Below are positions 1 to 64,000 of a DNA stretch of 64,000 bases, in pieces. How positions within the stretch are numbered: the stretch's first letter is position 1; each line of letters starts with the position of its first letter. This stretch comes from Trichomonas vaginalis G3 (Eukaryota > Parabasalia > Trichomonadida > Trichomonadidae). The DNA lies in contig NC_067208.1 of NCBI RefSeq assembly GCF_026262505.1, positions 3,791,962-3,855,961 on the forward strand, in the 5' to 3' direction. A program made the position numbers and the translations under genes. The notes under the pieces were generated by a model that did not search any database, was not told the DNA's origin, and was given only the letters and a program-made list of their open reading frames with translations.

Positions 1-1
1 C

Positions 2-214
2 CAAGTAGACTGGACTTTGAGAGACTCTTTAGAAACTTTAGACGTTTTACATAACCATCCATGCTTTTACTTTACATCCGATAAAAGTGGTTTGGAAAGT
101 GTCATGAGATGGTTAGAGGACATACATGACTATGAGTTTAGATATGACAAGATAGAATATGAGAGAGGTCCTATAAACCGGAAAAGTGTCATAACAAAGA
201 AATTTTATTGGTAA
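2..214 (+). CDS. C-terminal fragment of unknown protein, cut by window edge
   Basis: The reading frame is open from the first bases to a TAA at 212-214 with no convincing ATG, so the start lies outside the window. About 70 residues are visible, rich in charged and aromatic residues (an MRWLED segment and a YEFRYDKIEYE segment), ending in a basic tail. It is followed directly by small virion-type genes on the same strand, so it is probably part of the Maverick A late cluster. I do not recognise the family. Confidence 0.5.
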   Translation, partial: QVDWTLRDSLETLDVLHNHPCFYFTSDKSGLESVMRWLEDIHDYEFRYDKIEYERGPINRKSVITKKFYW

Positions 215-218
215 GTAA

Positions 219-350
219 ATGTGGTTTGAAATAGGACTACTTGTTTTAGGTTTTTTCCATTGTGTCATTTACTTATTTGACGTGGCAGAAAGATATAGAG
301 AATATGAAGATGAACCAATGTCTGCAAATGTTCAGCATATGTACTCGTAA
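219..350 (+). CDS. 43-residue single-pass membrane protein
   Basis: The ATG at 219 starts four bases after the previous stop, and the frame ends at TAA 348-350. Residues 2-24 are a continuous hydrophobic stretch (WFEIGLLVLGFF, then CVIYLF), followed by an acidic and tyrosine-rich tail. The tight spacing and shared strand with the next genes suggest one late transcription unit. A small membrane protein fits the virion or membrane-associated proteins of adenovirus-like elements, but that role is an inference from position only. Confidence 0.5.
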   Translation: MWFEIGLLVLGFFHCVIYLFDVAERYREYEDEPMSANVQHMYS

Positions 351-356
351 GAGATA

Positions 357-374
357 TTTTTATCTAATATTAAA
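357..374 (+). promoter_or_regulatory. T-rich start-proximal box, virion-gene class
   Basis: A TTTTTATCTAATA block ends six bases before the ATG of the next gene. Closely similar blocks precede 756 (TTTTTACATATAG), 1868 (TTTTTATCTAATAA), 4727 and 4902 (both TTTTTTACTGAGATGAA) and 7724 (TTTTTACATATAT). The fixed spacing suggests a core promoter or initiator of virion genes. The function is inferred from recurrence. Confidence 0.45.
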
Positions 375-737
375 ATGGACGCACAGAACTTAGCGAATGC
401 ACAGCAACCTGGACAACCAAACCCAGAGAATATTCCAAATGAAGTTAGAATACAAACTGCAATGGCAAACTATGGTCAAGTGCCAACAGATGTACAAATG
501 CAAACTGCCATGTCAAATGACGCTGCGTTAGGTTTGCCACCATGGTATGCAAATATGAGATGGAAAGAGTTTTATACAAACCCTGAAGTGGGATATAAAC
601 AACTCTATGCAGATGACGCGAACACAGGAGTTGACCCGGAATATGTTTTCTACCAGAGGAGAAATAGAATGTATGAGCTCCAGTTAAAAAATGCAATGGA
701 ACTCAGAAGGAAACGTAAGAGACTAGGCGGACATTAG
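375..737 (+). CDS. Hypothetical 120-residue protein, Gln/Asn/Pro-rich N-terminus
   Basis: The ATG follows a T-rich box at the usual distance. The first ~50 residues are low in charge, with two related stretches (QTAMANYGQVPTDVQ and QTAMSNDAA), a small internal duplication. The middle carries a PPWYANMRWKEFY aromatic segment, and the C-terminus is strongly basic (RRKRKRLGGH). A small protein with a basic tail in a virion-gene run could be DNA-binding or internal to the particle. I recognise no family. Confidence 0.6.
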   Translation: MDAQNLANAQQPGQPNPENIPNEVRIQTAMANYGQVPTDVQMQTAMSNDAALGLPPWYANMRWKEFYTNPEVGYKQLYADDANTGVDPEYVFYQRRNRMYELQLKNAMELRRKRKRLGGH

Positions 738-755
738 ATTTTTACATATAGTAAA

Positions 756-998
756 ATGGGTTTCTTCAGTAGTATTGGAAACTTCTTTCGAAATGTTGGA
801 AGAGGTATATGGAATGGAATAAAAACCGTAGGAAGAGGAATTTGGAACGGAGTCAAAAATATTGGTAAAAGAGTAGGTCAGTTTGTTGGTATTATACCTA
901 AAGACCCTGAACCAGAAGAACAAGCTCCTGTTATACAACAGCCTGAACCTGCACCACAGTCTAGTTGGCAACCAAATCCAACACCTCAACCGTATTAA
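756..998 (+). CDS. Small amphipathic protein, pVI-like style
   Basis: The 80-residue product begins MGFFSSIGNFFRNVGRGIW and repeats a G-R/K-G-I-W-N-G-I/V-K unit two to three times. This makes a glycine-rich amphipathic basic helix of ~45 residues, followed by an acidic, then Pro/Gln-rich tail. Membrane-active internal capsid proteins of adenovirus type (pVI) have this kind of N-terminal helix; the resemblance is in character only. It converges with the broken gene on the other strand, with 2 bp between the stop codons. A second protein of the same style lies at 4308. Confidence 0.55.
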   Translation: MGFFSSIGNFFRNVGRGIWNGIKTVGRGIWNGVKNIGKRVGQFVGIIPKDPEPEEQAPVIQQPEPAPQSSWQPNPTPQPY

Positions 999-1000
999 AA

Positions 1001-1850
1001 TTATATTTTTACCGTTCGATAGTAGTTGTATATGAGACTAAGTTCTAAGTAAAACGCATGGTATAATGGAACTATTCTCTTTCTTCCATCTGTAGTAAAC
1101 CATACTTGAAAGTCTGAAATACTTCCACTCGGTGGTTCATATAGCTTTGTAGGTTTTTCGTAAAAGTCATTTGCCAAGCATAAAAAGAGTTTTGTGCACC
1201 AGAAAATGAAGCATGAACTATAATAGCATCTTGGTCGAAAACATTTTCATATGTTCCATTAGGGTTTTCGACTTCATAAAAGTTCGGGTGTACTGGATAT
1301 TCTGCAGGCTGATTTAACATCCTCAAAAATCTATACCATGCCAAGTTGTTATATTTTGTAGAAATATAAACGTCTTCTCCAAGGTCTTCTATTCTATCGA
1401 TTTTAACAGTTGCATTTTTCCTGTCATATATAATATCGAGATGGTACTCTCCTTCGTCAATGTTGTACTGTTTTGCATATTCGAGATAGATATCGTTTAT
1501 TTTTTCTTGAAAAAGCTTGAAGAGTTGTTTCTAAGTTTACAAGCAAACTAACTTGTAAAAAGTTTTCCCTGTTCAAATTTCTCATACGTACGTTTTTCTT
1601 TGTTATAGTATCGAACTTCAAAACCGACCGTAAATGGGAAACCATGTATGGCTTCTGAAATGAACTTCATTCTACGAAAGCCAATAGCTTTTGTGACGGA
1701 TGGGTCTCTTAACCATCTTAGTGGGTAGTCAAAACGATAGCCTTCATGCTTTACGGTCTCTGTCTCAAACTTTTGACCGACATTCGTAAAAAGTTCATCT
1801 AATGGTTTAGTTGTAGCAACTCTTGAATTTTCTTTTTCTATTGAAAGCAT
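1001..1850 (-). pseudogene. Broken minor-capsid-like gene, second copy in A
   Basis: Read from 1850 down, the product matches the intact gene at 7724-8584 across its length: a KPLDELFTN segment, the FDYPLRWL...KAIGFRR block, then an LAWYRFLRMLNQ block and a VHASFSGAQNSF block. The frame breaks at least twice, near 1500-1550 and near 1165. After the second break, a frame matching the last ~40 residues of the family continues to a stop at 1001-1003. Divergence from the 7724 copy is considerable, so it is an old duplicate or comes from another element. Confidence 0.75.
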
Positions 1851-1867
1851 TTTTTATCTAATAAAAA

Positions 1868-3334
1868 ATGTCAAATGAAACAGCGTCTATGAGAGAAATA
1901 CAACACAACCGACAACTCATTGTGCAAGCTCTAAATAAGAACACAACAAACTTTTCAAACTATTCTAAGATATCTGAGTCATTGAAAGAAGGAAACTTAA
2001 AACTGACATTAAACCCAATGACAGACGAGTTTCTATTTCAAGACAACAAGAACCATACTGTCTGTGTAAATCCAACAAAAGGAACTTTAAACGAGAAACC
2101 TATAAAAGAACTTCTTTTGAAAGCAGATGTTGACAACAAAGCTGACAAAGAGTATGTCATTGAAAAAGTTCAAGAAGAACATGACAGAGCAGATGCAACA
2201 TATGCAACAAAAGAACATACTCATCCTGAACTAGCGGACAAAACATATGTTGACAATAAAATGTCAAGTGAAGTGACAAGAGCTGAAAACGAATATTCTA
2301 AAAAGACTCATACACATACCATTGCAAATATTACAAACTTACAAGAAACCTTAAACAGGAAAAGTGACGTTGGACATACACATTCTATATCTGAAATAAC
2401 AGACTTAAACGTTAGCCTTGAAAAGAAAGCAGATAAAACATATGTCAACAGTGAGTTAGAGGAGAAGGTAGATAGGGGTTGTATGGCTAGTGCGTTAGTG
2501 AAGAAGGCAGATAAGGAATATGTGGATGAAAAAGACAATGAAATTATAGAAAGGGTTGAATGGTACCATGAACGGACAACAAAGATTTTAAAAACTAAAG
2601 CCGATACAGGGTGGGTTTCAGGATGTTTAGACCTTAAAGCGGATAAAACATATGTTAACGATGAGTTAGAGAAGAAAGCGGATAAAACATATGTTAACGA
2701 TGAGTTAGAGAAGAAAGCAAATAAGACTCATACACATACAAGTTTTACAACTTTTACAGCAGATGATATTACACTAAACACAACCTTGCCAAGTAAAGCT
2801 CCAACAATACCACCGGCAACAAGTCTTGTAGATACTTTGATATCTAATGACAATAGTATTATACATCTAAGACAGGAACTCAATGTGCTTAAACAAATTT
2901 TGCCGAATCTTATTTACCCGGTTGGTTCTATTTACACGTCAATGAACTCTACCAGACCAGAAGTAGTACTTGGTTTTGGAACTTGGACTCAAATAGTCGA
3001 CAGGTTTTTGTATTGTGCAAACTCTTCAAAGGAAACAGGTGGAAGTAAAACGATTTCAGGTGCAAATTTACCTGCACACAGTCACTACATAGATTTAAGT
3101 ACAACTAACGCAGGTTGGCATAGTCATAGATATTGGGATTGGTCAGCAATGACAAAAGGTAAAGGATATGATGTTAAAGACAACGTTAAGTTTGCTATAA
3201 ATTGTTTCTGGGGTAACACACAGGGAGAAGGAAACCATATACATCGCGTTTCAGGGTATACGCAAACAACGGGACAAAGTAAAGACTACATGCCACCTTA
3301 CATGACAGTTTACGCATGGTATAGAAATGCTTAG
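1868..3334 (+). CDS. Trimeric fibre with phage tail-collar C-terminal domain
   Basis: The 488-residue frame is intact. Residues ~1-80 form a mixed N-terminal domain, probably for attachment to the particle. Residues ~85-300 are repeats built on ADKTYVN/ADKEYV followed by E-L-E-K-K, typical of trimeric coiled-coil shafts. Residues ~350-488 match the tail-collar fold of phage short-tail-fibre proteins: YPVGSIYTSMN, LGFGTWTQI, a GGSKTISG turn, LPAHSH and other His pairs, and a terminal MPPYMTVYAWYR. Fibres with this domain recognise surface receptors in phages. A TTTTTATCTAATAA box precedes the start. Its stop overlaps the convergent integrase stop. Confidence 0.85.
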   Translation: MSNETASMREIQHNRQLIVQALNKNTTNFSNYSKISESLKEGNLKLTLNPMTDEFLFQDNKNHTVCVNPTKGTLNEKPIKELLLKADVDNKADKEYVIEKVQEEHDRADATYATKEHTHPELADKTYVDNKMSSEVTRAENEYSKKTHTHTIANITNLQETLNRKSDVGHTHSISEITDLNVSLEKKADKTYVNSELEEKVDRGCMASALVKKADKEYVDEKDNEIIERVEWYHERTTKILKTKADTGWVSGCLDLKADKTYVNDELEKKADKTYVNDELEKKANKTHTHTSFTTFTADDITLNTTLPSKAPTIPPATSLVDTLISNDNSIIHLRQELNVLKQILPNLIYPVGSIYTSMNSTRPEVVLGFGTWTQIVDRFLYCANSSKETGGSKTISGANLPAHSHYIDLSTTNAGWHSHRYWDWSAMTKGKGYDVKDNVKFAINCFWGNTQGEGNHIHRVSGYTQTTGQSKDYMPPYMTVYAWYRNA

Positions 3335-4291
3335 TCGTCATTTTCAACTTCTTTAGCATATTCGTCAGGAGTTGTCTTATATTTGTTAGGAACTGTCTTT
3401 GAAAGTATACCACCTTGAACTTTGACAAGTTTGAAACGAGGTCTGACAATAGTAGTTTTATCTTCTGCTTGCAGTCTGTACATTTTGCCATGTTTGCCTA
3501 AAACTTCATAATATTCTCTTGTATACTTTCTTCTATTTTTACGAACACGAACGTGAGTACCTGTCGAGTTCCCATTGTTGTCATAGTCAATAGTATTTTC
3601 ATATGGGTCGCGTTTAGGTATTTCTATTTTTACTTTGTCACCTTTCTGAAGTTTGAAGCCTGGCATTCTTTCTTGTTTGTCTCTTTTGACTAAACTATTA
3701 AATATATAGTCTTTCTCTAAGTCAGGGTTGTTTTTCATTTCTTCGGGGGAGTGGTTTCCCAAACCTTTTTGTTTACGGTTATTGTAAATATTTAAAACTT
3801 GTCTCATCTTTGCCATGGAGAAGTGTCTATACTTGTCGTCATATGACATTTCATTTGCTTCACCACCTTGTGGTTGGTTTAAGTCTCTTAAGATTTTTAT
3901 ACAACTGTCAATGACACCAAGAGCAGAATGGTTTTGGTCGACAATGAAATATTGGTTTACATTTTTTGAACGCAGATAGTTTTTAATATCGTCTGATTTG
4001 AAAGAACTTTCATAGTCAGATGTCAGTTTTGTTGGATGGTATTTGTCAACGAATATTGTCAAAGCAGTTTTCACATCTAAAATATTTTTGGACTGTAATG
4101 GTATGGCTTCACAGTATCTTGTGTTTTGACCGACAAATATTAGCCAATATGGTGGTCCATCTTCTCTATATCTCGGAATGTTTCCAAGATATCCATTTAA
4201 ACCAAGCATTTGGTGTTGAACTAAAGATTTTTACCATGAGTGCTTTCTTTGTTGCCTTAGAAACATAGGGGTCCTTGTTTGAATTCGTCAT
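3331..4291 (-). pseudogene. Retrovirus-like integrase of Maverick A, 5' part frameshifted
   Basis: The main frame (4209 to 3331) holds the integrase core: an LIFVGQNTRY strand, TSDYES with the second catalytic Asp, and a DQNHSALGVIDS helix where the usual catalytic Glu is Asp. A KxQKGDKVKI SH3-like region and a long basic C-terminal tail follow. The N-terminal ~35 residues (from the ATG at 4291) are in another frame, ending near 4166-4200, and the first catalytic Asp appears to lie at the break. In Mavericks this enzyme joins element ends to host DNA. It is clearly diverged from the copies at 38,143 and 53,204. Confidence 0.75.
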
Positions 4292-4307
4292 TTTTAACCC
4301 ATAAGAA

Positions 4308-4707
4308 ATGGGTTTATTTGGCGCATTAGCAGGAGTCGCATCTAGATTTTTGCCCGCAGTGGGAACAATAGCCAGAGGTGCATTTGGAATTGGAAGGAAG
4401 ATTTTGAGTACATTAGGTATACTAAAGAGAAAGCACAACCTATTATACAAACTGTACAGAAAGGTTGGGATGTAGCACGAGATGCACAAATCTTATTCCA
4501 AATCCTGAAACAAGAGGAAAAGTTCAAGGATGGATGGACAATGTAGGAAGACAAGCAGGAAACTACTATAACAAAGCAAATGACTACTATAACCAAGCAG
4601 GGCACTATATGGACCAAGGTGAAAGATTCTTTAACAGAGGATATAACCATGCACAACAGTGGGTAAACAACAACCAACCTCAACCGCCTCAAACGTGGGG
4701 AATGTAA
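4308..4707 (+). pseudogene. Small amphipathic capsid-type gene with two frame breaks
   Basis: It starts 16 bp from the divergent integrase start. The first ~40 residues (MGLFGALAGVASRFLP, then GAFGIGRKI) form a Gly/Ala-rich amphipathic helix like the protein at 756. A middle part in a second frame (KAQPIIQTVQKGWDVARD) and a third frame from 4465 (WMDNVGRQAGNYYNKAND with NYYNK/DYYNQ/HYMDQ repeats) then continue to a TAA at 4705. The parts follow each other without gap, so one gene with two single-base shifts is likely (near 4425 and 4500). A pVI-like role is inferred from character and context. Confidence 0.55.
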
Positions 4708-4726
4708 AATTTTTTACTGAGATGAA

Positions 4727-4882
4727 ATGAACAATACAGCTTTGAGACAAATGGGTTCAAGATGGATTTGTCGGCTTCCAGCAGTTACACCACCACGTGT
4801 TTGTCAAGTTCTTCCTATACCTCAGGAAGTTTTAGACCGACTTAAAAAACCTCAACAACCAGTTGAAAACAAACCAAACTAA
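4727..4882 (+). CDS. 51-residue protein of unknown function
   Basis: The box TTTTTTACTGAGATGAA leads straight into the ATG at 4727; an ATG five bases upstream reads into a stop after one codon. The product begins MNNTALRQMGSRWICRL and is proline-rich in its second half. An identical promoter-like box and spacing occur before the next gene, which supports this short frame as real. No family is recognised. Confidence 0.5.
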   Translation: MNNTALRQMGSRWICRLPAVTPPRVCQVLPIPQEVLDRLKKPQQPVENKPN

Positions 4883-4901
4883 AATTTTTTACTGAGATGA
4901 A

Positions 4902-5486
4902 ATGACCGAAGAAGTTGAAACGGTAGATTTGACACCACAAACAAAAAGTTCAGAACCATTGTCAAAACCTGTCAAAGAACTTACAGATGAAGAGAAAAAT
5001 TCAATAATAGAAAGTGTGAGGTCTGGAAATACAAACTCTAACTACAAAGTCACTTTTCATAAAAATGGAACGGCTAGTATCTCAAAAAAGAAACAGACTC
5101 TCACAAATAAAATATTGAAGTCTGAAGGAGCTTTCGAGACAACAGATGGAAAAGTTTACTTCACTGACCAACAGTTCATTATAGAACATCTCATTGACTT
5201 AGAGTCGAAATATTCTAAACTTTACAACAAACACAAAAAGTTGAAAGGAAAACAGAAACAAATGGCATATGACATTTATGAAGATGTTGACGACACAACT
5301 GTTCAAGCAAGTGAGGTAAAGTCAGATGAACCGAAAAGTGACGAAAAACCAATAGAAGAAGGTGAGCCAAAAACTGAAGATAAACCAAAACCAAAGTTTA
5401 GTTTCAATACTAAACCAAGTCAACCTTCATTAGCTGGTATGGGTTGGCGTCAAAGACTTATGGCAGCCGGTGGTTATGTAAAGTAA
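4902..5486 (+). CDS. Acidic coiled-coil protein, unknown
   Basis: The 194-residue intact frame has an acidic disordered N-terminus (~1-40), a small folded part (~45-90, with YKVTFHKNGTASISKKK and VYFTDQQFIIEHL), a short coiled coil (LESKYSKLYNKHKKLK, ~95-115), then ~60 residues of Glu/Lys/Pro-rich linker and a Gly-rich end (MGWRQRLMAAGGYVK). The general plan of a short basic N-part, acidic linker and coil resembles the gene at 43,310-43,743 in the inner Maverick, but I cannot show homology by eye. Confidence 0.6.
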   Translation: MTEEVETVDLTPQTKSSEPLSKPVKELTDEEKNSIIESVRSGNTNSNYKVTFHKNGTASISKKKQTLTNKILKSEGAFETTDGKVYFTDQQFIIEHLIDLESKYSKLYNKHKKLKGKQKQMAYDIYEDVDDTTVQASEVKSDEPKSDEKPIEEGEPKTEDKPKPKFSFNTKPSQPSLAGMGWRQRLMAAGGYVK

Positions 5487-5515
5487 AGAAAAAACATTTT
5501 TTTATTTTTATAAAA

Positions 5516-7669
5516 ATGCCCCCATATAGAATGGACAGAAAATCTGCTAGAATAAAAGCAGAGTTAGAAAGATATGGTTGGAGAGTTTCAAAGAAGTTTA
5601 AATATAGGAAGGGAAGACCCATAAAAGTCTATGACAAACTGGCTGGTCTTCGCTACGAAATGGACTTAGAAACAGCACGTGCAAATTATCCAAACAGACT
5701 AGAGAGGTTAGAAGAAGAGCGTCTTATGAACATGCCTTTCGATGTTAATGAACCTCAAGTTGAAGGACACGACGGCTTTGCCAGGTTCTACTGGAAACAT
5801 GACGAACAATTGCATCCCTTGAGACGGAAAAAAGGGAAGGGTGAAGACACACATGCTCCCATGGAAAGAACAAGATATGCATATGAGAAGTATCGTGAAG
5901 TTAGAAGTAAAATTACTTCTGGCCGAACCTTTACAGTAAACTTTGACGAAGGAAAGAACAAAGAAGGCTTCATGGGAGTACTTGCTGCAATTCAAGACGG
6001 AAATAAGAAAGGATACAATCTCAGACTAACCGTAAAAGATTTGGATGGTCATATTTACTATGCACATGGCAATGTCACAACAGCCGCACAACTTCTTGAC
6101 GCTTTCAAGACTACAAAGAGAGAACAAATGTTTGACTCCGACTCAGATATTTTGAATGCAATTGAAGGAATTGCAAGCGTGAAGTTCGAATGGTATCAAC
6201 CTAACCCTCAAGCAGTCAGACAACATGCTGGATACTTCCCGTTCAGAAATAAGTCTGACATTGACTTAACAAGGTATGGAATTTACAATTCAATTGAAAC
6301 AATTGTCAATGAACCTTGTATTCTTACATGTCTCAGGAACTCTGGTCTTGTTACAGATGAGAAGATGAAGTATCTTGAGTCATGTGTGAAAACAAGGTAC
6401 ATTCTTAGAGGTCAATTGGCAAAAGTTGCACCGTTGGCAAATGTGAATATCCGAGTCAACATACCTACAGCTAAAGGTTTTTCACATGACGACTATGTTG
6501 TTGACTTCAAATTGCCATGGTTGAAGATTGTACTTGTCCACAACCACTTCATGTTGAACGAAAGTCTTACAAACCCATTGTTCGGAAAAGGCAAGTGCAA
6601 CATTGTCAGAGCTGTTAACATTCTTTTCGAGAAAGGCTTGTTGGAACCAATTCCAGATGACAAGCTGACAGAAACTTTTGTACCAAAAGACGAAACAAAC
6701 TTTTCATTGTTAGCAAGACCAAAAGTTGTTCCAGACAAAGTTATAGCACAAAAGAAGTACACAGTTCCAAAAGGAGTTGGATTGTTCGGATACCAACCTG
6801 AACCAGAAGAACTTCCAATGAGGTTGCAAGAACTTCAAGATGCTATAAACAAACTTCCATTGAGACATCCAATCGACGTCAAATTGTATTGGAGAGCATC
6901 AGAGTTAGGTCAGAAGGTTTTATATGAAACAGGTTGCTTTGACGATGTTTATGAGATAACAGGAGGAGTTTCTCAAAAGATAAGAGACTCACTTGAATTT
7001 CCACGAACTGGACCCATTGGTTGCGACAAGTTCGACTCATATGAAAAGATATACTATGTCGACCTTAACGCTGCGTACATGAGGTTTGTCCAATATATCC
7101 CGACTGGAATTCCAAACGAAGATGGTGAGTTCCCGGGAAAGAACTATACAGTTGGAAAAGTCATACAACAAATGTATGATATTAGGAAAGCTTCAAACCC
7201 CAAACTTGCAATGACACTCAAATTGCTTATGAATTCGACATGGGGATATTCCATTAAGAAACCTCAAAAGATGAAGAGTAAACACTATGAGAAGGTCGAC
7301 AACTTTGTTGAAAGGTTTTCTCCTTTTGTTTTGAAATACGAGTTCACCGAAGGTCAAAATGGCTTAGTAACCACAGTAAAACCTATTGTCGAGCATTGGT
7401 CATACCCTCAGTTCGCAAAGGCAGTCCTTGACAACTACAACAAATTCTTCTCGGAAGTTAAATCCAAAGTGAAGGTATACTATGAGAACATCGACGCACT
7501 CATGACGAACGAAGAAGGATACAACAAACTCATTGAAATGGGTATGGTCGGTGAAAAGATGGGCTTTTTTAAGCTAGACAAGGTATTTTCCGAAGTTCAT
7601 GTAATATCGAAAAGGAAATACTGGGGAATACTTGAAGACGGCACAGAAGTAAAACATTGCATGAAATAA
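5516..7669 (+). CDS. polB: Protein-primed family B DNA polymerase, shortened and probably inactive
   Basis: The start at ATG 5516 follows a TTTTTTATTTTTATAAAA box; upstream in-frame codons overlap the previous gene. The 717 residues include the polymerase-associated N-terminal region shared with the copy at 45-49 kb (ILTCLRNSG; HNHFMLNESL), motif A (YYVDLNAAY), motif B (KLLMNSTWGY) and motif C (YYENIDALM). Three things are odd. I see no 3'-5' exonuclease motifs where they occur in the other copy. Motifs A and B are separated by only ~55 residues instead of ~150. Motif C has Asn in place of the first catalytic Asp (YxDTD). The frame also ends right after HCMK, where the longer copy continues. 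It is a real PolB relative but likely not a working polymerase. Confidence 0.8.
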   Translation: MPPYRMDRKSARIKAELERYGWRVSKKFKYRKGRPIKVYDKLAGLRYEMDLETARANYPNRLERLEEERLMNMPFDVNEPQVEGHDGFARFYWKHDEQLHPLRRKKGKGEDTHAPMERTRYAYEKYREVRSKITSGRTFTVNFDEGKNKEGFMGVLAAIQDGNKKGYNLRLTVKDLDGHIYYAHGNVTTAAQLLDAFKTTKREQMFDSDSDILNAIEGIASVKFEWYQPNPQAVRQHAGYFPFRNKSDIDLTRYGIYNSIETIVNEPCILTCLRNSGLVTDEKMKYLESCVKTRYILRGQLAKVAPLANVNIRVNIPTAKGFSHDDYVVDFKLPWLKIVLVHNHFMLNESLTNPLFGKGKCNIVRAVNILFEKGLLEPIPDDKLTETFVPKDETNFSLLARPKVVPDKVIAQKKYTVPKGVGLFGYQPEPEELPMRLQELQDAINKLPLRHPIDVKLYWRASELGQKVLYETGCFDDVYEITGGVSQKIRDSLEFPRTGPIGCDKFDSYEKIYYVDLNAAYMRFVQYIPTGIPNEDGEFPGKNYTVGKVIQQMYDIRKASNPKLAMTLKLLMNSTWGYSIKKPQKMKSKHYEKVDNFVERFSPFVLKYEFTEGQNGLVTTVKPIVEHWSYPQFAKAVLDNYNKFFSEVKSKVKVYYENIDALMTNEEGYNKLIEMGMVGEKMGFFKLDKVFSEVHVISKRKYWGILEDGTEVKHCMK

Positions 7670-7723
7670 AACATTGTATGAAGTAAAAACGTTTTTAAAA
7701 CAGTATATTTTTACATATATAAA

Positions 7724-8584
7724 ATGCTTCAGGTTGAAAAACAAAGAACAAAAGTAGCAGATACAAAACCGTTAGACTATATCTTTACAAACGCTGGTAG
7801 GACTATATCAGATGAAGAAATTTCATCCCGATCTTACAGGTTTGACTATCCAATTCGTTGGCTTCAAAGTCCTTCAGATGCAAAGGCAATAGGATTTAGA
7901 AGAGTTTTGTTTTCAAATAGAACTAATGCATTCATGTTCGCAGTATATTTTCACGGTCAGTATAAAGGTTCTGACGGTCTAATAGAAAAATTTGACGAAA
8001 TGAAAATCTTTACAATTCGTTCAGACGAAAGTCTTGAAAAAACTCTAAATGACTTTCAAACTCAAATAAACAAATACTACTGGGAATTTCAAGAAAAATA
8101 CCACTCTTTACTAAATGGAACATACTATCTAAAACTAGAATACGACAAGATGAACTCCACCGTTTCATTTCAAAAGATTGAAATTAACCCTCCAAGAGAT
8201 ACAGAGTTTTTATATTGGGGAGTAGACAGACGTTCTTGGGCACAATTTCTTCGGTTACTAAACCAGAACGAACCATTACCACCAGATGGTCCATTTAAAT
8301 TTATACTTCCACCAGCAGATTTGACAGTTTATAGAAACGTGTTTGACCCTCAAAATGTCATGTGTCATGCAAGTTTCAGTTCAAGCAACAACAGTTTTCT
8401 TTGTATTGGTAAGGACTTTTATGACTTTGCTTCTAAATTCTACGAACCACCTAGTAACAGTTTCTCTGACTTTCAAGTTTGGTTCACAACAAATGGCGTG
8501 CAGCATATAATACCATTGTACTATGACTTTTATCTCGAATTGTCTTTCATATACAACTACGGAAAAGTGCTGAAAAAGTATTGA
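7724..8584 (+). CDS. Minor-capsid-like jelly-roll candidate, intact
   Basis: The 286-residue frame follows a TTTTTACATATATAAA box. Family features shared with 1001, 28,119, 44,074 and 60,345: an N-terminal F-x-x-P-x-x-W-L followed by K-A-I-G-F-R, a beta-rich middle, a V-M-C-H-A-S-F-S segment, and a C-terminal FQVWFTTNG...LELSFIYN. Length, beta content and presence once or twice in each Maverick suggest a penton or minor capsid protein. The assignment is inference from context, since no diagnostic motif is known to me. Confidence 0.6.
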   Translation: MLQVEKQRTKVADTKPLDYIFTNAGRTISDEEISSRSYRFDYPIRWLQSPSDAKAIGFRRVLFSNRTNAFMFAVYFHGQYKGSDGLIEKFDEMKIFTIRSDESLEKTLNDFQTQINKYYWEFQEKYHSLLNGTYYLKLEYDKMNSTVSFQKIEINPPRDTEFLYWGVDRRSWAQFLRLLNQNEPLPPDGPFKFILPPADLTVYRNVFDPQNVMCHASFSSSNNSFLCIGKDFYDFASKFYEPPSNSFSDFQVWFTTNGVQHIIPLYYDFYLELSFIYNYGKVLKKY

Positions 8585-8644
8585 AAAATATATTTTAGGT
8601 GAAGTGGTGAGATCTCACCTGTTTTCTCACCTCTTTTCTCACCC
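8585..8644. repeat. GGTGAGATCTCACC palindromic repeat (family P3), copy 1
   Basis: An AAAATATATTTTAGGTGAAG block leads into the perfect palindrome GGTGAGATCTCACC, then CACCTSTTTTC-type echoes. It starts at the stop codon of the minor-capsid-like gene and lies upstream of KilA-N-1. Copies also occur at 9961, 11,014, 11,132, 27,301, 40,878, 49,500, 51,281, 51,845, 52,961 (twice) and 61,978, always between genes. It could be a two-way terminator or a protein-binding site. Confidence 0.8.
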
Positions 8645-8733
8645 TCTTGAATTTTGTATAAAAAGCAACCGCCGGAAAACAGCGGGTTGGTTTTTTTAAA
8701 AAAATATTTTTTATTTTTATTGTAAGAACTGAA
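8645..8733 (+). promoter_or_regulatory. Partial P1 palindrome plus KilA-N promoter block
   Basis: Bases 8648-8690 contain a decayed P1 unit (TTTTGTATAAAAAGCAACCG followed by GGAAAACAGCGGGTTGG). Bases 8693-8733 are a T/A block with AAAAATATTTTTTATTTTTATTGTAAGAACTGAA before the ATG. The same T-rich block with TGTAAGAAC stands before the gene at 10,101 and, as TTTTGTATGTAAAGACA, before the KilA-N genes at 11,812, 12,512, 39,348, 40,044 and 50,463, suggesting a common promoter. Confidence 0.5.
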
Positions 8734-9396
8734 ATGACAGTCGAAGCAAAAACGTTCACGAACAAATCTAATGGCGAAACATTCACAAAAGGCACTTACA
8801 ACGGTATTGAAGTCTTACGTAGAGACAAGGATGGTTATATAAATGCAACAAATATGTGTCAGCAGTTTAGGAAAGACTTTAGAAGGTTGTTGGAAAATAA
8901 GTCCTGGGAAGAGTATTTTAAGGCATTTTGTGAAGAATATACCAACCCGCGGAATTCCGCGGGTTGCTTTTTATACACAGTTCATGCAGGAATTCCCGAT
9001 GAAATCAAACAGGTTAGAGGAACGTATGTAGACCCAAGACTCGTAAACTATATAGCAATGTGGGCTTCTCCAAAATATTGTATAGCAGTTGGAAAAATTC
9101 TGGACTCCATAGACAAGAAAGTTCATGAGAAATTAGATGAAGAAGAACTTGAAGATACAGCAGAGAATGCTAAACCTTTGTTCGAACAAGAAGTTAGAAA
9201 AATGCGCGAAAAACAAATAGAACATGAACGTGAGATATGTTCTGGTTATAGAGATTCTCCATACGAACTAGACCAATGGGAACAAGAAGATTTAAAGAGA
9301 GAATTTAGAGAATATGAACTCGCTAAAGTTTCATTAGAAGCTGCAGAAGAGAGGTTAAAAGTTTGGGGTCGTTTTGTACAAAAATATTGTGAGTAA
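8734..9396 (+). CDS. KilA-N domain DNA-binding protein 1, with in-frame palindrome
   Basis: The 220-residue intact frame has a KilA-N domain at ~20-125: a GIEVLRRDKDGYINATNMC strand-turn, FRKDFRRLLENKSWEEYF, then GTYVDPRLVNYIAMWASPKYC. The C-terminal ~80 residues are charged helices. KilA-N domains are DNA-binding modules of large DNA viruses and phages. Eighteen codons (8923-8976) between the two halves of the domain are a copy of the P1 palindromic repeat, in frame and without a stop. A tandem array of P1 lies 180 bp downstream of the gene. A regulatory DNA-binding role is likely; the target is unknown. Confidence 0.85.
   Translation: MTVEAKTFTNKSNGETFTKGTYNGIEVLRRDKDGYINATNMCQQFRKDFRRLLENKSWEEYFKAFCEEYTNPRNSAGCFLYTVHAGIPDEIKQVRGTYVDPRLVNYIAMWASPKYCIAVGKILDSIDKKVHEKLDEEELEDTAENAKPLFEQEVRKMREKQIEHEREICSGYRDSPYELDQWEQEDLKREFREYELAKVSLEAAEERLKVWGRFVQKYCE
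8923..8976 (-). repeat. P1 palindromic repeat inside KilA-N-1
   Basis: These 54 bp match, inverted and almost base for base, the units of the array at 9580-9903. The core at 8943-8966 is a perfect 24-bp palindrome centred on GGAATTCC with arms CAACCCGC. The flanks GCATTTTGTGAAGAATATAC and GCTTTTTATAC are shared with the array units. Being 54 bp, it keeps the reading frame. Confidence 0.9.
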
Positions 9397-9424
9397 ATGA
9401 ACCATTTCTTTTTATTGAATTCGG

Positions 9425-9572
9425 CAAAAATATATTTTAGGTGGAACCAGGTCCCTCGGTCCCTCGGTCCCTCGGTCATTTTAACTTCTCTGAAAAAGTG
9501 TGACAACATGACATTTTGACAACAACACAGGAGATAGATTTCTTCGTCAATGTTTTGTTGAGACTTCTTCGT
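9425..9572 (+). repeat. Left arm of ~150-bp inverted repeat around the 10,101 gene
   Basis: This segment (AAAATATATTTTAGGTGGAACC, three GTCCCTCG units, a TTTTGACAACAACACAGGA stretch, then TCTTCGTCAATGTTTTGTTG) recurs in inverted orientation at 11,211-11,361. The pair encloses the P1 array, a P3 copy and the gene at 10,101-11,015, so the 1.9-kb block may be or have been a cassette. Confidence 0.8.
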
Positions 9573-9579
9573 ATATGTT

Positions 9580-9903
9580 TTGTATAAAAAGCACCCGCCG
9601 GAATTCCGCGGGTTGGTATATTCTTCACAAAATGCTTGTTTTGTCAAGACTTTCATCGTCAATGTTTTGTATAAAAAGCAACCGCCGGAATTCCGCGGGT
9701 TGGTATATTCTTCACAAAATGCTTGTTTTGTCAAGACTTTCATCGTCAATGTTTTGTATAAAAAGCAACCGCCGGAATTCCGGCGGGTGGTATATTCTTC
9801 ACGAAATGCTTGTTTGTCAACACTTTCATCGTATATGTTTTGTATAAAAAGCAACCCGCGGAATTCCGCGGGTTGGTATATTCTTCACGAAATGCTTGTT
9901 TTG
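9580..9903 (+). repeat. P1 palindrome tandem array, four ~87-bp units
   Basis: Four head-to-tail units each contain TTTTGTATAAAAAGCA, an 18-24-bp palindrome centred on GGAATTCC, GGTATATTCTTCAC(A/G)AAATGC and a CTTGTTTTGTCAAGACTTTC linker. The arms vary between units (CCGCC, CCGCGG and CCGGCGGG forms), partly with matching change on both sides. Frames open across the array on both strands are low-information translations of the repeat and are not called as genes. The unit is the same sequence found inside KilA-N-1. Confidence 0.9.
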
Positions 9904-9960
9904 AGGTCGAGCCACTTTTGGCTCCACCTGTTTTTTCAACCAAAGCTCATTTTTTTCGGC

Positions 9961-10020
9961 AAAAATATATTTTAGGTGAAGTGGTGAGATCTCACCTCTT
10001 TTTTCACCTCTTTTCTCACC
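9961..10020. repeat. P3 palindromic repeat, copy 2
   Basis: AAAAATATATTTTAGGTGAAG leads into GGTGAGATCTCACC and two CACCTCTTTT echoes. It sits 80 bp upstream of the gene at 10,101, between its promoter block and the P1 array. Confidence 0.75.
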
Positions 10021-10100
10021 CGTTGAATTTTCATGAATTTTCCCGAAATAAAAAAAGTTAGTTTTTTAAAAAAAATATTTTTTATTTTTATTGTAAGAAC

Positions 10101-11015
10101 ATGTTAGCAACAACAGCACCAAACTCGTTAGTCATGAACCCAACATCTATGTTAGTAGAGATGAAAAGCTTCATTCCTTCTTCATATACTTTCGAAACAG
10201 AAATCCAGAAGATAAAGCAAGAACTTCTCCAAGGAGATTTAGACTGTAGTGCAAAAGATGAAGAAAATGAAGAATATCTTTATGACATGCAGGATATTAT
10301 TGACCATTTACCTAAACTTCCTGAAATACAACAACAAAAGCTTACTATTCCAGAATTCGATGAAATAGAAGTCAAAGCAACTGACTCAGTAGAAATAAAG
10401 AAGTTCATACGTAAGGTAAACTATGAGTTTCTTGGATTTCATTGCAACCACAAAGTCATGGACAAAGACTGCGATATGGTATATAAAAATGTTTCTGACA
10501 TATACAAATCTGAAGAATTTAAGACCTACGACAACTTTGTTTCGTTAGTTGCAAAATGTGTATGGCAGATAAGAGATAAAGATAAAAGAGGTAAAGTATG
10601 GAACGAACAGATAAAACCCGCAACTTTTGAGTTAAAGAAAACCATTGACGCCTTAGTTGTACTTGCAGGTTTTATTTCAATGTACAATGCTAAAATGAAC
10701 CCACAATGTTCAAAATGTAAAGCAGCAATGAGGAAATATAACTACTCCGTCAAAGAGATAGAAAGAATGCGAAACGACTATGCTGATTTAAAGGAAGAAG
10801 CAGAGAAACCAGCAGAAGATAAAATGGACATGTTGACATTTCTGAACAAAAACTATCCAACAGCTGACGATTTCCTTCTTTCAGATGTCAAGAAGAAATA
10901 TAAAGAAACCTTCGGCATTGTTAAAACATTCGATGTACTGACAGAAGAAATAGAAGCTACAAAACTGTTTAGGATTTCAAATATACATCGTACAATTCAT
11001 GTAAGACGCTTGTGA
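10101..11015 (+). CDS. Conserved 304-residue accessory protein with CxxC pair
   Basis: An intact frame follows the accessory-type promoter block (10,060-10,098, TTTTTTATTTTTATTGTAAG). The product is mostly helical and acidic with a central NPQCSKCKAAMRKY motif, which could be half of a zinc site, and a coiled-coil stretch after it (KEIERMRNDYADLKEE). A very similar protein is encoded at 51,916-52,797 in the inner Maverick, although the core genes of the two elements are highly diverged. Both copies are bordered by P3 repeats. The family is not recognised; a role linked to KilA-N cassettes is suggested only by neighbourhood. Confidence 0.75.
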   Translation: MLATTAPNSLVMNPTSMLVEMKSFIPSSYTFETEIQKIKQELLQGDLDCSAKDEENEEYLYDMQDIIDHLPKLPEIQQQKLTIPEFDEIEVKATDSVEIKKFIRKVNYEFLGFHCNHKVMDKDCDMVYKNVSDIYKSEEFKTYDNFVSLVAKCVWQIRDKDKRGKVWNEQIKPATFELKKTIDALVVLAGFISMYNAKMNPQCSKCKAAMRKYNYSVKEIERMRNDYADLKEEAEKPAEDKMDMLTFLNKNYPTADDFLLSDVKKKYKETFGIVKTFDVLTEEIEATKLFRISNIHRTIHVRRL

Positions 11016-11193
11016 AAAAGAGGTGAGAAAACAGGTGAGAAAAGAGGTGAGATCTCACCTCTTCACCTAAAATATATTTTTGCTGAGTAAAATGACATAT
11101 GGAACACGTACTTTTTCAGTAAGGACATATGGGGTGAGAAAAGAGGTGAGAAAAGAGGTGAGATCTCACCTCTTCACCTAAAATATATTTTTG
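11014..11193. repeat. Two P3 repeats in tandem, copies 3 and 4
   Basis: Each has GAGGTGAGAAAACAGGTGAG-type echoes followed by GGTGAGATCTCACC and CCTAAAATATATTTTTG, that is, inverted relative to copies 1 and 2. The first begins at the stop codon of the 10,101 gene. Between them lie 50 bp with a TGACATATGG/GGACATATGG echo and no gene. Confidence 0.75.
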
Positions 11194-11210
11194 TCTGATT
11201 TACGCTCATT

Positions 11211-11361
11211 GACGAAGAAGTCTCAACAAAACATTGACGAAGAAGTATATTTCCTGTGTTGTTGTCAAAATGTCATGTTGTCACCATTTTCAAAAAGATG
11301 TTAGTTGACCGAGGGACCGAGGGACCGAGGGACCTGGTTAGATCTAAAATATATTTTTGCT
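11211..11361 (-). repeat. Right arm of the ~150-bp inverted repeat
   Basis: This is the inverted partner of 9425-9572: GACGAAGAAGTCTCAACAAA, the TTGTTGTCAAAATGTCATG stretch, three GACCGAGG units and a closing TAAAATATATTTTTGC. Small indels separate the two arms. Confidence 0.8.
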
Positions 11362-11384
11362 GAAAAAAATGACCAAATTTCATG

Positions 11385-11724
11385 AATTTCCTCATATGTT
11401 TGCGACCCGCGGAAAACCGAGGAACGAGATTCCGTACGAAAATCGTGAAAAAACTCTATGAAAATCGTGGAAAAATGCTACCCTCGAAAAACCGAGGATA
11501 GAGATTCCGTACGAAAATCGTAAAAATTTGCGACCCCGGTTTTTTTCGGGGTCGCCTAAAACACATGAAAATCGTGAAAAATTGCGAGTACGTTAAAAAC
11601 CGTAGTCGCCTAAAACTCATGAAAATCGTAAAAAAAACTCTATGAAAATCGTGAAAAAATGCTACCCCGACTTTTTTCGGTCTTGCCTAAAACTCATGAA
11701 AATCGTGAAAAAAACTCTATGAAA
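11385..11724 (+). repeat. P2 hairpin-cassette array, five units
   Basis: About five hairpins of ~24 bp, each with a different stem (around CCCGCGGAAAACCGAGG, CTACCCTCG/CGAGGATAG, CGACCCCGG/CGGGGTCG, CGAGTACG/CGTAGTCG and CTACCCCGA/TCGGTCTTG), are separated by a conserved spacer close to CCTAAAACTCATGAAAATCG plus TGAAAAA. Individual units match the variable segments of three different KilA-N genes: the first matches 40,251-40,297 with 62,633-62,660; the third matches 12,733-12,789; the fourth matches 50,151-50,208. The array stands directly before the KilA-N/GIY-YIG-like gene at 11,812. Confidence 0.85.
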
Positions 11725-11766
11725 TCATATCTTTTATACAAGATAGAAAAAATAAAAACAACGTTA

Positions 11767-11811
11767 GTTTTTTAAAAAAAATATTTTTTATTTTGTATGT
11801 AAAGACAGGAA
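11767..11811 (+). promoter_or_regulatory. Accessory-gene promoter block before 11,812
   Basis: The block is TTTTTTAAAAAAAATATTTT, then TTATTTTGTATGTAAAGACAGG, then the ATG. The TTTTGTATGTAAAGACA core is shared, at nearly the same distance, by the starts at 12,512, 39,348, 40,044 and (other strand) 50,463. Confidence 0.5.
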
Positions 11812-12423
11812 ATGACAAGCACTGAGTTTGAAACAGTTAAAAAGATAGACAATGAGACCAAGGTGGTTAGAATAGGTGATTTAAACGTAAGATACTCAAA
11901 GAAATACAAAAAATATTCTTTGTCAGACATTTTAACACTATCTGGAAAGAGAGCAAAGGACTGGGTTAGAAATGCTTCAACTCAGAAAATTTTGACAAGA
12001 AATCCTGAGCTTTTGATATCGGTAAGATTCTGTGGAACTACAGCATATCTTATAGACAAAAGTCTTATACCAGTAGTTTTGTTATGGTTAGACCCAGTTG
12101 TTGGATATAATTTCATAACATATGGTTCATTCGATACGGAACGTTGCAGTGAAGGCTTACTTTACATCGTTCAGAAACCGAAGGACTTCAATACAAAGAG
12201 ATATAAGATAGGAAGAACATATAATATAACTAAAAGATATGACAGTACAGTCAATAGAGTTAAGGTTGTGTTTGTAAATGATATGAGAGCTGCTGAAACA
12301 GAACTGCTTGAAAAGTTTGAGAAAATGTATGGTGCTCCCACGAAAGGTAAAGAAACGTTTGAAGTAGATGAGATCGACAAAGCTATAAAATTATTTGACG
12401 AAGTTGCTGAAAAATACATGTAA
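11812..12423 (+). CDS. KilA-N protein with T5orf172/GIY-YIG-like C-terminal domain
   Basis: The 203-residue intact frame starts with a compact KilA-N-type region (~15-105: VVRIGDLNVRYSKKYKKYSLSDI, GKRAKDWVRNASTQKIL, YLIDKSLIPVVLLWLDPVVGYN). Residues ~120-195 (GLLYIVQK, then YKIGRTYNITKRY, MRAAETELLEKFEKMYG, KGKETFEV) have the pattern of the T5orf172 domain, a relative of GIY-YIG nucleases: YIV in place of GIY, a KIGRT strand, and a late Glu in ETFEV. A DNA-binding protein with possible nuclease activity is likely. The gene follows the P2 hairpin array directly. A broken close relative is at 39,348. Confidence 0.8.
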   Translation: MTSTEFETVKKIDNETKVVRIGDLNVRYSKKYKKYSLSDILTLSGKRAKDWVRNASTQKILTRNPELLISVRFCGTTAYLIDKSLIPVVLLWLDPVVGYNFITYGSFDTERCSEGLLYIVQKPKDFNTKRYKIGRTYNITKRYDSTVNRVKVVFVNDMRAAETELLEKFEKMYGAPTKGKETFEVDEIDKAIKLFDEVAEKYM

Positions 12424-12511
12424 AGCGTTTATTTTTGGTCTTTTATACAAGATAGAAAATAACGCTAGTTTTTATAAAATATTTTTTTTTATTTTGTATG
12501 TAAGAACAGAA

Positions 12512-13336
12512 ATGTCAACAACAGAGAACACAACAACTGCTATCGTTCATGAAGCCATAAGTGAAGAATACGAGTGGGTTCAGTATAACAAACAGTTACG
12601 TCTCATTCGTTCGGTCAAAGATGACATGTACCAAATGCAAAGTATTTTGACAGCATGTTTTGCTCCAGATACTAAACACGCAGACGACTGGTTCAAAAAC
12701 CAAAGCACACAAGAACTTTTGAGTGAAATTTCTCTAGACCGACTTTTCTCGGGGTCGCCAAAACTCTATGAAAATCGTAAAAATTTGCCAAATGGTTTGA
12801 GAGGTTGGTATGTACATAGACTTCTTGTAAATGCTGTTGCAATGTGGGCTTCGCCTCGTTATGCTTGGTATATTTGCAGACTTCTTGACGAAATTCATAG
12901 ACAAGAACGTGAAGAGCTAGAGAACAAGCTTCAAGCAAAAGATGAAGTCATTGAAGCAAAAGACAAAAACATACAGAAAAGAATACCACGTTCGGTACCA
13001 AAAGGAAAGGAAAAGAACTATAAGTATATGATTTACACTGAAGAGATGGAAAATTAAGAAGACAGAGATATGGTTATGTTGCATTTAGTCAGAAGAAACA
13101 ACAAAAGCTTTTACGACCTTGCTAAGATTTACAAATCTGACAGAAATTGGTTCTATCGCGAAAACTTACCGATTTCAATGACACCGAATGAAGATGTTAA
13201 ACAGATAGTTCAAGATACGTTACCTCAAACACACTATGATATGAAAGGTTGTACAATACTTACATTCAAAGAAGATTTGCCGCTACTGAAAGAAAAGATA
13301 ACAGAGTATTTTGACAACTTCAAACAAGCAGAGTAA
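12512..13336 (+). pseudogene. KilA-N protein 2 with internal P2 cassette and premature stop
   Basis: The start at ATG 12,512 is set by the accessory promoter block. It reads NTTTAIVHEAISEEYEWVQ, QLRLIRSVKDDMYQMQSI, DDWFKNQSTQELL, then the P2 segment, then GWYVHRLLVNAVAMWASPRYAW, the second half of a KilA-N domain. After a coiled region, an in-frame TAA at 13,055-13,057 replaces a codon present in the homologues. The same frame then continues (MVMLHLVRRNNKSFYDLAKIY... to 13,336) with the conserved C-terminal domain also seen at 49,603 and 62,633. It is one gene, broken by a nonsense change. Confidence 0.8.
12733..12789 (+). repeat. P2 cassette inside KilA-N-2
   Basis: GACTTTTCTCGGGGTCGCC and AAAACTCTATGAAAATCGTAAAAATTTGCC match the P2 array at 11,522-11,580 and 11,636-11,660. 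The segment falls at the junction between the two halves of the KilA-N domain, the same place where P1 lies in KilA-N-1. Confidence 0.85.
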
Positions 13337-13394
13337 ATGAACCATTTATTTTTCAAGCTTGACACCAAAGATGGCTCAGGTAGCTCTAGATGGT

Positions 13395-13700
13395 AAATTG
13401 TCTTGTCAAATCCTTCTGGCATTCCGAGTCCTTCCTTCTGGCATTCCGAGTCCTTCTGGCATTCCGAGTCCTTCCTTCTGGCATTCCGAGTCCTTCCTTC
13501 CGACAGGAAAAGTTTTTCTTTCCGACAGGAAAAGTTTTTCTTTCCGACAGGAAAAATTTTTTCTGTTGTCCGTCCGTAAACCATTCAAATTTTCGAAAAT
13601 TGAGAACTTTTTGGCCGACCTTCAGAAAAAGTTTTTCCTTCCGACAGGAAAAGTTTTTCTTTCCGACAGGAAAAGTCCTTCCTTCCGACAGGACACAAAC
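13395..13700 (+). repeat. Two interleaved short tandem repeat blocks downstream of KilA-N-2
   Basis: Bases ~13,403-13,497 repeat CCTTCTGGCATTCCGAGT about four times. Bases ~13,497-13,560 and 13,625-13,692 repeat TTCCGACAGGAAAAGTTTTTC about six times; each unit holds a TTCC(GACA)GGAA mini-palindrome. Frames run through the block on both strands but only translate the repeat, so I call no gene in it. It lies beside KilA-N-2 as P1 and P2 lie beside the other two KilA-N genes. Confidence 0.8.
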
Positions 13701-13795
13701 GGATGGCTGACGTTCCTCTTCCTGAATGTCTTCCAAAGCCAGAAGAACCGACAGCCCCAGCACCACAACAGACTAAGACTCAAACACTTACATTT

Positions 13796-14670
13796 TTACG
13801 CTTGACTTTTTACAATTTGAACTTTGTTTGCGTAGATATGAATTCTGAAAGAAGTATGAGGGTCTTGTATGACTTTGTACTTCTCCCATAGTTCATGTCT
13901 GTCAAACTTACCTGCCATGGACTCTTTCATAAGTTCCATGAAATCGTCTTCGGACAATCCGGGGAAAAGTATGATATCAGTAAGTATTCTCTTTACATCC
14001 TTACTTAAACTCTTTGCTGTCTGTACACAAATGACAACTGAGATGTTAAAGTGTCTGAGCTTCTTAAGAATTCGACACATGTCTTGTTCTCTGTTCTTTA
14101 ACAAAGGATGAGAAGCAAAGTCATCTAAGATAAGAAGACATCTGTGAGGGTAAGTCTTCCAATCGTAAGATTGCAATTTCTTCGAAATGTATTCTATCTC
14201 TTTCTGTTTGTTTCTGAAGTGTTTCTTCTCTAATATTCTCTGCATTTCCTCATTTGGGTCTTTAAACTTAGAATTGACATACTCATTTATAGCATTGTAC
14301 TTCAAAACTCTTCTTTGGTACTTCTTTATCCAATCTAACAACTCAGAGTCTTTTATACATACTAACTTAGACTTTTTATAATATCTTTGAACGAATTGAC
14401 GGTTTGGTCAAATTGACCAGAAGTACTACAAATGACTACTAACTCATAGAATGGGTTCTTCTCATCTAGTTCTTGTTGTTGTGCAGCCATTTTAAGATAA
14501 GTGAAAGTCTTACCCGACCCAGGTGGTGCGATTAGACCTGTTATACCATTCTGAGCAAATAAGAACTTGTCATGTATGGGTTTTATCTGAGCATTTTCCA
14601 ACTTCCTCTTGTTCTTATTTAAAACATTCTCAAATTTTTTGTCAATGTCAGCAAACTTTTTTTCTAACAT
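13796..14670 (-). pseudogene. FtsK/HerA-type packaging ATPase of Maverick A, one frameshift
   Basis: The start at 14,670 (MLEKKFADIDKKF) leaves a short gap to the divergent gene at 14,707. Walker A is APPGSGKTFT (~45 residues in); after the break come CLLILDDFAS (Walker B) and VVICVQTAKSLSKD, the Gln-containing motif typical of the A32/HerA group. The break is at an A-run near 14,360 and the two frames join without gap or overlap, so it may be a single-base deletion or a base-call error. In Mavericks this ATPase drives genome packaging. It is remote from the B/CD ATPase. Confidence 0.85.
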
Positions 14671-14706
14671 ATTTTTAGAAAAATTAAAATTTTTATCTTT
14701 TAGGAA
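14671..14706. promoter_or_regulatory. Divergent promoter region
   Basis: Thirty-six bases of A/T (ATTTTTAGAAAAATTAAAAT, then TTTTTATCTTTTAGGAA) separate the starts of the ATPase (minus strand) and the 14,707 gene (plus strand). The plus-strand half has the TTTTTATCT form of the T-rich box. Confidence 0.4.
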
Positions 14707-15102
14707 ATGTCTAGCGATTTCGCTATCTATATTCGAGACAAGCTTTTCGACAGCAAAACATCTGTCGACCATAAAATCTTACATAGTGTAAACAAGAAAG
14801 GTGAATTTGTTCTAAAGTTCTGTTTCTGGGAATATGACAAGAACCATAAAACCTTAAGCAGAGAAGTCTTAAAATTTGTCAATGACAGACTTGTTGACAG
14901 AGATGACGCCTCTTGGAGAGATGAAGTCCAACAAAACTTCTTAGAATGCAAAGAAGACACATGCGCTGTTCTTGAAAATGAAATAGAAAACAGAATAGAA
15001 GAGCTATTAAAGGACAAAGCACTTTTACAAAAATATGGTTCTGAGAAGTTTGACATAACTCCACCAGAGAAGAAGAAGAGAGAAAGAAAGAAAAGAAAGT
15101 AG
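14707..15102 (+). CDS. Conserved small Maverick protein, basic/acidic tail
   Basis: The 131-residue frame (SSDFAIYIRDKLFDS, FVLKFCFWEYDKNHKTLSREVLKFVNDRLVD) matches in plan and in several residues the 124-residue protein at 50,571 (FVFTYVLKEYDRYHNEVNQTLIKFVDKKLVN). It therefore belongs to a gene conserved between the two diverged Mavericks. The C-terminus is Lys/Arg/Glu-rich. After the stop, another frame continues to 15,152 with EEKKEPEPEKGRYDM, so the true end may be there, after a single-base shift near 15,095. Function unknown. Confidence 0.65.
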   Translation: MSSDFAIYIRDKLFDSKTSVDHKILHSVNKKGEFVLKFCFWEYDKNHKTLSREVLKFVNDRLVDRDDASWRDEVQQNFLECKEDTCAVLENEIENRIEELLKDKALLQKYGSEKFDITPPEKKKRERKKRK

Positions 15103-15168
15103 AAGAAGAGAAGAAAGAACCAGAGCCAGAGAAGGGGAGATATGACATGTAAAAATAAAATTTTATTT

Positions 15169-15588
15169 TTAGAACATTTCTGGGTCAATGTCAATGTTCT
15201 CTTCCTCTTTAGGAGCAAACACTGGCTTAGACTCTAAAATCTTTTTACCCAATTTACCTTGAACTTCTACAACTCTTAGACTCATAATATTCATAGTCGT
15301 CTGCTTTCTTTGGTTCATAAGGTATAACAAGTTTGTATGCTTTGCCTTCTTTAAGGTTTGAAACCTTCTGTCAAAACTTTCTTTGACTGTTAACAAACCT
15401 TCTATGTCTAAGTCTTCAAATTTCGCACCATTTTTAGTCACAATAGCAAACTTAACTGGTTCGATGTTCCAAACTTTGTCAAATGTAGACTTTTCAAAAT
15501 GGTAGAAGTAAACATTCAAATATGTGAATGGGTCTAGTTCTTCTTTAAGTCCTGACATGTACTTGTTGACTGAGATGAATTTCGTCAT
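15169..15588 (-). CDS. Hypothetical 139-residue protein, possible SSB-like
   Basis: An intact frame with TKFISVNKYMSG, a beta-rich middle (FTYLNVYFYHFEKSTFDKVW, PVKFAIVTKNGAKFEDLD) and an acidic end (EEENIDIDPEMF). The position between helicase and ATPase genes, the beta character and the acidic C-terminal tail recall single-stranded DNA-binding proteins. The proteins at 49,024 and 63,435 share the acidic IDID/DPE ending. All of this is suggestive only. Confidence 0.5.
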   Translation of the reverse strand: MTKFISVNKYMSGLKEELDPFTYLNVYFYHFEKSTFDKVWNIEPVKFAIVTKNGAKFEDLDIEGLLTVKESFDRRFQTLKKAKHTNLLYLMNQRKQTTMNIMSLRVVEVQGKLGKKILESKPVFAPKEEENIDIDPEMF

Positions 15589-15626
15589 CTTTTCTATCGG
15601 ATAAAAAAAATATTTTTTTTTAAAAT

Positions 15627-16861
15627 TTACTCAGAAAAATTTTTCTTTGTATATACACCATTCTGTACGTCTAAAAGACTTTTGACATTTGCCAAGAATG
15701 TTCGTTTAGACGCTGTCATATAACCATACTCTTGACAATACTGTTTATACGAATCGTACAATGACCTTTCATCTAAACACTCAAAGTCAGTTTCATCTAT
15801 GAACAGTTCATATACACTCTTGTTTGCTTCTAACAATGTTTGTCTCTCTTCGGTATGTGGAATTTGTCTTGGATTGAACTTTGAAATATCTAATGTCATG
15901 AAATATGAGAACAAGTGGTTGTAAAAGTTAGGTGTCAAAGTTTCTGCTAAGTCGTCAAAATATTCTGTATCTTGCATATGAGCTTCTGACGTTCTGACAA
16001 CTACATATCTTCTGTCAGAACTTTCTAACTTCATCGGAACGGCGTTGTTTGAAACCATGATGAAATTTGCAACATTTTCACAAACTCTTTGGTCTTTATA
16101 TTTTCTTTCAACAACTCCAACTTTGTCTGTTATAAGACTCTTCAAAGCATCTGAGTTCAAAACTTTTGTTGTATCTATACTTTGAAGTTCGTTACATACT
16201 ATAAGTTTCATATTCTCTATTGAAGAGTTAAATTTACCGCAGATGTTTTCTAAGTTTGTCATATTCGGGTTCGAATAGCCCTCTAACAGTTTGCATAAGA
16301 TATCTGTAAAGAAAGTGTTCTTACCTGTTCCTTGTTTTCCAATTACAATGAGAGCAGTTTCATTTTTAGCACTTGGATGTTGTAAGATGTTTGCAAACCA
16401 ACATAAGATATACTCATAGACTCTTTCGTTTCCATTGCATATAATTTCTTTGACATGGTCTAACCAAGCTTCTATAACATTTTCTTTCCATTCTACTTGT
16501 TCGTATTTATATCCAGTGAAGATAGAATAGAAGTTTGGAGAGGTGTATAGAACTTTATACCACGAACTGAAAAATCTTCTAACTTTGACAATAAGATATC
16601 CCAAGCATCTAACATCTTCATACCAACTTGTACGACTTTTATTTTCTTAAGTTTCTGTTTACATTCTTGTTCTGAAACTATTGTCGCTCTTGGTTTGTTA
16701 AAGACTACATCCCATTCTTTCATGACATAACATTCTGGGGCAGAGTCGACATAAATGACTAAACGTTTCAAATTCTCGACTGCTTTGTTATAGTCTCTAA
16801 ATGGACACATATTTCTGAAGGCTTGGAAGTCATAAAAATCTGAAACGTCTATTCTGTACAT
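15627..16861 (-). pseudogene. SF3 helicase of Maverick A, one frameshift
   Basis: From 16,861 (MYRIDVSDFYDFQAF) the first ~100 residues run to a break at a T-run near 16,560. The second frame then carries an N-terminal helical part (YEQVEWKENVIEAWLDHV), Walker A (VIGKQGTGKNTFF), Walker B (MKLIVCNELQS), the SF3 motif C (NFIMVSNN) and the arginine-finger region (SSDRRYVVV), ending in a winged-helix-like tail. This is the superfamily 3 helicase of viral replication proteins, expected to unwind DNA at replication. The frames join without gap. No equivalent gene is visible in the inner Maverick. Confidence 0.85.
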
Positions 16862-17702
16862 TTTTATAAAAATAAAAAAAAATATTTATTTTATTTGTTG
16901 TTCTTGAGCTTTGTTGCATTTGTTCCATTTGTTGCATTTGTTGTTCTTGAGCTATTTGTTGTTGAAGTTGTTCTTGTAGTACAATACTTTCACCAGTTGC
17001 ATCTTCCAATTCGAAACTTTCTGCCGTCATTGACAAATACATAGGACATAAAAGTTTTACAGGAACAAAGTTTGCGTCAACTAAGGTTAAGTTTATGTTT
17101 GCTAAAGTGTTTGAGTTTACTAAAGCTGAAAACTCTGCATTCGAATGAACAATAGGCAAACCAGCAGAGAAAGTGTTGTTTATACGCATGAGTATCTTTT
17201 GGTCATAGTAGTTTCTGTCGACATTCGAATAGCACTTTGAACCTAAGTTTGAAACAATATATAAAATAGGTGTACTTAAAGTCAATGGAACAGACATTCC
17301 TTGTATGACACCTTTTCCTGTTATAGGAAACTGTTGGTAGTAAAAACCAGATATAAGTTTTGTATTATAGCTCATATCGTTTATACTAAACTCAGTCGGA
17401 CATCCAAACATAATGAAACCTGCTCTAGTTGCAGCACATGTTACATCCGTCCTTAAAGTATTAAATAAGTCAACAAAACCTGTTGGTGGTATATCTGAGT
17501 AAGTATCTTCAAAGGAGTATTTTTTACCATTCACAACAACAAAGTCTTCTGGTGTCAAAAGAGCAAAACAGGCTTTAGTCGTCATCGTGTTTAAGGTCAG
17601 TTTACAATATCGTCCTTGAGGACTTTGTAAGTTTGTTGTTATAGAATTATATGACTCAGGGTTTTTAGTCGTAATAGTATAAACCACTATGTCTTCTGCC
17701 AT
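16830..17702 (-). CDS. Beta-rich virion protein candidate (second jelly-roll family)
   Basis: The 290-residue frame starts MAEDIVVYTITTKNP. The body is beta-rich (YCKLTLNTMTTKACFALL, PILYIVSNLGSKCYSN, GLPIVHSNAEFSALVNSN, LANINLTLVDANFVPVKLLCPMYLSM). The final third of this pattern matches the protein at 57,401-58,176 (CLYIESKIANV; VPVIATHLGKW; MQFRLVDFQGEPVELKAPVRMT). A Gln-rich tail (QQQIAQEQQMQQMEQMQQ) comes from a CAA-type tandem repeat. The frame overlaps the helicase start, so the last ~15 residues are doubtful. A penton or other minor capsid role is inferred. Confidence 0.6.
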   Translation of the reverse strand: MAEDIVVYTITTKNPESYNSITTNLQSPQGRYCKLTLNTMTTKACFALLTPEDFVVVNGKKYSFEDTYSDIPPTGFVDLFNTLRTDVTCAATRAGFIMFGCPTEFSINDMSYNTKLISGFYYQQFPITGKGVIQGMSVPLTLSTPILYIVSNLGSKCYSNVDRNYYDQKILMRINNTFSAGLPIVHSNAEFSALVNSNTLANINLTLVDANFVPVKLLCPMYLSMTAESFELEDATGESIVLQEQLQQQIAQEQQMQQMEQMQQSSRTTNKINIFFYFYKNVQNRRFRFL

Positions 17703-17712
17703 TTACATATAT

Positions 17713-17943
17713 TTAAAAGTTTTTCTGAAAGTGGAGAAGAACTTCATCTAAACTTTCACATGGCGTTTCTTGAAGTTCTCTGTCTAAGAAGTTCAAATAT
17801 TTTGTAAAGACATAGAACTTTCCTTTGTCTACACGAACAAACAAAACAGGGTCTTTCATATCGTTCAAAAGTGTGTAAAGTCCTTTACATGAAATAAAGT
17901 CTATATTGTTTTTCTTCAAACATCTTTCAAGAAGTTTTGACAT
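17713..17943 (-). CDS. Conserved 76-residue Maverick protein
   Basis: The frame (MSKLLERCLKKNNIDFISCK... VLFVRVDKGKFYVFTKY... ESLDEVLLHFQKNF) aligns in layout with the 89-residue protein at 58,137 (MQQLTRELRAKNIKYECYV... LVMSVKRTEKG... DTVEEVLDRYYKLL). It sits in the same place, next to the jelly-roll candidate and the CC-motif gene. A small two-layer fold is likely; function unknown. Confidence 0.65.
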   Translation of the reverse strand: MSKLLERCLKKNNIDFISCKGLYTLLNDMKDPVLFVRVDKGKFYVFTKYLNFLDRELQETPCESLDEVLLHFQKNF

Positions 17944-17949
17944 TTTTAC

Positions 17950-18526
17950 TTAGCAACTAAATTTTAATGAAATGTTGTGGTCGTCAAATATTTTTATGAC
18001 GTCTGGGAAACTATATTTTAAGTTCAACGTTTCACCTCCTTTCATAACGTATATCTTGTCAATGACATTATATGAAACACCACAGCAAGCAATGTCGGGT
18101 TCTATTTCTTTGATGTTTATATCGTCTGCCTCTGTCAAAAGTTTCAATAGTTCTTTCAAAACTTCATGAGGTGCGATGACATATGAGTTCACTTTTACAG
18201 GGTTGTGTTCGACCAAGTTTAACATTAGACCAAAGCTGACAAATCTTCTCCTGAGTTTTAAGTTTGTCTTTAAGTTGTTGGTAGTCATTTCGAATATCTG
18301 CAACAGAACTTAAGTCTCTGCTAACTTCAGGGTATGTTGGTTCTTTTACAGGAACTATTGTTATACCATCTTCGTCTTCGTATGGTTTCCCCACTTCAAC
18401 ATCTCTGTCTTTGACATTGACAACAACACTTTGACTGTTTGTTTGAGTTGGTGAATTTAACTTCACATCTGCCATCGCCATTAAACCTTTTGAAACACTT
18501 ACGCTTCTATTTTTCGGAAATGACAT
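17950..18526 (-). pseudogene. Conserved ~190-residue protein with CCG motif, one frameshift
   Basis: From ATG 18,526 (MSFPKNRSVSVSKG) the first frame runs through PYEDEDGITIVPVKEPTYPE. A second frame overlaps it near 18,240-18,300 and carries the conserved C-terminal domain (IKEIEPDIACCGVSYNV, KIYVMKGGETLNLKYSF) to 17,950. In Maverick B (30,325) and CD (58,423) the same two parts belong together (EIECCGQ, RIIETPGTTGVEFKY). The break positions differ between copies, so each was damaged independently. Function unknown. Confidence 0.65.
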
Positions 18527-18544
18527 TTTACTTAGAATAAAAAG

Positions 18545-18999
18545 ATGGACGTATTTGAGTATCTCTTCGAATTGAAGCAAAACAAAGTTTACACACACAA
18601 ACAATACAAGTTCATTGACAGAATAGTTCTTTTACAAACAATGGAAAATGTTATAGAATAGCAGTCTTTGCTGAACCAAAATATTTTCATAAAGCAAAGA
18701 AAGTTGGTATAACCGAGATGGTGAAAGTTCTTGAAGCAGACAAAAATATAACAACAAAACTGACCGATATTTCTAAAGGTAAGTTTATAATACAATATTA
18801 TATCAAAACTGGCGTACTGTCAATATTTGACGGAGAGAAGTCAGTTCAAGAACAACTTACTGACCTGCTGCCAAAATCTGCTCGATGGAAGCTGTCGTTA
18901 TACCAATCTGAGGAGCCCCAGCAGGTTTCATCGAACGAATTTCAAAAGAGCATCTTCCGTGAAAAGTGCTATTGGTTTTGTAAACTTCTTTGCTTTTAA
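18545..18999 (+). pseudogene. Small conserved protein, one frameshift
   Basis: It starts at 18,545 (MDVFEYLFELKQNKVYTHKQ), 18 bp from the divergent gene at 18,526. The frame stops at 18,658-18,660, but a second frame carries on without gap (YRIAVFAEPKYFHKAKKVG, MVKVLEADKNITTKL, KGKFIIQYYIKTG) to 18,999. The last ~70 bases overlap the capsid gene on the other strand, so the real end may be earlier. It corresponds by position to the gene at 59,050, although the similarity is weak. Confidence 0.5.
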
Positions 19000-20460
19000 T
19001 TCATCTGGACCGTCTCTGTCACCAGTATATTGTATTTGAACTGTACCAACAGTTGAAATACCACCCATAAAGTCTTCTGAGTCAGCAAATGGAATGCCAA
19101 GCCAAAAGTTTGAACGGTCTCCATTTGTATATTGAGTGTTTTGACCTCCTGTATGAGTCCATACTTTCACATATGGCATAATAGAACTTTGCATTTCAGG
19201 GTTAATGGTTGTTGTGAAGTTGTTGTTAAAGTTCATAGCATCTAATGTCAAGTTGTATGACCTCATATCCTCAACTGTAGAATATTCTTCTCTTGGATAA
19301 TATTTGCCATCTATGTTTATATGATATTTAATACCAGGGTTGTAGAAACAAGAATAGTCATTTATAGTTCGTCTGAACAGTACAAACATAGTATCTGCAT
19401 GTTTCATTGCAGTTGTTAAAGCAATATCTGTTCTTGCACCTGGGTCAGCACTTTGGTTTCCAACTTCACCTGCAAAGTCTTTGACAGATATTTGGTGTAT
19501 AGGGAACATAAGTGGAACTGCAATATATTTGGCAGCTAAAGCATTTGAAATATCTGGGTCCAACATATAGACTGCAAGTCTGCTTTCTATTCTCTTGCAT
19601 TCAAACTTTTCGCATGTGAACTTAACTGGGTCCCAAGCAGTTCCAGCAGCATTGAAGTAGTAGTTTACTTCAGTGTTGAGGTTTGAGAAACCAAAGTCTA
19701 AGTCAACTTTGTCTTTGCAAAAGTCACAGAACTTGGCTCCACCAGTTCCAGCTACAGTAAGAGTGAATGGGTCTTGTGTTGGTGCAATGACTAAGTTATT
19801 TTTGCTTGGAGTAAGTTCGATAGAAATTTTTCCTGCCCAGTTTGGCAAGTATCTTAAAAACCTGAAGATGAGGAAAGATGACAAAGGAACTCTAAGTTTC
19901 AGTTTTACTTTGGTTACTGCTGCTGCAGTTTGTCCAGAAAGGTCAACATAAACTCCTGGAACGTTAGGGTCAAGTCTTCTTATTTTCTCAATAGTTGCAT
20001 ACTGGTCTGTTTGTTCTCTAGCTTGTGGTTGTACTGAGTTTCTCAAAGCGAACCATTCATAGTTTGCCCATGTTACTGTTTGAACTAAGTCAGAGTTAGA
20101 ATATATCTTATATCCCATGAAAACTTCTGGAGCATATTGGTATCCGACATAGAAAATTCCATTGCAACCTTTCTTGTCAGACAACTTGGCAGAAGGTTTT
20201 ATTTCAATGTCTTGTTCCACGTATAAGAAAGAGTTGTCAATAGAAATTATATGAAACCTGTCGCAAGCAATATCTACTGTTGTTGAAGAACCTTCTCCAA
20301 ACTCACCTACGTTTCCATAAGAAACAGCAGTTGTATATTCGTAAGTTCCAGGAACTATTTCTGACCTTCTAATGGCATTGTCGCATTCGTTATACCATTC
20401 GGAAACATTTCCATTCATGGCATCCAAAACTGTTGGCGTTATATTCTGAGCGGCGTACAT
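18928..20460 (-). CDS. Major capsid protein candidate (double jelly-roll)
   Basis: The intact 510-residue frame starts MYAAQNITPTVLDAMNGN. It is beta-rich with few charged coils, and shows conserved-looking strands (VKLKLRVPLSSFLIFRFLRYLPNWAGKISIELTPS) matching the central part of the 507-residue protein at 41,759 (FKLRLRIPVRNFPLEAIRFIPAFAGNIQLKVKFS). That shared block, length near 500, and position beside packaging genes fit the double-jelly-roll capsid protein of Mavericks. Apart from this block the two proteins are very diverged. Confidence 0.75.
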   Translation of the reverse strand: MYAAQNITPTVLDAMNGNVSEWYNECDNAIRRSEIVPGTYEYTTAVSYGNVGEFGEGSSTTVDIACDRFHIISIDNSFLYVEQDIEIKPSAKLSDKKGCNGIFYVGYQYAPEVFMGYKIYSNSDLVQTVTWANYEWFALRNSVQPQAREQTDQYATIEKIRRLDPNVPGVYVDLSGQTAAAVTKVKLKLRVPLSSFLIFRFLRYLPNWAGKISIELTPSKNNLVIAPTQDPFTLTVAGTGGAKFCDFCKDKVDLDFGFSNLNTEVNYYFNAAGTAWDPVKFTCEKFECKRIESRLAVYMLDPDISNALAAKYIAVPLMFPIHQISVKDFAGEVGNQSADPGARTDIALTTAMKHADTMFVLFRRTINDYSCFYNPGIKYHINIDGKYYPREEYSTVEDMRSYNLTLDAMNFNNNFTTTINPEMQSSIMPYVKVWTHTGGQNTQYTNGDRSNFWLGIPFADSEDFMGGISTVGTVQIQYTGDRDGPDELKAKKFTKPIALFTEDALLKFVR

Positions 20461-20492
20461 TTCATATGGGTAAAAATATAGAATAGTTGGAT

Positions 20493-23400
20493 TTATATGT
20501 CATAATAGAACCCACGTGGACCAAGCTTTACTTTCTTCCTGACTGAGTTTTTAACTCTTCTTTTTCCTTCATTGCCACTACTTTCACTAGATGAAGTTAC
20601 TTCTTCACTACTTTCACTTTGTTCTACTCTTCTTCTTTGGTGTCGCTTTGGTAACTTGCCCTCTGCTTCAAGTTGTTGCATCTTTGCCTCATGTTCACCT
20701 AGTATGTTGTAAATTTCCCATGTCCTTTTTGCCTTTGGGCTCTGGTCGCCCATCTCAGGTAACCTATATCCTAGAAAGAGTTTGTCATAGTTTGTATTTG
20801 AGTCTTCGCTTATTGTTTGCATGACTCTTTCCTGAGTTTCCGGTTCAAGCTCTTCAAACAGTGCCTGTCCATATGGAATATGCTCGTTTCCAAATATATG
20901 TTTTTGTAGCCATTCTGGTTTTCTTTCCATGTTACCAACTATATCTTTTGTGAATGGGAAAGCTTTTACCCAATCTTTCAGTCTTGCGTCGTTTATTTCT
21001 GTAGTTGGTTTTATTTTGTCAAGGAACATGTTTTTCAATACTAACATTTCATTTGGTACTGTCCATTTGAGTTTTCTTAAATATTCATCCCTTCTCAGTT
21101 CATTGTCTGCAAAGTAAGTTTTTATGACATTTTGCAAACTTTCGTTTGCAAGGTCATGTACAATAGGTTCTCTTCCTTCTCTCCCTAACTTTCTTTCTAA
21201 ACTCTTCACCAAATATACCATCTCTATGGTTCTGTGTAGTTCTTTGAGATAAATGTTCTAGAACGTCAGGTGTTATATTTCCATCAGCCATGTTCATTTC
21301 ATACTGGTCCAAAATATCTGCATGTTTCATATCTTTCAATGGCATTAAAGCCGCGCTTAAAATACCAGCTATATCTCGTTCACCATTGACTTCCATTGCG
21401 TCTACAACTTCTTGGAATTGTGGTTGTAAGTTTATGAACCACCTATCCGGGTTAGCTTTATGACCCCATCTCATTGTAGTTCCATCGTCTGCAGAAACAA
21501 AAGTAGGTTTGTTTCCATCTTGGTTAGGTTCTGAATGAACTTTAAACAATGTTTCATTTCTATATGTTTTCTTGAAATTTAACCTTTTATTTTCACCGAG
21601 TTCATCCGAAGATTGAACGTTAAATGCTCGTAAGTAAAAAGGGTTGTTGTATTTGTGTACATTTTCTTTCAGTACTTCCATTCTATGCTGAATATTTTCA
21701 TCTGGTGTTGGAGTCTTTTGTATGTCGGCAAACATTTTTCGATATTCTTCTACTATGTCAGCCGAATTTTTTTTAGACTCTTGGAAATATTCCATATTCT
21801 CCGCATACACTTGTTGAGGGTCAAGATTTTTCGGCTGTTCCAAATCTTCATCTAGTTCTGTGAAGTTAGTTTCCAAAGGAGTGACTTGTTCGTTTCCTTC
21901 AGGCTCTTCTAGCTGTTGTTGCTGAACTATTTCTTCCATGTCTGGTTGTATCTGAACTAGTTCTTCCTGTGGAGTTTCTTGTACCTCATCTGCTGGCATT
22001 TCATATATTCCGAGACCGTTTTTCAACAAGTTCCCTTTCTAAGTCATCCGGACTCATAAACCTTTCTTCTTTCGTTCCGTCTCTATTTTTTACGCGTTTC
22101 ATGAAGAGAGTTAAATTGTCATTTAGCTCTGACATCAAATATCTCGGAGTAAATTCGTTCATGTCATTTGGATGATATGCTATTAAATCATATCCCTTAG
22201 CGAGCTTGTATTTTCCAGGTTTGAGATTATATCCCCTTTGGTGCAGAGCCATAAAGCTAAATAGGTTCGGGTCAGTATTTCCATCCTTGAACTTTCTAAT
22301 AGCTTCTTTATATCTGTCACTAAAGTCAATAGTATCTGGGTAACCATAGTCTTCTTTAAGCATTTTTAAGAATTCTTGGTTTCCTTGTTCTCTACTTCTT
22401 TTATGTCCTTGCTCTGTTTGTGGTTGTTGTTGTGCAGGGTTTTGAACTGTTGGTTGCTGTGCTGGTTGTTGTGTTGGTTGTTGTGTTGGTTGTTGTGCAG
22501 GGTTTTGAACTGTTGGTTGTTGTGTTGGTTTTGGTGCATGCCTGTGTCTATGTCCATGTGACGATGTAAATGTGTTAGGTAGTCCTGGTGCAGGTGCTTC
22601 TCTTGGAGGGTTTGGTGGTATATAAGTTCCACCAGCTGGCACATATGTTCCATCTGCAGCGTAATGTCCTACCTGACTTTTCGTTTTTAAGAAAGCATTT
22701 ACTAGGTCTGTTTTGGTCTGTTGTAACTCTTTTTCTTGACTTTTCACAACAGTTGCTCTAACGGCGTCATAGGCACTTTGAACTGCCTGTCTCGTTGCTG
22801 CATCTGTTATTTTCGTCATATTTTGTGCTACTTCTTTTAACTCTTTGTCGAAACCTTCAGACTTCAGTTTCTTTCCAGATGAGAAGTCGTTCACTTGTTT
22901 CACCTTACTATGAAGAGCTTCGAAGGCGTTCTTAAAGTCAGCATTTGTTAAAGCTTCATTTGAACTGTCTTCATCCGCTTGTATTTTTGTCCTTATTGAC
23001 CCTATGAGTTGGGCTGCTTTAGCGTTGGCTTGGGCATCTAACCAGTCATTGTTAGCTTTTATATATTCTGCGCTTTTCATTGCCTTTTGCATAGCTGCGT
23101 CGTTATTTTTACTTTCTTGTGCTAAGTTTTCATACTGTACGGTTTGGTTTTGCAACTGTAAAAGTTTTTCTGCCTTTACATTTGCTTCAACTTCTTTTTA
23201 TACTCATCGCTATCCATATATGTCTTCAGGGCTTTTTGTTTTATCTCTTCATCTTTCAGTATTTATATTGAGTAGTATGGTTTTTCAAATTTATGACATC
23301 TTGTTCCATTTTTGCTACTTCTGCTGCTTTTTCTGACACTTTTTTCGCATATTGCTCTGTACTTAGTTCTTTCAGTTGTTCTTCTTTCTTCTTTTTCTCT

Positions 23401-23793
23401 ACGTTTAACTCATTGAGTTTCTTTGTGTGTCTGTCATATTCTAGTTTCTTTTCGTTTTCACTTATTTGCTTCTGTATGTCTATGTTTGACTTTTTGACAT
23501 CTGTTATTTGATTTTTGAGTTGGAACTCAAATTCATTTGACTTTGAGGGTATAGGCTGTTCCGTCTGCAGCTCCACCATAACCTGCCATTTTCGCTAAAA
23601 GTGCCGCTCTTAAACCTCCACTCTGTGCACCAATGACTCGTCGTTTAAGAGCATAGGGTTGCTTGACAGTTGCCAACATAGTGGGGTCATTCAGCATTTG
23701 TTGTTGCAACTGTTGTTGTGGTGTCAGTTTTACTATTGGATGTTTCAATGCTCTCTTCCTCTTACGTATATTCTTACGTAGCTTACGTGGCAT
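20493..23793 (-). pseudogene. Very long coiled-coil/structural gene, several frame breaks
   Basis: Five reading frames follow each other without gaps: 23,793-23,533 (very basic start MPRKLRKNIRKRKRALK, then Gln-rich); 23,579-23,256 (coiled coil, KKLEYDRHTKKLNELNVEKKKKEE); 23,155-22,001 (Ala/Gln coil plus a QQPTQQPTQQPAQQP repeat); 22,029-21,154; and 21,221-20,493 (Ser/Glu-rich, basic end). Neighbouring frames overlap at homopolymers (near 23,200; a GAAAAAC run at 22,020; near 21,200). The simplest reading is one gene of about 1,100 residues with four or five single-base shifts. A scaffold or internal virion protein is possible. I see no relative in the inner Maverick. Confidence 0.55.
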
Positions 23794-23928
23794 TTTAAGT
23801 GAAGTTAAAAAGCGGTTTTATACTAAACATCTTCGGGGCTAGAGGGCGCAACGCGCCTGGAAGCCCCACTACCTTTTTTTTTTAGATTTTGTAAAAAATC
23901 AAGAAAGAAAAAATTTAACGTGCTTTAT
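23794..23928. other. Gene-free junction between Maverick A and MULE-1
   Basis: No gene is seen here. A GC-rich palindrome at 23,842-23,870 (GGGGCT...GGCGCAACGCGCC...AGCCCC) stands out in AT-rich DNA and belongs to the P4 mini-palindrome style. A 10-T run follows. Homology with the MULE-2 array begins near 23,929 (TTCCCGCTGTCAGGGAGGG), so the join lies near that point. Confidence 0.6.
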
Positions 23929-23934
23929 TTTCCC

Positions 23935-25575
23935 GCTGTCAGGGAGGGAATTAGAGGGTGGGAGATATATAGATAGACTATAAATCTCTCACCCTTTAAT
24001 TCCCTCAAGAAAGTTCAAAAACTTGGGTGCAATCAGTTCTGATTGCACCCAAGTTTTTGAATTTTGTATAAGGAATTGTTGGCTATGATGTACTGATCAT
24101 GAATCAGTACATCATAGCCAACAATTCTACCTTTTAACCAAAGATTAATTGATTCGTATGTAAAATATTAAGCTAAATTTCTCTTTCTTTTAGTACACAT
24201 TCTTCCATTTCGTGTACATGTATCATATATTAAGTACTAGTTATCTATTCTATATCCTTTATCCCAATTTAGATACTCAAAGATAATTCTTTTTCAGAAG
24301 AAAAAAAATATTTTCTATTAAACCGTTATTTTTTCAATGTGAGTTTTCAATTTTATTTTTCCTTTTTGCTGCTCAATGCAACATCCTCCACCCGATCCTC
24401 CATGCGAGGTTGATCAAGCCATAGGATATTTAGAATATTCTCGTTTTTTATAGCTGCAGAGCTGCATGGTAACATAAGATTTGTCAAAGACCCACAATGT
24501 TGTAACGAAAAACGATAAAACTCTTTACAGTAAAGTGACACTTTACATGGCAAAAATAGAGCCTTACTTTTGAGATACTTGGGATGAAACTGAATCTTAT
24601 GAGGCGGTGATCTTGAATCACTACCCTCAAAGGTTCAGTTTCATATAAAATTTGTTGCAATTTGTTATTCTTTTGCAATTATTTCTTATAAGATTTTACA
24701 TCTTTTAGCGGGGAATGTTTGTTATCATGTATATATTATAAATATCTACACGATAACGAACATTCTCGCTAAATTGCTGAAAACTTTGAGGAAATGTCGA
24801 ACAATTTCCTCAAAGTTTCTCAGATTTATATAGATCACTAGAGTTCCCTAGGCACTGATTCTGGTTCAGTACCTAGGAGGCTCTAGTTTTCTAACGAACT
24901 GATAAAATGTTTTTAAATTTTTGGATATTGCTACCTGTGAAGCACTGACTTCAAGTCAGTACCTCACAGGTAGCAATTACATTGAAAGATGGGAGAAACT
25001 TTGTCCGAATGTTAAACTATTCGGACAAAGTTTCTCCCATTTGTAGTGGAGATGGAAGGCTTTGAGGTATATTATATTAATGTATACCCAAAGCCTTCCA
25101 TCTCCACTTGAAAGTTCCAAAACTTTGGGTTAATAGTTTGCATTAACCCAAAGTTTTGGAACTTTCTAGAAGGAATTGCAGGGTAAGAGGTACATATTCA
25201 TACTATGTACCTCTTACCCTCCAATTCCTTCCTTAACATAAACAAATTTGGAGTTAATTGTTTGCAATTAACTCCGGTTTGTTGACCTCCAAATGAAAAT
25301 GAAAGGGTAAGAGGTATATAGTGACCCTATATGCCTCTTACCCTTTCATTTCTTCAATTAATTATGGGAGAAACTTTGGCCGAATGTTAAATTATTCGAC
25401 CAAAGTTTCTCCATTTTTTGAAGGGATTGGAGGCTATGAGATACTGATGCAATGTCAGTACCTCATGGCCTCCAATTCCATCCTGAAACTGATCAAAGTG
25501 GACCTTACATGCATTTGAAATTTGCCATGTAAAGTCCACTTTTTGAGAGAGAGGATTTGACTGCGTCAAATCCTC
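23935..25575. repeat. Array of about 18 consecutive hairpins
   Basis: Stems of about 18-25 bp with short loops follow each other at ~55-65-bp spacing with almost no DNA between. Examples: 24,014-24,061 (AACTTGGGTGCAATCA arms), 24,079-24,114 (GGCTATGATGTACTGAT arms), 24,932-24,980 (GCTACCTGTGA arms), 24,989-25,041 (GGGAGAAACTTTGTCCGAA arms), 25,050-25,107, 25,110-25,165, 25,170-25,230, 25,288-25,350, 25,415-25,480, 25,490-25,545 and 25,549-25,575. Stems differ but fall into a few alternating families. Part of the array (23,935-24,090) recurs inverted in MULE-2 at 36,477-36,625. Confidence 0.9.
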
Positions 25576-26718
25576 TTTTTCGTTTACGAGACAAAAACTA
25601 TCAATTGGAACAGGAGTATTAATCTACCACCGATGCGAATACGAAGGCTGCCCAGCAGGCTTTAAATTTATTAAAAATTTCGACAATTACATTTTTAAAT
25701 CTGCAAACTTAACTCATATTCAGTCAGGACCACCACCACAACATAAAAATACACCTACAAGTGGTACTTACCGTGCTTGGATTAAAAAATTTCTCATGAA
25801 TCACGGAAGTCCACTTAATGCAACACAAGAAGTCAACAAAACGCTTGAAATACCTAAAGATCATACTTGTATTCACATGACTATGAAACAAACTGCAATC
25901 AATCAATTGAAATATTATTTACAACAAAAAGATCTTATGAGATCTTTACCAGACATATCTTTAAATCAATTTCAATATTTACAAAACTATGTTAATCAAT
26001 GGGAAGATCAACATGATGACCTTATTTATTTTGAAATTCAAGGTGAAGATACTGATTTTCCAGACAAATTGGTTTTTATTTACTCTGATAATGATATGAT
26101 CTCTCAAATTCATGAAAAACCACCAATTTATCACTTAGACTCTACGTTTAAATTAATTATTCATGGATTTCCTTTTTATGTATTAGCTACCAAATTTGCT
26201 AATACTCATTCTATCCCTTTGTGTTATTTTATAATATATCCAGATAATAGTGAAAATATTTCTTTTTGCTTAAGTAAATATTTTGAAACAACTCACACAG
26301 AACCTGAATTTATCATGTCTGACTGTGCACTAAACATTTTCAACGGGATTAGGAATTCATTTCCGGAGTGCAATATCTTTTGGTGCGCGCTACATGTAAT
26401 ACGCGCACTTAAAAAGAATCTCTCAAAGATAAATGATGAAGAGATTAGATCAGAAGTCGAAAAATTTATGAACATTTTATGTTATTATCGTGATTGCACA
26501 GAAGAAGATGCTGCAAAAATGTATAAAGAGCACATTATTGATAAAATTCAAGATCAATTGGAATTTAATCAATACTTTACACGTCAGTGGGACATTCATA
26601 AACAACAGTGGATAGCCGCTGCCAGACCAAATGAATTAACCGTTGTGAATAACGTTTCTGAATCTTTATTTAAAAAGATAAAATATCACGATTTTGGCTG
26701 CGTTAAAAATCAAAGAAT
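25549..26718 (+). pseudogene. MULE transposase with N-terminal FLYWCH-like zinc finger, interrupted
   Basis: The frame is open from 25,549, but the first ATG is at 25,796. Before it a zinc-finger-like region is readable (YHRCEYEGCP with paired Cys, then His residues in LTHIQS and PQH), so the annotated ATG would cut the DNA-binding domain. The transposase core follows: PIYHLDSTFKLIIHGFPFY (first Asp), TEPEFIMSDCALNIFNGI (second Asp) and IFWCALHVIRALKKNL (the C..H motif of MULE enzymes). At 26,718 the frame enters the tip of Maverick B; its apparent end at 26,803 lies in Maverick DNA. The following part of the protein is found in MULE-2. Confidence 0.85.
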
Positions 26719-27352
26719 AGTTAGTATACATATCATGTGTACTGTGGCACTGCGTTCCACCTTACCCATTATATGTGAATTTGACACTTTACGAAACCGT
26801 TAACGTATATTTTACAACACAAACGACAACACTAACTTAACCTTAAATATTTACAAAGCCGCCAACCACTTCACCTCACTACTGTAAAGAATAAACGTTC
26901 TCACTTACAAAAGTATTGCAACTCTTCCCATTGCTGTGCTTCACATAACAGCTCATAATCTTCTGACTCACTTTCTTCTTCATATAGGTCAAAATCACTG
27001 TCAAAATAAATGTTAGTAAGTTTTGACAAAGCTAATGAAACACGTTTACCGTTTGTATCGTATGCTTGTATAAACTTTCCATTCTTCATTCCTTCATAAA
27101 CGCTCAAACTAACTTTACCCTTTCTCCCTCGTATCTGATAGAATGTATTTTCACGAGGAACGAAGAACAAATTCTTGAACTCATGACCGTTGTAGTTTGT
27201 TATCTCAATAGTTTTCGTCATTTATAAAAAAATAAAATAAAAAAAAATAAACTTAAAAATAAATGATATCACCACCCTCACACGTATGAAAACATAGCAC
27301 AAAAATAAATTTAGGTGAAGTGGTGAAATCTCACCTCTTTTTTCACCCTGTT
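26719..27352 (+). repeat. Left terminal inverted repeat of Maverick B
   Basis: The sequence corresponds throughout to the CD terminal repeats at 40,298-40,972 and 61,950-62,627, including the small minus-strand gene and a P3 palindrome. The outermost ~70 bases differ more from CD (for example TATCATGTGTACTGTGG) than the inner part, so B and CD are separate lineages of the same family. Confidence 0.8.
26901..27221 (-). CDS. Terminal-repeat gene, 106 residues
   Basis: The frame (MTKTIEITNYNGHEFKN, TFYQIRGRKGKVSLSVYEGM, then an acidic stretch and CEAQQWEELQYFCK) is intact and lies inside the terminal inverted repeat. CD therefore has two copies (40,480-40,804 broken, 62,119-62,445 intact). The acidic region differs between copies. 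It is a small beta-rich domain of unknown function. Confidence 0.7.
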   Translation of the reverse strand: MTKTIEITNYNGHEFKNLFFVPRENTFYQIRGRKGKVSLSVYEGMKNGKFIQAYDTNGKRVSLALSKLTNIYFDSDFDLYEEESESEDYELLCEAQQWEELQYFCK

Positions 27353-27356
27353 GAAT

Positions 27357-27893
27357 TCATTGCTTTATAACTCTCTTCCTTGGTTTCTTTTTAGTTGCTT
27401 TCTTTACGTCCGTCTCCAACTTGACTGTCTTTCTTCTTCGTCCGTAATGATACCAGTTACTTCCACCAGTCAATGGGTCAAATGGTCTTTCGTAAGGGTT
27501 TCCATACATTCCATAGGGACCATACGGAAGAACTACTGGTGGAAGTTGTGGAGAAGAAACATTTTCTTTAGTTCCATCGACTCTATTTAAATGCATTGTT
27601 TCACCTTTCATCTGGTCATTAAAGTCTTTTGCGTGTTTTGCAAACTCATCGTCCTTTCCTAAAGCATTTTCTGACTCAGTCGCAACCAAATTGGATGCTT
27701 TATTTATGAGCCCTATTTTATTTAATCTTAACTTCTTTGCAACCCAGCCTCCAATCTTCCCTTTATTTGCATCTAATGTCTTTGAAACCCTTCCTCCACT
27801 CATTTTATTTACTGCGTCATAAGCTCCAAGTGCTTTTGCTCCAAATGCTAATGCTTTTGTTCCCATTGCGCCTAAAGCTGCCCAAGCTACCAT
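27357..27893 (-). CDS. pVI-like basic virion protein, 178 residues, intact copy
   Basis: The N-terminus is a small-residue amphipathic helix (MVAWAALGAMGTKALAFGAKALG), followed by basic segments, a Pro/Gly/Tyr stretch (YGPYGMYGNPYERPFDPLTGG) and a lysine/arginine tail (KKATKKKPRKR). This layout resembles adenovirus-type internal proteins that bind DNA and disrupt membranes; the comparison is one of character. It begins 1 bp from the next gene's stop, so the two are probably co-transcribed. The copy at 61,452 is broken. Confidence 0.65.
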   Translation of the reverse strand: MVAWAALGAMGTKALAFGAKALGAYDAVNKMSGGRVSKTLDANKGKIGGWVAKKLRLNKIGLINKASNLVATESENALGKDDEFAKHAKDFNDQMKGETMHLNRVDGTKENVSSPQLPPVVLPYGPYGMYGNPYERPFDPLTGGSNWYHYGRRRKTVKLETDVKKATKKKPRKRVIKQ

Positions 27894-28118
27894 TTACACC
27901 ATATTAAAATCATCTCTCTTCAATATTATCTCATAAAAGTTCTCGTTACTGGAGAAAGTCAATGAAACATAAGCGTTCTCACGGGCTTCGCCCTCACCGC
28001 TTTGCGGTCTATCTAACTTCTTTCTTATCTCATCTATTCGCTTCAAAATGTCTGAACAATTGCTAACATCTTCTACAACAGTTATTTCATCATGAATGAC
28101 CTTCAAGAACAAGCTCAT
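27894..28118 (-). CDS. Conserved 74-residue protein with in-frame GC palindromes
   Basis: The intact frame (MSLFLKVIHDEITVVEDVSNCSDILKRID) contains RPQSGEGEARENA at ~44-56, encoded by a GC-rich stretch (27,981-28,010) made of two mini-palindromes, GGGCTTCGCCC and CCGCTTTGCGG. They look like a P4 insertion that is now coding. It lies in a tight run with 27,357 and 28,119. Function unknown. Confidence 0.65.
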   Translation of the reverse strand: MSLFLKVIHDEITVVEDVSNCSDILKRIDEIRKKLDRPQSGEGEARENAYVSLTFSSNENFYEIILKRDDFNMV

Positions 28119-29000
28119 TTAATATGCTATTAAAATCATCTCAATAATGAGTCCATCCTTTCCGTCTTTGGGTAGCACAACATCTTTCATTGAAGAAGGT
28201 TCGACAAGTCTTATGTTAAACTTACTGACAAAGTTTGTTATACTATAATGCTTCGGCGGCGAATACATGTAGTTTGAAAGACATAATATAGATTCTTCAG
28301 CAAATTCACTTATACTGGATTTTATAACAATGTTCTCACGAGACCAAATACCACCAATTGACAATCTTGTAAGCAATCCTGCTGAACCTTCTACTGTAAA
28401 CGTCGATGGTAACATTCCACGAAGGTCATCTATTGACATCGTTGAGTCACTGTATTTAAATATTTTCTTAAAGCAATCGTCATTATCTAACCATGCAATA
28501 GCTTTGAAGTTTTCATTCGAATATACATCTGCTTCATTAAATGTAAAACCTGACTTCTTTGCAGAGATGACTTTAAAATCTATTGAGTTTGTTTCAAAAT
28601 TATATGCTATGGTAACTTCTGAAGGTAATGGATGCCCTTCCGCAGTCAGTTGTTCTCTCACTACCGTTTGAAACTTTGTATTAAAAACTTTCATGTCATC
28701 TCCTGTATCTAAGTTCACATACACAGCAACAGGAAAACTATCTTGCTTCTTTGTTTCATCATTATACCTCAAAACATTAAAGTTCTTCAATAATATTGTT
28801 CTTCCTGCTGGAATACTTCGAACCTGTCTGATTTCAATAGCTTTCTCACCTCCTACATACTCTACCCAGTGTCTTGGATATTCATAAGTATACTGACTTT
28901 CTTGAATTTTGGTTGGTTTCATCATAACATGTTCATAGTATATCTTTATACTCTTGTCAGTTAGACTCGGTGCTATGTTCTGAATATTTCTGACTTGCAT
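28119..29000 (-). CDS. Minor-capsid-like protein of Maverick B, intact
   Basis: The start at 29,000 (MQVRNIQNIAPSL) gives 293 residues; upstream in-frame codons overlap the divergent ATPase start and are unlikely to be used. The family block is YTYEYPRHWVEYVGGEKAIEIRQVRS, with a beta-rich middle, VIKSSISEFAEESILCLSN, and a terminal LIIEMILIAY strand. It is nearly identical to the broken copy at 60,345. Only 16 bp separate it from the ATPase start, a compact two-way promoter. Confidence 0.65.
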   Translation of the reverse strand: MQVRNIQNIAPSLTDKSIKIYYEHVMMKPTKIQESQYTYEYPRHWVEYVGGEKAIEIRQVRSIPAGRTILLKNFNVLRYNDETKKQDSFPVAVYVNLDTGDDMKVFNTKFQTVVREQLTAEGHPLPSEVTIAYNFETNSIDFKVISAKKSGFTFNEADVYSNENFKAIAWLDNDDCFKKIFKYSDSTMSIDDLRGMLPSTFTVEGSAGLLTRLSIGGIWSRENIVIKSSISEFAEESILCLSNYMYSPPKHYSITNFVSKFNIRLVEPSSMKDVVLPKDGKDGLIIEMILIAY

Positions 29001-29016
29001 TTTTAATGGAGATAAA

Positions 29017-29903
29017 ATGAAGCATTTAATACATGACGTAGATGAAGACATGAATGAAACTACAGACAAACTTAACTCTTCTCTTATTCTTCCTTTCAGC
29101 AAAAATTATGAGTTCTGTTCAAATGGTGTTTATTTCTATTGTGGAAAGATGGGTTCAGGTAAGACATTTAACCTCATTCGTCATATACTCATAACAGAAC
29201 GTTTAGGAAATGACTCATATTATGACCAAATCATTATATCAGCAACTTCAGACTCTATGGATTCAACAGCGAAAACATTTATGTCAAAAGTTCAAGCCTC
29301 TGTCGTTAAAGTTCCAGACAGTGAACTCATTGAATTTCTTCAACGTTACATTCGACGTAAGAGGAAATATTATGCCATCGTAGAGTTCATACAGTCAGGA
29401 ATGCAAAAGACTTCAGAAGAGATGGAAAGAATTATTGACAAACACCACTTACGTCAATACTCAGGAGTTTACGATATGAAACGACTTACAAACTACATTC
29501 TGTCAAAACTTTCAAAATACCCCTTCAAAAAGTATCCTTCAAACACTCTGCTCGTTTGCGACGACTTCGCCGGAAAAGGTTTAGTGTCAAAACCAGACTC
29601 ACCATTAGCTAACATCATTACTAAAGTCAGACATTACCATTTAACTGTAGCAATACTTATGCAAACATGGAGGTTTTTAGCTTTAAACATAAAACGTCTC
29701 ATAACTGACTTCGTTATCTTCAAGGTTTCTCACGCTATGATATTGAACTCATTTGGAAACAGTCAGGTATAACATTACCTTTTGAAGAAATTTGGGAAGC
29801 ATATAAGTCTCTCATCTCTCCTCGTTCATACCTTGAGATTCATATCATGACTAATACCATTAAAGTCAAAAATATTCCATGGGAACGACCAACATTGTTT
29901 TAA
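29017..29903 (+). pseudogene. Packaging ATPase of Maverick B, one frameshift
   Basis: It matches the intact gene at 59,441-60,328: YFYCGKMGSGKTFNL (Walker A), NTLLVCDDFAG (Walker B), TVAILMQTWRFL. One T is missing near 29,725 compared with that copy, and the frame then ends early at 29,772. The original frame resumes to the TAA at 29,901-29,903. Confidence 0.85.
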
Positions 29904-30290
29904 AGTTTAACCTTCAATTGACTGATGGTAAACAAATTCCATGCATCTCTGTCGCCATTTCTGTTAATATTTTTGCTGTCATTCATATCATCCGCTTCCC
30001 CATCCGTTAGCTTTTGAGGATATGCGTTAGAATAGCTGTTCTTAAATGAAGGCTTTTCACCTTTGAGAGCATAAACTCTATAACTTTCTGCATACTTTAT
30101 GTTTGAACCTCCTGAGCCATCATTGACATAAATTTTTATAGGCTTCCACCCTTTGTTCATGTTCCTGCTTCTTCCCTTAGCTCTTTGTTCAGTAGTTCTA
30201 CATCTTTATACACAGCACCTGTCTCATGAATTCAACAATATTTTCATTCGTTAGCTTTACATTCAAACCCTTGTCGAGTATATTGTTCAT
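29900..30290 (-). pseudogene. Conserved ~131-residue protein, one frameshift
   Basis: It corresponds to 59,050-59,444. The main part (MNKGWKPIKIYVNDGSGGSN... RDAWNLFTISQLKVKL) is open from 30,160. The first ~45 residues are in another frame because one base is missing near 30,222. Its stop codon overlaps the ATPase stop on the opposite strand. Confidence 0.7.
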
Positions 30291-30324
30291 TTCATACATA
30301 TAAAAGGTTTTTATTCTATATGAA

Positions 30325-30938
30325 ATGAGAAGCAAATCCATCTTAGCTGGTGCCGTTAATGTTCCAATTGAACCAACATCAAATGTTGACTCACGAACGA
30401 CAAACAATATTGTCATAAAGAACTATAGTTCAGAGTGTTTGAAAGAAAAAGAACCAGAACTTAAGTCGGTGAATTTAAACACAGCTTCAAACACTAACGC
30501 TACATCAGATGTTAAGTTAGAGTATCCCCACTGGACCAAATTCTTTCAAGAGAAGCCAACGACAACCCTTACACAAATGTTCAAGCAAATCCTTCAGATA
30601 ACGTAGACCATTACCTTCTTCAGTTATACCAAACTATCTTACTCAAAGACGATAAGAAGCTTTTGACAAATCTTATAAGCAAGAACCAAATAATTCTAAC
30701 AAAGGAGGACCTTGAAAATGTTATCTCACGAATAACAGGGAAACAATGTGTCATTGACTATCTCGACCCTGAAATCGAATGCTGTGGTCAAACTCCACTA
30801 TTCATGAAAATAGGTAACATCCGCATCATTGAAACACCAGGAACTACAGGAGTTGAGTTTAAGTATAAATATTCGAATGAATATACAAAACTTTCAACAG
30901 AATATAAACTTTGTTTGAAATATGTTTTAGTAAATTAA
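30325..30938 (+). pseudogene. CCG-motif protein of Maverick B, frameshifted
   Basis: The ATG 30,325 (MRSKSILAGAVNVPIE) follows a GGTTTTTATTCTATATGAA box. The frame shifts near 30,530-30,550. The C-terminal domain is open from 30,663 with IDYLDPEIECCGQ and RIIETPGTTGVEFKYKYS, the same domain as in 17,950 and 58,423. Confidence 0.7.
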
Positions 30939-30941
30939 AGC

Positions 30942-31007
30942 AGTCAGGAGGGCTCTTTGAGCCCATTCTTGGCGCTTTGCGCTGTCAGTCAAAAATTTCA
31001 AGTTAGC
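30942..31007. repeat. P4 mini-palindrome insertion with empty site in CD
   Basis: Sixty-six bases containing GGGCTCTTTGAGCCC and GCGCTTTGCGC are present here but absent at the matching point of Maverick CD (58,400-58,410), where flanking DNA is continuous. An AGC triplet is repeated at both borders. The insertion replaces the last codon and stop of the neighbouring gene. Confidence 0.8.
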
Positions 31008-31240
31008 AATTTGTAATATCTATCCAAAACTTCTTCAACACTATTGAACTCATCTTCATAATGCAAACCTAATCTTATTGACTTGGTGTAGTTTTCACTA
31101 ACACAATATTTTTCTGTTCTCTTGACTGACATAACTAACTCATTTGTTTCATCAAACAGCAACAAACCAAAGTTCATGACCTAATACATAACATTCATAC
31201 TTTATTTTTTAGCTCTGAGTTCTCTTGTAAGCCGTCGCAT
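30998..31240 (-). pseudogene. Homologue of the 58,137 gene, frameshifted
   Basis: It reads MRRLTRELRAKK and then stops because of an extra base in an A-run. The remaining frame matches 58,137 (YVLGHELWLLLFDETNELVMSVKRTEK... EEVLDRYYKLL). It lacks the 30-bp GC palindrome that the CD copy carries at 58,268-58,297, and its end is changed by the P4 insertion. Confidence 0.7.
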
Positions 31241-31971
31241 TTAATATTTTCTAAAAAGTCAACTTCAACAGTCATTCGCACTGGTGCCTTCAGTTCTACA
31301 GGCTCTCCTTGAAAGTCAACAAGTCTGAATTGCATGTTTTCAAATTATGAGGACTAATGCGAACCCATTTACCTAAATGAGTTGCTATGACAGGAACGTT
31401 TGGAATGAACATTGAATTGACTGCATAACAGAAAGACTTATATTCTACTGAACCTTTACTATTAACTCCTGAAATGCCTGTGACATTAGCTATTTTAGAC
31501 TCAATGTACAAACAGTTGCCATAACATACGTATGGAAACAGATTCATCTCAATCGTTTTGTCAACACTTTTCAAAGGAAATGTCATATGGTATGCACCCA
31601 AAAGAAGTTGTACTCTATGACTCATTCGTGTTATCTTAAACTCCTTCGCATAACTGAACTTCAAAACTCCTGCAATAAGTTTAACATTCATTAGTTTTCT
31701 TCGTTATCCTTGTTTTGTAGTATTTATGAGAGCATTTAACACTCCAGCTAATGTTTCCATCTTATATTCTACATTATTGTGAAATCTTATTTCGTGCTTC
31801 TTTCCATCTATTTCAATCTCCATGAAATCTGTTTCATTGTTATGACAAAAGTTGCGATAGTATTGAAGTCAACAACTCTGAAGCAAGCGCTTCATTCTGA
31901 AGACCTAAGTTTGTTTGTAGCTTTACTGTCCCGTATTCGTTTGGGTCTGTACTTTGCAAATAGAACAACAT
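31195..31971 (-). pseudogene. Second jelly-roll candidate, frameshifted in Maverick B
   Basis: It starts at 31,971 (MLFYLQSTDPNEYGTVKLQTNLG). Breaks occur near 31,870 and near 31,335. The central part (KLIAGVLKFSYAKEFKI, NCLYIESKIANVTGISG, VPVIATHLGKWVRIS) matches 57,401-58,176. Confidence 0.7.
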
Positions 31972-31990
31972 TTTATTCTCATTAAATAAT

Positions 31991-32299
31991 ATGACTATTG
32001 CTGCATATGCGTATGAAACAAATGAAGCAAGAAGAGCACATGAACTAGTAAACGAAAACTCAACTTTAACCATTGAAGGCAATGATTTAGTCATTGACGA
32101 TGGAAAAACTAAAAAAGTCATTGATTTTCGATACTTTTACACGTATGACCCATTCATTACAATAAGTAAAGTTCCCATCATAAATGATGGAACGGTGCAA
32201 TATATAAATTCTACAGTAGATGCCTCATTAGTGAAAGTATTAAATGTTCTCTTTGAATTGTTAAAGAGCTTCGATTTGACGACAACATTAAATGCCTAA
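31991..32299 (+). CDS. Small protein before the fibre gene, 102 residues
   Basis: The intact frame (MTIAAYAYETNEARRAHELVNENSTLTIEGNDLVIDD) ends 11 bp before the fibre start. The copy at 57,132 stops after 83 residues because of a missing base. A fibre chaperone or base protein is conceivable from position only. Confidence 0.6.
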   Translation: MTIAAYAYETNEARRAHELVNENSTLTIEGNDLVIDDGKTKKVIDFRYFYTYDPFITISKVPIINDGTVQYINSTVDASLVKVLNVLFELLKSFDLTTTLNA

Positions 32300-33926
32300 A
32301 GAATTTAGTCATGAATGAGAAACAAATTCTCGACGTTGCTGGTAGCAGTAATGATGTACACCTTATGACATTAGAATATTATAACGAACATAAAGATGAA
32401 CTGAAAGGAGAGAAGGGTGACACTGGACCTCAAGGACCACAAGGAATACAAGGACCTCAAGGCGAAAACGGTTTGGATGGTGAAGATGGAAAGGATGGAA
32501 AAACTGCTAAATCATGGATATGGAACCTTATAAATACTGTTTAACAGCTGCTTCATATGGAGTTTTCAATACCAAATCGGAAAGATATGGGCGGTACTTG
32601 GTGAAGAAGTTTTAAATGACGTTAAAAATGCTTTGAACTTCATTTCAAATGGTTCGGATACTATTAAAACTTTATCTGGTTGGATGCAAGAAACAAGGAG
32701 TCAAATAGATACTGTAAGACGTATAGCAAAACAATGCACGTACGGGATTGGATACTTTACGAGAAGCACAAAATACACTAAAGGAAGCAAATGATATTCT
32801 TGGCTCAGTATCAGACATGCATGAAGATTGGCTTAAAGGTATTGACAAATCTTTAAAAAATCACAGTCAGTCTATTGCTGACTACAAGAAAAGTATAGAT
32901 TTTTTACATAGTGCTATGGACGTACATGATGGAAGCATAAGGAACTTACTTAATGCTAACAATAACTTACCAGGAACTATTAAAGCATTTATAAAAGTCC
33001 TTTGTAAAACCTGGTGCTCTAACATTTAGGTCTTTGAGAGCAAGAGCATTGAAGTCAAGAGATGCAGAAACTCCAAACAGAAACTCCAGAAGGAACTGAA
33101 ACAACAGAAACTCCAGAAGAACCACCAAAACCAACAGCTAATGAAATATTGTTCGAATAATTTCCAAGGTACTCTGTTCTCATTGCATACATTCAAGAAA
33201 ATACTTTAAGAAAGCAGACTTGACTTTAGGAGATGATGAAAGTTCTGTATATCTTTCGTTCCAGTTTCAAATAGCAGAACTTTTGAGACAGATATGCTTA
33301 ATGTATGACAACATCTCTGATTTCACAAGATATGATGACGACCATGACCCCGAACACGGTGGAAGAAGTTTTACAAACATCCATTAAGACAGGAAAGGTT
33401 TTAACTCAAAGTCTCATTATTGACACAAAGATGGCGAAGTGGACGTTCTTCAAGAGCTGAAGAAAATACTTCTTCGGGAGGTGGTGTAGGCATGAACTTG
33501 AAATAAATGAGATAGAAGAGAAATTAGCCGAAAAAGCAGATAAAAACCATGTTCATTATATAACTTCAGACGAACAGATTAATAACGGACTACATGGATA
33601 TTTAACACAGGATGAACAATAAGCACTGAAGATGTTAATGAAAGAAGATATAAATACATTCGTGCTAAAGTTACGACATACCTGTACTGTACAGTATGGA
33701 CACAGGTAAAGCACCAGAAGCATTTGGTTATAACGATGAAATTTATGCTTCTAGTTTCTTTGTTAACGGTGTATTAGTTGAACCAAGATTTACTTTGAGA
33801 GTTAAGGCAAAAATAACTTATGAAAATGCTATTAAAAGTAAAGCTGACAAAGATGAACTTGACGCAACGAACAAAGTTTTGAAATCTCATAAACACAATA
33901 TCTCCGATATAAATTCACTTCAAACT

Positions 33927-33936
33927 TCTTTAGACA
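33927..33936. repeat. Target duplication TCTTTAGACA, left copy
   Basis: The same ten bases stand at 35,140-35,149, directly after the inserted element. In the fibre gene they are coding sequence. Confidence 0.85.
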
Positions 33937-34080
33937 GAGAAAGGGACAGACTAGCCCATTGTCACTTTTTAATTTAGCAAATGAACGCTTATGGAGTGGA
34001 GTTTTTGGGTAAATCTGATTTGCTTATAAATGAAATAAAATCAAAAGAAACCATATTGGCATTATATTATGCAAAAATAA

Positions 34081-34655
34081 ATGATCTTACTTAGTACTTT
34101 TAAAGTTAATTTCAGAAAAAATTTGACACAACAATGGTATCCGGCACATACAAGTGGTGTAAACACCAAAATATAAGTTGGTTTAAACATATATTGCTAT
34201 ATCTCATGATCTTACTTAGTACTTTTAAAGTTAATTTCAGAAAAAATTTGACACAATGGTATCCGGCACATACAAGTGGTGTAAACAACAAAATATAAGT
34301 TGGTTTAAACATATATTGCTATATCTTCATGATCTTACTTAGTACTTTTAAAGTTAATTTCAGAAAAAATTTGACACAATGGTATCCGGCACATACAAGT
34401 GGTGTACAACCAAAATATAAGTTGGTTTAAACATATATTGCTATATCTCATGATCTTACTTAGTACTTTTAAAGTTAATTTCAGAAAAAATTTGACACAA
34501 TGGTATCCGGCACATACAAGTGGTGTACAACCAAAATATAAGTTGGTTTAAACATATATTGCTATATCTCATGATCTTACTTAGTACTTTTAAAGTTAAT
34601 TTCAGAAAAAATTTGACACAATGGTATCCGGCACATACAAGTGGTGTACAACCAA
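34081..34655 (+). repeat. Five-copy ~122-bp minisatellite inside the element
   Basis: Units begin ATGATCTTACTTAGTACTTT at 34,081, 34,206, 34,329, 34,450 and 34,571 (last one partial), with near-identical sequence through GGTATCCGGCACATACAAGT. Unit lengths are 125, 123, 121 and 121 bp. Confidence 0.95.
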
Positions 34656-34927
34656 ATCTTCGACTCGATGAACTTGTCATCGAGTTATATTCCAGTGTTG
34701 TTCCTTCATTCCTGATTAAGTTGCAAATTAAAGGTCTGGATTCAGAGAGAAGTGTTAAAGTTATCAAAAAAGTCACAAGAGATTTCGAAGAAATGACACA
34801 ATTTAAAAAAGTCGAATGCATCAGTATGCTTGAAGCTGTTCAGAAAGGTCTGAAAAATGATACACTTGATCCCAACATTGTTTACTCAACATTAAAAATA
34901 TTATTGCAAAGAAAACATTTGATTTAA
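34571..34927 (+). CDS. Short frame in the element, unknown
   Basis: The last repeat unit runs in frame into a unique ~90-residue helical segment (LRLDELVIELYSSVVPSFLI, SERSVKVIKKVTRDFEEMTQFKKVECISML) ending at TAA 34,925. It could be the 3' remnant of a gene from the parent autonomous element. No domain is recognised and no reliable start is visible. Confidence 0.35.
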   Translation: MILLSTFKVNFRKNLTQWYPAHTSGVQPNLRLDELVIELYSSVVPSFLIKLQIKGLDSERSVKVIKKVTRDFEEMTQFKKVECISMLEAVQKGLKNDTLDPNIVYSTLKILLQRKHLI

Positions 34928-35734
34928 TAAACATTTAATTTATTATAATTAATTTTTTATTACAGTATAGTAAAAAATGCTATAAATAAATTATTATATT
35001 TTATTAAAATGTGACTTTTAATAGTAAGTGAATAAAATAAATCAGGAATTGGGAAAGAAATAAGGTTAATTAAAAATAATGAAAATTACAAGTTTAAGGT
35101 TAATGAAAAAGTGACAATGGGCGAGTTTGTCCCCCACTCTCTTTAGACAACAAAGCAGATAAAAACCATACGCATGAATCCTTCACTACTGTTAGAGCAG
35201 ACGACATAATATTGAACTTTGACCTTGGTTCAAGTGCACCTTTAGAGAATCCAAGTACAAGCGTAAAAGATACACTAAACTCCTTAAATAACAAATGTAT
35301 GAATATCGAAGGTCATGTCAGAAACTTTGAAACACATGAACTACCAGCAATGTTAGATAAGAAAGCTGACAAAGAACATACACATAAATCCTTCACTACT
35401 GTTAGAGCAGACGACATAATATTGAACTATGATTTGGGTTCAAGTGCACCTTTAGAGAATCCGAGTACAAGCGTAAAAGATACTCTTAACAATTTAGATA
35501 ACAGTTGCAGGAATATCGAAGATCATGCCAGAAACTTTGAAGCATATGAACTACCAACAATGTTAGATAAGAAAGCTGACAAAACAGAGCTTCAAACATT
35601 AAAGACTGAAATACTTCAAACATTATATCCTATAGGCTCTATTTATACGTCAATGAACTCAACAAATCCAGAAACAGTTTTAGGTTTTGGTATGTGGAAG
35701 CAGATTGTAGATAAATTCTTATACTGTGCTAACT

Positions 35735-35815
35735 CTTCAAAGCAAACAGGAAGTTCGAAGAAAATTAAAGAAGCAAACCTTCCACCGCACACTCATACAG
35801 GAACTACAAACACAA
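35735..35815 (+). repeat. 81-bp direct duplication flanking MULE-2, left copy
   Basis: Identical to 37,786-37,866 (CTTCAAAGCAAACAGGAAGT ... GGAACTACAAACACAA). It is 27 codons of the fibre collar domain; one copy plus the outer flanks gives a continuous fibre frame. Confidence 0.95.
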
Positions 35816-35928
35816 GAGTATATAAGAATTTCCGAAAAAGTGACACCCAAAAAGTGACACTTTCAATAGGGAGTAACACTTAAAAAGTGACAATTTAAAA
35901 TTCACAATAAATAAAAATAATAAATTTT

Positions 35929-36477
35929 TTAGTCTATTAAATTATTCTTTTCTTTGAAATCCTCTAAAAATTCTTCGAAATGTTCTAAAATATAATCTGG
36001 AGAATTATAACAAAATTCATTAATTTCTAACATATACGTATCTAACAATTCATTTGGAATTTCAAACGATCTTAAATATGTAATTGAATTTTGTATCTTC
36101 TCATTTATTTGAGAAAGTTTTTCTTCAGCATTTTCCAATAAAAATCTTAATGGATTCAAATTGGCTTCTTGATTCTGAACAAATTTAATACTTGGTATAA
36201 ACGTGATTGAACTTCTCTTTTCAATTTTGTTTTATAATCTGTCAATCGAGGCTCGCGAATTCTAATTGAAGGAATAAAACCTGTTTGAAGTAAATCGTTT
36301 TTAATACGATAAAAGTAATTGGGTGCAACTTCTTCTAAAAGATTTTTGACAAAAACATCAATTCTTTGATTTTTAACGCAGCCAAAATCGTGATATTTTA
36401 TCTTTTTAAATAAAGATTCAGAAACGTTATTCACAACGGTTAATTCATTTGGTCTGGCAGCGGCTATCCACATCATA
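35929..36477 (-). pseudogene. C-terminal transposase remnant of MULE-2
   Basis: From 36,470 the frame reads WIAAARPNELTVVNNVSESLFKKIKYHDFGC..., the same as residues before the break in MULE-1. It continues past that point (KNLLEEVAPNYFYRIKNDLL) to 36,156, then in another frame (NPLRFLLENAEEKLSQINEKI ... EEFLEDFKEKN) to 35,929. The catalytic N-terminal two thirds are deleted. It shows what the missing 3' half of MULE-1 should look like. Confidence 0.8.
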
Positions 36478-37480
36478 GCCAAATTCCTTATACAAAATTC
36501 AAAAACTTGGGTGCAATCAGTTCTGATTGCACCCAAGTTTTTGAACTTTCTTGAGGGAATTAAAGGGTGAGAGATTTATAGTCTATCTATATATCTCCCA
36601 CCCTCTAATTCCCTCCCTGACAGCGGGAAACTTTGTCTGAATGTTAAACTATTCAGACAAAGTTTCCCACTGTTTGCGAAGGAATTGTTGGCTATGATGT
36701 ACTGATTCATGATCAGTACATCATAGCCAACAATTCCTTATATAAAGTTCAAAAACTTGGGTGCAATCAGTTCTGATTGCACCCAAGTTTTTGAACTTTC
36801 TTGAGGGAATGGAAGAGTAAGAGGTATACATTATGAATATATACCTCTTACCCTTCCATTCCCTCTCTGACAGCGGGAAACTTTGTCTGAATGTTAAACT
36901 ATTCAGACAAAGTTTCCCGCTGTCAGCGAAAGAATTGTTCCATCTGGTGCATAGAGTGTGAATCTATGCACCAAATGGAGCAAGTCCCTCGCGAAATTGC
37001 CCAAACTTGCGTCGCATTTCAAAGATTGCGACCCAAATTTTGGCGATTTCTAGTAGAGATGGAGTATTTTGAGTCACTGACCTATATGCAGTGGCTCAAA
37101 GGGCTCCATCTCTACTTTGAAGCAAGGAAACTTTCCTCGAAATTTTGATAATTTGAAGAAAGTTTTCAAGCAATTAACAAAGGATTACTCGCTATGAGGT
37201 AAAAATTCTAGATTTTCACCTCATAGCGAGAGCTTCCCTTTCATTGCTTGAAAACTTTCCCCAGCTTCAAAATTGGGGAAAGGGCTGTAAAGTCGACTCC
37301 GATACCAGCAGGTACCAGAGTATTTAAAAGAGAAGCCCTCGTACGAGTTTCTATGAAGACCTTCTCATTCAAGAAGATCTTAATAGAAAATCGTACGAGG
37401 GCATTGGAAACTCGCGTCTGGTACATGTTGGTACCAGAGTGTTTGAGATTTGAAGACTCTGGTACTAACGTGTACCAGAA
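36477..37480. repeat. Hairpin array of MULE-2
   Basis: About ten hairpins. 36,498-36,545 and 36,749-36,796 carry the AACTTGGGTGCAATCA arms, 36,626-36,672 and 36,866-36,920 the GGGAAACTTTGTCTGAA arms, 36,690-36,737 the GGCTATGATGTACTGAT arms, and 37,045-37,118 the GTAGAGATGGAG arms. Further hairpins run to 37,480, where GGTACCAGAG-type arms recur several times. The inner part is the inverse of MULE-1 23,935-24,090. Confidence 0.85.
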
Positions 37481-37785
37481 TTTATGATGAATTTAAGATG
37501 GACCATTATAAAATGGTAGCGGTTTGTTTCAAAAAAATTTAGATGAGATTTGCATAGATATAGATTATATGATTTATACATATGAAAAATAATATATAAA
37601 AATATAATTTTGAGATAATTATGTAAATAATATTTTAAATATTTGAATTTGAGGTATAATTTTATAGTAAAATATATTATAAAGAGTATTTATATAAATA
37701 TTGTAAAATAATATAAGTAATAAAAATTGAGACCCCCTCCCTGTTTTTGATGTTTTGTCACTTTTTTGGTAATTCTTATTGTTTC

Positions 37786-37866
37786 CTTCAAAGCAAACAG
37801 GAAGTTCGAAGAAAATTAAAGAAGCAAACCTTCCACCGCACACTCATACAGGAACTACAAACACAA
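37786..37866 (+). repeat. 81-bp direct duplication, right copy
   Basis: Base-for-base equal to 35,735-35,815. The fibre collar frame continues from here to the normal end at 38,102. Confidence 0.95.
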
Positions 37867-38142
37867 CAGGTAGTCATTCACATTCAATAACAAAAAGAGG
37901 TTATACAAATCTTGCAGCAGGTTCGGATAGACAGGGAATGAATAGATATGATATTTCAAGTGACCCAGTAGATTCAAGCGCAGGTATTTTCTGTGGAACC
38001 ACAGGAAATCATTCACACACTTTCACAACAAATCCAACAGGCTCGGGTGCAGATTATATGCCACCATTTGTGACTATATTCGCATGGTACCGCGTTCAAT
38101 GAACGCGCTTGAGCCTTGAATAAAATCTTTAACTTTACATAA

Positions 38143-39228
38143 ATGAGCTTGAAAGAAGTATTCGAACAACATCCATGGAGGTCATTTAAGAAGTTCAATG
38201 AAGCTGCAAAGAGTTGGGGATTTACTAACAGAGCTGAAGTGAAAAGGTTCTTTGACAAAATGTTGTACATCAAACAAAAATAACCCTTACGACTACTTTT
38301 TACCAATTTACTCCAACACTCCTGACGCATACCAATTTGACACTCTCATTCAAAGCAGAAAAGGAGGACATAAACCATTCCTCATCTTCATTAATGTTAA
38401 CACTCGTAAAGCATATGCATATCCAATGAAAAATAAAGGAACTCGTGAAGTGTTAAGAGTTTTACAAAAGTTTGTAGCAGAACATAGCCCAAGTACTTTA
38501 ACATCAGACCAAGACAGTGCATACCTCAGCAATGAAATCACAGAATTTCTCATTAAGCATAACATAACTCACTACACTACTGAAGACCATAACCATAACA
38601 TACTCGGCATCATAAACCGCTTCATAAGAACGCTCAGAGATTTAAACCAAGAGCGAGACTTTACCGAAGAAACAATGAAACATTTTCTCGAAGTATATAA
38701 TTCCTCAACACATTCTACAACAGGACATACACCAAATTCAATGACACAACAACAAGAAGAAAAGTATATACAAAAGAAACGAAGCCAAACACAAAAATAT
38801 CAGAAATTCAACACAATTTACCCTCATTCCTGTACAAAAGTTCGTGTAGTTCTTGACGACAAACCGTTGACAAAGAAACGTTTAAGGTTAAGTAGAAACT
38901 ATTATATGTAGACGACTCTACGCAAGGTAATGGATATCTTATAAAAGCTGCTGACGACTCTATTGCGTTTTACCCTCGTCACAAATTAGTCGAAAGTAGT
39001 AATGGCAAACTTGCTGAAACCATTGACGAAGCAAAGCGAGGAGTGGTTATTGAAATATTTGGCTATAACATAAACGATGACACTTATAAAGTAAGATATG
39101 AAGGAGGCGTTGAAGATGTTATACCATCTAAGAACTTGAGAGAGTCAAAGCCAACACATCTGGGACCATTAGAGCGGGAGTACTGGAAAGACAAAAATAA
39201 GCCAGAAAGAATAAGAAAATTCTTCTAA
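38143..39228 (+). pseudogene. Integrase of Maverick B, frameshifted
   Basis: It is nearly identical to the intact gene at 53,204-54,289. Compared with it, one A is missing near 38,260, an extra A and a lost G lie near 38,795-38,832, and one T is lost near 38,908. Core motifs are present: YQFDTLIQ, LTSDQDSAYLS, NILGIINRF. The C-terminal SH3/chromo-like part (DDTYKVRYEGGVEDVIPSKNL) is open from 39,043. Confidence 0.85.
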
Positions 39229-39347
39229 ACTTTTTCATTAGATGTAAATCAGACATGAATGAGAACAGTCATGATATCATTAATGTTTTCATAAATTTAC
39301 ACCAAAAATAATGAATTTCATTAGTTATTTTGTATGTAAAGACAGTA

Positions 39348-39956
39348 ATGACAAACATTGAGTTTGAAACAGTTAGAAAGATAGACAATGACACCAAAGT
39401 GATTAGAATAGGTGATTTAAACGTAAGATACTCAAAGAAATACAACAAATATTCTTTGTCAGACATTATATCTCCATCTGGAAAGAAAACAAACGACTGG
39501 TTAGAAATGCTTCAACTCAGAAAATTTTGACAAGAAATCCTGAGCTTATGATATCAGTAGCATTTCATGGAACAAGAGCATATCTTATAGACAAAAGTCT
39601 TATACAATAGTTTTGTTATGGTTAGACCCAGTTGTTGGATATAACTTCATAACATATGGTTCATTCGATACGGAACGTTGCAGTGAAGGCTTACTTTACA
39701 TCGTTCAGAAACCGAAGGACTTCAATAAAAGAGATATAAGATAGGAAGAACATATAATATAACTCAAAGATATGACAGTACAGTCAATAGAGTCAAGGTT
39801 GTGTTCGTTAATAATATGAGAGCTGCAGAAACAGAACTGCTTTGAAGTTTTTGAGAAAATGTATGGTGCTCCCACGAAAGGTAAAAAACGTTTGAAGTAG
39901 ATGAGATAGATAAAGCTATAAAATTATTTGACGAAGTTGCTGAAAAATACATGTAA
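39348..39956 (+). pseudogene. KilA-N plus T5orf172-like gene of Maverick B, broken
   Basis: Close to the intact gene at 11,812-12,423 (over 90% identical by eye) but with several single-base changes: frame lost near 39,505, 39,605, 39,728 and 39,842. The accessory promoter core TTTTGTATGTAAAGACAG is present just before the ATG. Confidence 0.8.
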
Positions 39957-40043
39957 AGCGTTTATTTTTGGTCTTTTGTGAAAGTCAGAAAATAAAGTTA
40001 GTTTTTATTTTTATTTATTTTTATTTTGTATGTAAAGACAGTA

Positions 40044-40297
40044 ATGACAACATCAGAGAACACAACAACAGTTATAGTCCATGAAGCTATAAATGAAGAA
40101 TACGAATACATACAATATAACAAACAACTTCGCCTCATTCGTTCGGTCAAAGACGATATGTACCAAATGCAAAGTATAATGAACGCTCTTCGTTCTACAA
40201 AGCAAGCATATCATTGGTTTGAAAACCAACAGACAAAAGAACTTTTAGAAGAATTTCCTCATATGATTGCTTCCCTCGGAAAACCGAGAGAAGAGAT
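40044..40297 (+). pseudogene. KilA-N gene of Maverick B, 5' part before the CD insertion
   Basis: The ATG follows TTTTGTATGTAAAGACAGTA. It codes NTTTVIVHEAINEEYEYIQYNKQ, RLIRSVKDDMYQMQSIM and a P2-type segment (40,251-40,297). The frame is intact up to the insertion point at 40,297/40,298; beyond it, apparent codons are Maverick CD tip. The 3' part resumes at 62,633, and the lengths (254 + 574 nt) keep the frame, so the gene was whole before the insertion. Confidence 0.9.
40293..40297. repeat. GAGAT target duplication, left copy
   Basis: GAGAT here and at 62,628-62,632 borders Maverick CD. Five to six bases is the usual size for Maverick integration. Confidence 0.9.
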
Positions 40298-40972
40298 AGT
40301 TAGTATACAAGTCTCGTGTACAGAGGCACTGCGTTCCTCCGTACGCAATACTTGTGAATTTGACACTTTACAAAACCGTTAACGTATATTTTACAACATG
40401 AACGCAAAAACCAACTTAACCTTAAATATTTATAAAGCCGCCAACCACTTCACCTCACTACTGTAAAAAATAAACGTTCTCACTTACAAAAGTATTGCAA
40501 CTCTTCCCATTGCTGTGCTTCACACAATAGTTCATATTCTTCAGTATCGCTGCTGTCGCTCCAATCGTCAGAGTCAAAATCACTGTCAAAATGAATGTTA
40601 GTAAGTTTTGACAAAGCTAATGAAACACGTTTACCGTTTGTATCGTATGCTTTATAAACTTTCCATTCTTCATTCCTTCATAAACGCTCAAACTAACTTT
40701 ACCCTTTCTCCCTCGTATCTGATAGAATGTATTTTCACGAGAAGAAAGAACAAATTCTTGAACTCATGACCGTTGTAGTTTGTTATCTCAATAGTTTTCG
40801 TCATTTATATAAAAATAAAATAAAAAATAAACTTAAAATTAATGATATCACCACCCTCACACGTATGAAAACATAGCACAAAAATAAATTTAGGTGAAGT
40901 GGTGAGATTTCACCTCTTTTTTCAGCCTGTTTTTTCACCCACTTGAATTATTGCTTTATAACTCTCTTCCTT
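40298..40972 (+). repeat. Left terminal inverted repeat of Maverick CD
   Basis: Nearly identical to the inverse of 61,950-62,627 until the 40,956-41,169 gene begins to differ. It contains a broken copy of the terminal-repeat gene and a P3 palindrome (40,878-40,940). Confidence 0.95.
40480..40804 (-). pseudogene. Terminal-repeat gene, left copy, frameshifted
   Basis: Same as 62,119-62,445 but two bases are missing near 40,655 and there are changes near 40,740. The right copy is intact, so the element keeps one working version. Confidence 0.8.
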
Positions 40973-41169
40973 TCTCCAACTCTTCTAACTTCTTCTTAAG
41001 TTCAGCAATGTTGTCCTCATGAAGTTTAATCTTCCTTAATATACCTTCTCTATCTAATGGTTGCTTTATCTTTCTAAACTGAACTCTACCATCCTTCATA
41101 GTATGAACGTAAAAAACCTTCTGGAACCGCTCCTGATTTAATGTATTCTACCAAAAACTTTTGTTTCAT
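40956..41169 (-). pseudogene. Small coiled-coil gene reaching into the terminal repeat
   Basis: It starts MKQKFLVEYIKSGAVPEGF, shifts frame near 41,115, then reads GRVQFRKIKQPLDREGILRKIKLHEDNIAELKKKLEEL and stops at 40,956-40,958, inside the inverted repeat. The C-terminal part is a short coiled coil. Function unknown. Confidence 0.5.
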
Positions 41170-41261
41170 TGCTTCAGTGACTTAGTCGTCATTCAATCAA
41201 ATAAAAATTTTAATATTAATAAAAATAACGTTATTTTTTCAGTAAGGAGAACGCAGGAGTT

Positions 41262-41681
41262 TTACGATTTTATTTGAGGAGTAGGTTCTGGTTTAAATGT
41301 TGGAGTCGGTTTAGGAGTTGACTTTTGAACAGGAGTTTGTACTTTCATAGGTTCAGGAGTCATTGAAGGTGTTGTTTGTGATGGTGTCGGAGTTTGTTTA
41401 ACTTCAGCTACTTCAGTATTATTTACAACATTTGCTTTATTTCTTTTCAACATCATAACTGCTCCTGCTGTAGCTAGCAAACCTAGTGGGAGACCATATT
41501 TTATATAAGGACTTGACCAAATGCTATTTTTGACAGGAGCTGGTGGAACACCTAACCTTGGTGAGACTGCTCTTTGCCATTGTGCAGCTCGTAAGAAATA
41601 TTCAATAGGTGCTCCATAATCGTTTGGTAAAGTTTGTTTCATAGATGGTGAAGGTTCACGAGAGCTTGATGAAGAACTCAT
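41262..41681 (-). CDS. Single-pass membrane protein with Pro/Thr-rich tail
   Basis: The 139-residue intact frame has a Ser-rich start, a conserved-looking block (YGAPIEYFLRAAQWQRAVSP), one hydrophobic segment at ~58-76 (YGLPLGLLATAGAVMML) and a long Pro/Thr/Lys tail with repeats (TPSMTPEPMKVQTPVQKSTP). It sits downstream of the capsid gene, so it is probably a virion membrane or vertex protein. That is an inference. Confidence 0.6.
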   Translation of the reverse strand: MSSSSSSREPSPSMKQTLPNDYGAPIEYFLRAAQWQRAVSPRLGVPPAPVKNSIWSSPYIKYGLPLGLLATAGAVMMLKRNKANVVNNTEVAEVKQTPTPSQTTPSMTPEPMKVQTPVQKSTPKPTPTFKPEPTPQIKS

Positions 41682-41758
41682 TTATAAGCTTTAAAAATAA
41701 ACGTTCATCCTTTATTCCTCACTGTCGTCCGTAGCTAAGTTATAGTCATCTAATCTTA

Positions 41759-43282
41759 TTATTGGGATTCCATTAGCACGCACTGAATGGCAAAGCAACA
41801 ATCCCTCATAAATCCAATAAGTGGCTTTGGTACATTTTCAGTTGCTAGTTCAATAGGTCCTTTAACAGACAATTTGTATGTTATTGGAGCAGTAGATGTT
41901 TGACCTTGCTGGAAGCAAAAGTCCACTTCTGTTGGAAAACCACATAAGAAATGTGTGTTGTCATAGCTATCCCATTTATGTTCCACACTACCATCATCCA
42001 CCAATGACCTCATAACATCTTCATTAAATCCTATCATATCATTGTTTGTATTGCAAGCGTTCGCAACCATTTCATAAAATACAGGTCCATATGATTTTTC
42101 AGGTTCTGCAGGCATATTTCCATAAGCTCCCATGGAAAGCTGAAGATATTTAAACTTAGGGTTCTCAAAATTAACATAATAGTTGTCTTTCTTTCTAAAT
42201 AGTGCCCAAATACTTTTAACATTAATAGGCGTATAAGCTGCTGTAAATGTTGCACTTGAACTATCTGTATTCTTTGAGAATGAACCGTCCATAGGAATCC
42301 AATCCATAACTTTAACAGGAAAACATAAAGCCTCGTTTGTATAATGTTCTACAAGTTCTGTATAAATGTTAGGGTCTAAAGAGAATGACTTTGGATGAAT
42401 GAAACATTCATTAAAATCCATCTTTGTTCGAAATAGTTGCTGGGTTACAGTTGTAATAGTAACTGTTCCACTAGCTTCTACTGCCTTCGTTATCATAGTG
42501 AATGGTTCATTCCATGGAACAAATTTATTTGTCGGTGGATTTGAATCTGAAGCAAATGCAACTTTAAGAGTTGGATTGAAAGCAATGATATCATTTACAG
42601 ATATAGATGTGCATTGTAAGGCGTCGCTACTGAACTTTACTTTAAGCTGAATGTTTCCTGCAAAAGCTGGAATAAATCTTATAGCTTCTAATGGAAAATT
42701 TCTAACAGGAATTCTTAAACGAAGCTTAAAATCAAATGATTTTCCTGCTGTAATTGGACCACTAACAATTTGTCCTGTTCTGCATGTTCCCGAATGACTC
42801 CATACATCTTCATGTCGAGTCTTTGAGAAAACATCTACTTTCTTTATTTGTTCGGTAGTTTGTGAGTTTGAAGTTATATATGCTTCTTCTCTTGCGTTGT
42901 CTTGAGAATATACGATACGACCATTTGCAAGGATTTGATATCCAGCAACTGCATAGAAAGCGTCATCGAAACCAATCCAAAATCCTGGTGGGTTTGTTTT
43001 ATTGGAACCTGAACCAATTTCTTTATCTACAATAAATTGACCTTCCATTTTATACGTAATGAATGTATTGTAAAGGTCCAACATATTTTCACCAGGAGGT
43101 GAGAGATTGAATGTTACCCATGTGTTATCTTTAGCAGTTCCAGGTTGTGATGGAATCTTTGCGTCAGAATATTTTCTATTAGTGTCACCAATTTGAACTG
43201 CATTGTCTATGATATCGAAATATGAGCGAATCTGATGAATATGCTCTGCTGGAGTAAATTCGTTTAGCTGTTCGTTCTGCAT
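41759..43282 (-). CDS. Major capsid protein candidate of Maverick CD
   Basis: The 507-residue intact frame starts MQNEQLNEFTPAEHIHQIRSYFD. It is beta-rich and shares the FKLRLRIPVRNFPLEAIRFIPAFAGNIQLKV block with the A protein at 18,928, at about the same distance from the start. The length fits a double jelly-roll capsid protein. The TTTTTATCTGAAG-like box upstream (43,283-43,305, minus strand) is of virion-gene style. Confidence 0.75.
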   Translation of the reverse strand: MQNEQLNEFTPAEHIHQIRSYFDIIDNAVQIGDTNRKYSDAKIPSQPGTAKDNTWVTFNLSPPGENMLDLYNTFITYKMEGQFIVDKEIGSGSNKTNPPGFWIGFDDAFYAVAGYQILANGRIVYSQDNAREEAYITSNSQTTEQIKKVDVFSKTRHEDVWSHSGTCRTGQIVSGPITAGKSFDFKLRLRIPVRNFPLEAIRFIPAFAGNIQLKVKFSSDALQCTSISVNDIIAFNPTLKVAFASDSNPPTNKFVPWNEPFTMITKAVEASGTVTITTVTQQLFRTKMDFNECFIHPKSFSLDPNIYTELVEHYTNEALCFPVKVMDWIPMDGSFSKNTDSSSATFTAAYTPINVKSIWALFRKKDNYYVNFENPKFKYLQLSMGAYGNMPAEPEKSYGPVFYEMVANACNTNNDMIGFNEDVMRSLVDDGSVEHKWDSYDNTHFLCGFPTEVDFCFQQGQTSTAPITYKLSVKGPIELATENVPKPLIGFMRDCCFAIQCVLMESQ

Positions 43283-43309
43283 GTATTTACTTCAGATAAA
43301 AATATCTAT

Positions 43310-43743
43310 TTACTTCATTATTCTCACTCTTCTTCTTGGCATTCGTGGTGGAAGTTGTTTCTTGACATTTTCAATGAACTGTACATTCTCTTTTGTCTCA
43401 ACTTCTTTCACTGGCGGTCAGGGTTCTTTGACTCGGTTTGCTTTTCAATGAAATTCACGAACTTTGCAATAAGCTCTTGGTTCGTTATTGAAAGAACATC
43501 TGGCTTCTTTTCTTCTTGTTCTATTGACTTTTCAGTTTGAACAGAAGGTTTTATATGGGCTTCGTGGGCTTCGCCCTTGCCATGCACCTTAATGTTGTCG
43601 CTCTCTGCATTCGCTAATGGAACCTTTCTTTTTCTTACATATATTTTACCATCTTTACTCTGACTTACATAATAGAAAGGATGTTGTATTCCTCTGGCGT
43701 CATTTAATATAATAGACTCTCGTTCTGATTTTGACAAGCTCAT
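43310..43743 (-). pseudogene. Virion-cluster protein with GC palindrome, one frameshift
   Basis: The frame reads MSLSKSERESIILNDARGIQHPFYYVSQSKDGKIYVRKRK, then an acidic region, to a stop at 43,408. A second frame continues without gap (VKEVETKENVQFIENVKKQL, PRMPRRRVRIMK) to 43,310-43,312, so one base was lost near 43,410. HGKGEAHEAH in the middle comes from a P4-type GC-rich stretch (43,554-43,586: GGGCTTCGTGGGCTTCGCCC). Unknown family; divergent from the 43,789 gene. Confidence 0.6.
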
Positions 43744-43788
43744 TTTACATCGGTTAAAGTTTTAATTTAGTTTTTTATCTACAGTCAA

Positions 43789-44049
43789 ATGACTCAGACA
43801 AGCCCTACGGACAAGACCCAAGGGGTCATAGATGTTGAAGCATTGAAGAAAGAAATTCGTGAGCAAATTTTATCCGAACTGAAGGAACAAAAACAAGAAC
43901 AAAAGCCAGAGAGACCAAAGAGAAAACTTAGTGAAAAACAACTTGCTGCATTAGCTGCTGGAAGACAAAAGAACCCACGTTTGCTGGCAAAGAAAGCTAG
44001 AGAAGAAGCTGAAGCAAAAGCTAAAGAAGCTGAAGCAAAGAAAGAGTAA
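43789..44049 (+). CDS. Small basic coiled-coil protein
   Basis: The 86-residue intact frame has an N-terminal acidic helix (VIDVEALKKEIREQILSEL), a basic middle (KPERPKRKLSEKQLAALAAGRQKNPRLLAKK) and an Ala/Lys/Glu helical end. Such short basic helical proteins can bind nucleic acid. The start follows TTTTTTATCTACAGTCAA, a virion-class box. Confidence 0.6.
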   Translation: MTQTSPTDKTQGVIDVEALKKEIREQILSELKEQKQEQKPERPKRKLSEKQLAALAAGRQKNPRLLAKKAREEAEAKAKEAEAKKE

Positions 44050-44073
44050 ATGGTTTATTTTTATCCGAACTAA

Positions 44074-44931
44074 ATGTATAGACAAATACCTTTATCTGTT
44101 GCGTTCAGTAGTGAAAACCCTGACGTCAAAATAAAGGGGAACAGAGTAACGTTTAAGTTTCCAACAGACTGGATTGTGAACATAAATGAAGAGAAGTACA
44201 TTGGCATAACATCTATGTATATAACACGTGCTTTCAGAAAGGTTGACTTTATACTTCAAGTCGAGATAGAAAATGACGAACAGTCTTTAAGCGCCCAAAA
44301 CATTCACATATACAAATACTTTAAAGACGATACAACATTGTTGCAATGTATGATTTCATTTAATGAGATGTTCGAGAAAAAGTTCAACATTGAAGTACAA
44401 ACTTTACAGCCTTTACGTGAGTTTCTTGCACAACTGAAAGAAGAAGGTAGTCAGCCACAACTTATAGACTTTCATTATGAATTTAATGAAAATGAAGATG
44501 GAACTCATGACTGTCAATTCATTGTATTCTCACCATTCAATGAAGTCGCTAAAGAGAAAAAAAATCCATTACGTATAAGGTTTCAAATCTCTGAACCAAG
44601 TGATGATTTTAAGAATGTTTTCAATTATGATGCAATGCTTCCGAGGAAAAATGAATTTTCAAAGATTGTAACACCTGGCATTTGGGATAGAAAGCAAGCT
44701 ATATTATATTCAAACTTAAGTAAAGGAGTTGAAAATGAGTTCATTGGTCATACAAGAACTTCACCACTTCCTAACCCTAAATACTATAAATTAACTGGCT
44801 TCAATCGTGAGTTTTGGATAGACATGTTCTCCACTCATGACCATAAATGTCCAGTGTTCTTACCTCCAGACCATAAGGACTGTCTCTACATTGAAGCACA
44901 ACTCTTAAACTCTACCATCGCAGTATTGTAA
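44074..44931 (+). CDS. Minor-capsid-like protein of CD, first copy, intact
   Basis: The 285-residue frame has VTFKFPTDWIVNINEEKYIGITSMYI (the F-x-x-P-x-x-W ... K-x-I-G-I block), a beta-rich middle, FNYDAMLP and a closing FNREFWIDMF ... DCLYIEAQLLN. It resembles 7724-8584 and 28,119-29,000 in layout, so CD has two members of the family (this one and 60,345). Two minor capsid proteins would be in line with penton plus accessory vertex proteins; inference only. Confidence 0.6.
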   Translation: MYRQIPLSVAFSSENPDVKIKGNRVTFKFPTDWIVNINEEKYIGITSMYITRAFRKVDFILQVEIENDEQSLSAQNIHIYKYFKDDTTLLQCMISFNEMFEKKFNIEVQTLQPLREFLAQLKEEGSQPQLIDFHYEFNENEDGTHDCQFIVFSPFNEVAKEKKNPLRIRFQISEPSDDFKNVFNYDAMLPRKNEFSKIVTPGIWDRKQAILYSNLSKGVENEFIGHTRTSPLPNPKYYKLTGFNREFWIDMFSTHDHKCPVFLPPDHKDCLYIEAQLLNSTIAVL

Positions 44932-44957
44932 AATCTACGCTAGCTTTATTTTTATCA

Positions 44958-45000
44958 CGAATGACCTCATTCATGACCTCATTCATGACCTCATTGCTGA
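44958..45000 (+). repeat. Short tandem repeat ATGACCTCATTC
   Basis: Three to four copies of a 14-bp unit (ATGACCTCATTC plus AT) lie between the convergent minor-capsid-like and polymerase genes; a further ATGACCTCA stands at 45,011. Possibly a terminator region. Confidence 0.7.
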
Positions 45001-45015
45001 CAAAAATAAATGACC

Positions 45016-48000
45016 TCAGAACTTCAACTTACGAATAAAGCTTGTTTTAGTCGTTATTGAAAAGTTGAACTTTTCAGCAAAGCAAGGTTGACATGACTTA
45101 CATAAGTCGAATGCAATCTCTTGACCATCATGAAGTGCTTTGTAAAGTTTCATTAAACTGAACTCAGAGTCTTTGTCATATGTTCCAACAGGTATGTGAA
45201 TGTTCTTATCTTCATTGTAATAGCATTGTATAGCTTCAGGAAACATTTCATTAGCGGTTAAAGCAATAACATCTTGCTTCACGCCTTTCATTCTGCAGTG
45301 AAATGCAACTTCATTTAAATCGTTAGTGAGTAAGTCTATGTAGGTCTTCTTTCCACAGAAAATACTTTTATAAGCTAAACTTTGTTTTCCAGGTGTTATT
45401 TCTGCAAAGTCGCTATGAAATTGACCAAGGTTCTTTCCTATAAGTTCGCGACCATATCTCTTTTTAAACTCTGCTGCAAGCTTTGGGATGTCTTCATTAT
45501 ATAAGTGCATACTGTCGGTATCCTGGTAAAAGATTTGAAGTCCCATGTCCTCTGCAGTACAGAATACTTCATTCATAATACGTTTTGACATAGACAGAAT
45601 ATTAACACCAAGTGGACAGAAGTTAAAGTGTCTGCAAATGCTTTTCGTTAGCTTGAAAATAGTTTTATCTGAACCATCCAAACCTTCGAACTTCACTATA
45701 TGGTTGTAATTTCTTATAGCATATCTTATAGCATCTTTGTCATTTACTATGGTTATTTTTGACTCAATAGGAGATAGAATAGTTTTGCCATAAATGCTGT
45801 TCAGAATGAGTTTTATAATTTCTTGTAAGGGGTTTCCTTCTTTCTTATACTTTAACCTTAACTCAAACAACTTCTTTACTTCATCTCTTATTCTCATATC
45901 TCTGTTTCCATCGTAATAGTATCCTTGCAACACTTCACATTTGACACCTTGATATTTTATGAGGTCTTGTAATGTTATATGGTCAACATGCATGAGACAG
46001 CAAGTGTTTGAACTTCTTGGAACGTTAAGTTCTGGATTTAGTTCAGGGTCGCAAACTATTAAATGAAAGTGTCTGGGTATACCAATCTCTGTTATCTTAA
46101 TGAGAACAAAGAAGCCAGACATAAACTTTTCACCAATGGGTTCCTTTTGGTCGTCATCGAATAAATGTCTCATGAGATACTCTGTGCTTAGCATCTCATC
46201 CTTCAATACTTTTGGAATTCCTTCTAAAGTATACAATCTTGCTATAGCTGAAGGATATAATGAAACAGTGTCGAAGTCAGCAATGAGTTTCTTTTTGCTC
46301 TTTTGTTTCATGTTATCTGACAACATACATCTTCCACCTTGAATGCATCTCGAAATAAATTCTCTTGGTTTATTTGAGAGGTCATAAAGATTTCCATTCG
46401 GGAAGTATACTCTGTTCTCAAACAATTTGTTAGCAATAGAACAAATACTAACGTAGTCATAAACGTTTAAATCAAACTCTTTCAATAAGTCATTGCGGAA
46501 CTTTACAAAACCTTCTCTTAAAATTCTTACATCTTGTTTGCATAAAACGTGCTATATTTTTCTAAGTCGAAGTGGTTTTCATCTATTCTGCAACCTTTGA
46601 TGGAATCTATGTTCTTCATAAATGTATCTGCATCATGGATAAACTTACATGCTTCAGAAATGACACCAGTTCTGTTGTCATTTGCTAACAAAACACTGCT
46701 GTAGTAGTTATATGGAAATACTTCTTTCGGTCCTGTTTGTAAGTTAAACATAGCAGGAAATAGTTTAAGCTTCTTATTTATAACACTGTAAGAGTCTTTT
46801 ATAATAATTGCCCGTCCTTTATATAAGCCAGTTATTTGCATTGTTCGTGAACCTTTAATGATGGGAGTTCCTTTCACTTCTGTCATGTGTCTTAAGATGA
46901 AGTTTATGTCATAACTGAGGTTGTGAAAATATATTAAACTCTTGTCAGGAAGTCTTTCCAAAAATTCTGTTGCACAGTTTTGACCCCAAATGCTTTCACT
47001 AACTGAACCATCTTCACTGTCATAACAGATGTTAAAAGCTTTATGAAAGCCATCCGTACTACACTCAAAGTCAGCAAAGAAAACGTGCTCAGGTATGAAT
47101 TTACATTTAGCTTTATTTACTTCTTTTGACTCTGCTTTCTTCTTCAGTTGTACACAATACTTTGGAGCATATGTCAAATCTTTAAATGGTGCAAGGTTCT
47201 GTTTATATAAGTCAGTAGTATATGTGAAAAGTTCTCCATAAGAAATAGGTTCGAAATATTTGCACTCCCACAATGTTTTCATAACATCCCATAACGGTGT
47301 TGTTCTATCATAACGAACTACATATTTATCTTCTCTCTTTGTATAAATCTTCATCTGTTTCTCAATGTTCATTCCACCACAAGCTTTGAGAATTTCTTTA
47401 TAGTTTCGAATGAAGTATGTTGTCATTGGTAATCTTTCATTTAGCATGTAGTGGTCTTCAACAAGAAGTAAGTCAATAGTTCTAACAGTTTCGCATTCTT
47501 TTGGTATATATCTCTTTATTTCATTATGTCTTGAGTCATTGAAATAACCAATGGTAACATTAAATGATATACCTGTTGCGTCAGAAATTTCTTGTACTTT
47601 ACTTTGAGGAAAGTCTCTAACACGAATGACTTCTCTCATGTGGTCAATAGTTTCTTCATTTACTCCAGCCTGAATGCAAGCATAAACGAAACAATTGTCC
47701 TCTGTCATAAGTGTTGCAGTTCTTTTGTTCAGTTCATTGAAGATTTGGTAGCGTTCAAGATTTATAGGTAATGTGCAAAGATACTTCCAGAACTGACCGC
47801 TTCTCTTCTTATAAAACTTCTTTTCACCAAGGATTTCATTCCAGAAGTCATCTATATCTTGTTTATCTCCTGTTTGTTTAAGTCTGTTCAATAATCTTTT
47901 CTGTCTTTCTGTCAGTGTGCTTTCATCTCTATATGGTCTCTTTTTTGGTTTGCCTTTCTTTACATCTGACATCGTTAAGCCTTCATATTCTGTTAAATCA

Positions 48001-48932
48001 TACATCTTTATTTCGGTAAGATTCTTTATGTTTGTCAAGAAGAAGTCATAGTGCATTTCAACAATACCTGCGGCATTTGCTTCTATCTCTGATATAAAGT
48101 TCTCCTTCAAGAGCTGATGTAGTAATGTTCCAATATTATTGAGGTTTAACGTAGAACATTCATACTTTCCACCAAGTTTATAACATACCATCCATCTTTG
48201 TTGCGAGTTTATTTTAATTTTCTCTAAGAGTCTCATGAAAACCTTACCGAAATGTTTGTGTAAGTAGTCTCTGTTTGGTTCATCTAAAGCTTCGATGTTA
48301 AAGTCAATGAGTCTATTGCCTGACTTCACATTTCTCTTCCTATTCTCTTCATCTTTCTTTAACCATCTCTCACCCTCTTTTGGTTTGTCGTCAATGGAAC
48401 GAATGACATCGTTAGCTTTGCGAACTTGTTCTATAGCGCTCTTAAACATCTCTCTTCTCTGTTGTTTCACTGTGTCGTCTCTTCTTCTTGTTTCACCAAC
48501 GTTCGCATTTGTTATGTCAAACATCTCTTGACGAACATCATGCGAAAGAGCTTTACGAGTATGACCAACGTTCGCATTTGTTATGTCAAACATTTCTCTT
48601 CTTACTTCATGCGAAAGAGCTTTACGAGTATGACCAGCGTTCGCATTTGTTATGTCAAACATCTCTCTTCTTACTTCATGAGGTACTGAACGTCTATGAT
48701 ATAAGTCAATAGCAACGTCATTTAAAGGAAATGCTATTGCATGGACTTCGTCCTCGCGCGTTGCGGGCTTTATGAACTCATGAATTCTATCATAACTTAT
48801 TGCACCATTATAGTCTTTAATGAAGTCAGCGAGTGCTTTTTGTTTGTTGCGTAATGCTTTGCAACATCTATATTAGCTTCTGTAAGAAGTTGTTTTATTT
48901 CCGAGTGTTCAACTTAGACAACTTCGATACAT
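45016..48932 (-). pseudogene. polB: Protein-primed DNA polymerase B of Maverick CD, frameshifted
   Basis: The upper frame (48,662-46,527) holds a ~22-residue tandem repeat (MFDITNANxGHTRKALSHxVR, three copies), the N-terminal region (VYACIQAG; VEDHYMLNERL) and exonuclease motifs (FFADFECST; YFHNLSYDINF). The lower frame (46,485-45,016) holds motif A (DFDTVSLYPS), motif B (KLILNSIYGK) and motif C (YQDTDSMHLY), all canonical. The break near 46,525 falls in the third exonuclease motif: the next frame supplies DVRILREGF. Upstream codons (to ~48,932) extend the N-terminus, also with a shift. Total length ~1,200-1,300 residues is normal. This enzyme would copy the Maverick genome. Confidence 0.9.
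48739..48772. repeat. P4 GC-rich palindrome in the polymerase N-terminus
   Basis: GGACTTCGTCC followed by CGCGCGTTGCGGGC in otherwise AT-rich coding DNA. In the polymerase frame it codes PATREDEVHA. Confidence 0.5.
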
Positions 48933-49023
48933 CTTTAGTAGGAAATAAAAAAAATATTTTTGAAAAAATTAGATTAGATTTTTTTTAAGTTATTTTTCAA
49001 AATAATTTAATATTTTTATTTTA

Positions 49024-49498
49024 ATGAAACACATGCAAGATTGCAAGTTCTTTTCATACAATGCTCTCGCTACTGCCATCAAGAATGAGTTCAATAATGC
49101 TTCAAATGTTAATATTATCTTTAACAAGAAGTTTGTGAAAAGAATCTAAGTTTGGTCAGTATGTCAGACCATTAGCTATCGTCATTGACCGCAAACGTTA
49201 TACTTCACAAGAGTTAGCAGTAGTTTTGAAACAAAAGAGTTTCTTCGTGAATGTCAAAGATACTCATTATACTGTCATAAAGAACTCTAACGTTGACTTC
49301 TTCAGTATTGCTTTAAATCTTTCCGAACAGAAAGAATATAAGAAGGGTGAAATAAATGTGAAATATTATCCTTCATCTCTGAAGACAATAACGAACAAAG
49401 ATGTCATACAGAAATTCTTACCAAAGGTTGAAGAAGCTTCTATTGACATTGACGAAGGAAGTGAAATGGTTGAAGAAATTGACCCTGAAGCTATTTAA
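49024..49498 (+). pseudogene. Acidic-tailed protein beside polymerase, one frameshift
   Basis: Same as 63,435-63,908 (MKHMQDCKFFSYNALATAI ... IDIDEGSEMVEEIDPEAI), but one extra A near 49,141 breaks the frame; it is open again from 49,226. It is divergent from the polymerase gene, with ~90 bp of A/T between the two. Confidence 0.75.
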
Positions 49499-49499
49499 C

Positions 49500-49552
49500 C
49501 AAAAATATATTTTTGGTGAAGAGGTGAGATTTCACCTGTTTTTTCACCTCAT
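49500..49552. repeat. P3 repeat between convergent genes
   Basis: AAAAATATATTTTTGGTGAA, then GAGGTGAGATTTCACCT, starting at the stop codon of 49,498. Two CTTCGTTAATGTTGTCGTGA units follow at 49,558-49,602. Confidence 0.7.
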
Positions 49553-49602
49553 TCTCTCTTCGTTAATGTTGTCGTGACTTCTTCGTTAATGTTGTCGTGA
49601 CT

Positions 49603-50463
49603 TCATTCTTCCTCTTTGAAGTTGTCGAAATATTCTATTATCTTTTCTTTCAGTAATGGTAAGTCTTCTTTGAATGTAAGTATTGTGCAACCTTTGATGT
49701 CATAGTGTGTTTGAGGAAGAGTATTTTTGACAATTTCTTTTATTTGCTCATTCGGTGTCATTGAAATCGGTAAGTTTTCACGATAGAACCAGTTTCTGTC
49801 AGATTTGTAAATCTTAGCAAGGTCATAAAAGCTCTTGTTGTTTCTTCTGACTAAATGCAACATAACCATATCTTTATCTTCTTCTTTCTCCAACTCTTCA
49901 GTATATATCATATACTTATAACTCTTTTCCTTTCCTTTTGGTACTGAACGTGGTATTCTTTTCTGTATGCTTTTGTCTTTGGATTCAATGACTTCATCTT
50001 TTGCTTGAAGTTTCTTTTCCATCTCTCCACGTTCTGCTTTATATAGTTCATCTAACATCATGAAAATATAACAAGCATAACGAGGTGAAGCCCACATTGC
50101 TACAGCATTTACTAAAAGTCTATGAACATAATATCCTCTCAAACCGTTTGGCAATTTTTCACGATTTTCATAGAGTTTTGGCGACTGGGATTTTTTACCT
50201 ACTCGCTGTTCTTCACTGTTTTCAGAAAAAAGTACGTCTCGCTGTGCTTCACTTAATAGTTCTATGGTGCTTTGGTTCCTAAACCAGTCTTTAGGAAGCT
50301 TAGTATCTGGAGCAAAACAAGCCGTCAAAATACTTTGCATTTGGTACATGTCATCTTTGACTGAACGAATGAGACGTAACTGTTTGTTATATTGTATGTA
50401 CTCGTATTCTTCATTTATGACTTCATGAACGATAGCAGTTGTTGTGTTCTCTAATGTTGACAT
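49603..50463 (-). CDS. KilA-N protein of Maverick CD, intact
   Basis: The start at 50,463 (MSTLENTTTAIVHEVINEEYEY) is fixed by TTTTGTATGTAAAGACAG just upstream. The KilA-N halves are RLIRSVKDDMYQMQSILTAC...DWFRNQSTIELL and GYYVHRLLVNAVAMWASPRYACYIF. Between them lies a P2-type variable segment (50,151-50,208). A coiled linker and the C-terminal domain (HLVRRNNKSFYDLAKIYKSDRNWFYRENLPISMTP ... ILTFKEDLPLLKEKI) follow. It is the only whole gene of this subtype in the window. Expected role: DNA binding in regulation or element control. Confidence 0.85.
   Translation of the reverse strand: MSTLENTTTAIVHEVINEEYEYIQYNKQLRLIRSVKDDMYQMQSILTACFAPDTKLPKDWFRNQSTIELLSEAQRDVLFSENSEEQRVGKKSQSPKLYENREKLPNGLRGYYVHRLLVNAVAMWASPRYACYIFMMLDELYKAERGEMEKKLQAKDEVIESKDKSIQKRIPRSVPKGKEKSYKYMIYTEELEKEEDKDMVMLHLVRRNNKSFYDLAKIYKSDRNWFYRENLPISMTPNEQIKEIVKNTLPQTHYDIKGCTILTFKEDLPLLKEKIIEYFDNFKEEE
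50151..50208 (-). repeat. P2-type cassette inside the CD KilA-N gene
   Basis: Read on the minus strand: AGCGAGTAGGTAAAAAATCC, CAGTCGCC, then AAAACTCTATGAAAATCGTG. The fourth unit of the 11.4-kb array reads TGCGAGTACGTTAAAAACCG, TAGTCGCC, then the same spacer. Confidence 0.8.
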
Positions 50464-50570
50464 ATCTGTCTTTACATACAAAATAAAAAAATAAATAAAA
50501 ATAAAATTAGCGTTATTTTTTCTGAGATAAACACTATTTCTTCACAACATTAAATTTTATCCTGTATGAA

Positions 50571-50945
50571 ATGACTTTAAAAAGATTATTGACTGACTTC
50601 GAATACTATCTCATTGACGCACTGACAGACCCTCAAAACTGTGTTGAAAGTTCTTTAAGCTTTAAGATTGAAGGTACGACGCATTTTGTCTTCACTTACG
50701 TATTGAAAGAATATGACCGTTATCATAACGAAGTGAATCAAACACTAATAAAATTTGTAGATAAAAAATTGGTTAACAATGAATATTTTAAACGTGAAGA
50801 CCCAAACACTGCTGGAGATGATGAAGAATACAGACAAGTTATTGAAAAAAATAACGCAAGATTAGATGCAATAGAAAAGAAGTTTAATGAATGTCTTACA
50901 AACACGTATGAATATCTTATGCAGTGGGAAGCCAGATGGAAATAA
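50571..50945 (+). CDS. Conserved 124-residue Maverick protein
   Basis: Intact frame after a TTTTATCCTGTATGAA box. FVFTYVLKEYDRYHNEVNQTLIKFVDKKLVN corresponds to the same region of 14,707. Its C-terminus is a helix (ARLDAIEKKFNECLTNTYEYLMQW). A regulator or replication accessory protein is possible; no domain is recognised. Confidence 0.65.
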   Translation: MTLKRLLTDFEYYLIDALTDPQNCVESSLSFKIEGTTHFVFTYVLKEYDRYHNEVNQTLIKFVDKKLVNNEYFKREDPNTAGDDEEYRQVIEKNNARLDAIEKKFNECLTNTYEYLMQWEARWK

Positions 50946-50984
50946 ATTTACGTCAAATATGCAATTTATAAAATCTTATGTCGA

Positions 50985-51060
50985 CAGGCTACGTAGCACA
51001 GTGGTCTAAGGTGGTGTTATGGAGGGGTCAGAGTCTGTGGTTCGAACCGCGACAGCGCCG
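50985..51060 (+). tRNA. tRNA-like sequence with A and B boxes, probably degenerate
   Basis: TAGCACAGTGG (50,994-51,004) fits the tRNA A box and GGTTCGAACCG (51,039-51,049) fits the B box at normal spacing, and T-rich DNA follows from 51,061. A clean cloverleaf does not form: the acceptor strands (GGCTACG and CAGCGCC) pair poorly, the T stem works only with a six-base loop, and no convincing anticodon stem is seen. It is likely a tRNA relic or a polymerase III promoter-like element. A hairpin with TCTTCCACGGGAA arms lies at 51,126-51,190. Confidence 0.3.
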
Positions 51061-51125
51061 TATTTTCTTATTTTCTTTGTTTGTCTTGTTTGTCGTGAAT
51101 AAAAAGTGTCATAAAAGTGCTCTAT

Positions 51126-51190
51126 CTTCCACGGGAATAAATAAAAAATTTACTTTATTTCTTCTTTATTTCTTTGTTCCCGTGGAAGAA
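51126..51190. repeat. Hairpin with 13-bp perfect arms
   Basis: TCTTCCACGGGAA at 51,126-51,138 and TTCCCGTGGAAGA at 51,178-51,190, with an A/T-rich inner part that also pairs partly (AATAAA/TTTATT). It lies in the gene-free 50,946-51,341 interval after the tRNA-like sequence. A weaker echo (CTCGTGGAAGC) is at 51,272. Confidence 0.7.
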
Positions 51191-51280
51191 GGGTTTTGCT
51201 GTTTTTTCTCAGCCGAAATCAATGATTTTTTCATTTTTGGAATCCTTAGCGAATGAGGAATCTTTTCTCTCGTGGAAGCT

Positions 51281-51345
51281 TTGACCTAAAATATAATTTA
51301 GGTGAAGAGGTGAGATCTCACCTGTTTTTTCACCTGTTTTTTCAC
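51281..51345. repeat. P3 repeat
   Basis: CCTAAAATATAATTTAGGTG, then GAGGTGAGATCTCACCTG and two TTTTTTCACCT echoes, ending at the stop of the 51,342 gene. Confidence 0.75.
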
Positions 51346-51836
51346 CTCTTGAACTTTTTATAACATTCGGTCATAACTTCATCAATTTCATTTAAATCAC
51401 GATTTAAAAACTCATTGACTTCATCTTCAACCGTGTCATCTTGTAATAAGAATATTTTCTTTAGTTTCATGTCAACATCCCGAACAGCACAAAGGATAAA
51501 ATCATATTCATTTCTTCCGTTAAACATACTTTTTCTTTCTCGTTCATCGTTAAATAAATTATTGAAAATATAAACAGCGGTGTAAAAGTTATGTACTGTG
51601 TTAAATGTTGAAGCTTCACCTATTTTAGATTTTAGGATTCTTTTAGTAAGTAAATTGTTATCGTTCTTTCTCTTTTCCTTATCGTTCATGTCGAATCTGT
51701 CGAACCACATATCCTGTATTTCATCGAATTTACGAACTATAGAATCCGTCATTTCCCTGGTTAATGAGGGGTAATCATTATTAATTTTTTCATATAATTT
51801 GTCCATATGATTTTCATCGACGTTTCCGGAAAGCAT
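51342..51836 (-). CDS. Hypothetical 164-residue helical protein
   Basis: Intact frame (MLSGNVDENHMDKLYEKINNDYPSLTREMTDSIVRKFDEIQDMWFDRFD...). It is strongly charged and helical, with a TFNTVHNFYTAVYIFNNLFND core and an acidic end. It is flanked by P3 repeats on both sides, like the neighbouring gene at 51,916. I recognise no family; a KilA-N-associated accessory gene by location. Confidence 0.6.
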   Translation of the reverse strand: MLSGNVDENHMDKLYEKINNDYPSLTREMTDSIVRKFDEIQDMWFDRFDMNDKEKRKNDNNLLTKRILKSKIGEASTFNTVHNFYTAVYIFNNLFNDERERKSMFNGRNEYDFILCAVRDVDMKLKKIFLLQDDTVEDEVNEFLNRDLNEIDEVMTECYKKFKR

Positions 51837-51844
51837 TTAATTAA

Positions 51845-51908
51845 AGCAAAAATAATGTTTAGGTGAAGAGGTGAGATCTCACCTCTTTTTTCACCTCTTT
51901 TTTCACCC
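51845..51908. repeat. P3 repeat
   Basis: AAAATAATGTTTAGGTGAAG, then GAGGTGAGATCTCACCTC with two CACCTCTTTTTT echoes, between the 51,342 and 51,916 genes. Confidence 0.75.
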
Positions 51909-51915
51909 CAGTTTT

Positions 51916-52797
51916 TCACAAGCGTTTTACATGAATTGTACGATGTATATTTGAAATCCTAAACAATTTCGTAGCTTCTATTTCTTCTGTCAGTATGTCA
52001 AAAGTTTTAACAATGCCGAAAGTCTCTTTATATTTCTTCTTGACGTCAGATAGAAGGAAATCTTCTACTGTTGGATAGTTTTTGTTCAGAAATGCTAACA
52101 TGTCCATTTTATCTTCTGCTGGTTTCTCTACTTCTTTCTTTAAGTCTGCATAGTCGTTTCTCATTCTTTCTATCTCTTTGACTGAGTAGTTATATTTCCT
52201 AATTGCTGCCTTACATTTTGAACATTGCGGGTTCATTTTTGCGTTATACATTGAAATAAAACCAGCTAAAACAACTAAGGCGTCAATTGCTCTCTTCATC
52301 TCAAACATAGCGGGTCTTATTTGTTCGTTCCATACTTTGCCTCTTCTATCTTTATCTCTTATTTCCCAAACACATTTTGCAACTAATGAAACAAAGTTAT
52401 CGTAAGTCTTAAACTCCTCAGATTTATATATGTCAGAAATGTTTTTATATACCATGTCGCAATCTTTGTCCATAACCTTATGGTTGCAATGAAAACCAAG
52501 GAATTCATAATTTACTTTACGTATGAACTTCTTTATTTCTACTGAGTCAGTTGGTTTCACTTCAATTTCGTCGAATTCAGGAATAGTGAGTTTTTGTTGT
52601 TGGATTTCAGGCAATTTGGGTAAATGGTCAATAATGTCCTGCATTTCATAAAGATATTCTTCATTTTCTTCATCTTTCGCACTACAGTCTAAATTACTTG
52701 TTAAAAGTTCTTGCTTTATCTTCTGGATTTTTGTTTCGAAAGTATATGAAGAAGGAATGAAGTTTTTCATCTCTACTAACATTGACGTAGGATTCAT
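51916..52797 (-). CDS. Conserved accessory protein with CxxC pair, CD copy
   Basis: 293 residues from MNPTSMLVEMKNFIPSSYTF, nearly the same as 10,101-11,015 (NPQCSKCKAAIRKYNYSVKEIERMRNDYADLKKE). The N-terminus is uncertain: the A copy starts ten codons earlier (MLATTAPNSLV). Here that region is separated by a GC-rich insertion (52,838-52,858, GCCGTTCGCGGC) and a frame change before the promoter block at 52,884-52,925. Confidence 0.75.
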   Translation of the reverse strand: MNPTSMLVEMKNFIPSSYTFETKIQKIKQELLTSNLDCSAKDEENEEYLYEMQDIIDHLPKLPEIQQQKLTIPEFDEIEVKPTDSVEIKKFIRKVNYEFLGFHCNHKVMDKDCDMVYKNISDIYKSEEFKTYDNFVSLVAKCVWEIRDKDRRGKVWNEQIRPAMFEMKRAIDALVVLAGFISMYNAKMNPQCSKCKAAIRKYNYSVKEIERMRNDYADLKKEVEKPAEDKMDMLAFLNKNYPTVEDFLLSDVKKKYKETFGIVKTFDILTEEIEATKLFRISNIHRTIHVKRL

Positions 52798-52960
52798 GAC
52801 TAACGAGTTTGGTGCTGTTGTTGTGGACAGAGTCCCGCCGTTCGCGGCTTGAATTGTTGTTGTTGCCGATTGTTGAAATCATATCTTACATACAAAATAA
52901 AAAAATAAAAAAAATAAAATTAGCTTATTTTTGGTCTTTTGTGAAAATTCATGAAAATTC

Positions 52961-53112
52961 AAGAGGTGAAAAAACAGGTGAAAAAACAGGTGACATCTCA
53001 CCTCTTCACCTATAATATATTTTTGGTCTTTTGTGAAAATTCATGAAAATTCAAGAGGTGAAAAAACAGGTGAAAAAACAGGTGACATCTCACCTCTTCA
53101 CCTATAATATAT
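52961..53112. repeat. Two P3 repeats in direct tandem, ~72-bp unit
   Basis: A unit of GTCTTTTGTGAAAATTCATG, GAGGTGAAAAAACAGGTG, GGTGACATCTCACC and CACCTATAATATATTTTTGG is repeated twice. The palindrome is slightly imperfect (GACATCTC instead of GAGATCTC). Confidence 0.85.
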
Positions 53113-53203
53113 TTTTGGTGTAAATTTATGACAAAAATAAATGGTACCATTAATAATACATGACTGTTCTCATTCATGTCTGATTTACATCTAATGAAAA
53201 AGT

Positions 53204-54289
53204 TTAGAAGAATTTTCTTATTCTTTCTGGCATGTTTTTATCTTTCCAGTACTCCCGCTCTAATGGTCCCAGATGAGTTGGTTTAGATTCTCTCAAGTTC
53301 TTAGATGGTATAACATCTTCAACGCCTCCTTCATATCTTACTTTATAAGTGTCATCGTTTATGTTGTAGTCAAGTATTTCAATAACCACTCCTCGCTTTG
53401 CTTCGTCAATGGTTTCAGCAAGTTTGCCATTACTACTTTCGACTAATTTATGACGAGGGTAAAATGCTATGGAGTCGTCAGCAGCTTTTATAAGATATCC
53501 ATTACCTTGCGTAGAGTCTACAATATAATAATTTCGACTTAACCTTAAACGTTTCTTTGTCAACGGTTTGTCGTCAAGAACTACACGAACTTTTGTACCA
53601 GGAATGAGGGTAAATTGTGTTGAATTTCTGATATTTTGTGTTTGGCTTCGTTTCTTTTGTATATACTTTTCTTCTTGTTGTTGTGTCATTGAATTTGGTG
53701 TATGTCCTGTTGTAGAATGTGTTGAGGAATTGTAAACTTCGATGAAATGTTTCATTGTTTCTTCGGTAAAGTCTCGCTCTTGATTTAAATCTCTGAGCGT
53801 TCTTATGAAGCGGTTTATGATGCCGAGTATGTTATGGTTATGGTCTTCAGTAGTGTAGTGAGTTATGTTATGCTTAATGAGAAATTCTGTGATTTCGTTG
53901 CTGAGGTATGCACCGTCTTGGTCTGATGTTAAAATACTTGGGCTATGTTCTGCTACAAACTTTTGTAAAACTCTTAACACTTCATGAGTTCCTTTATTTT
54001 TCATTGGATATGCATATGCTTTACGAGTGTTAACATTTATGAAGATGAGGAATGGTTTATGTCCTCCTTTTCTGCTTTGAATGAGAGTGTCAAATTGGTA
54101 TGCGTCAGGAGTGTTGGAGTAAATTGGTAAAAAGTAGTCGTAAGGGTTTATTTTTGTTTGATGTACAACATTTTTGTCAAAGAACCTTTTCACTTCAGCT
54201 CTGTTAGTAAATCCCCAACTCTTTGCAGCTTCATTGAACTTCTTAAATGACCTCCATGGATGTTGTTCGAATACTTCTTTCAAGCTCAT
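53204..54289 (-). CDS. Retrovirus-like integrase of Maverick CD, intact, DDN triad
   Basis: The 361-residue frame starts MSLKEVFEQHPWRSFKKF. An N-terminal helical domain (FTNRAEVKRFFDKN) comes first. The catalytic core has YQFDTLIQ (first Asp), LTSDQDGAYLS (second Asp) and NILGIINRFIRTLRD, where Asn stands in place of the usual Glu. C-terminally there is an SH3-like part (GTKVRVVLDD) and a chromo/Tudor-like module (DDTYKVRYEGGVEDVIPSKNL). It joins the element tips to target DNA. The element is recent and correctly inserted, so this protein or a close copy probably acted. Confidence 0.9.
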   Translation of the reverse strand: MSLKEVFEQHPWRSFKKFNEAAKSWGFTNRAEVKRFFDKNVVHQTKINPYDYFLPIYSNTPDAYQFDTLIQSRKGGHKPFLIFINVNTRKAYAYPMKNKGTHEVLRVLQKFVAEHSPSILTSDQDGAYLSNEITEFLIKHNITHYTTEDHNHNILGIINRFIRTLRDLNQERDFTEETMKHFIEVYNSSTHSTTGHTPNSMTQQQEEKYIQKKRSQTQNIRNSTQFTLIPGTKVRVVLDDKPLTKKRLRLSRNYYIVDSTQGNGYLIKAADDSIAFYPRHKLVESSNGKLAETIDEAKRGVVIEILDYNINDDTYKVRYEGGVEDVIPSKNLRESKPTHLGPLEREYWKDKNMPERIRKFF

Positions 54290-54308
54290 TTATGTAAAGT
54301 TAAAGATT

Positions 54309-57063
54309 TTAACCAACTCGTATCCAAGCGTGCATTGTTATATAAGGAGGCATATAATCTTTTCCATTACCTGCTGGGTCTGTAATACCACTACAACATG
54401 TGTATGATTTCCTGCAGTTCCACAGAAAATACCTGTGCTAACATCTTTGGGGTCATCTGAGATATCATATCTGTTCATTCCCTGTCTATCCGAACCCGCT
54501 GCAAGATTTGTATAACCTCTTTTTTTATTGAATGTGAATGGTTTCCTTCCACAGATGTTCTTCCACTGAACCTATGCATATGTGAAGGAAGGTTTTCAAT
54601 ACCTATTTTCTTTGAACCTCCCATCTTCATTGACTGCGTATTAGTGTAGAATGGAAAACTGTCAACTATTTCATACCATCTACCACCAAATAAAGTGTTT
54701 GGATTTATTGGATTCATAGACGTATAAACAGCTCCTATAGGATATATTAAATCATATATGCTCATAACTCTATAAACATATTCTAAAGAACTTATGTCAT
54801 TAAATACCATTTGGAATGTATCTCCCGGATGAAATGTTGCATTTGTTCCACTTTTATAATGTAATGTTAGTTCAATAGAATTATCCAAGAAAAATTCAAA
54901 AGTATCTGGTTGAAGACCTCTAACAAATTCAAATGGAGTTGCTGGTTCACCATTTATAATTTCTGTTGTAAATGTCATTGTATCTGGTTTCGAAAATTTC
55001 TTTGTTAGTTCTGCATCCACATAAGTTTTATCAGCTTTCTTATCTAACATTGCTGGTAGTTCATATGCTTCAAAGTTTCTGGCATGATCTTCGGTATTCC
55101 TGCAACTCTTATCTAAATTGTTAAGAGTATCTTTTACGCTTGTACTTGGATTTTCTAATGGTGCACTTGAACCAAGGTCAAAGTTCAATATTATGTCGTC
55201 TGCTCTAACAGTAGTGAAGGATTTATGTGTATGGTTCTTGTCTGCTTTCTTGTCTAAAGAAGTTTGAAGTTCATTTATATCGGAGATGTTGTGTTTATGA
55301 GATTTCAAAACTTTGTTCATTGCTTCGAGTTCTGTTTTGTCAGCTTTACTTTTAATAGCATCTTCAAAAGTTATTTTTGACTTAACTCTCAACATAAATC
55401 TTGGTTCAACTAATACACCGTTAACATTGAAAGTAGAGGCATAAATTTCACCGGTATAACCAAATGCTTCTGGTGCTTTAGCTACATCATACTGTACAGT
55501 ACAGCTTATGTCATAACCTTTAGCACGAATGTATTTATATCTTCTTTCATTAACATTTTTTGTCTTCGCTTCATCACTTCGTGTTAAATATCCATGGTAG
55601 TCCGTTATAATCTGTTCGTCTGAAGTTATATAATGAACATGGTTCTTGTCCGCTTTACTATTTAATGTAGCTTGAAGTTCATTTATATCGGAGATGTTGT
55701 GTTTATGAGATTTCAAAACTTTGTTCATTGCGTCAAGTTCATTTTTATCTGCTTTACTATTTAATGTAGCTTGAAGTTCATTTATATCGGAGATATTGTG
55801 TTTATGTTCTTTATCTGCTTTTTCGGCTAATTTCTCTTCTATCTCATTTATTTCAAGTTCATGCCTACCACCACCTCCCGAAGAAGTATTTTTCTTCAGC
55901 TCTTGAAGAACGTCCACTTCGCCATCTTTGGTGTCAATAATGAGACTTTGTGTTAAAACCTTTCCTGTCTTAATGGATGTTTGTAAAACTTCTTCTTCAC
56001 CGTGTTCGGGGTCATGGTCGTCATCATATCTTGTGAAATCAGAGATGTTGTCATACATTAAGCATATCTGTCTCAAAAGTTCTGCTATTTGAAACTGGAA
56101 CGAAAGATATACAGAACTTTCATCATCTCCTAAAGTCAAGTCTGCTTTCTTAAGTATTTCTTGAATGTATGCAATGAGAACAGAGTACCTTGGAAAATAT
56201 TCGAACAATATTTCATTAGCTGTTGGTTTTGGTGGTTCTTCTGGAGTTTCTGTTGTTTCAGTTCCTTCTGTAGGTTCTGTTGGAGTTTCTGCATCTCTTG
56301 ACTTCAATGCTCTTGCTCTCAAAGACCTAAATGTTAGAGCACCGGGTTTTACAAAGGACTTTATAAATGCTTTAATAGTTCCTGGTAAGTTATTGTTAGC
56401 ATTAAGTAAGTTCCTTATGCTTCCATCATGTACGTCCATAGCACTATGTAAAAAATCTATACTTTTCTTGTAGTCAGCAATAGACTGACTGTGATTTTTT
56501 AAAGATTTGTCAATACCTTTAAGCCAATCTTCATGCATGTCTGATACTGAGCCAAGAATATCATTTGCTTCCTTTAGTGTATTTTGTGCTTGTCGTAAAG
56601 TATCCAATCCCGTACGTGCATTGTTTGCTATACGTCTTACAGTATCTATTTGACTCCTTGTTTCTTGCATCCAACCAGATAAAGTTTTAATAGTATCCGA
56701 ACCATTTGAAATGAAGTTCAAAGCATTTTTAACGTCATTTAAAACTTCTTCACCAAGTACTGCCCATATCTTTCCGATTTGGTATTGAAGAACTCCATAT
56801 GAAGCAGCTGTTAAACCAGTATTTATAAGGTCCCATATCCATGATTTAGCAGTTTTTCCATCCTTTCCATCCTTTCCATCCAAACCGTTTTCGCCTTGAG
56901 GTCCTTGTATTCCTTGTATTCCTTGTATTCCTTGTGGTCCTTGAGGTCCGGTGTCACCCTTCTCTCCTTTCAGTTCATCTTTATGTTCGTTATAATATTC
57001 TAATGTCATAAGGTGTACATCATTACTGCTACCAGCAACGCCAAGAATTTGTTTCTCATTCAT
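54309..57063 (-). pseudogene. Collagen-like and coiled-coil fibre with tail-collar domain
   Basis: The start at 57,063 (MNEKQILGVAGSSNDVH) is preferred over an upstream in-frame Met in the neighbouring gene. The order is a collagen-like Gly-X-Y stretch (GEKGDTGPQGPQGIQGIQGI, ~10 more triplets), helical bundle (TLKEANDILGSVSDMHEDW), acidic Pro/Thr linker, shaft repeats (LNSKADKNELDAMNKVLKSH), and collar domain (YPIGAVYTSMNPINP; GGRWYEIV; NLPSHMHR). The frame ends at 54,475 after an A-run; the rest of the collar (DYMPPYITMHAWIRVG) is in other frames to 54,309. It is a receptor-binding fibre by analogy. Confidence 0.85.
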
Positions 57064-57131
57064 GACTAAATTCTTTAGGCATTTAATGTTGTCGTCAAAT
57101 CGAAAGCTCTTTAACAATTCAATGAGAACAT

Positions 57132-57383
57132 TCATACTTTCACTAATGAGGCATCTACTGTAGAATTTATATATTGCACCGTTCCATCATTTATGATAGG
57201 AACTTTGCTTGTTGTAATGAATGGGTCATAAGTGTTAAAAGTATCGAAATCAATGACTTTTTTAGTTTTTCCATCGTCAATGACTAAATCATTGCCTTCA
57301 ATGGTTAAAGTTGAGTTTTCGTTTACTAGTTCATGTGCTCTTCTTGCTTCATTTGTTTCATACGCATATGCAGCAATAGTCAT
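57132..57383 (-). CDS. Small protein before the fibre gene, CD copy
   Basis: 83 residues (MTIAAYAYETNEARRAHELVNEN ... INSTVDASLVKV); the B copy at 31,991 is 19 residues longer because one base differs near 57,135. It is divergent from the 57,401 gene with a 17-bp gap. Confidence 0.55.
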   Translation of the reverse strand: MTIAAYAYETNEARRAHELVNENSTLTIEGNDLVIDDGKTKKVIDFDTFNTYDPFITTSKVPIINDGTVQYINSTVDASLVKV

Positions 57384-57400
57384 ATTTTAATGAGAATAAA

Positions 57401-58176
57401 ATGTTGTTCTATTTGCAAAGTACAGACCCAAACGAATACGGACAGTAAAGCTACAAACAAACTTAGGTCTTCAGAATGAAGCACTTGCTTTCAGAGTTGT
57501 TGACTTCAATACTATCGCAACTTTTGTCATAACAGATGAAACAGATTTCATGGAGTTTGAAATAGATGGAAAGAAGCATGAAATAAGATTTCACAATAAT
57601 GTAGAATATAAGATGGAAACATTAGCTGGAGTGTTAAATGCGCTCATAAATACTACAATAAACAAGGAGAACGAAGAAAACTTAATGAATGTTAAACTTA
57701 TTGCAGGAGTTTTGAAGTTCAGTTATGCAAAGGAGTTTAAGATAACACGAATGAGTCATAGAGTTCAATTGCTTCTGGGTGCATACCATATGACATTTCC
57801 TTTGAAAAGTGTTGACAAAACGATTGAGATGAAATCTGTTCCATACGTATGTTATGGTAATTGTTTGTACATTGAGTCTAAAATAGCTAATGTCACAGGC
57901 ATTTCAGGAGTTAATAGTAAAGGTTCAGTAGAATATAAGTCTTTCTGTTATGCAGTAAATTCAATGTTCATTCCAAACGTTCCTGTCATAGCAACTCATT
58001 TAGGTAAATGGGTTCGCATTAGTCCTCATAATTTGAAAGACATGCAATTCAGACTTGTTGACTTTCAAGGCGAGCCTGTAGAACTGAAGGCACCAGTGCG
58101 AATGACTGTTGAAGTTGACTTTTTAGAAAATATTAAATGCAACAGCTTACAAGAGAACTCAGAGCTAAAAATATAA
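57401..58176 (+). pseudogene. Second jelly-roll candidate of CD, one frameshift near start
   Basis: The ATG 57,401 (MLFYLQSTDPNEYG) meets a missing G near 57,443. From ~57,450 the frame is open to 58,176 (AFRVVDFNTIATFVITDETDF, KLIAGVLKFSYAKEFKI, CLYIESKIANVTGISG, VPVIATHLGKWVRIS, MQFRLVDFQGEPVELKAPVR). The end pattern, LVD-x-x-G-x-P-V-x-L, also occurs in 16,830. Probable virion protein. Confidence 0.65.
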
Positions 58177-58406
58177 AGTATGAATGTTATGTATTAGGTC
58201 ATGAACTTTGGTTGTTGCTGTTTGATGAAACAAATGAATTAGTTATGTCAGTCAAGAGAACAGAAAAAGGCGTCAAAGGCGCCGAGCGCAAAGCGCTATA
58301 TTGTGTTAGTGAAAACTGCACCAAGTCAATAAGATTAGGTTTGCATTATGAAGATGAGTTCGATACTGTTGAAGAAGTTTTGGATAGATATTACAAATTG
58401 CTTTAA
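58137..58406 (+). CDS. Conserved 89-residue protein with in-frame P4 palindrome
   Basis: It overlaps the previous gene's end by 40 bp in another frame. The fold elements are MQQLTRELRAKNIKYECYV, LWLLLFDETNELVMSVK and DTVEEVLDRYYKLL. Ten codons (58,268-58,297, GVKGAERKA region) are a GC-rich insertion with GGCGCC and GCGCAAAGCGC palindromes. Maverick B lacks it exactly at 31,110. It is the homologue of 17,713. Confidence 0.7.
   Translation: MQQLTRELRAKNIKYECYVLGHELWLLLFDETNELVMSVKRTEKGVKGAERKALYCVSENCTKSIRLGLHYEDEFDTVEEVLDRYYKLL
58268..58297. repeat. P4 mini-palindrome, 30 bp, in frame, empty site in Maverick B
   Basis: Removing these 30 bp gives the continuous sequence present in B (GAACAGAAAAATATTG). 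It contains AGGCGTCAAAGGCGCC and GAGCGCAAAGCGCT. Confidence 0.85.
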
Positions 58407-58422
58407 TTTACTAAAACATATT

Positions 58423-59017
58423 TCAACAAAGTTTATATTCTGTTGAAAGTTTTGTATATTCATTCGAATATTTATACTTAAACTCAACTCCTGTAGTTCC
58501 TGGTGTTTCAATGATGCGGATGTTACCTATTTTCATGAATGGTGGCGTTTGACCACAGCATTCGATTTCAGGGTCGAGATAGTCAATGACACATTGTTTC
58601 CCTGTTATTCGGTGATATAACATTTTCAAGGTCCTCCTTTGTTAGAATTATTTGGTTCTTACTTATAAGATTTGTCAAAAGCTTCTTATCGTCTTTGAGT
58701 AAAATTGTTTGGTATAACTGAAGAAGGTAATGGTCTACGTTATCTGAAGGATTTGTTTGAACATTTGTGTAAGGGTTGTCGTTGGCTTCTCTTGAAAGAA
58801 TTTGGTCCAGTGGTGGATACTCTAACTTAACATCTGATGTAGCGTTAGCGTTTGAAGCTGAGTTTAAATTCACGGATTTCAGTTCTGGTTCTTTTTCTTT
58901 CAAACACTCTGAACTATAGTTCTTTATGACAATATTGTTTGTCGTTCGTGAGTCAACATTTGATGTTGGTTCAATTGGAACATTAACGGCACCAGCTAAG
59001 ATGGATTTGCTTCTCAT
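58423..59017 (-). pseudogene. CCG-motif protein of CD, frameshifted
   Basis: From 59,017 (MRSKSILAGAVNVPIEPTSNVDSR) to a break near 58,615 (IILTKEDLENVIS), then a second frame with ITGKQCVIDYLDPEIECCGQ and TGVEFKYKYSNEYTKLS to 58,423. A further base loss near 58,430 shortens the end compared with B (LCLKYVLVN). Short divergent spacing (~30 bp) to the 59,050 gene. Confidence 0.7.
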
Positions 59018-59049
59018 TTCATATAGAATAAAAACCTTTTATATGTATG

Positions 59050-59444
59050 AAATGAACAATATACTCGACAAGGGTTTGAATGTAAAGCTAACGAATGAAA
59101 ATATTGTTGAATTCACTGAGACAGGAGCTGTGTATAAAGATGTAGAACTACTGAACAAAAGAGCTAAGGGAAGAAGCAGGAACATGAACAAAGGGTGGAA
59201 GCCTATAAAAATTTATGTCAATGATGGCTCAGGAGGTTCAAACATAAAGTATGCAGAAAGTTATAGAGTTTATGCTCTCAAAGGTGAAAAGCCTTCATTT
59301 AAGAACAGCTATTCTAACGCATATCCTCAAAAGCTAACGGATGGAGAAGTGGATGATATGAATGACAGCAAAAATATTAACAGAAATGGCGACAGAGATG
59401 CATGGAATTTGTTTACCATCAGTCAATTGAAGGTTAAACTTTAA
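59050..59444 (+). CDS. Conserved ~131-residue protein, intact
   Basis: The ATG 59,050 follows AACCTTTTATATGTATGAA. MNNILDKGLNVKLTNENIVEF, GWKPIKIYVNDGSGGSNIKYAESYRVYAL, then an Asn/Asp-rich part and RDAWNLFTISQLKVKL. Its stop codon overlaps the ATPase stop on the other strand by 4 bp. Function unknown; it belongs to the conserved block around the ATPase. Confidence 0.7.
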
Positions 59445-60328
59445 AACAATGTTGGTCGTTCCCATGGAATATTTTTGACTTTAATGGTATTAGTCATGAT
59501 ATGAATCTCAAGGTATGAACGAGGAGAGATGAGAGACTTATATGCTTCCCAAATTTCTTCAAAAGGTAATGTTATACCTGACTGTTTCCAAATGAGTTCA
59601 ATATCATAACGTGAGAAACCTTGAAAGATAACGAAGTCAGTTATGAGACGTTTTATGTTTAAAGCTAAAAACCTCCATGTTTGCATAAGTATTGCTACAG
59701 TTAAGTGGTAATGTCTGACTTTAGTAATGATATTAGCTAATGGTGAGTCTGGTTTTGACACTAAACCTTTACCAGCGAAGTCGTCGCAAACGAGCAGAGT
59801 GTTTGAAGGATATTTTTTGAAGGGGTATTTTGAAAGTTTTGATAGAATGTAGTTTGTCAGTCGTTTCATATCGTAAACTCCTGAGTACTGACGTAAGTGG
59901 TGTTTGTCAATAATTCTTTCCATCTCCTCAGAAGTCTTTTGCATTCCTGACTGTATAAATTCAACGATGGCATAATATTTCCTCTTACGTCGAATGTAAC
60001 GTTGAAGAAATTCAATGAGTTCACTGTCTGGAACTTTAACGACAGAGGCTTGAACTTTTGACATAAATGTTTTCGCTGTTGAGTCCATAGAGTCTGAAGT
60101 TGCTGATATAATGATTTGGTCATAATATGAGTCATTTCCTAAACGCTCTGTTATGAGTATATGACGAATAAGATTAAATGTCTTACCTGAACCCATCTTT
60201 CCACAATAGAAATAAACGCCATTTGAACAGAACTCATAGTCCTTACTGAAAGGAAGAATGAGAGAAGAGTTAAGTTTGTCTGTAGTTTCATTCATGTCTT
60301 CATCTACGTCATGTATTAAATGCTTCAT
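59441..60328 (-). CDS. FtsK/HerA-type packaging ATPase of CD, intact
   Basis: 295 residues. Walker A FYCGKMGSGKTFNL (~45), a YDQIIISATSDSMDS strand, Walker B NTLLVCDDFAG (~185), the LTVAILMQTWRFLA sensor with Gln, and a closing basic region. Compared with the A copy (13,796) it keeps only the motifs. It would translocate DNA into the capsid. The start is 16 bp from the divergent minor-capsid-like gene, an arrangement also kept in Maverick B. Confidence 0.9.
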   Translation of the reverse strand: MKHLIHDVDEDMNETTDKLNSSLILPFSKDYEFCSNGVYFYCGKMGSGKTFNLIRHILITERLGNDSYYDQIIISATSDSMDSTAKTFMSKVQASVVKVPDSELIEFLQRYIRRKRKYYAIVEFIQSGMQKTSEEMERIIDKHHLRQYSGVYDMKRLTNYILSKLSKYPFKKYPSNTLLVCDDFAGKGLVSKPDSPLANIITKVRHYHLTVAILMQTWRFLALNIKRLITDFVIFQGFSRYDIELIWKQSGITLPFEEIWEAYKSLISPRSYLEIHIMTNTIKVKNIPWERPTLF

Positions 60329-60344
60329 TTTATCTCCATTAAAA

Positions 60345-61226
60345 ATGCAAGTCAGAAATATTCAGAACATAGCACCGAGTCTAACTGACAAGAGTATAAA
60401 GATATACTATGAACACGTTATGATGAAACCAACCAAAATTCAAGAAAGTCAGTATACTTATGAATATCCAAGGCACTGGGTAGAGTATGTAGGAGGTGAG
60501 AAAGCTATTGAAATCAGACAGGTTCGAAGTATTCCAGCAGGAAGAACAATATTATTGAAGAACTTTAATGTTTTGAGGTATAATGATGAAACAAAGAAGC
60601 AAGATAGTTTTCCTGTTGCTGTGTATGTGAACCTAGACACAGGAGATGACATGAAAGTTTTTAACACAAAGCTTCAAACGGTAGTGAGAGAACAACTGAC
60701 TGCGGAAGGACATCCATTACCTTCAGAAGTTAGCATAGCATATAATTTTGAAACAAACTCAATAGATTTTAAAGTCGTCTCTGCAAAGAAGTCAGGTTTT
60801 ACATTTAATGAAGCAGATGTATATTCGAATGAAAACTTCAAAGCTATTGCATGGTTAGATAATGACGATTGCTTTAAGAAAATATTTAAATTCAGTGACT
60901 CAAAGATGTCAATAGATGACCTTCGTGGAATGTTACCATCGACGTTTACAGTTGAAGGTTCAGCAGGATTGCTTACAAGATTGTCAATTGGTGGTATTTG
61001 GTCTCGTGAGAACATTGTTATAAAATCCAGTATAAGTGAATTTGCTGAAGAATCTATATTATGTCTTTCAAAACTATATGTATTCGCCGCCGAAGCATTA
61101 TAGTATAACAAACTTTGTCAGTAAGTTTAACATAAGACTTGTCGAACCTTCTTCAATGAAAGATGTTGTGCTACCAAAGATGGAAAGGATGGACTCATTA
61201 TTGAAATGATTTTAATAGCATATTAA
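60345..61226 (+). pseudogene. Minor-capsid-like protein of CD, second copy, frameshifted late
   Basis: The ATG 60,345 (MQVRNIQNIAPSLTDKSI) is open to ~61,070, where an extra A shifts the frame (the normal text is LCLSNYMYSPPKHYS). A missing C near 61,177 is a second change. The original frame ends at 61,224-61,226. B holds the intact version (28,119). Confidence 0.7.
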
Positions 61227-61451
61227 ATGAGCTTGTTTTGAAGGTCATTCATGATGAAATAACTGTTGTAGAAGATGTTAGCAATTGTTCAGACATTTTT
61301 TGAGCGAATAGATGATATAAGAAATAAGTTAGATAGACCGCAAAGCGGTGAGGGCGAAGCCCGTGAGAACGCTTATGTTTCATTGACTTTCTCCAGTAAA
61401 GAGAACTTTTATGAGATAATATTGAAGAGAGATGATTTTAATATGGTGTAA
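61227..61451 (+). pseudogene. 74-residue gene, CD copy, broken
   Basis: A missing C turns the fifth codon into a stop (61,239), and an extra base near 61,297 shifts the rest. The GC mini-palindromes CCGCAAAGCGG and GGGCGAAGCCC are kept at 61,339-61,370. B version: 27,894. Confidence 0.7.
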
Positions 61452-61974
61452 ATGGTAGCTTGGGCAGCTTTAGGCGCAATGGGAACAAAAGCATTAGCAT
61501 TTGGAGCAAAAGCACTTGGAGCTTATGACGCAGTAAATAAAATGAGTGGAGGAAGGGTTTCAAAGACATTAGATGCAAATAAAGGGAAGAGAGCTGGGTT
61601 GCAAAGAAGTTAAGATAAATAAAATAGGGCTCATAAATAAAGCATCCAATTTGGTTGCGACTGAGTCAGAAAATGCTTTAGGAAAGGACGATGAGTTTGC
61701 AAAACATGCAAAAGACTTTAATGACCAGATGAAAGGTGAAACAATGCATTTAAATAGAGTCGATGGAACTAAAGAAAATGTTTCTTCTCCACCAGTAGTT
61801 CTTCCGTATGGTCCCTATGGAATGTATGGAAACCCTTACGAAAGACCATTTGACCCATTGACTGGTGGAAGTAACTGGTATCATTACGGCCGAAGAAGAA
61901 AGACAGTCAAGTTGGAGACAGACGTGAAGAAAGCAACTAAAAAGAAACCAAGGAAGAGAGTTATAAAGCAATGA
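61452..61974 (+). pseudogene. pVI-like basic protein, CD copy, small deletion
   Basis: It starts MVAWAALGAMGTKALAF; a small deletion near 61,588 shifts the frame, which is open again from 61,573 in the frame of the normal end (LINKASNLVATESENALG ... KKATKKKPRKRVIKQ). It reaches 23 bp into the right terminal repeat. B version: 27,357. Confidence 0.7.
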
Positions 61975-62627
61975 ATTCAAGTGGGTGAAAAAACAGGTGA
62001 AAAAAGAGGTGAAATCTCACCACTTCACCTAAATTTATTTTTGTGCTATGTTTTCATACGTGTGAGGGTGGTGATATCATTAATTTTTAAGTTTATTTTT
62101 TATTTTATTTTTATATAAATGACGAAAACTATTGAGATAACAAACTACAACGGTCATGAGTTCAAGAATTTGTTCTTCGTTCCTCGTGAAAATACATTCT
62201 ATCAGATACGAGGGAGAAAGGGTAAAGTTAGTTTGAGCGTTTATGAAGGAATGAAGAATGGAAAGTTTATACAAGCATACGATACAAACGGTAAACGTGT
62301 TTCATTAGCTTTGTCAAAACTTACTAACATTCATTTTGACAGTGATTTTGACTCTGACGATTGGAGCGACAGCAGCGATACTGAAGAATATGAACTATTG
62401 TGTGAAGCACAGCAATGGGAAGAGTTGCAATACTTTTGTAAGTGAGAACGTTTATTTTTTACAGTAGTGAGGTGAAGTGGTTGGCGGCTTTATAAATATT
62501 TAAGGTTAAGTTGGTTTTTGCGTTCATGTTGTAAAATATACGTTAACGGTTTTGTAAAGTGTCAAATTCACAAGTATTGCGTACGGAGGAACGCAGTGCC
62601 TCTGTACACGAGACTTGTATACTAACT
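61950..62627 (-). repeat. Right terminal inverted repeat of Maverick CD
   Basis: Inverse of 40,298-40,972, ending ...CTTGTATACTAACT at 62,627, directly followed by GAGAT. Contains a P3 repeat (61,978-62,045) and the intact terminal-repeat gene. Confidence 0.95.
62119..62445 (+). CDS. Terminal-repeat gene, right copy, intact
   Basis: 108 residues: MTKTIEITNYNGHEFKNLFFVPREN, YQIRGRKGKVSLSVYEGM, KRVSLALSKLTNIHFDSD, an Asp/Ser-rich acidic run (DSDDWSDSSDTEEY) and CEAQQWEELQYFCK. An A/T promoter-like block (TTTATTTTTTATTTTATTTT) precedes it. Being in the terminal repeat, it is doubled in a complete element. Function unknown. Confidence 0.7.
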   Translation: MTKTIEITNYNGHEFKNLFFVPRENTFYQIRGRKGKVSLSVYEGMKNGKFIQAYDTNGKRVSLALSKLTNIHFDSDFDSDDWSDSSDTEEYELLCEAQQWEELQYFCK

Positions 62628-62632
62628 GAGAT
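62628..62632. repeat. GAGAT target duplication, right copy
   Basis: Pairs with 40,293-40,297; only one copy belongs to the original KilA-N gene. Confidence 0.9.
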
Positions 62633-63206
62633 TCCGTACGAAAATCGCAAGAATTTGGCTCCTGGTTTGAAAGGATATTATGTTCATAGACTTTTAGTAA
62701 ACGCTGTAGCAATGTGGGCTTCACCTCGTTATGCTTGTTATATTTTCATGATGTTAGATGAACTATATAAAGCAGAACGTGGAGAGATGGAAAAGAAACT
62801 TCAAGCAAAAGATGAAGTCATTGAATCCAAAGACAAAAGCATACAGAAAAGAATACCGCGTTCGGTACCAAAAGGAAAGGAAAAGAGTTATAGGTATATG
62901 ATTTATACTGAAGAGTTGGAGAAAGAAGAAGATAAAGATATGGTTATATTGCATTTAGTCAGAAGAAACAACAAGAGCTTTTATGACTTAGCTAAAATAT
63001 ATAAATCTGACAGAAATTGGTTCTATCGTGAAAACTTACCGATTTCAATGACACCGAATGAACAAATAAAGGAAATTGTCAAAAATACTCTTCCTCAAAC
63101 ACACTATGACATCAAAGGTTGCACAATACTTACATTCAAAGAAGACTTAACATTACTGAAGGAAAAAATAACAGAATATTTCGATAACTTCAAAGAGGAA
63201 GAATAA
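62633..63206 (+). pseudogene. KilA-N gene of Maverick B, 3' part after the CD insertion
   Basis: It begins in the P2-type segment (CCGTACGAAAATCG), then GLKGYYVHRLLVNAVAMWASPRYACYIF, a coiled linker, and the C-terminal domain (HLVRRNNKSFYDLAKIYKSDRNWFYRENL ... ILTFKEDLTLLKEKI) to the TAA at 63,206. The frame is intact and in phase with the 5' part at 40,044-40,297. Confidence 0.9.
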
Positions 63207-63260
63207 AAAAATCTAAGCTAATTTTATTTTTTTATAAAATTTTATCTCATATGAAAGAAC

Positions 63261-63416
63261 ATGAATTTAGAATATTCGGAACTCATGACAGAAGAAGAGA
63301 ACGAACAACATGTAAAAGATTATGCAAAATTTCTGAAGGTATATAAAGCTTATGAAAAAGCGTATGAAAAGTTTATACATTGGGGAATTGTTGTAAAATA
63401 TCGATATGAAGACTAA
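63261..63416 (+). CDS. 51-residue helical protein
   Basis: The ATG 63,261 follows TTTTATCTCATATGAAAGAA, of the TATATGAA box style. MNLEYSELMTEEENEQHVKD and a YKAYEKAYEKF helix. It lies where Maverick CD has 50,571-50,945. No family recognised. Confidence 0.45.
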   Translation: MNLEYSELMTEEENEQHVKDYAKFLKVYKAYEKAYEKFIHWGIVVKYRYED

Positions 63417-63434
63417 CCAAAAATATATTTTTGC

Positions 63435-63908
63435 TTAAATAGCTTCAGGGTCTATTTCTTCAACCATTTCACTTCCTTCGTCAATGTCAATAGAAGCTTC
63501 TTCAACCTTTGGTAAGAATTTCTGTATAACATCTTTGTTCGTTATTGTCTTCAGAGATGAAGGATAATATTTCACATTTGTTTCACCCTTCTTATATTCT
63601 TTCTGTTCGGAAAGATTTAAAGCAATACTGAAGAAGTCAATATTAGAGTTCTTTATAACAGTATAATGAGTATCTTTGACATTCACGAAGAAACTCTTTT
63701 GTTTCAAAACTACTGCTAACTCTTGTGAAGTATAACGTTTGCGGTCAATGACGATAGCTAATGGTCTGACATACTGACCAAACTTAGATTCTTTCACAAA
63801 CTTCTTGTTAAAGATAACATTAATATTTGAAGCATTATTGAACTCATTCTTGATGGCAGTAGCGAGAGCATTGTATGAAAAGAACTTGCAATCTTGCATG
63901 TGTTTCAT
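63435..63908 (-). CDS. Acidic-tailed protein of Maverick B, intact
   Basis: 157 residues: MKHMQDCKFFSYNALATAIKNEF, INVIFNKKFVKESKFGQYVRPLAIVIDRKRYTSQELAVVL, FFVNVKDTHYTVIKNSNIDFFSIAL, ending in an acidic tail (SIDIDEGSEMVEEIDPEAI). A beta-rich body plus acidic C-terminus beside the polymerase gene would suit a single-stranded DNA-binding protein, but no sequence motif proves it. Partner of the broken 49,024 copy. Confidence 0.6.
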   Translation of the reverse strand: MKHMQDCKFFSYNALATAIKNEFNNASNINVIFNKKFVKESKFGQYVRPLAIVIDRKRYTSQELAVVLKQKSFFVNVKDTHYTVIKNSNIDFFSIALNLSEQKEYKKGETNVKYYPSSLKTITNKDVIQKFLPKVEEASIDIDEGSEMVEEIDPEAI

Positions 63909-64000
63909 TAAAATAAAAATATTAAATTATTTTGAAAAATAACTTAAAAAAATCTAATCTAATTTTTTCAAAAAATATTTTTTTTATTTCCTACTAAAGA
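63909..64000. promoter_or_regulatory. Divergent promoter before the polymerase gene of Maverick B
   Basis: A/T-rich (AAAAATATTTTTTTTATTTC, then CTACTAAAGA at the window end), the same as 48,933-49,020 in CD, where it separates the acidic-tailed gene from the polymerase. The polymerase of Maverick B should start within a few bases after the window. Confidence 0.6.

Follow-up and report, generated by a model that had tools for sequence, protein, structure and literature searches.

In silent-cassette antigenic variation, non-expressed copies lie beside a gene whose variable part is replaced as a module, and in coding minisatellites (VNTRs) the repeats keep the reading frame of the gene and give rise to length classes. 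KilA-N is a DNA-binding domain. Palindromic amphipathic repeat coding elements (PARCEL) have been linked to mobile elements in some taxa, and some of the ORFs concerned have been proposed as reservoirs of variants (PMC2996958). Trichomonas vaginalis carries thousands of Mavericks, in which 3,183 KilA-N genes have been analysed (PMC7845603).

The stretch of T. vaginalis G3 DNA that we analysed (the window; 64,000 nucleotides) is rich in Maverick/Polinton elements and has the gene content of such elements, namely matches to rve (integrase), DNA_pol_B_2 (viral-type PolB) and Pox_A32 (packaging ATPase), together with terminal inverted repeats. Four of its proteins exceed the cut-off of the Pfam profile PF04383 (KilA-N; 23.8 bits), and two arrays of loop copies, P1 and P2, accompany these genes (Table 1). 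Scans of IMG/VR found no relatives, and Rfam returned nothing at gathering score within 8400-14000. Throughout, overlapping loci were taken out before counting. The best reading of the arrays, in which we place moderate confidence, is that they are derived from genes and stand in promoters, with ordinary ectopic exchange besides.

Table 1. KilA-N genes, loop copies and neighbouring features of the window.
Feature	Position	Strand	Remarks
Partial P1 unit 5' of gene A	8652..8696	+	repeat family D3
KilA-N gene A	8734..9396	+	220 aa; PF04383 E 1.9e-25, residues 22-128
Loop segment of gene A common to array P1	8923..8977	+	palindrome 8943-8966
Array P1	9581..9895	-	four loop copies, antisense to gene A
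Copy of a loop from a second KilA-N family, at end of P1	9903..9935	-	reads GGAKSGSTSKQAF; ORF, family alignment and gene copies; hairpin z -4.5
DUF3839 gene	10101..11015	+	PF12943 E 1.3e-156; P1 in its upstream region
Array P2	11384..11711	+	about five loop copies in sense orientation, with matches to three KilA-N genes
T5orf172-domain gene	11812..12423	+	PF10544 E 2.1e-8; P2 in its upstream region
KilA-N gene B (family C)	12512..13057	+	PF04383 E 1.4e-27; shortened by in-frame stop
Loop of gene B	12716..12800	+	one 18-aa cassette and neighbours
KilA-N gene, N-terminal part, broken within loop	40026..40297	+	
Maverick in that KilA-N loop	40298..62627	.	22.3 kb; GAGAT at both sides; terminal inverted repeats 99.75% identical over 400 nt compared
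KilA-N gene interrupted at 40297, C-terminal part	62628..63206	+	PF04383 profile 59-106
KilA-N gene C	49603..50481	-	two-unit loop; PF04383 E 1e-25

Loop copies in two non-coding arrays

The initial annotation had matched P1 to the variable segment of gene A, and rightly so: across 9553-9903 there are four units of about 87 nt, with a 55-nt core that matches the loop segment of gene A in reverse complement at 98, 96, 95 and 89% identity. A point absent from that annotation is orientation: P1 runs antisense to its gene, P2 sense. Units of the P1 type are antisense to the gene in 135 of 136 cases, as would be expected if the arrays were a source of small RNAs, with antisense loop copies silencing the KilA-N genes of competing Mavericks. 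Such a role would also suit published data, in which small-RNA reads fall on 4,731 of 4,808 Mavericks and on 2,546 of 3,183 KilA-N genes, and lower gene expression accompanies a larger proportion of antisense small RNAs (PMC7845603). The P2-type arrays, however, are sense, and arrays of loop copies of either type go unnamed in the accessible portion of that source; we regard a silencing function as very improbable.

The claim that P2 units match different genes also held, with successive units matching three KilA-N genes. The gene half at 40026 is matched by 11384-11430 and 11476-11505 (85% and 83%) and the half at 62559 by 11501-11530 (93%), while 11541-11585 and 11667-11711 match gene B (87% and 85%) and 11566-11635 matches gene C (82% over 71 nt). 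Dinucleotide shuffles of P2 gave no match at 1e-4 in any of 100 trials, and the motif GAAAATCGTRAAAA, with at most one mismatch allowed, occurs in the window only in P2 and two KilA-N genes (9 matches, with 0.28 expected).

Palindromic segments had been described for four KilA-N genes, a description that fits one of them well. Gene A contains a perfect palindrome of 24 bp (DNA folding z -4.7), whereas gene B has none (z -0.02) and gene C a weak one (z -1.0). Of the 19 hairpins in the window (perfect arms of at least 8, loop of at most 10, 40% GC), none but that of gene A lies inside any of 39 listed ORFs, and among nine array units that were folded, four reached z -3 or better. Moreover, the segment listed at 40,044/62,633 belongs to a single gene whose loop is split by a Maverick. 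Loops did not prove to be preferred landing sites for Mavericks, as this insertion had suggested, a convincing match to a loop or array being present at none of 24 other element ends examined. One element end (L147) has a weak match (E 9e-5) that lies outside the loop. In gene B, the C-terminal part of the family resumes after the stop in the same frame (13070-13336).

Origin and promoter position of the loop copies

The flanks of the P1 unit read AFCEEYT and FLY, and their counterparts elsewhere are VFSCEYT...FMY (Tritrichomonas musculus, P0079) and AFCDEYT...FHY (Histomonas, P0086), with a loop of similar length. As these flanks are protein sequence with recognisable counterparts in trichomonads of other genera, the gene is the source of the copies, and the P1 unit, as judged from sequence comparison, evidently originated there. 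With a 660-nt query from gene A, the non-gene matches were confined to positions 188-273 among the matches listed. Short hairpin repeats both inside and outside genes might be left by mobile palindromes of the RPE/MITE type, inserting in coding and non-coding sites. In the window, however, the repeats are restricted to KilA-N genes and to nearby arrays or partial units, and the relatives of gene A in other genera keep a segment of similar length with similar flanks, so that no empty site is seen. This confinement to KilA-N and the conservation of the flanks disfavour insertion, which we consider scarcely probable.

Across sampled copies the arrays occupy similar promoter-proximal positions. 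The last P1 unit lies 172-188 or 251-274 nt before the DUF3839 gene in 36 of 37 loci, and a full upstream unit is present at 22 of 41 sampled loci, the locus in the window having a partial one. For family C, units outside the gene were found by a GAAAAT motif at 11 of 31 loci, the last of them 85-208 nt before the start of a T5orf172 or KilA-N gene; this motif undercounts, as two of the 20 blank loci (L008 and L017) have an upstream copy by alignment. The similar positions could result from selection for a regulatory role and not from descent.

A location near promoters, upstream of four gene types, would also make sense if KilA-N proteins, which bind DNA, used the units as operators, with the coding copy being their source or an internal site. 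PCG2, a fungal relative, recognises CGCG through its wing (PMC4333399). The arms AACCCGCGG contain CGCG. Four features nevertheless argue against operator arrays. First, the homology spans 55 nt and includes coding flank. Second, the arms are unmatched in 119 of 197 array palindromes. Third, the stems of neighbouring P2-type units are often very different. Fourth, the arm types of upstream units are uncoupled from the loop type of the gene itself. We consider it quite unlikely that the arrays are operators.

According to the preferred reading of gene-derived promoter arrays, KilA-N genes would have supplied copies of the loop stretch that came to lie upstream of Maverick genes, where amplification would have produced units of about 87 nt (P1) or 54 nt (P2), many with the capacity to form hairpins. 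Each array would then consist of non-coding tandem repeats amplified from one part of Maverick KilA-N genes, the stretch for a variable loop in mid-domain, which precedes a conserved G-x-Y-V motif and lies approximately where fungal relatives carry their DNA-reading wing. A weakness is that the proposed equivalence of loop and wing depends on a weak match to Mbp1 (E 0.034), which stops at the start of the loop. Neutral recombination also gives no reason for the arrays to be filled with loop copies rather than with other pieces of the gene, a further point against this reading.

Loop exchange among genes, and possibly with arrays

The family C loop is a coding minisatellite, a mosaic of one to three 18-aa cassettes in frame, which would represent the array unit repeated inside the gene. 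Loops of this family (genes B and C) measure 25, 28, 37, 43 or 55 aa and are made of such cassettes (183 of 188 proteins parsed). Among the genes (32 of 32 parsed), L016 and L025 provide one clean case, their flanks being 98.6% identical and an entire cassette between these flanks different. In this pair and others the variable part changes and the rest stays constant, as also in protein pairs, which are biased by sampling. The family C loop is thus modular and exchangeable between gene copies.

This pattern was not found for gene A, which has at least 150 copies in the genome. Although nt 221-264 rank among its most diverse positions, near-identical pairs differ no more in the loop than in several other blocks, and we abandoned the idea that the loop outpaces the rest of the gene. 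Discordance between loop and gene trees, which the initial annotation had proposed as a check, is no greater for the gene A loop than for some other polymorphic blocks, and homoplasy is high along the KilA-N genes. Synonymous and nonsynonymous changes (1 and 7 in palindrome codons, 23 and 44 in other codons) are too few for a claim of selection. A run of five A residues is present in all 79 parsed gene loops versus 151 of 198 array units (p 5e-8): the gene loop is held by frame constraint while the arrays drift.

Could the arrays be a library of cassettes, donating loops by gene conversion and so switching the DNA specificity of KilA-N? This earlier suggestion is borne out as far as the rows of loop copies, the mixed cassette types within P2-type arrays, the modular family C loops and the one swap are concerned, but the donor tests cut both ways. 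In its favour, the plainest array-like signature is that of three related gene copies (L110, L131 and L132), which bear an array-type base beside the palindrome, a base seen in 3 of 79 parsed gene loops versus 90 of 198 array units; the exact 24-nt gene-side array-type pattern occurs three times in the genome, and two of these copies also have a hybrid palindrome common in arrays. The L118 gene loop is a hybrid found in 1 of 71 typed genes (2 of 73 copies had no parsed loop) and in 3 of 9 of its own units. Gene loops are identical to their own downstream array at 19 of 39 loci versus 11.9 after shuffling (p 0.004), but they are identical to the array of the nearest relative at 15 of 39 (own only, 12; neighbour only, 8). 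As most of the excess is common to the nearest relative, own-array matches mostly reflect descent, and strict one-to-one pairing of loop and array, favoured by the shuffles, was weakened by this control.

Further observations speak against donation by the arrays. An upstream unit matches the loop of its own gene in 4 of 22 cases versus 3.5 expected, and the swapped cassette of L016 has an identical counterpart of 70 nt in gene L010, the array unit of L016 itself reaching 91%. The blank family C loci count here as well, and a published RNA-seq analysis scored a single one of the 3,183 Maverick KilA-N genes as expressed (PMC7845603). We judge a cassette library rather unlikely. Also unlikely, in our view, is a working archive in the promoters of the transposon's genes. 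In such an archive the DNA for the base-reading loop of the transposon's own regulator would be kept as wing-loop cassettes and would re-arm that regulator by conversion, and the specificity of the regulator and its potential sites would be written in one sequence.

Under gene-derived arrays with ordinary ectopic exchange, the thousands of Maverick copies per nucleus would allow loops and units to be steadily exchanged, probably mostly from gene to gene and occasionally between array and gene, often with a break at the hairpin centre, and each exchange would alter the protein loop as a module. Coupling between the left and the right arm is loose in arrays (66 of 162 matched, 34.9 by chance) and tighter in genes (46 of 70 versus 23.2 by chance). 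Recombination is the probable mechanism of exchange, which may affect DNA binding. An exchangeable modular loop at a likely DNA-reading site, together with copies of its coding DNA at similar promoter positions, makes it testable whether loops read arrays and whether loops change by conversion. If either is the case, a transposon family would have a novel means of diversifying its regulators; if neither, the locus is still a clear natural experiment on coding repeats that end up in promoters.

Comparison with known systems

As in silent-cassette antigenic variation, copies lie beside the gene and the variable part is modular, but here no predominance of transfer from array to gene was found. 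As in coding minisatellites, repeats of 54 nt keep the frame and form length classes, but here the units also occur in the promoters of other genes. Rickettsia palindromic elements (Ogata 2000, 2002, cited in PMC10969869) likewise place palindromic DNA in frame within proteins and also lie outside genes. Those elements enter unrelated genes (PMC10969869), whereas in the window only KilA-N genes are concerned and the segment is ancestral to the gene. PARCEL has in-frame tandem repeats in variable number, as does the present system, and dyad symmetry of the coding DNA (PMC2996958). Here such symmetry is strong in gene A (a single unit), weak in gene C and absent from gene B. PARCEL repeats are amphipathic, 25 aa long and located in ORFs without assigned function, some of them membrane-targeted (PMC2996958); the units described here are of 18 aa, lie in the loop of a DNA-binding domain and recur in non-coding promoter arrays.

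KilA-N loops and their copies in the window

The genes of the window form a Maverick/Polinton set (integrase, viral-type DNA polymerase B, A32-like ATPase, D5/VapE-like primase-helicase, KilA-N and DUF3839). For its KilA-N proteins, both relatives and twins in the databases carry the name Trichomonas vaginalis G3. Excerpts of published accounts give "hundreds" of Maverick-Polinton elements (PMC10120064), more than 1,000 KilA-N domains (PMC4862756) and, among 3,183 Maverick KilA-N genes analysed, one counted as expressed at the mRNA level (PMC7845603). We searched a genome of 180.85 Mb in 86 contigs, in which the window is G000:C6:3791962-3855961; the best 150 of 3,885 candidates from a PF04383 profile search were scored.

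The initial annotation described four KilA-N genes with palindromic loops (the variable mid-domain segment) and suggested that two non-coding arrays, P1 and P2, could be a library of cassettes that replace those loops, or else remnants of past replacements. The matches themselves were borne out. All four P1 unit cores match the loop of gene 8734 (gene A), and P2 units match loops of different KilA-N genes, namely 12512, 49603 and the split gene 40026/62559 (shuffles, 0/100). The palindromes did not hold for all four segments, as the folding z-scores are -4.7 (8734), -0.02 (12512) and -1.0 (49603), and the supposed pair 40,044/62,633 is a single gene whose loop is interrupted by a Maverick. Genes and arrays have the loop in common rather than the palindrome. 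The first 15 nt of that Maverick occur 427 times in the genome and, among the matches listed, often in pairs ~20-23 kb apart.

Features of the window, in nt
Feature	Position	Description
P1	9581-9895	four ~87-nt units; 55-nt core is the reverse complement of gene 8734 nt 8923-8977, 89-98%
GGAKSGSTSKQAF, loop of a second KilA-N family	9903-9935	P1 end; minus strand
P2	11384-11711	
Maverick	40298-62627	22.3 kb in KilA-N loop; GAGAT both sides; ends 99.75% identical over 400 nt compared
Inverted 188-nt copies	9390-9577, 11207-11394	81%; GGTCCCTC repeats; flank DUF3839 gene
Modules ATATATTTTAGGTG and GGTGAGATCTCACC	8588, 9430, 9965, 11064, 11175; and 8606, 9983, 11046, 11157, 51309, 51870	exact; recur beside Maverick genes
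Stretches resembling these modules	27300, 40879, 49500, 52954, 61974	
Tandem repeats, ~22 nt	13411-13697	CCGACAGGAAAAG and CTGGCATTCCGAG types
Long perfect hairpins	24989-25040, 36867-36926	arms 22 and 26 bp
MULE transposase-like ORF	25796-26803	
Phage baseplate Gp10 C-terminal domain matches	1868-3334, 35212-35883, 54475-57135	proteins; 1868 and 54475 also match phage-tail repeats

Each P1 unit exceeds the palindrome, with AFCEEYT codons before it and FLY codons after it. The loop is recognisable, at similar length, in database relatives from Tritrichomonas musculus (P0079, VFSCEYT...FMY) and Histomonas (P0086, AFCDEYT...FHY) and in further relatives. Because loop and flanks can be recognised in these relatives, the P1 units derive from the gene. 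The GGAKSGSTSKQAF loop is likewise present in 10 fetched gene copies and in proteins P0004-P0072. A frame constraint acts on gene loops, not on array units: an A-run of five is found in 79/79 parsed gene loops versus 151/198 array units.

The segment common to gene A and P1 encodes residues 64-81, within the variable stretch ahead of the GTYV motif (residue 96); the fungal wing stands ahead of the equivalent GTWV. Sequence similarity to Mbp1 is low (E 0.034) and breaks off at the start of the loop. By analogy, the KilA-N loop may correspond to this DNA-reading wing, which in the accessible text on the fungal relative PCG2 reads CGCG in the minor groove (PMC4333399).

Array positions

Downstream units (1-8) follow the gene in 39 of the 41 gene-A loci with a parsed loop, and an upstream unit precedes it in 22; these counts are not frequencies, given that many of the loci were found by array-unit search. 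DUF3839 starts 172-188 or 251-274 nt after the last downstream P1 unit in 36/37 loci. Of 136 P1 units, 135 run antisense to gene A; the exceptions, seen at loci L110, L133 and L139, are upstream units.

Among 31 loci of family C, to which genes 12512 and 49603 belong (the window plus 30), a motif scan found at least two outside units in 10, one in 1 and none in 20; this undercounts, since L008 and L017 scored none yet have an upstream copy by alignment. In the 11 loci with units, 85-208 nt separate the GAAAATCG mark of the last unit from the start of the T5orf172 or KilA-N gene downstream of it. Locus L012 of this family has four 76-nt repeats upstream of its KilA-N gene (2030-2258), which are of another type and share only the GAAAATCG end. 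The upstream copy at L003 belongs to a KilA-N gene fragment and is therefore debris. Descent of the elements from common ancestors would alone preserve these positions.

Exchange of loops

In the gene-A family few parts are as diverse as the loop (nt 221-264), but homoplasy is high along the whole gene, and in near-identical pairs the loop does not stand out from other parts. Loops identical to array units do occur: in 19/39 loci the gene loop equals one of the units in the array downstream of it, versus 11.9 when shuffled (p 0.004). The nearest relative's array, however, matches in 15/39 (own array only, 12/39; relative's only, 8/39), and the excess is therefore largely accounted for by relatedness. 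For upstream units, agreement with the gene-A loop of the same locus is seen in 4/22 cases (3.5 expected), a result that speaks against a coupled operator code. Array-to-gene transfer has its best sign in the array-typical base CACGAAATGC, present in 90/198 array units and 3/79 gene loops (L110, L131 and L132). A genome search for its exact gene-side pattern, which genes with other flanking bases escape, gave three occurrences. As the three loci have a common 3' allele and related palindromes, they probably descend from a single event.

Palindrome arms are matched in 66/162 array units versus 34.9 by chance and in 46/70 genes versus 23.2; hybrid palindromes are common in arrays. Exchanges look as if they break at the hairpin centre.

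The family-C loop consists of one to three in-frame cassettes of 18 aa (54 nt) in mosaic order (183/188 proteins). Where the flanks of two proteins are 98% identical or more, 105/398 pairs have loops at least 4 edits apart, a number inflated because the database is reduced to a single protein per 90% cluster and so favours differing pairs; any 25-aa flank window differs as much in 0-3 of the 398. At the DNA level (two window genes and the 30 genome hits with the best scores), the loop differs by at least 8 nt in 7 of 86 pairs with the same flank identity threshold, all involving L016. This locus carries a EISLDREFSVLHK cassette where its closest relatives carry EAQRDRLFSGSPK, and with flanks 98.6% identical, L016 versus L025 is one clean cassette swap. 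The L016 cassette matches that of gene L010 exactly over 70 nt and then diverges; it is 91% identical to its own array unit, and the best non-gene copies compared reach 91-93% over shorter or equal stretches. Among these sequences, a gene copy is the better donor.

Loop copies stand in the arrays as the initial annotation held, but a dedicated library of KilA-N loop cassettes goes beyond the evidence and seems to us unlikely. What is real is a set of gene-derived loop copies in promoters together with a modular loop that gene copies exchange with one another.

Relation to known systems

The open-licence literature on Trichomonas, KilA-N and Mavericks, searched by titles and abstract starts, yielded no description of this arrangement, which is real and unusual and, within the reach of these searches, undescribed. 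Two tests of membership among the Rickettsia palindromic elements, as partially described in PMC10969869, came out negative, one window-wide and one for gene A only. PARCELs share tandem coding repeats, whereas their place is not the same and promoter copies are a feature here only, by comparison with the available part of their description (PMC2996958). On these partial accounts, PARCELs and the Rickettsia palindromic elements are the nearest known kinds.
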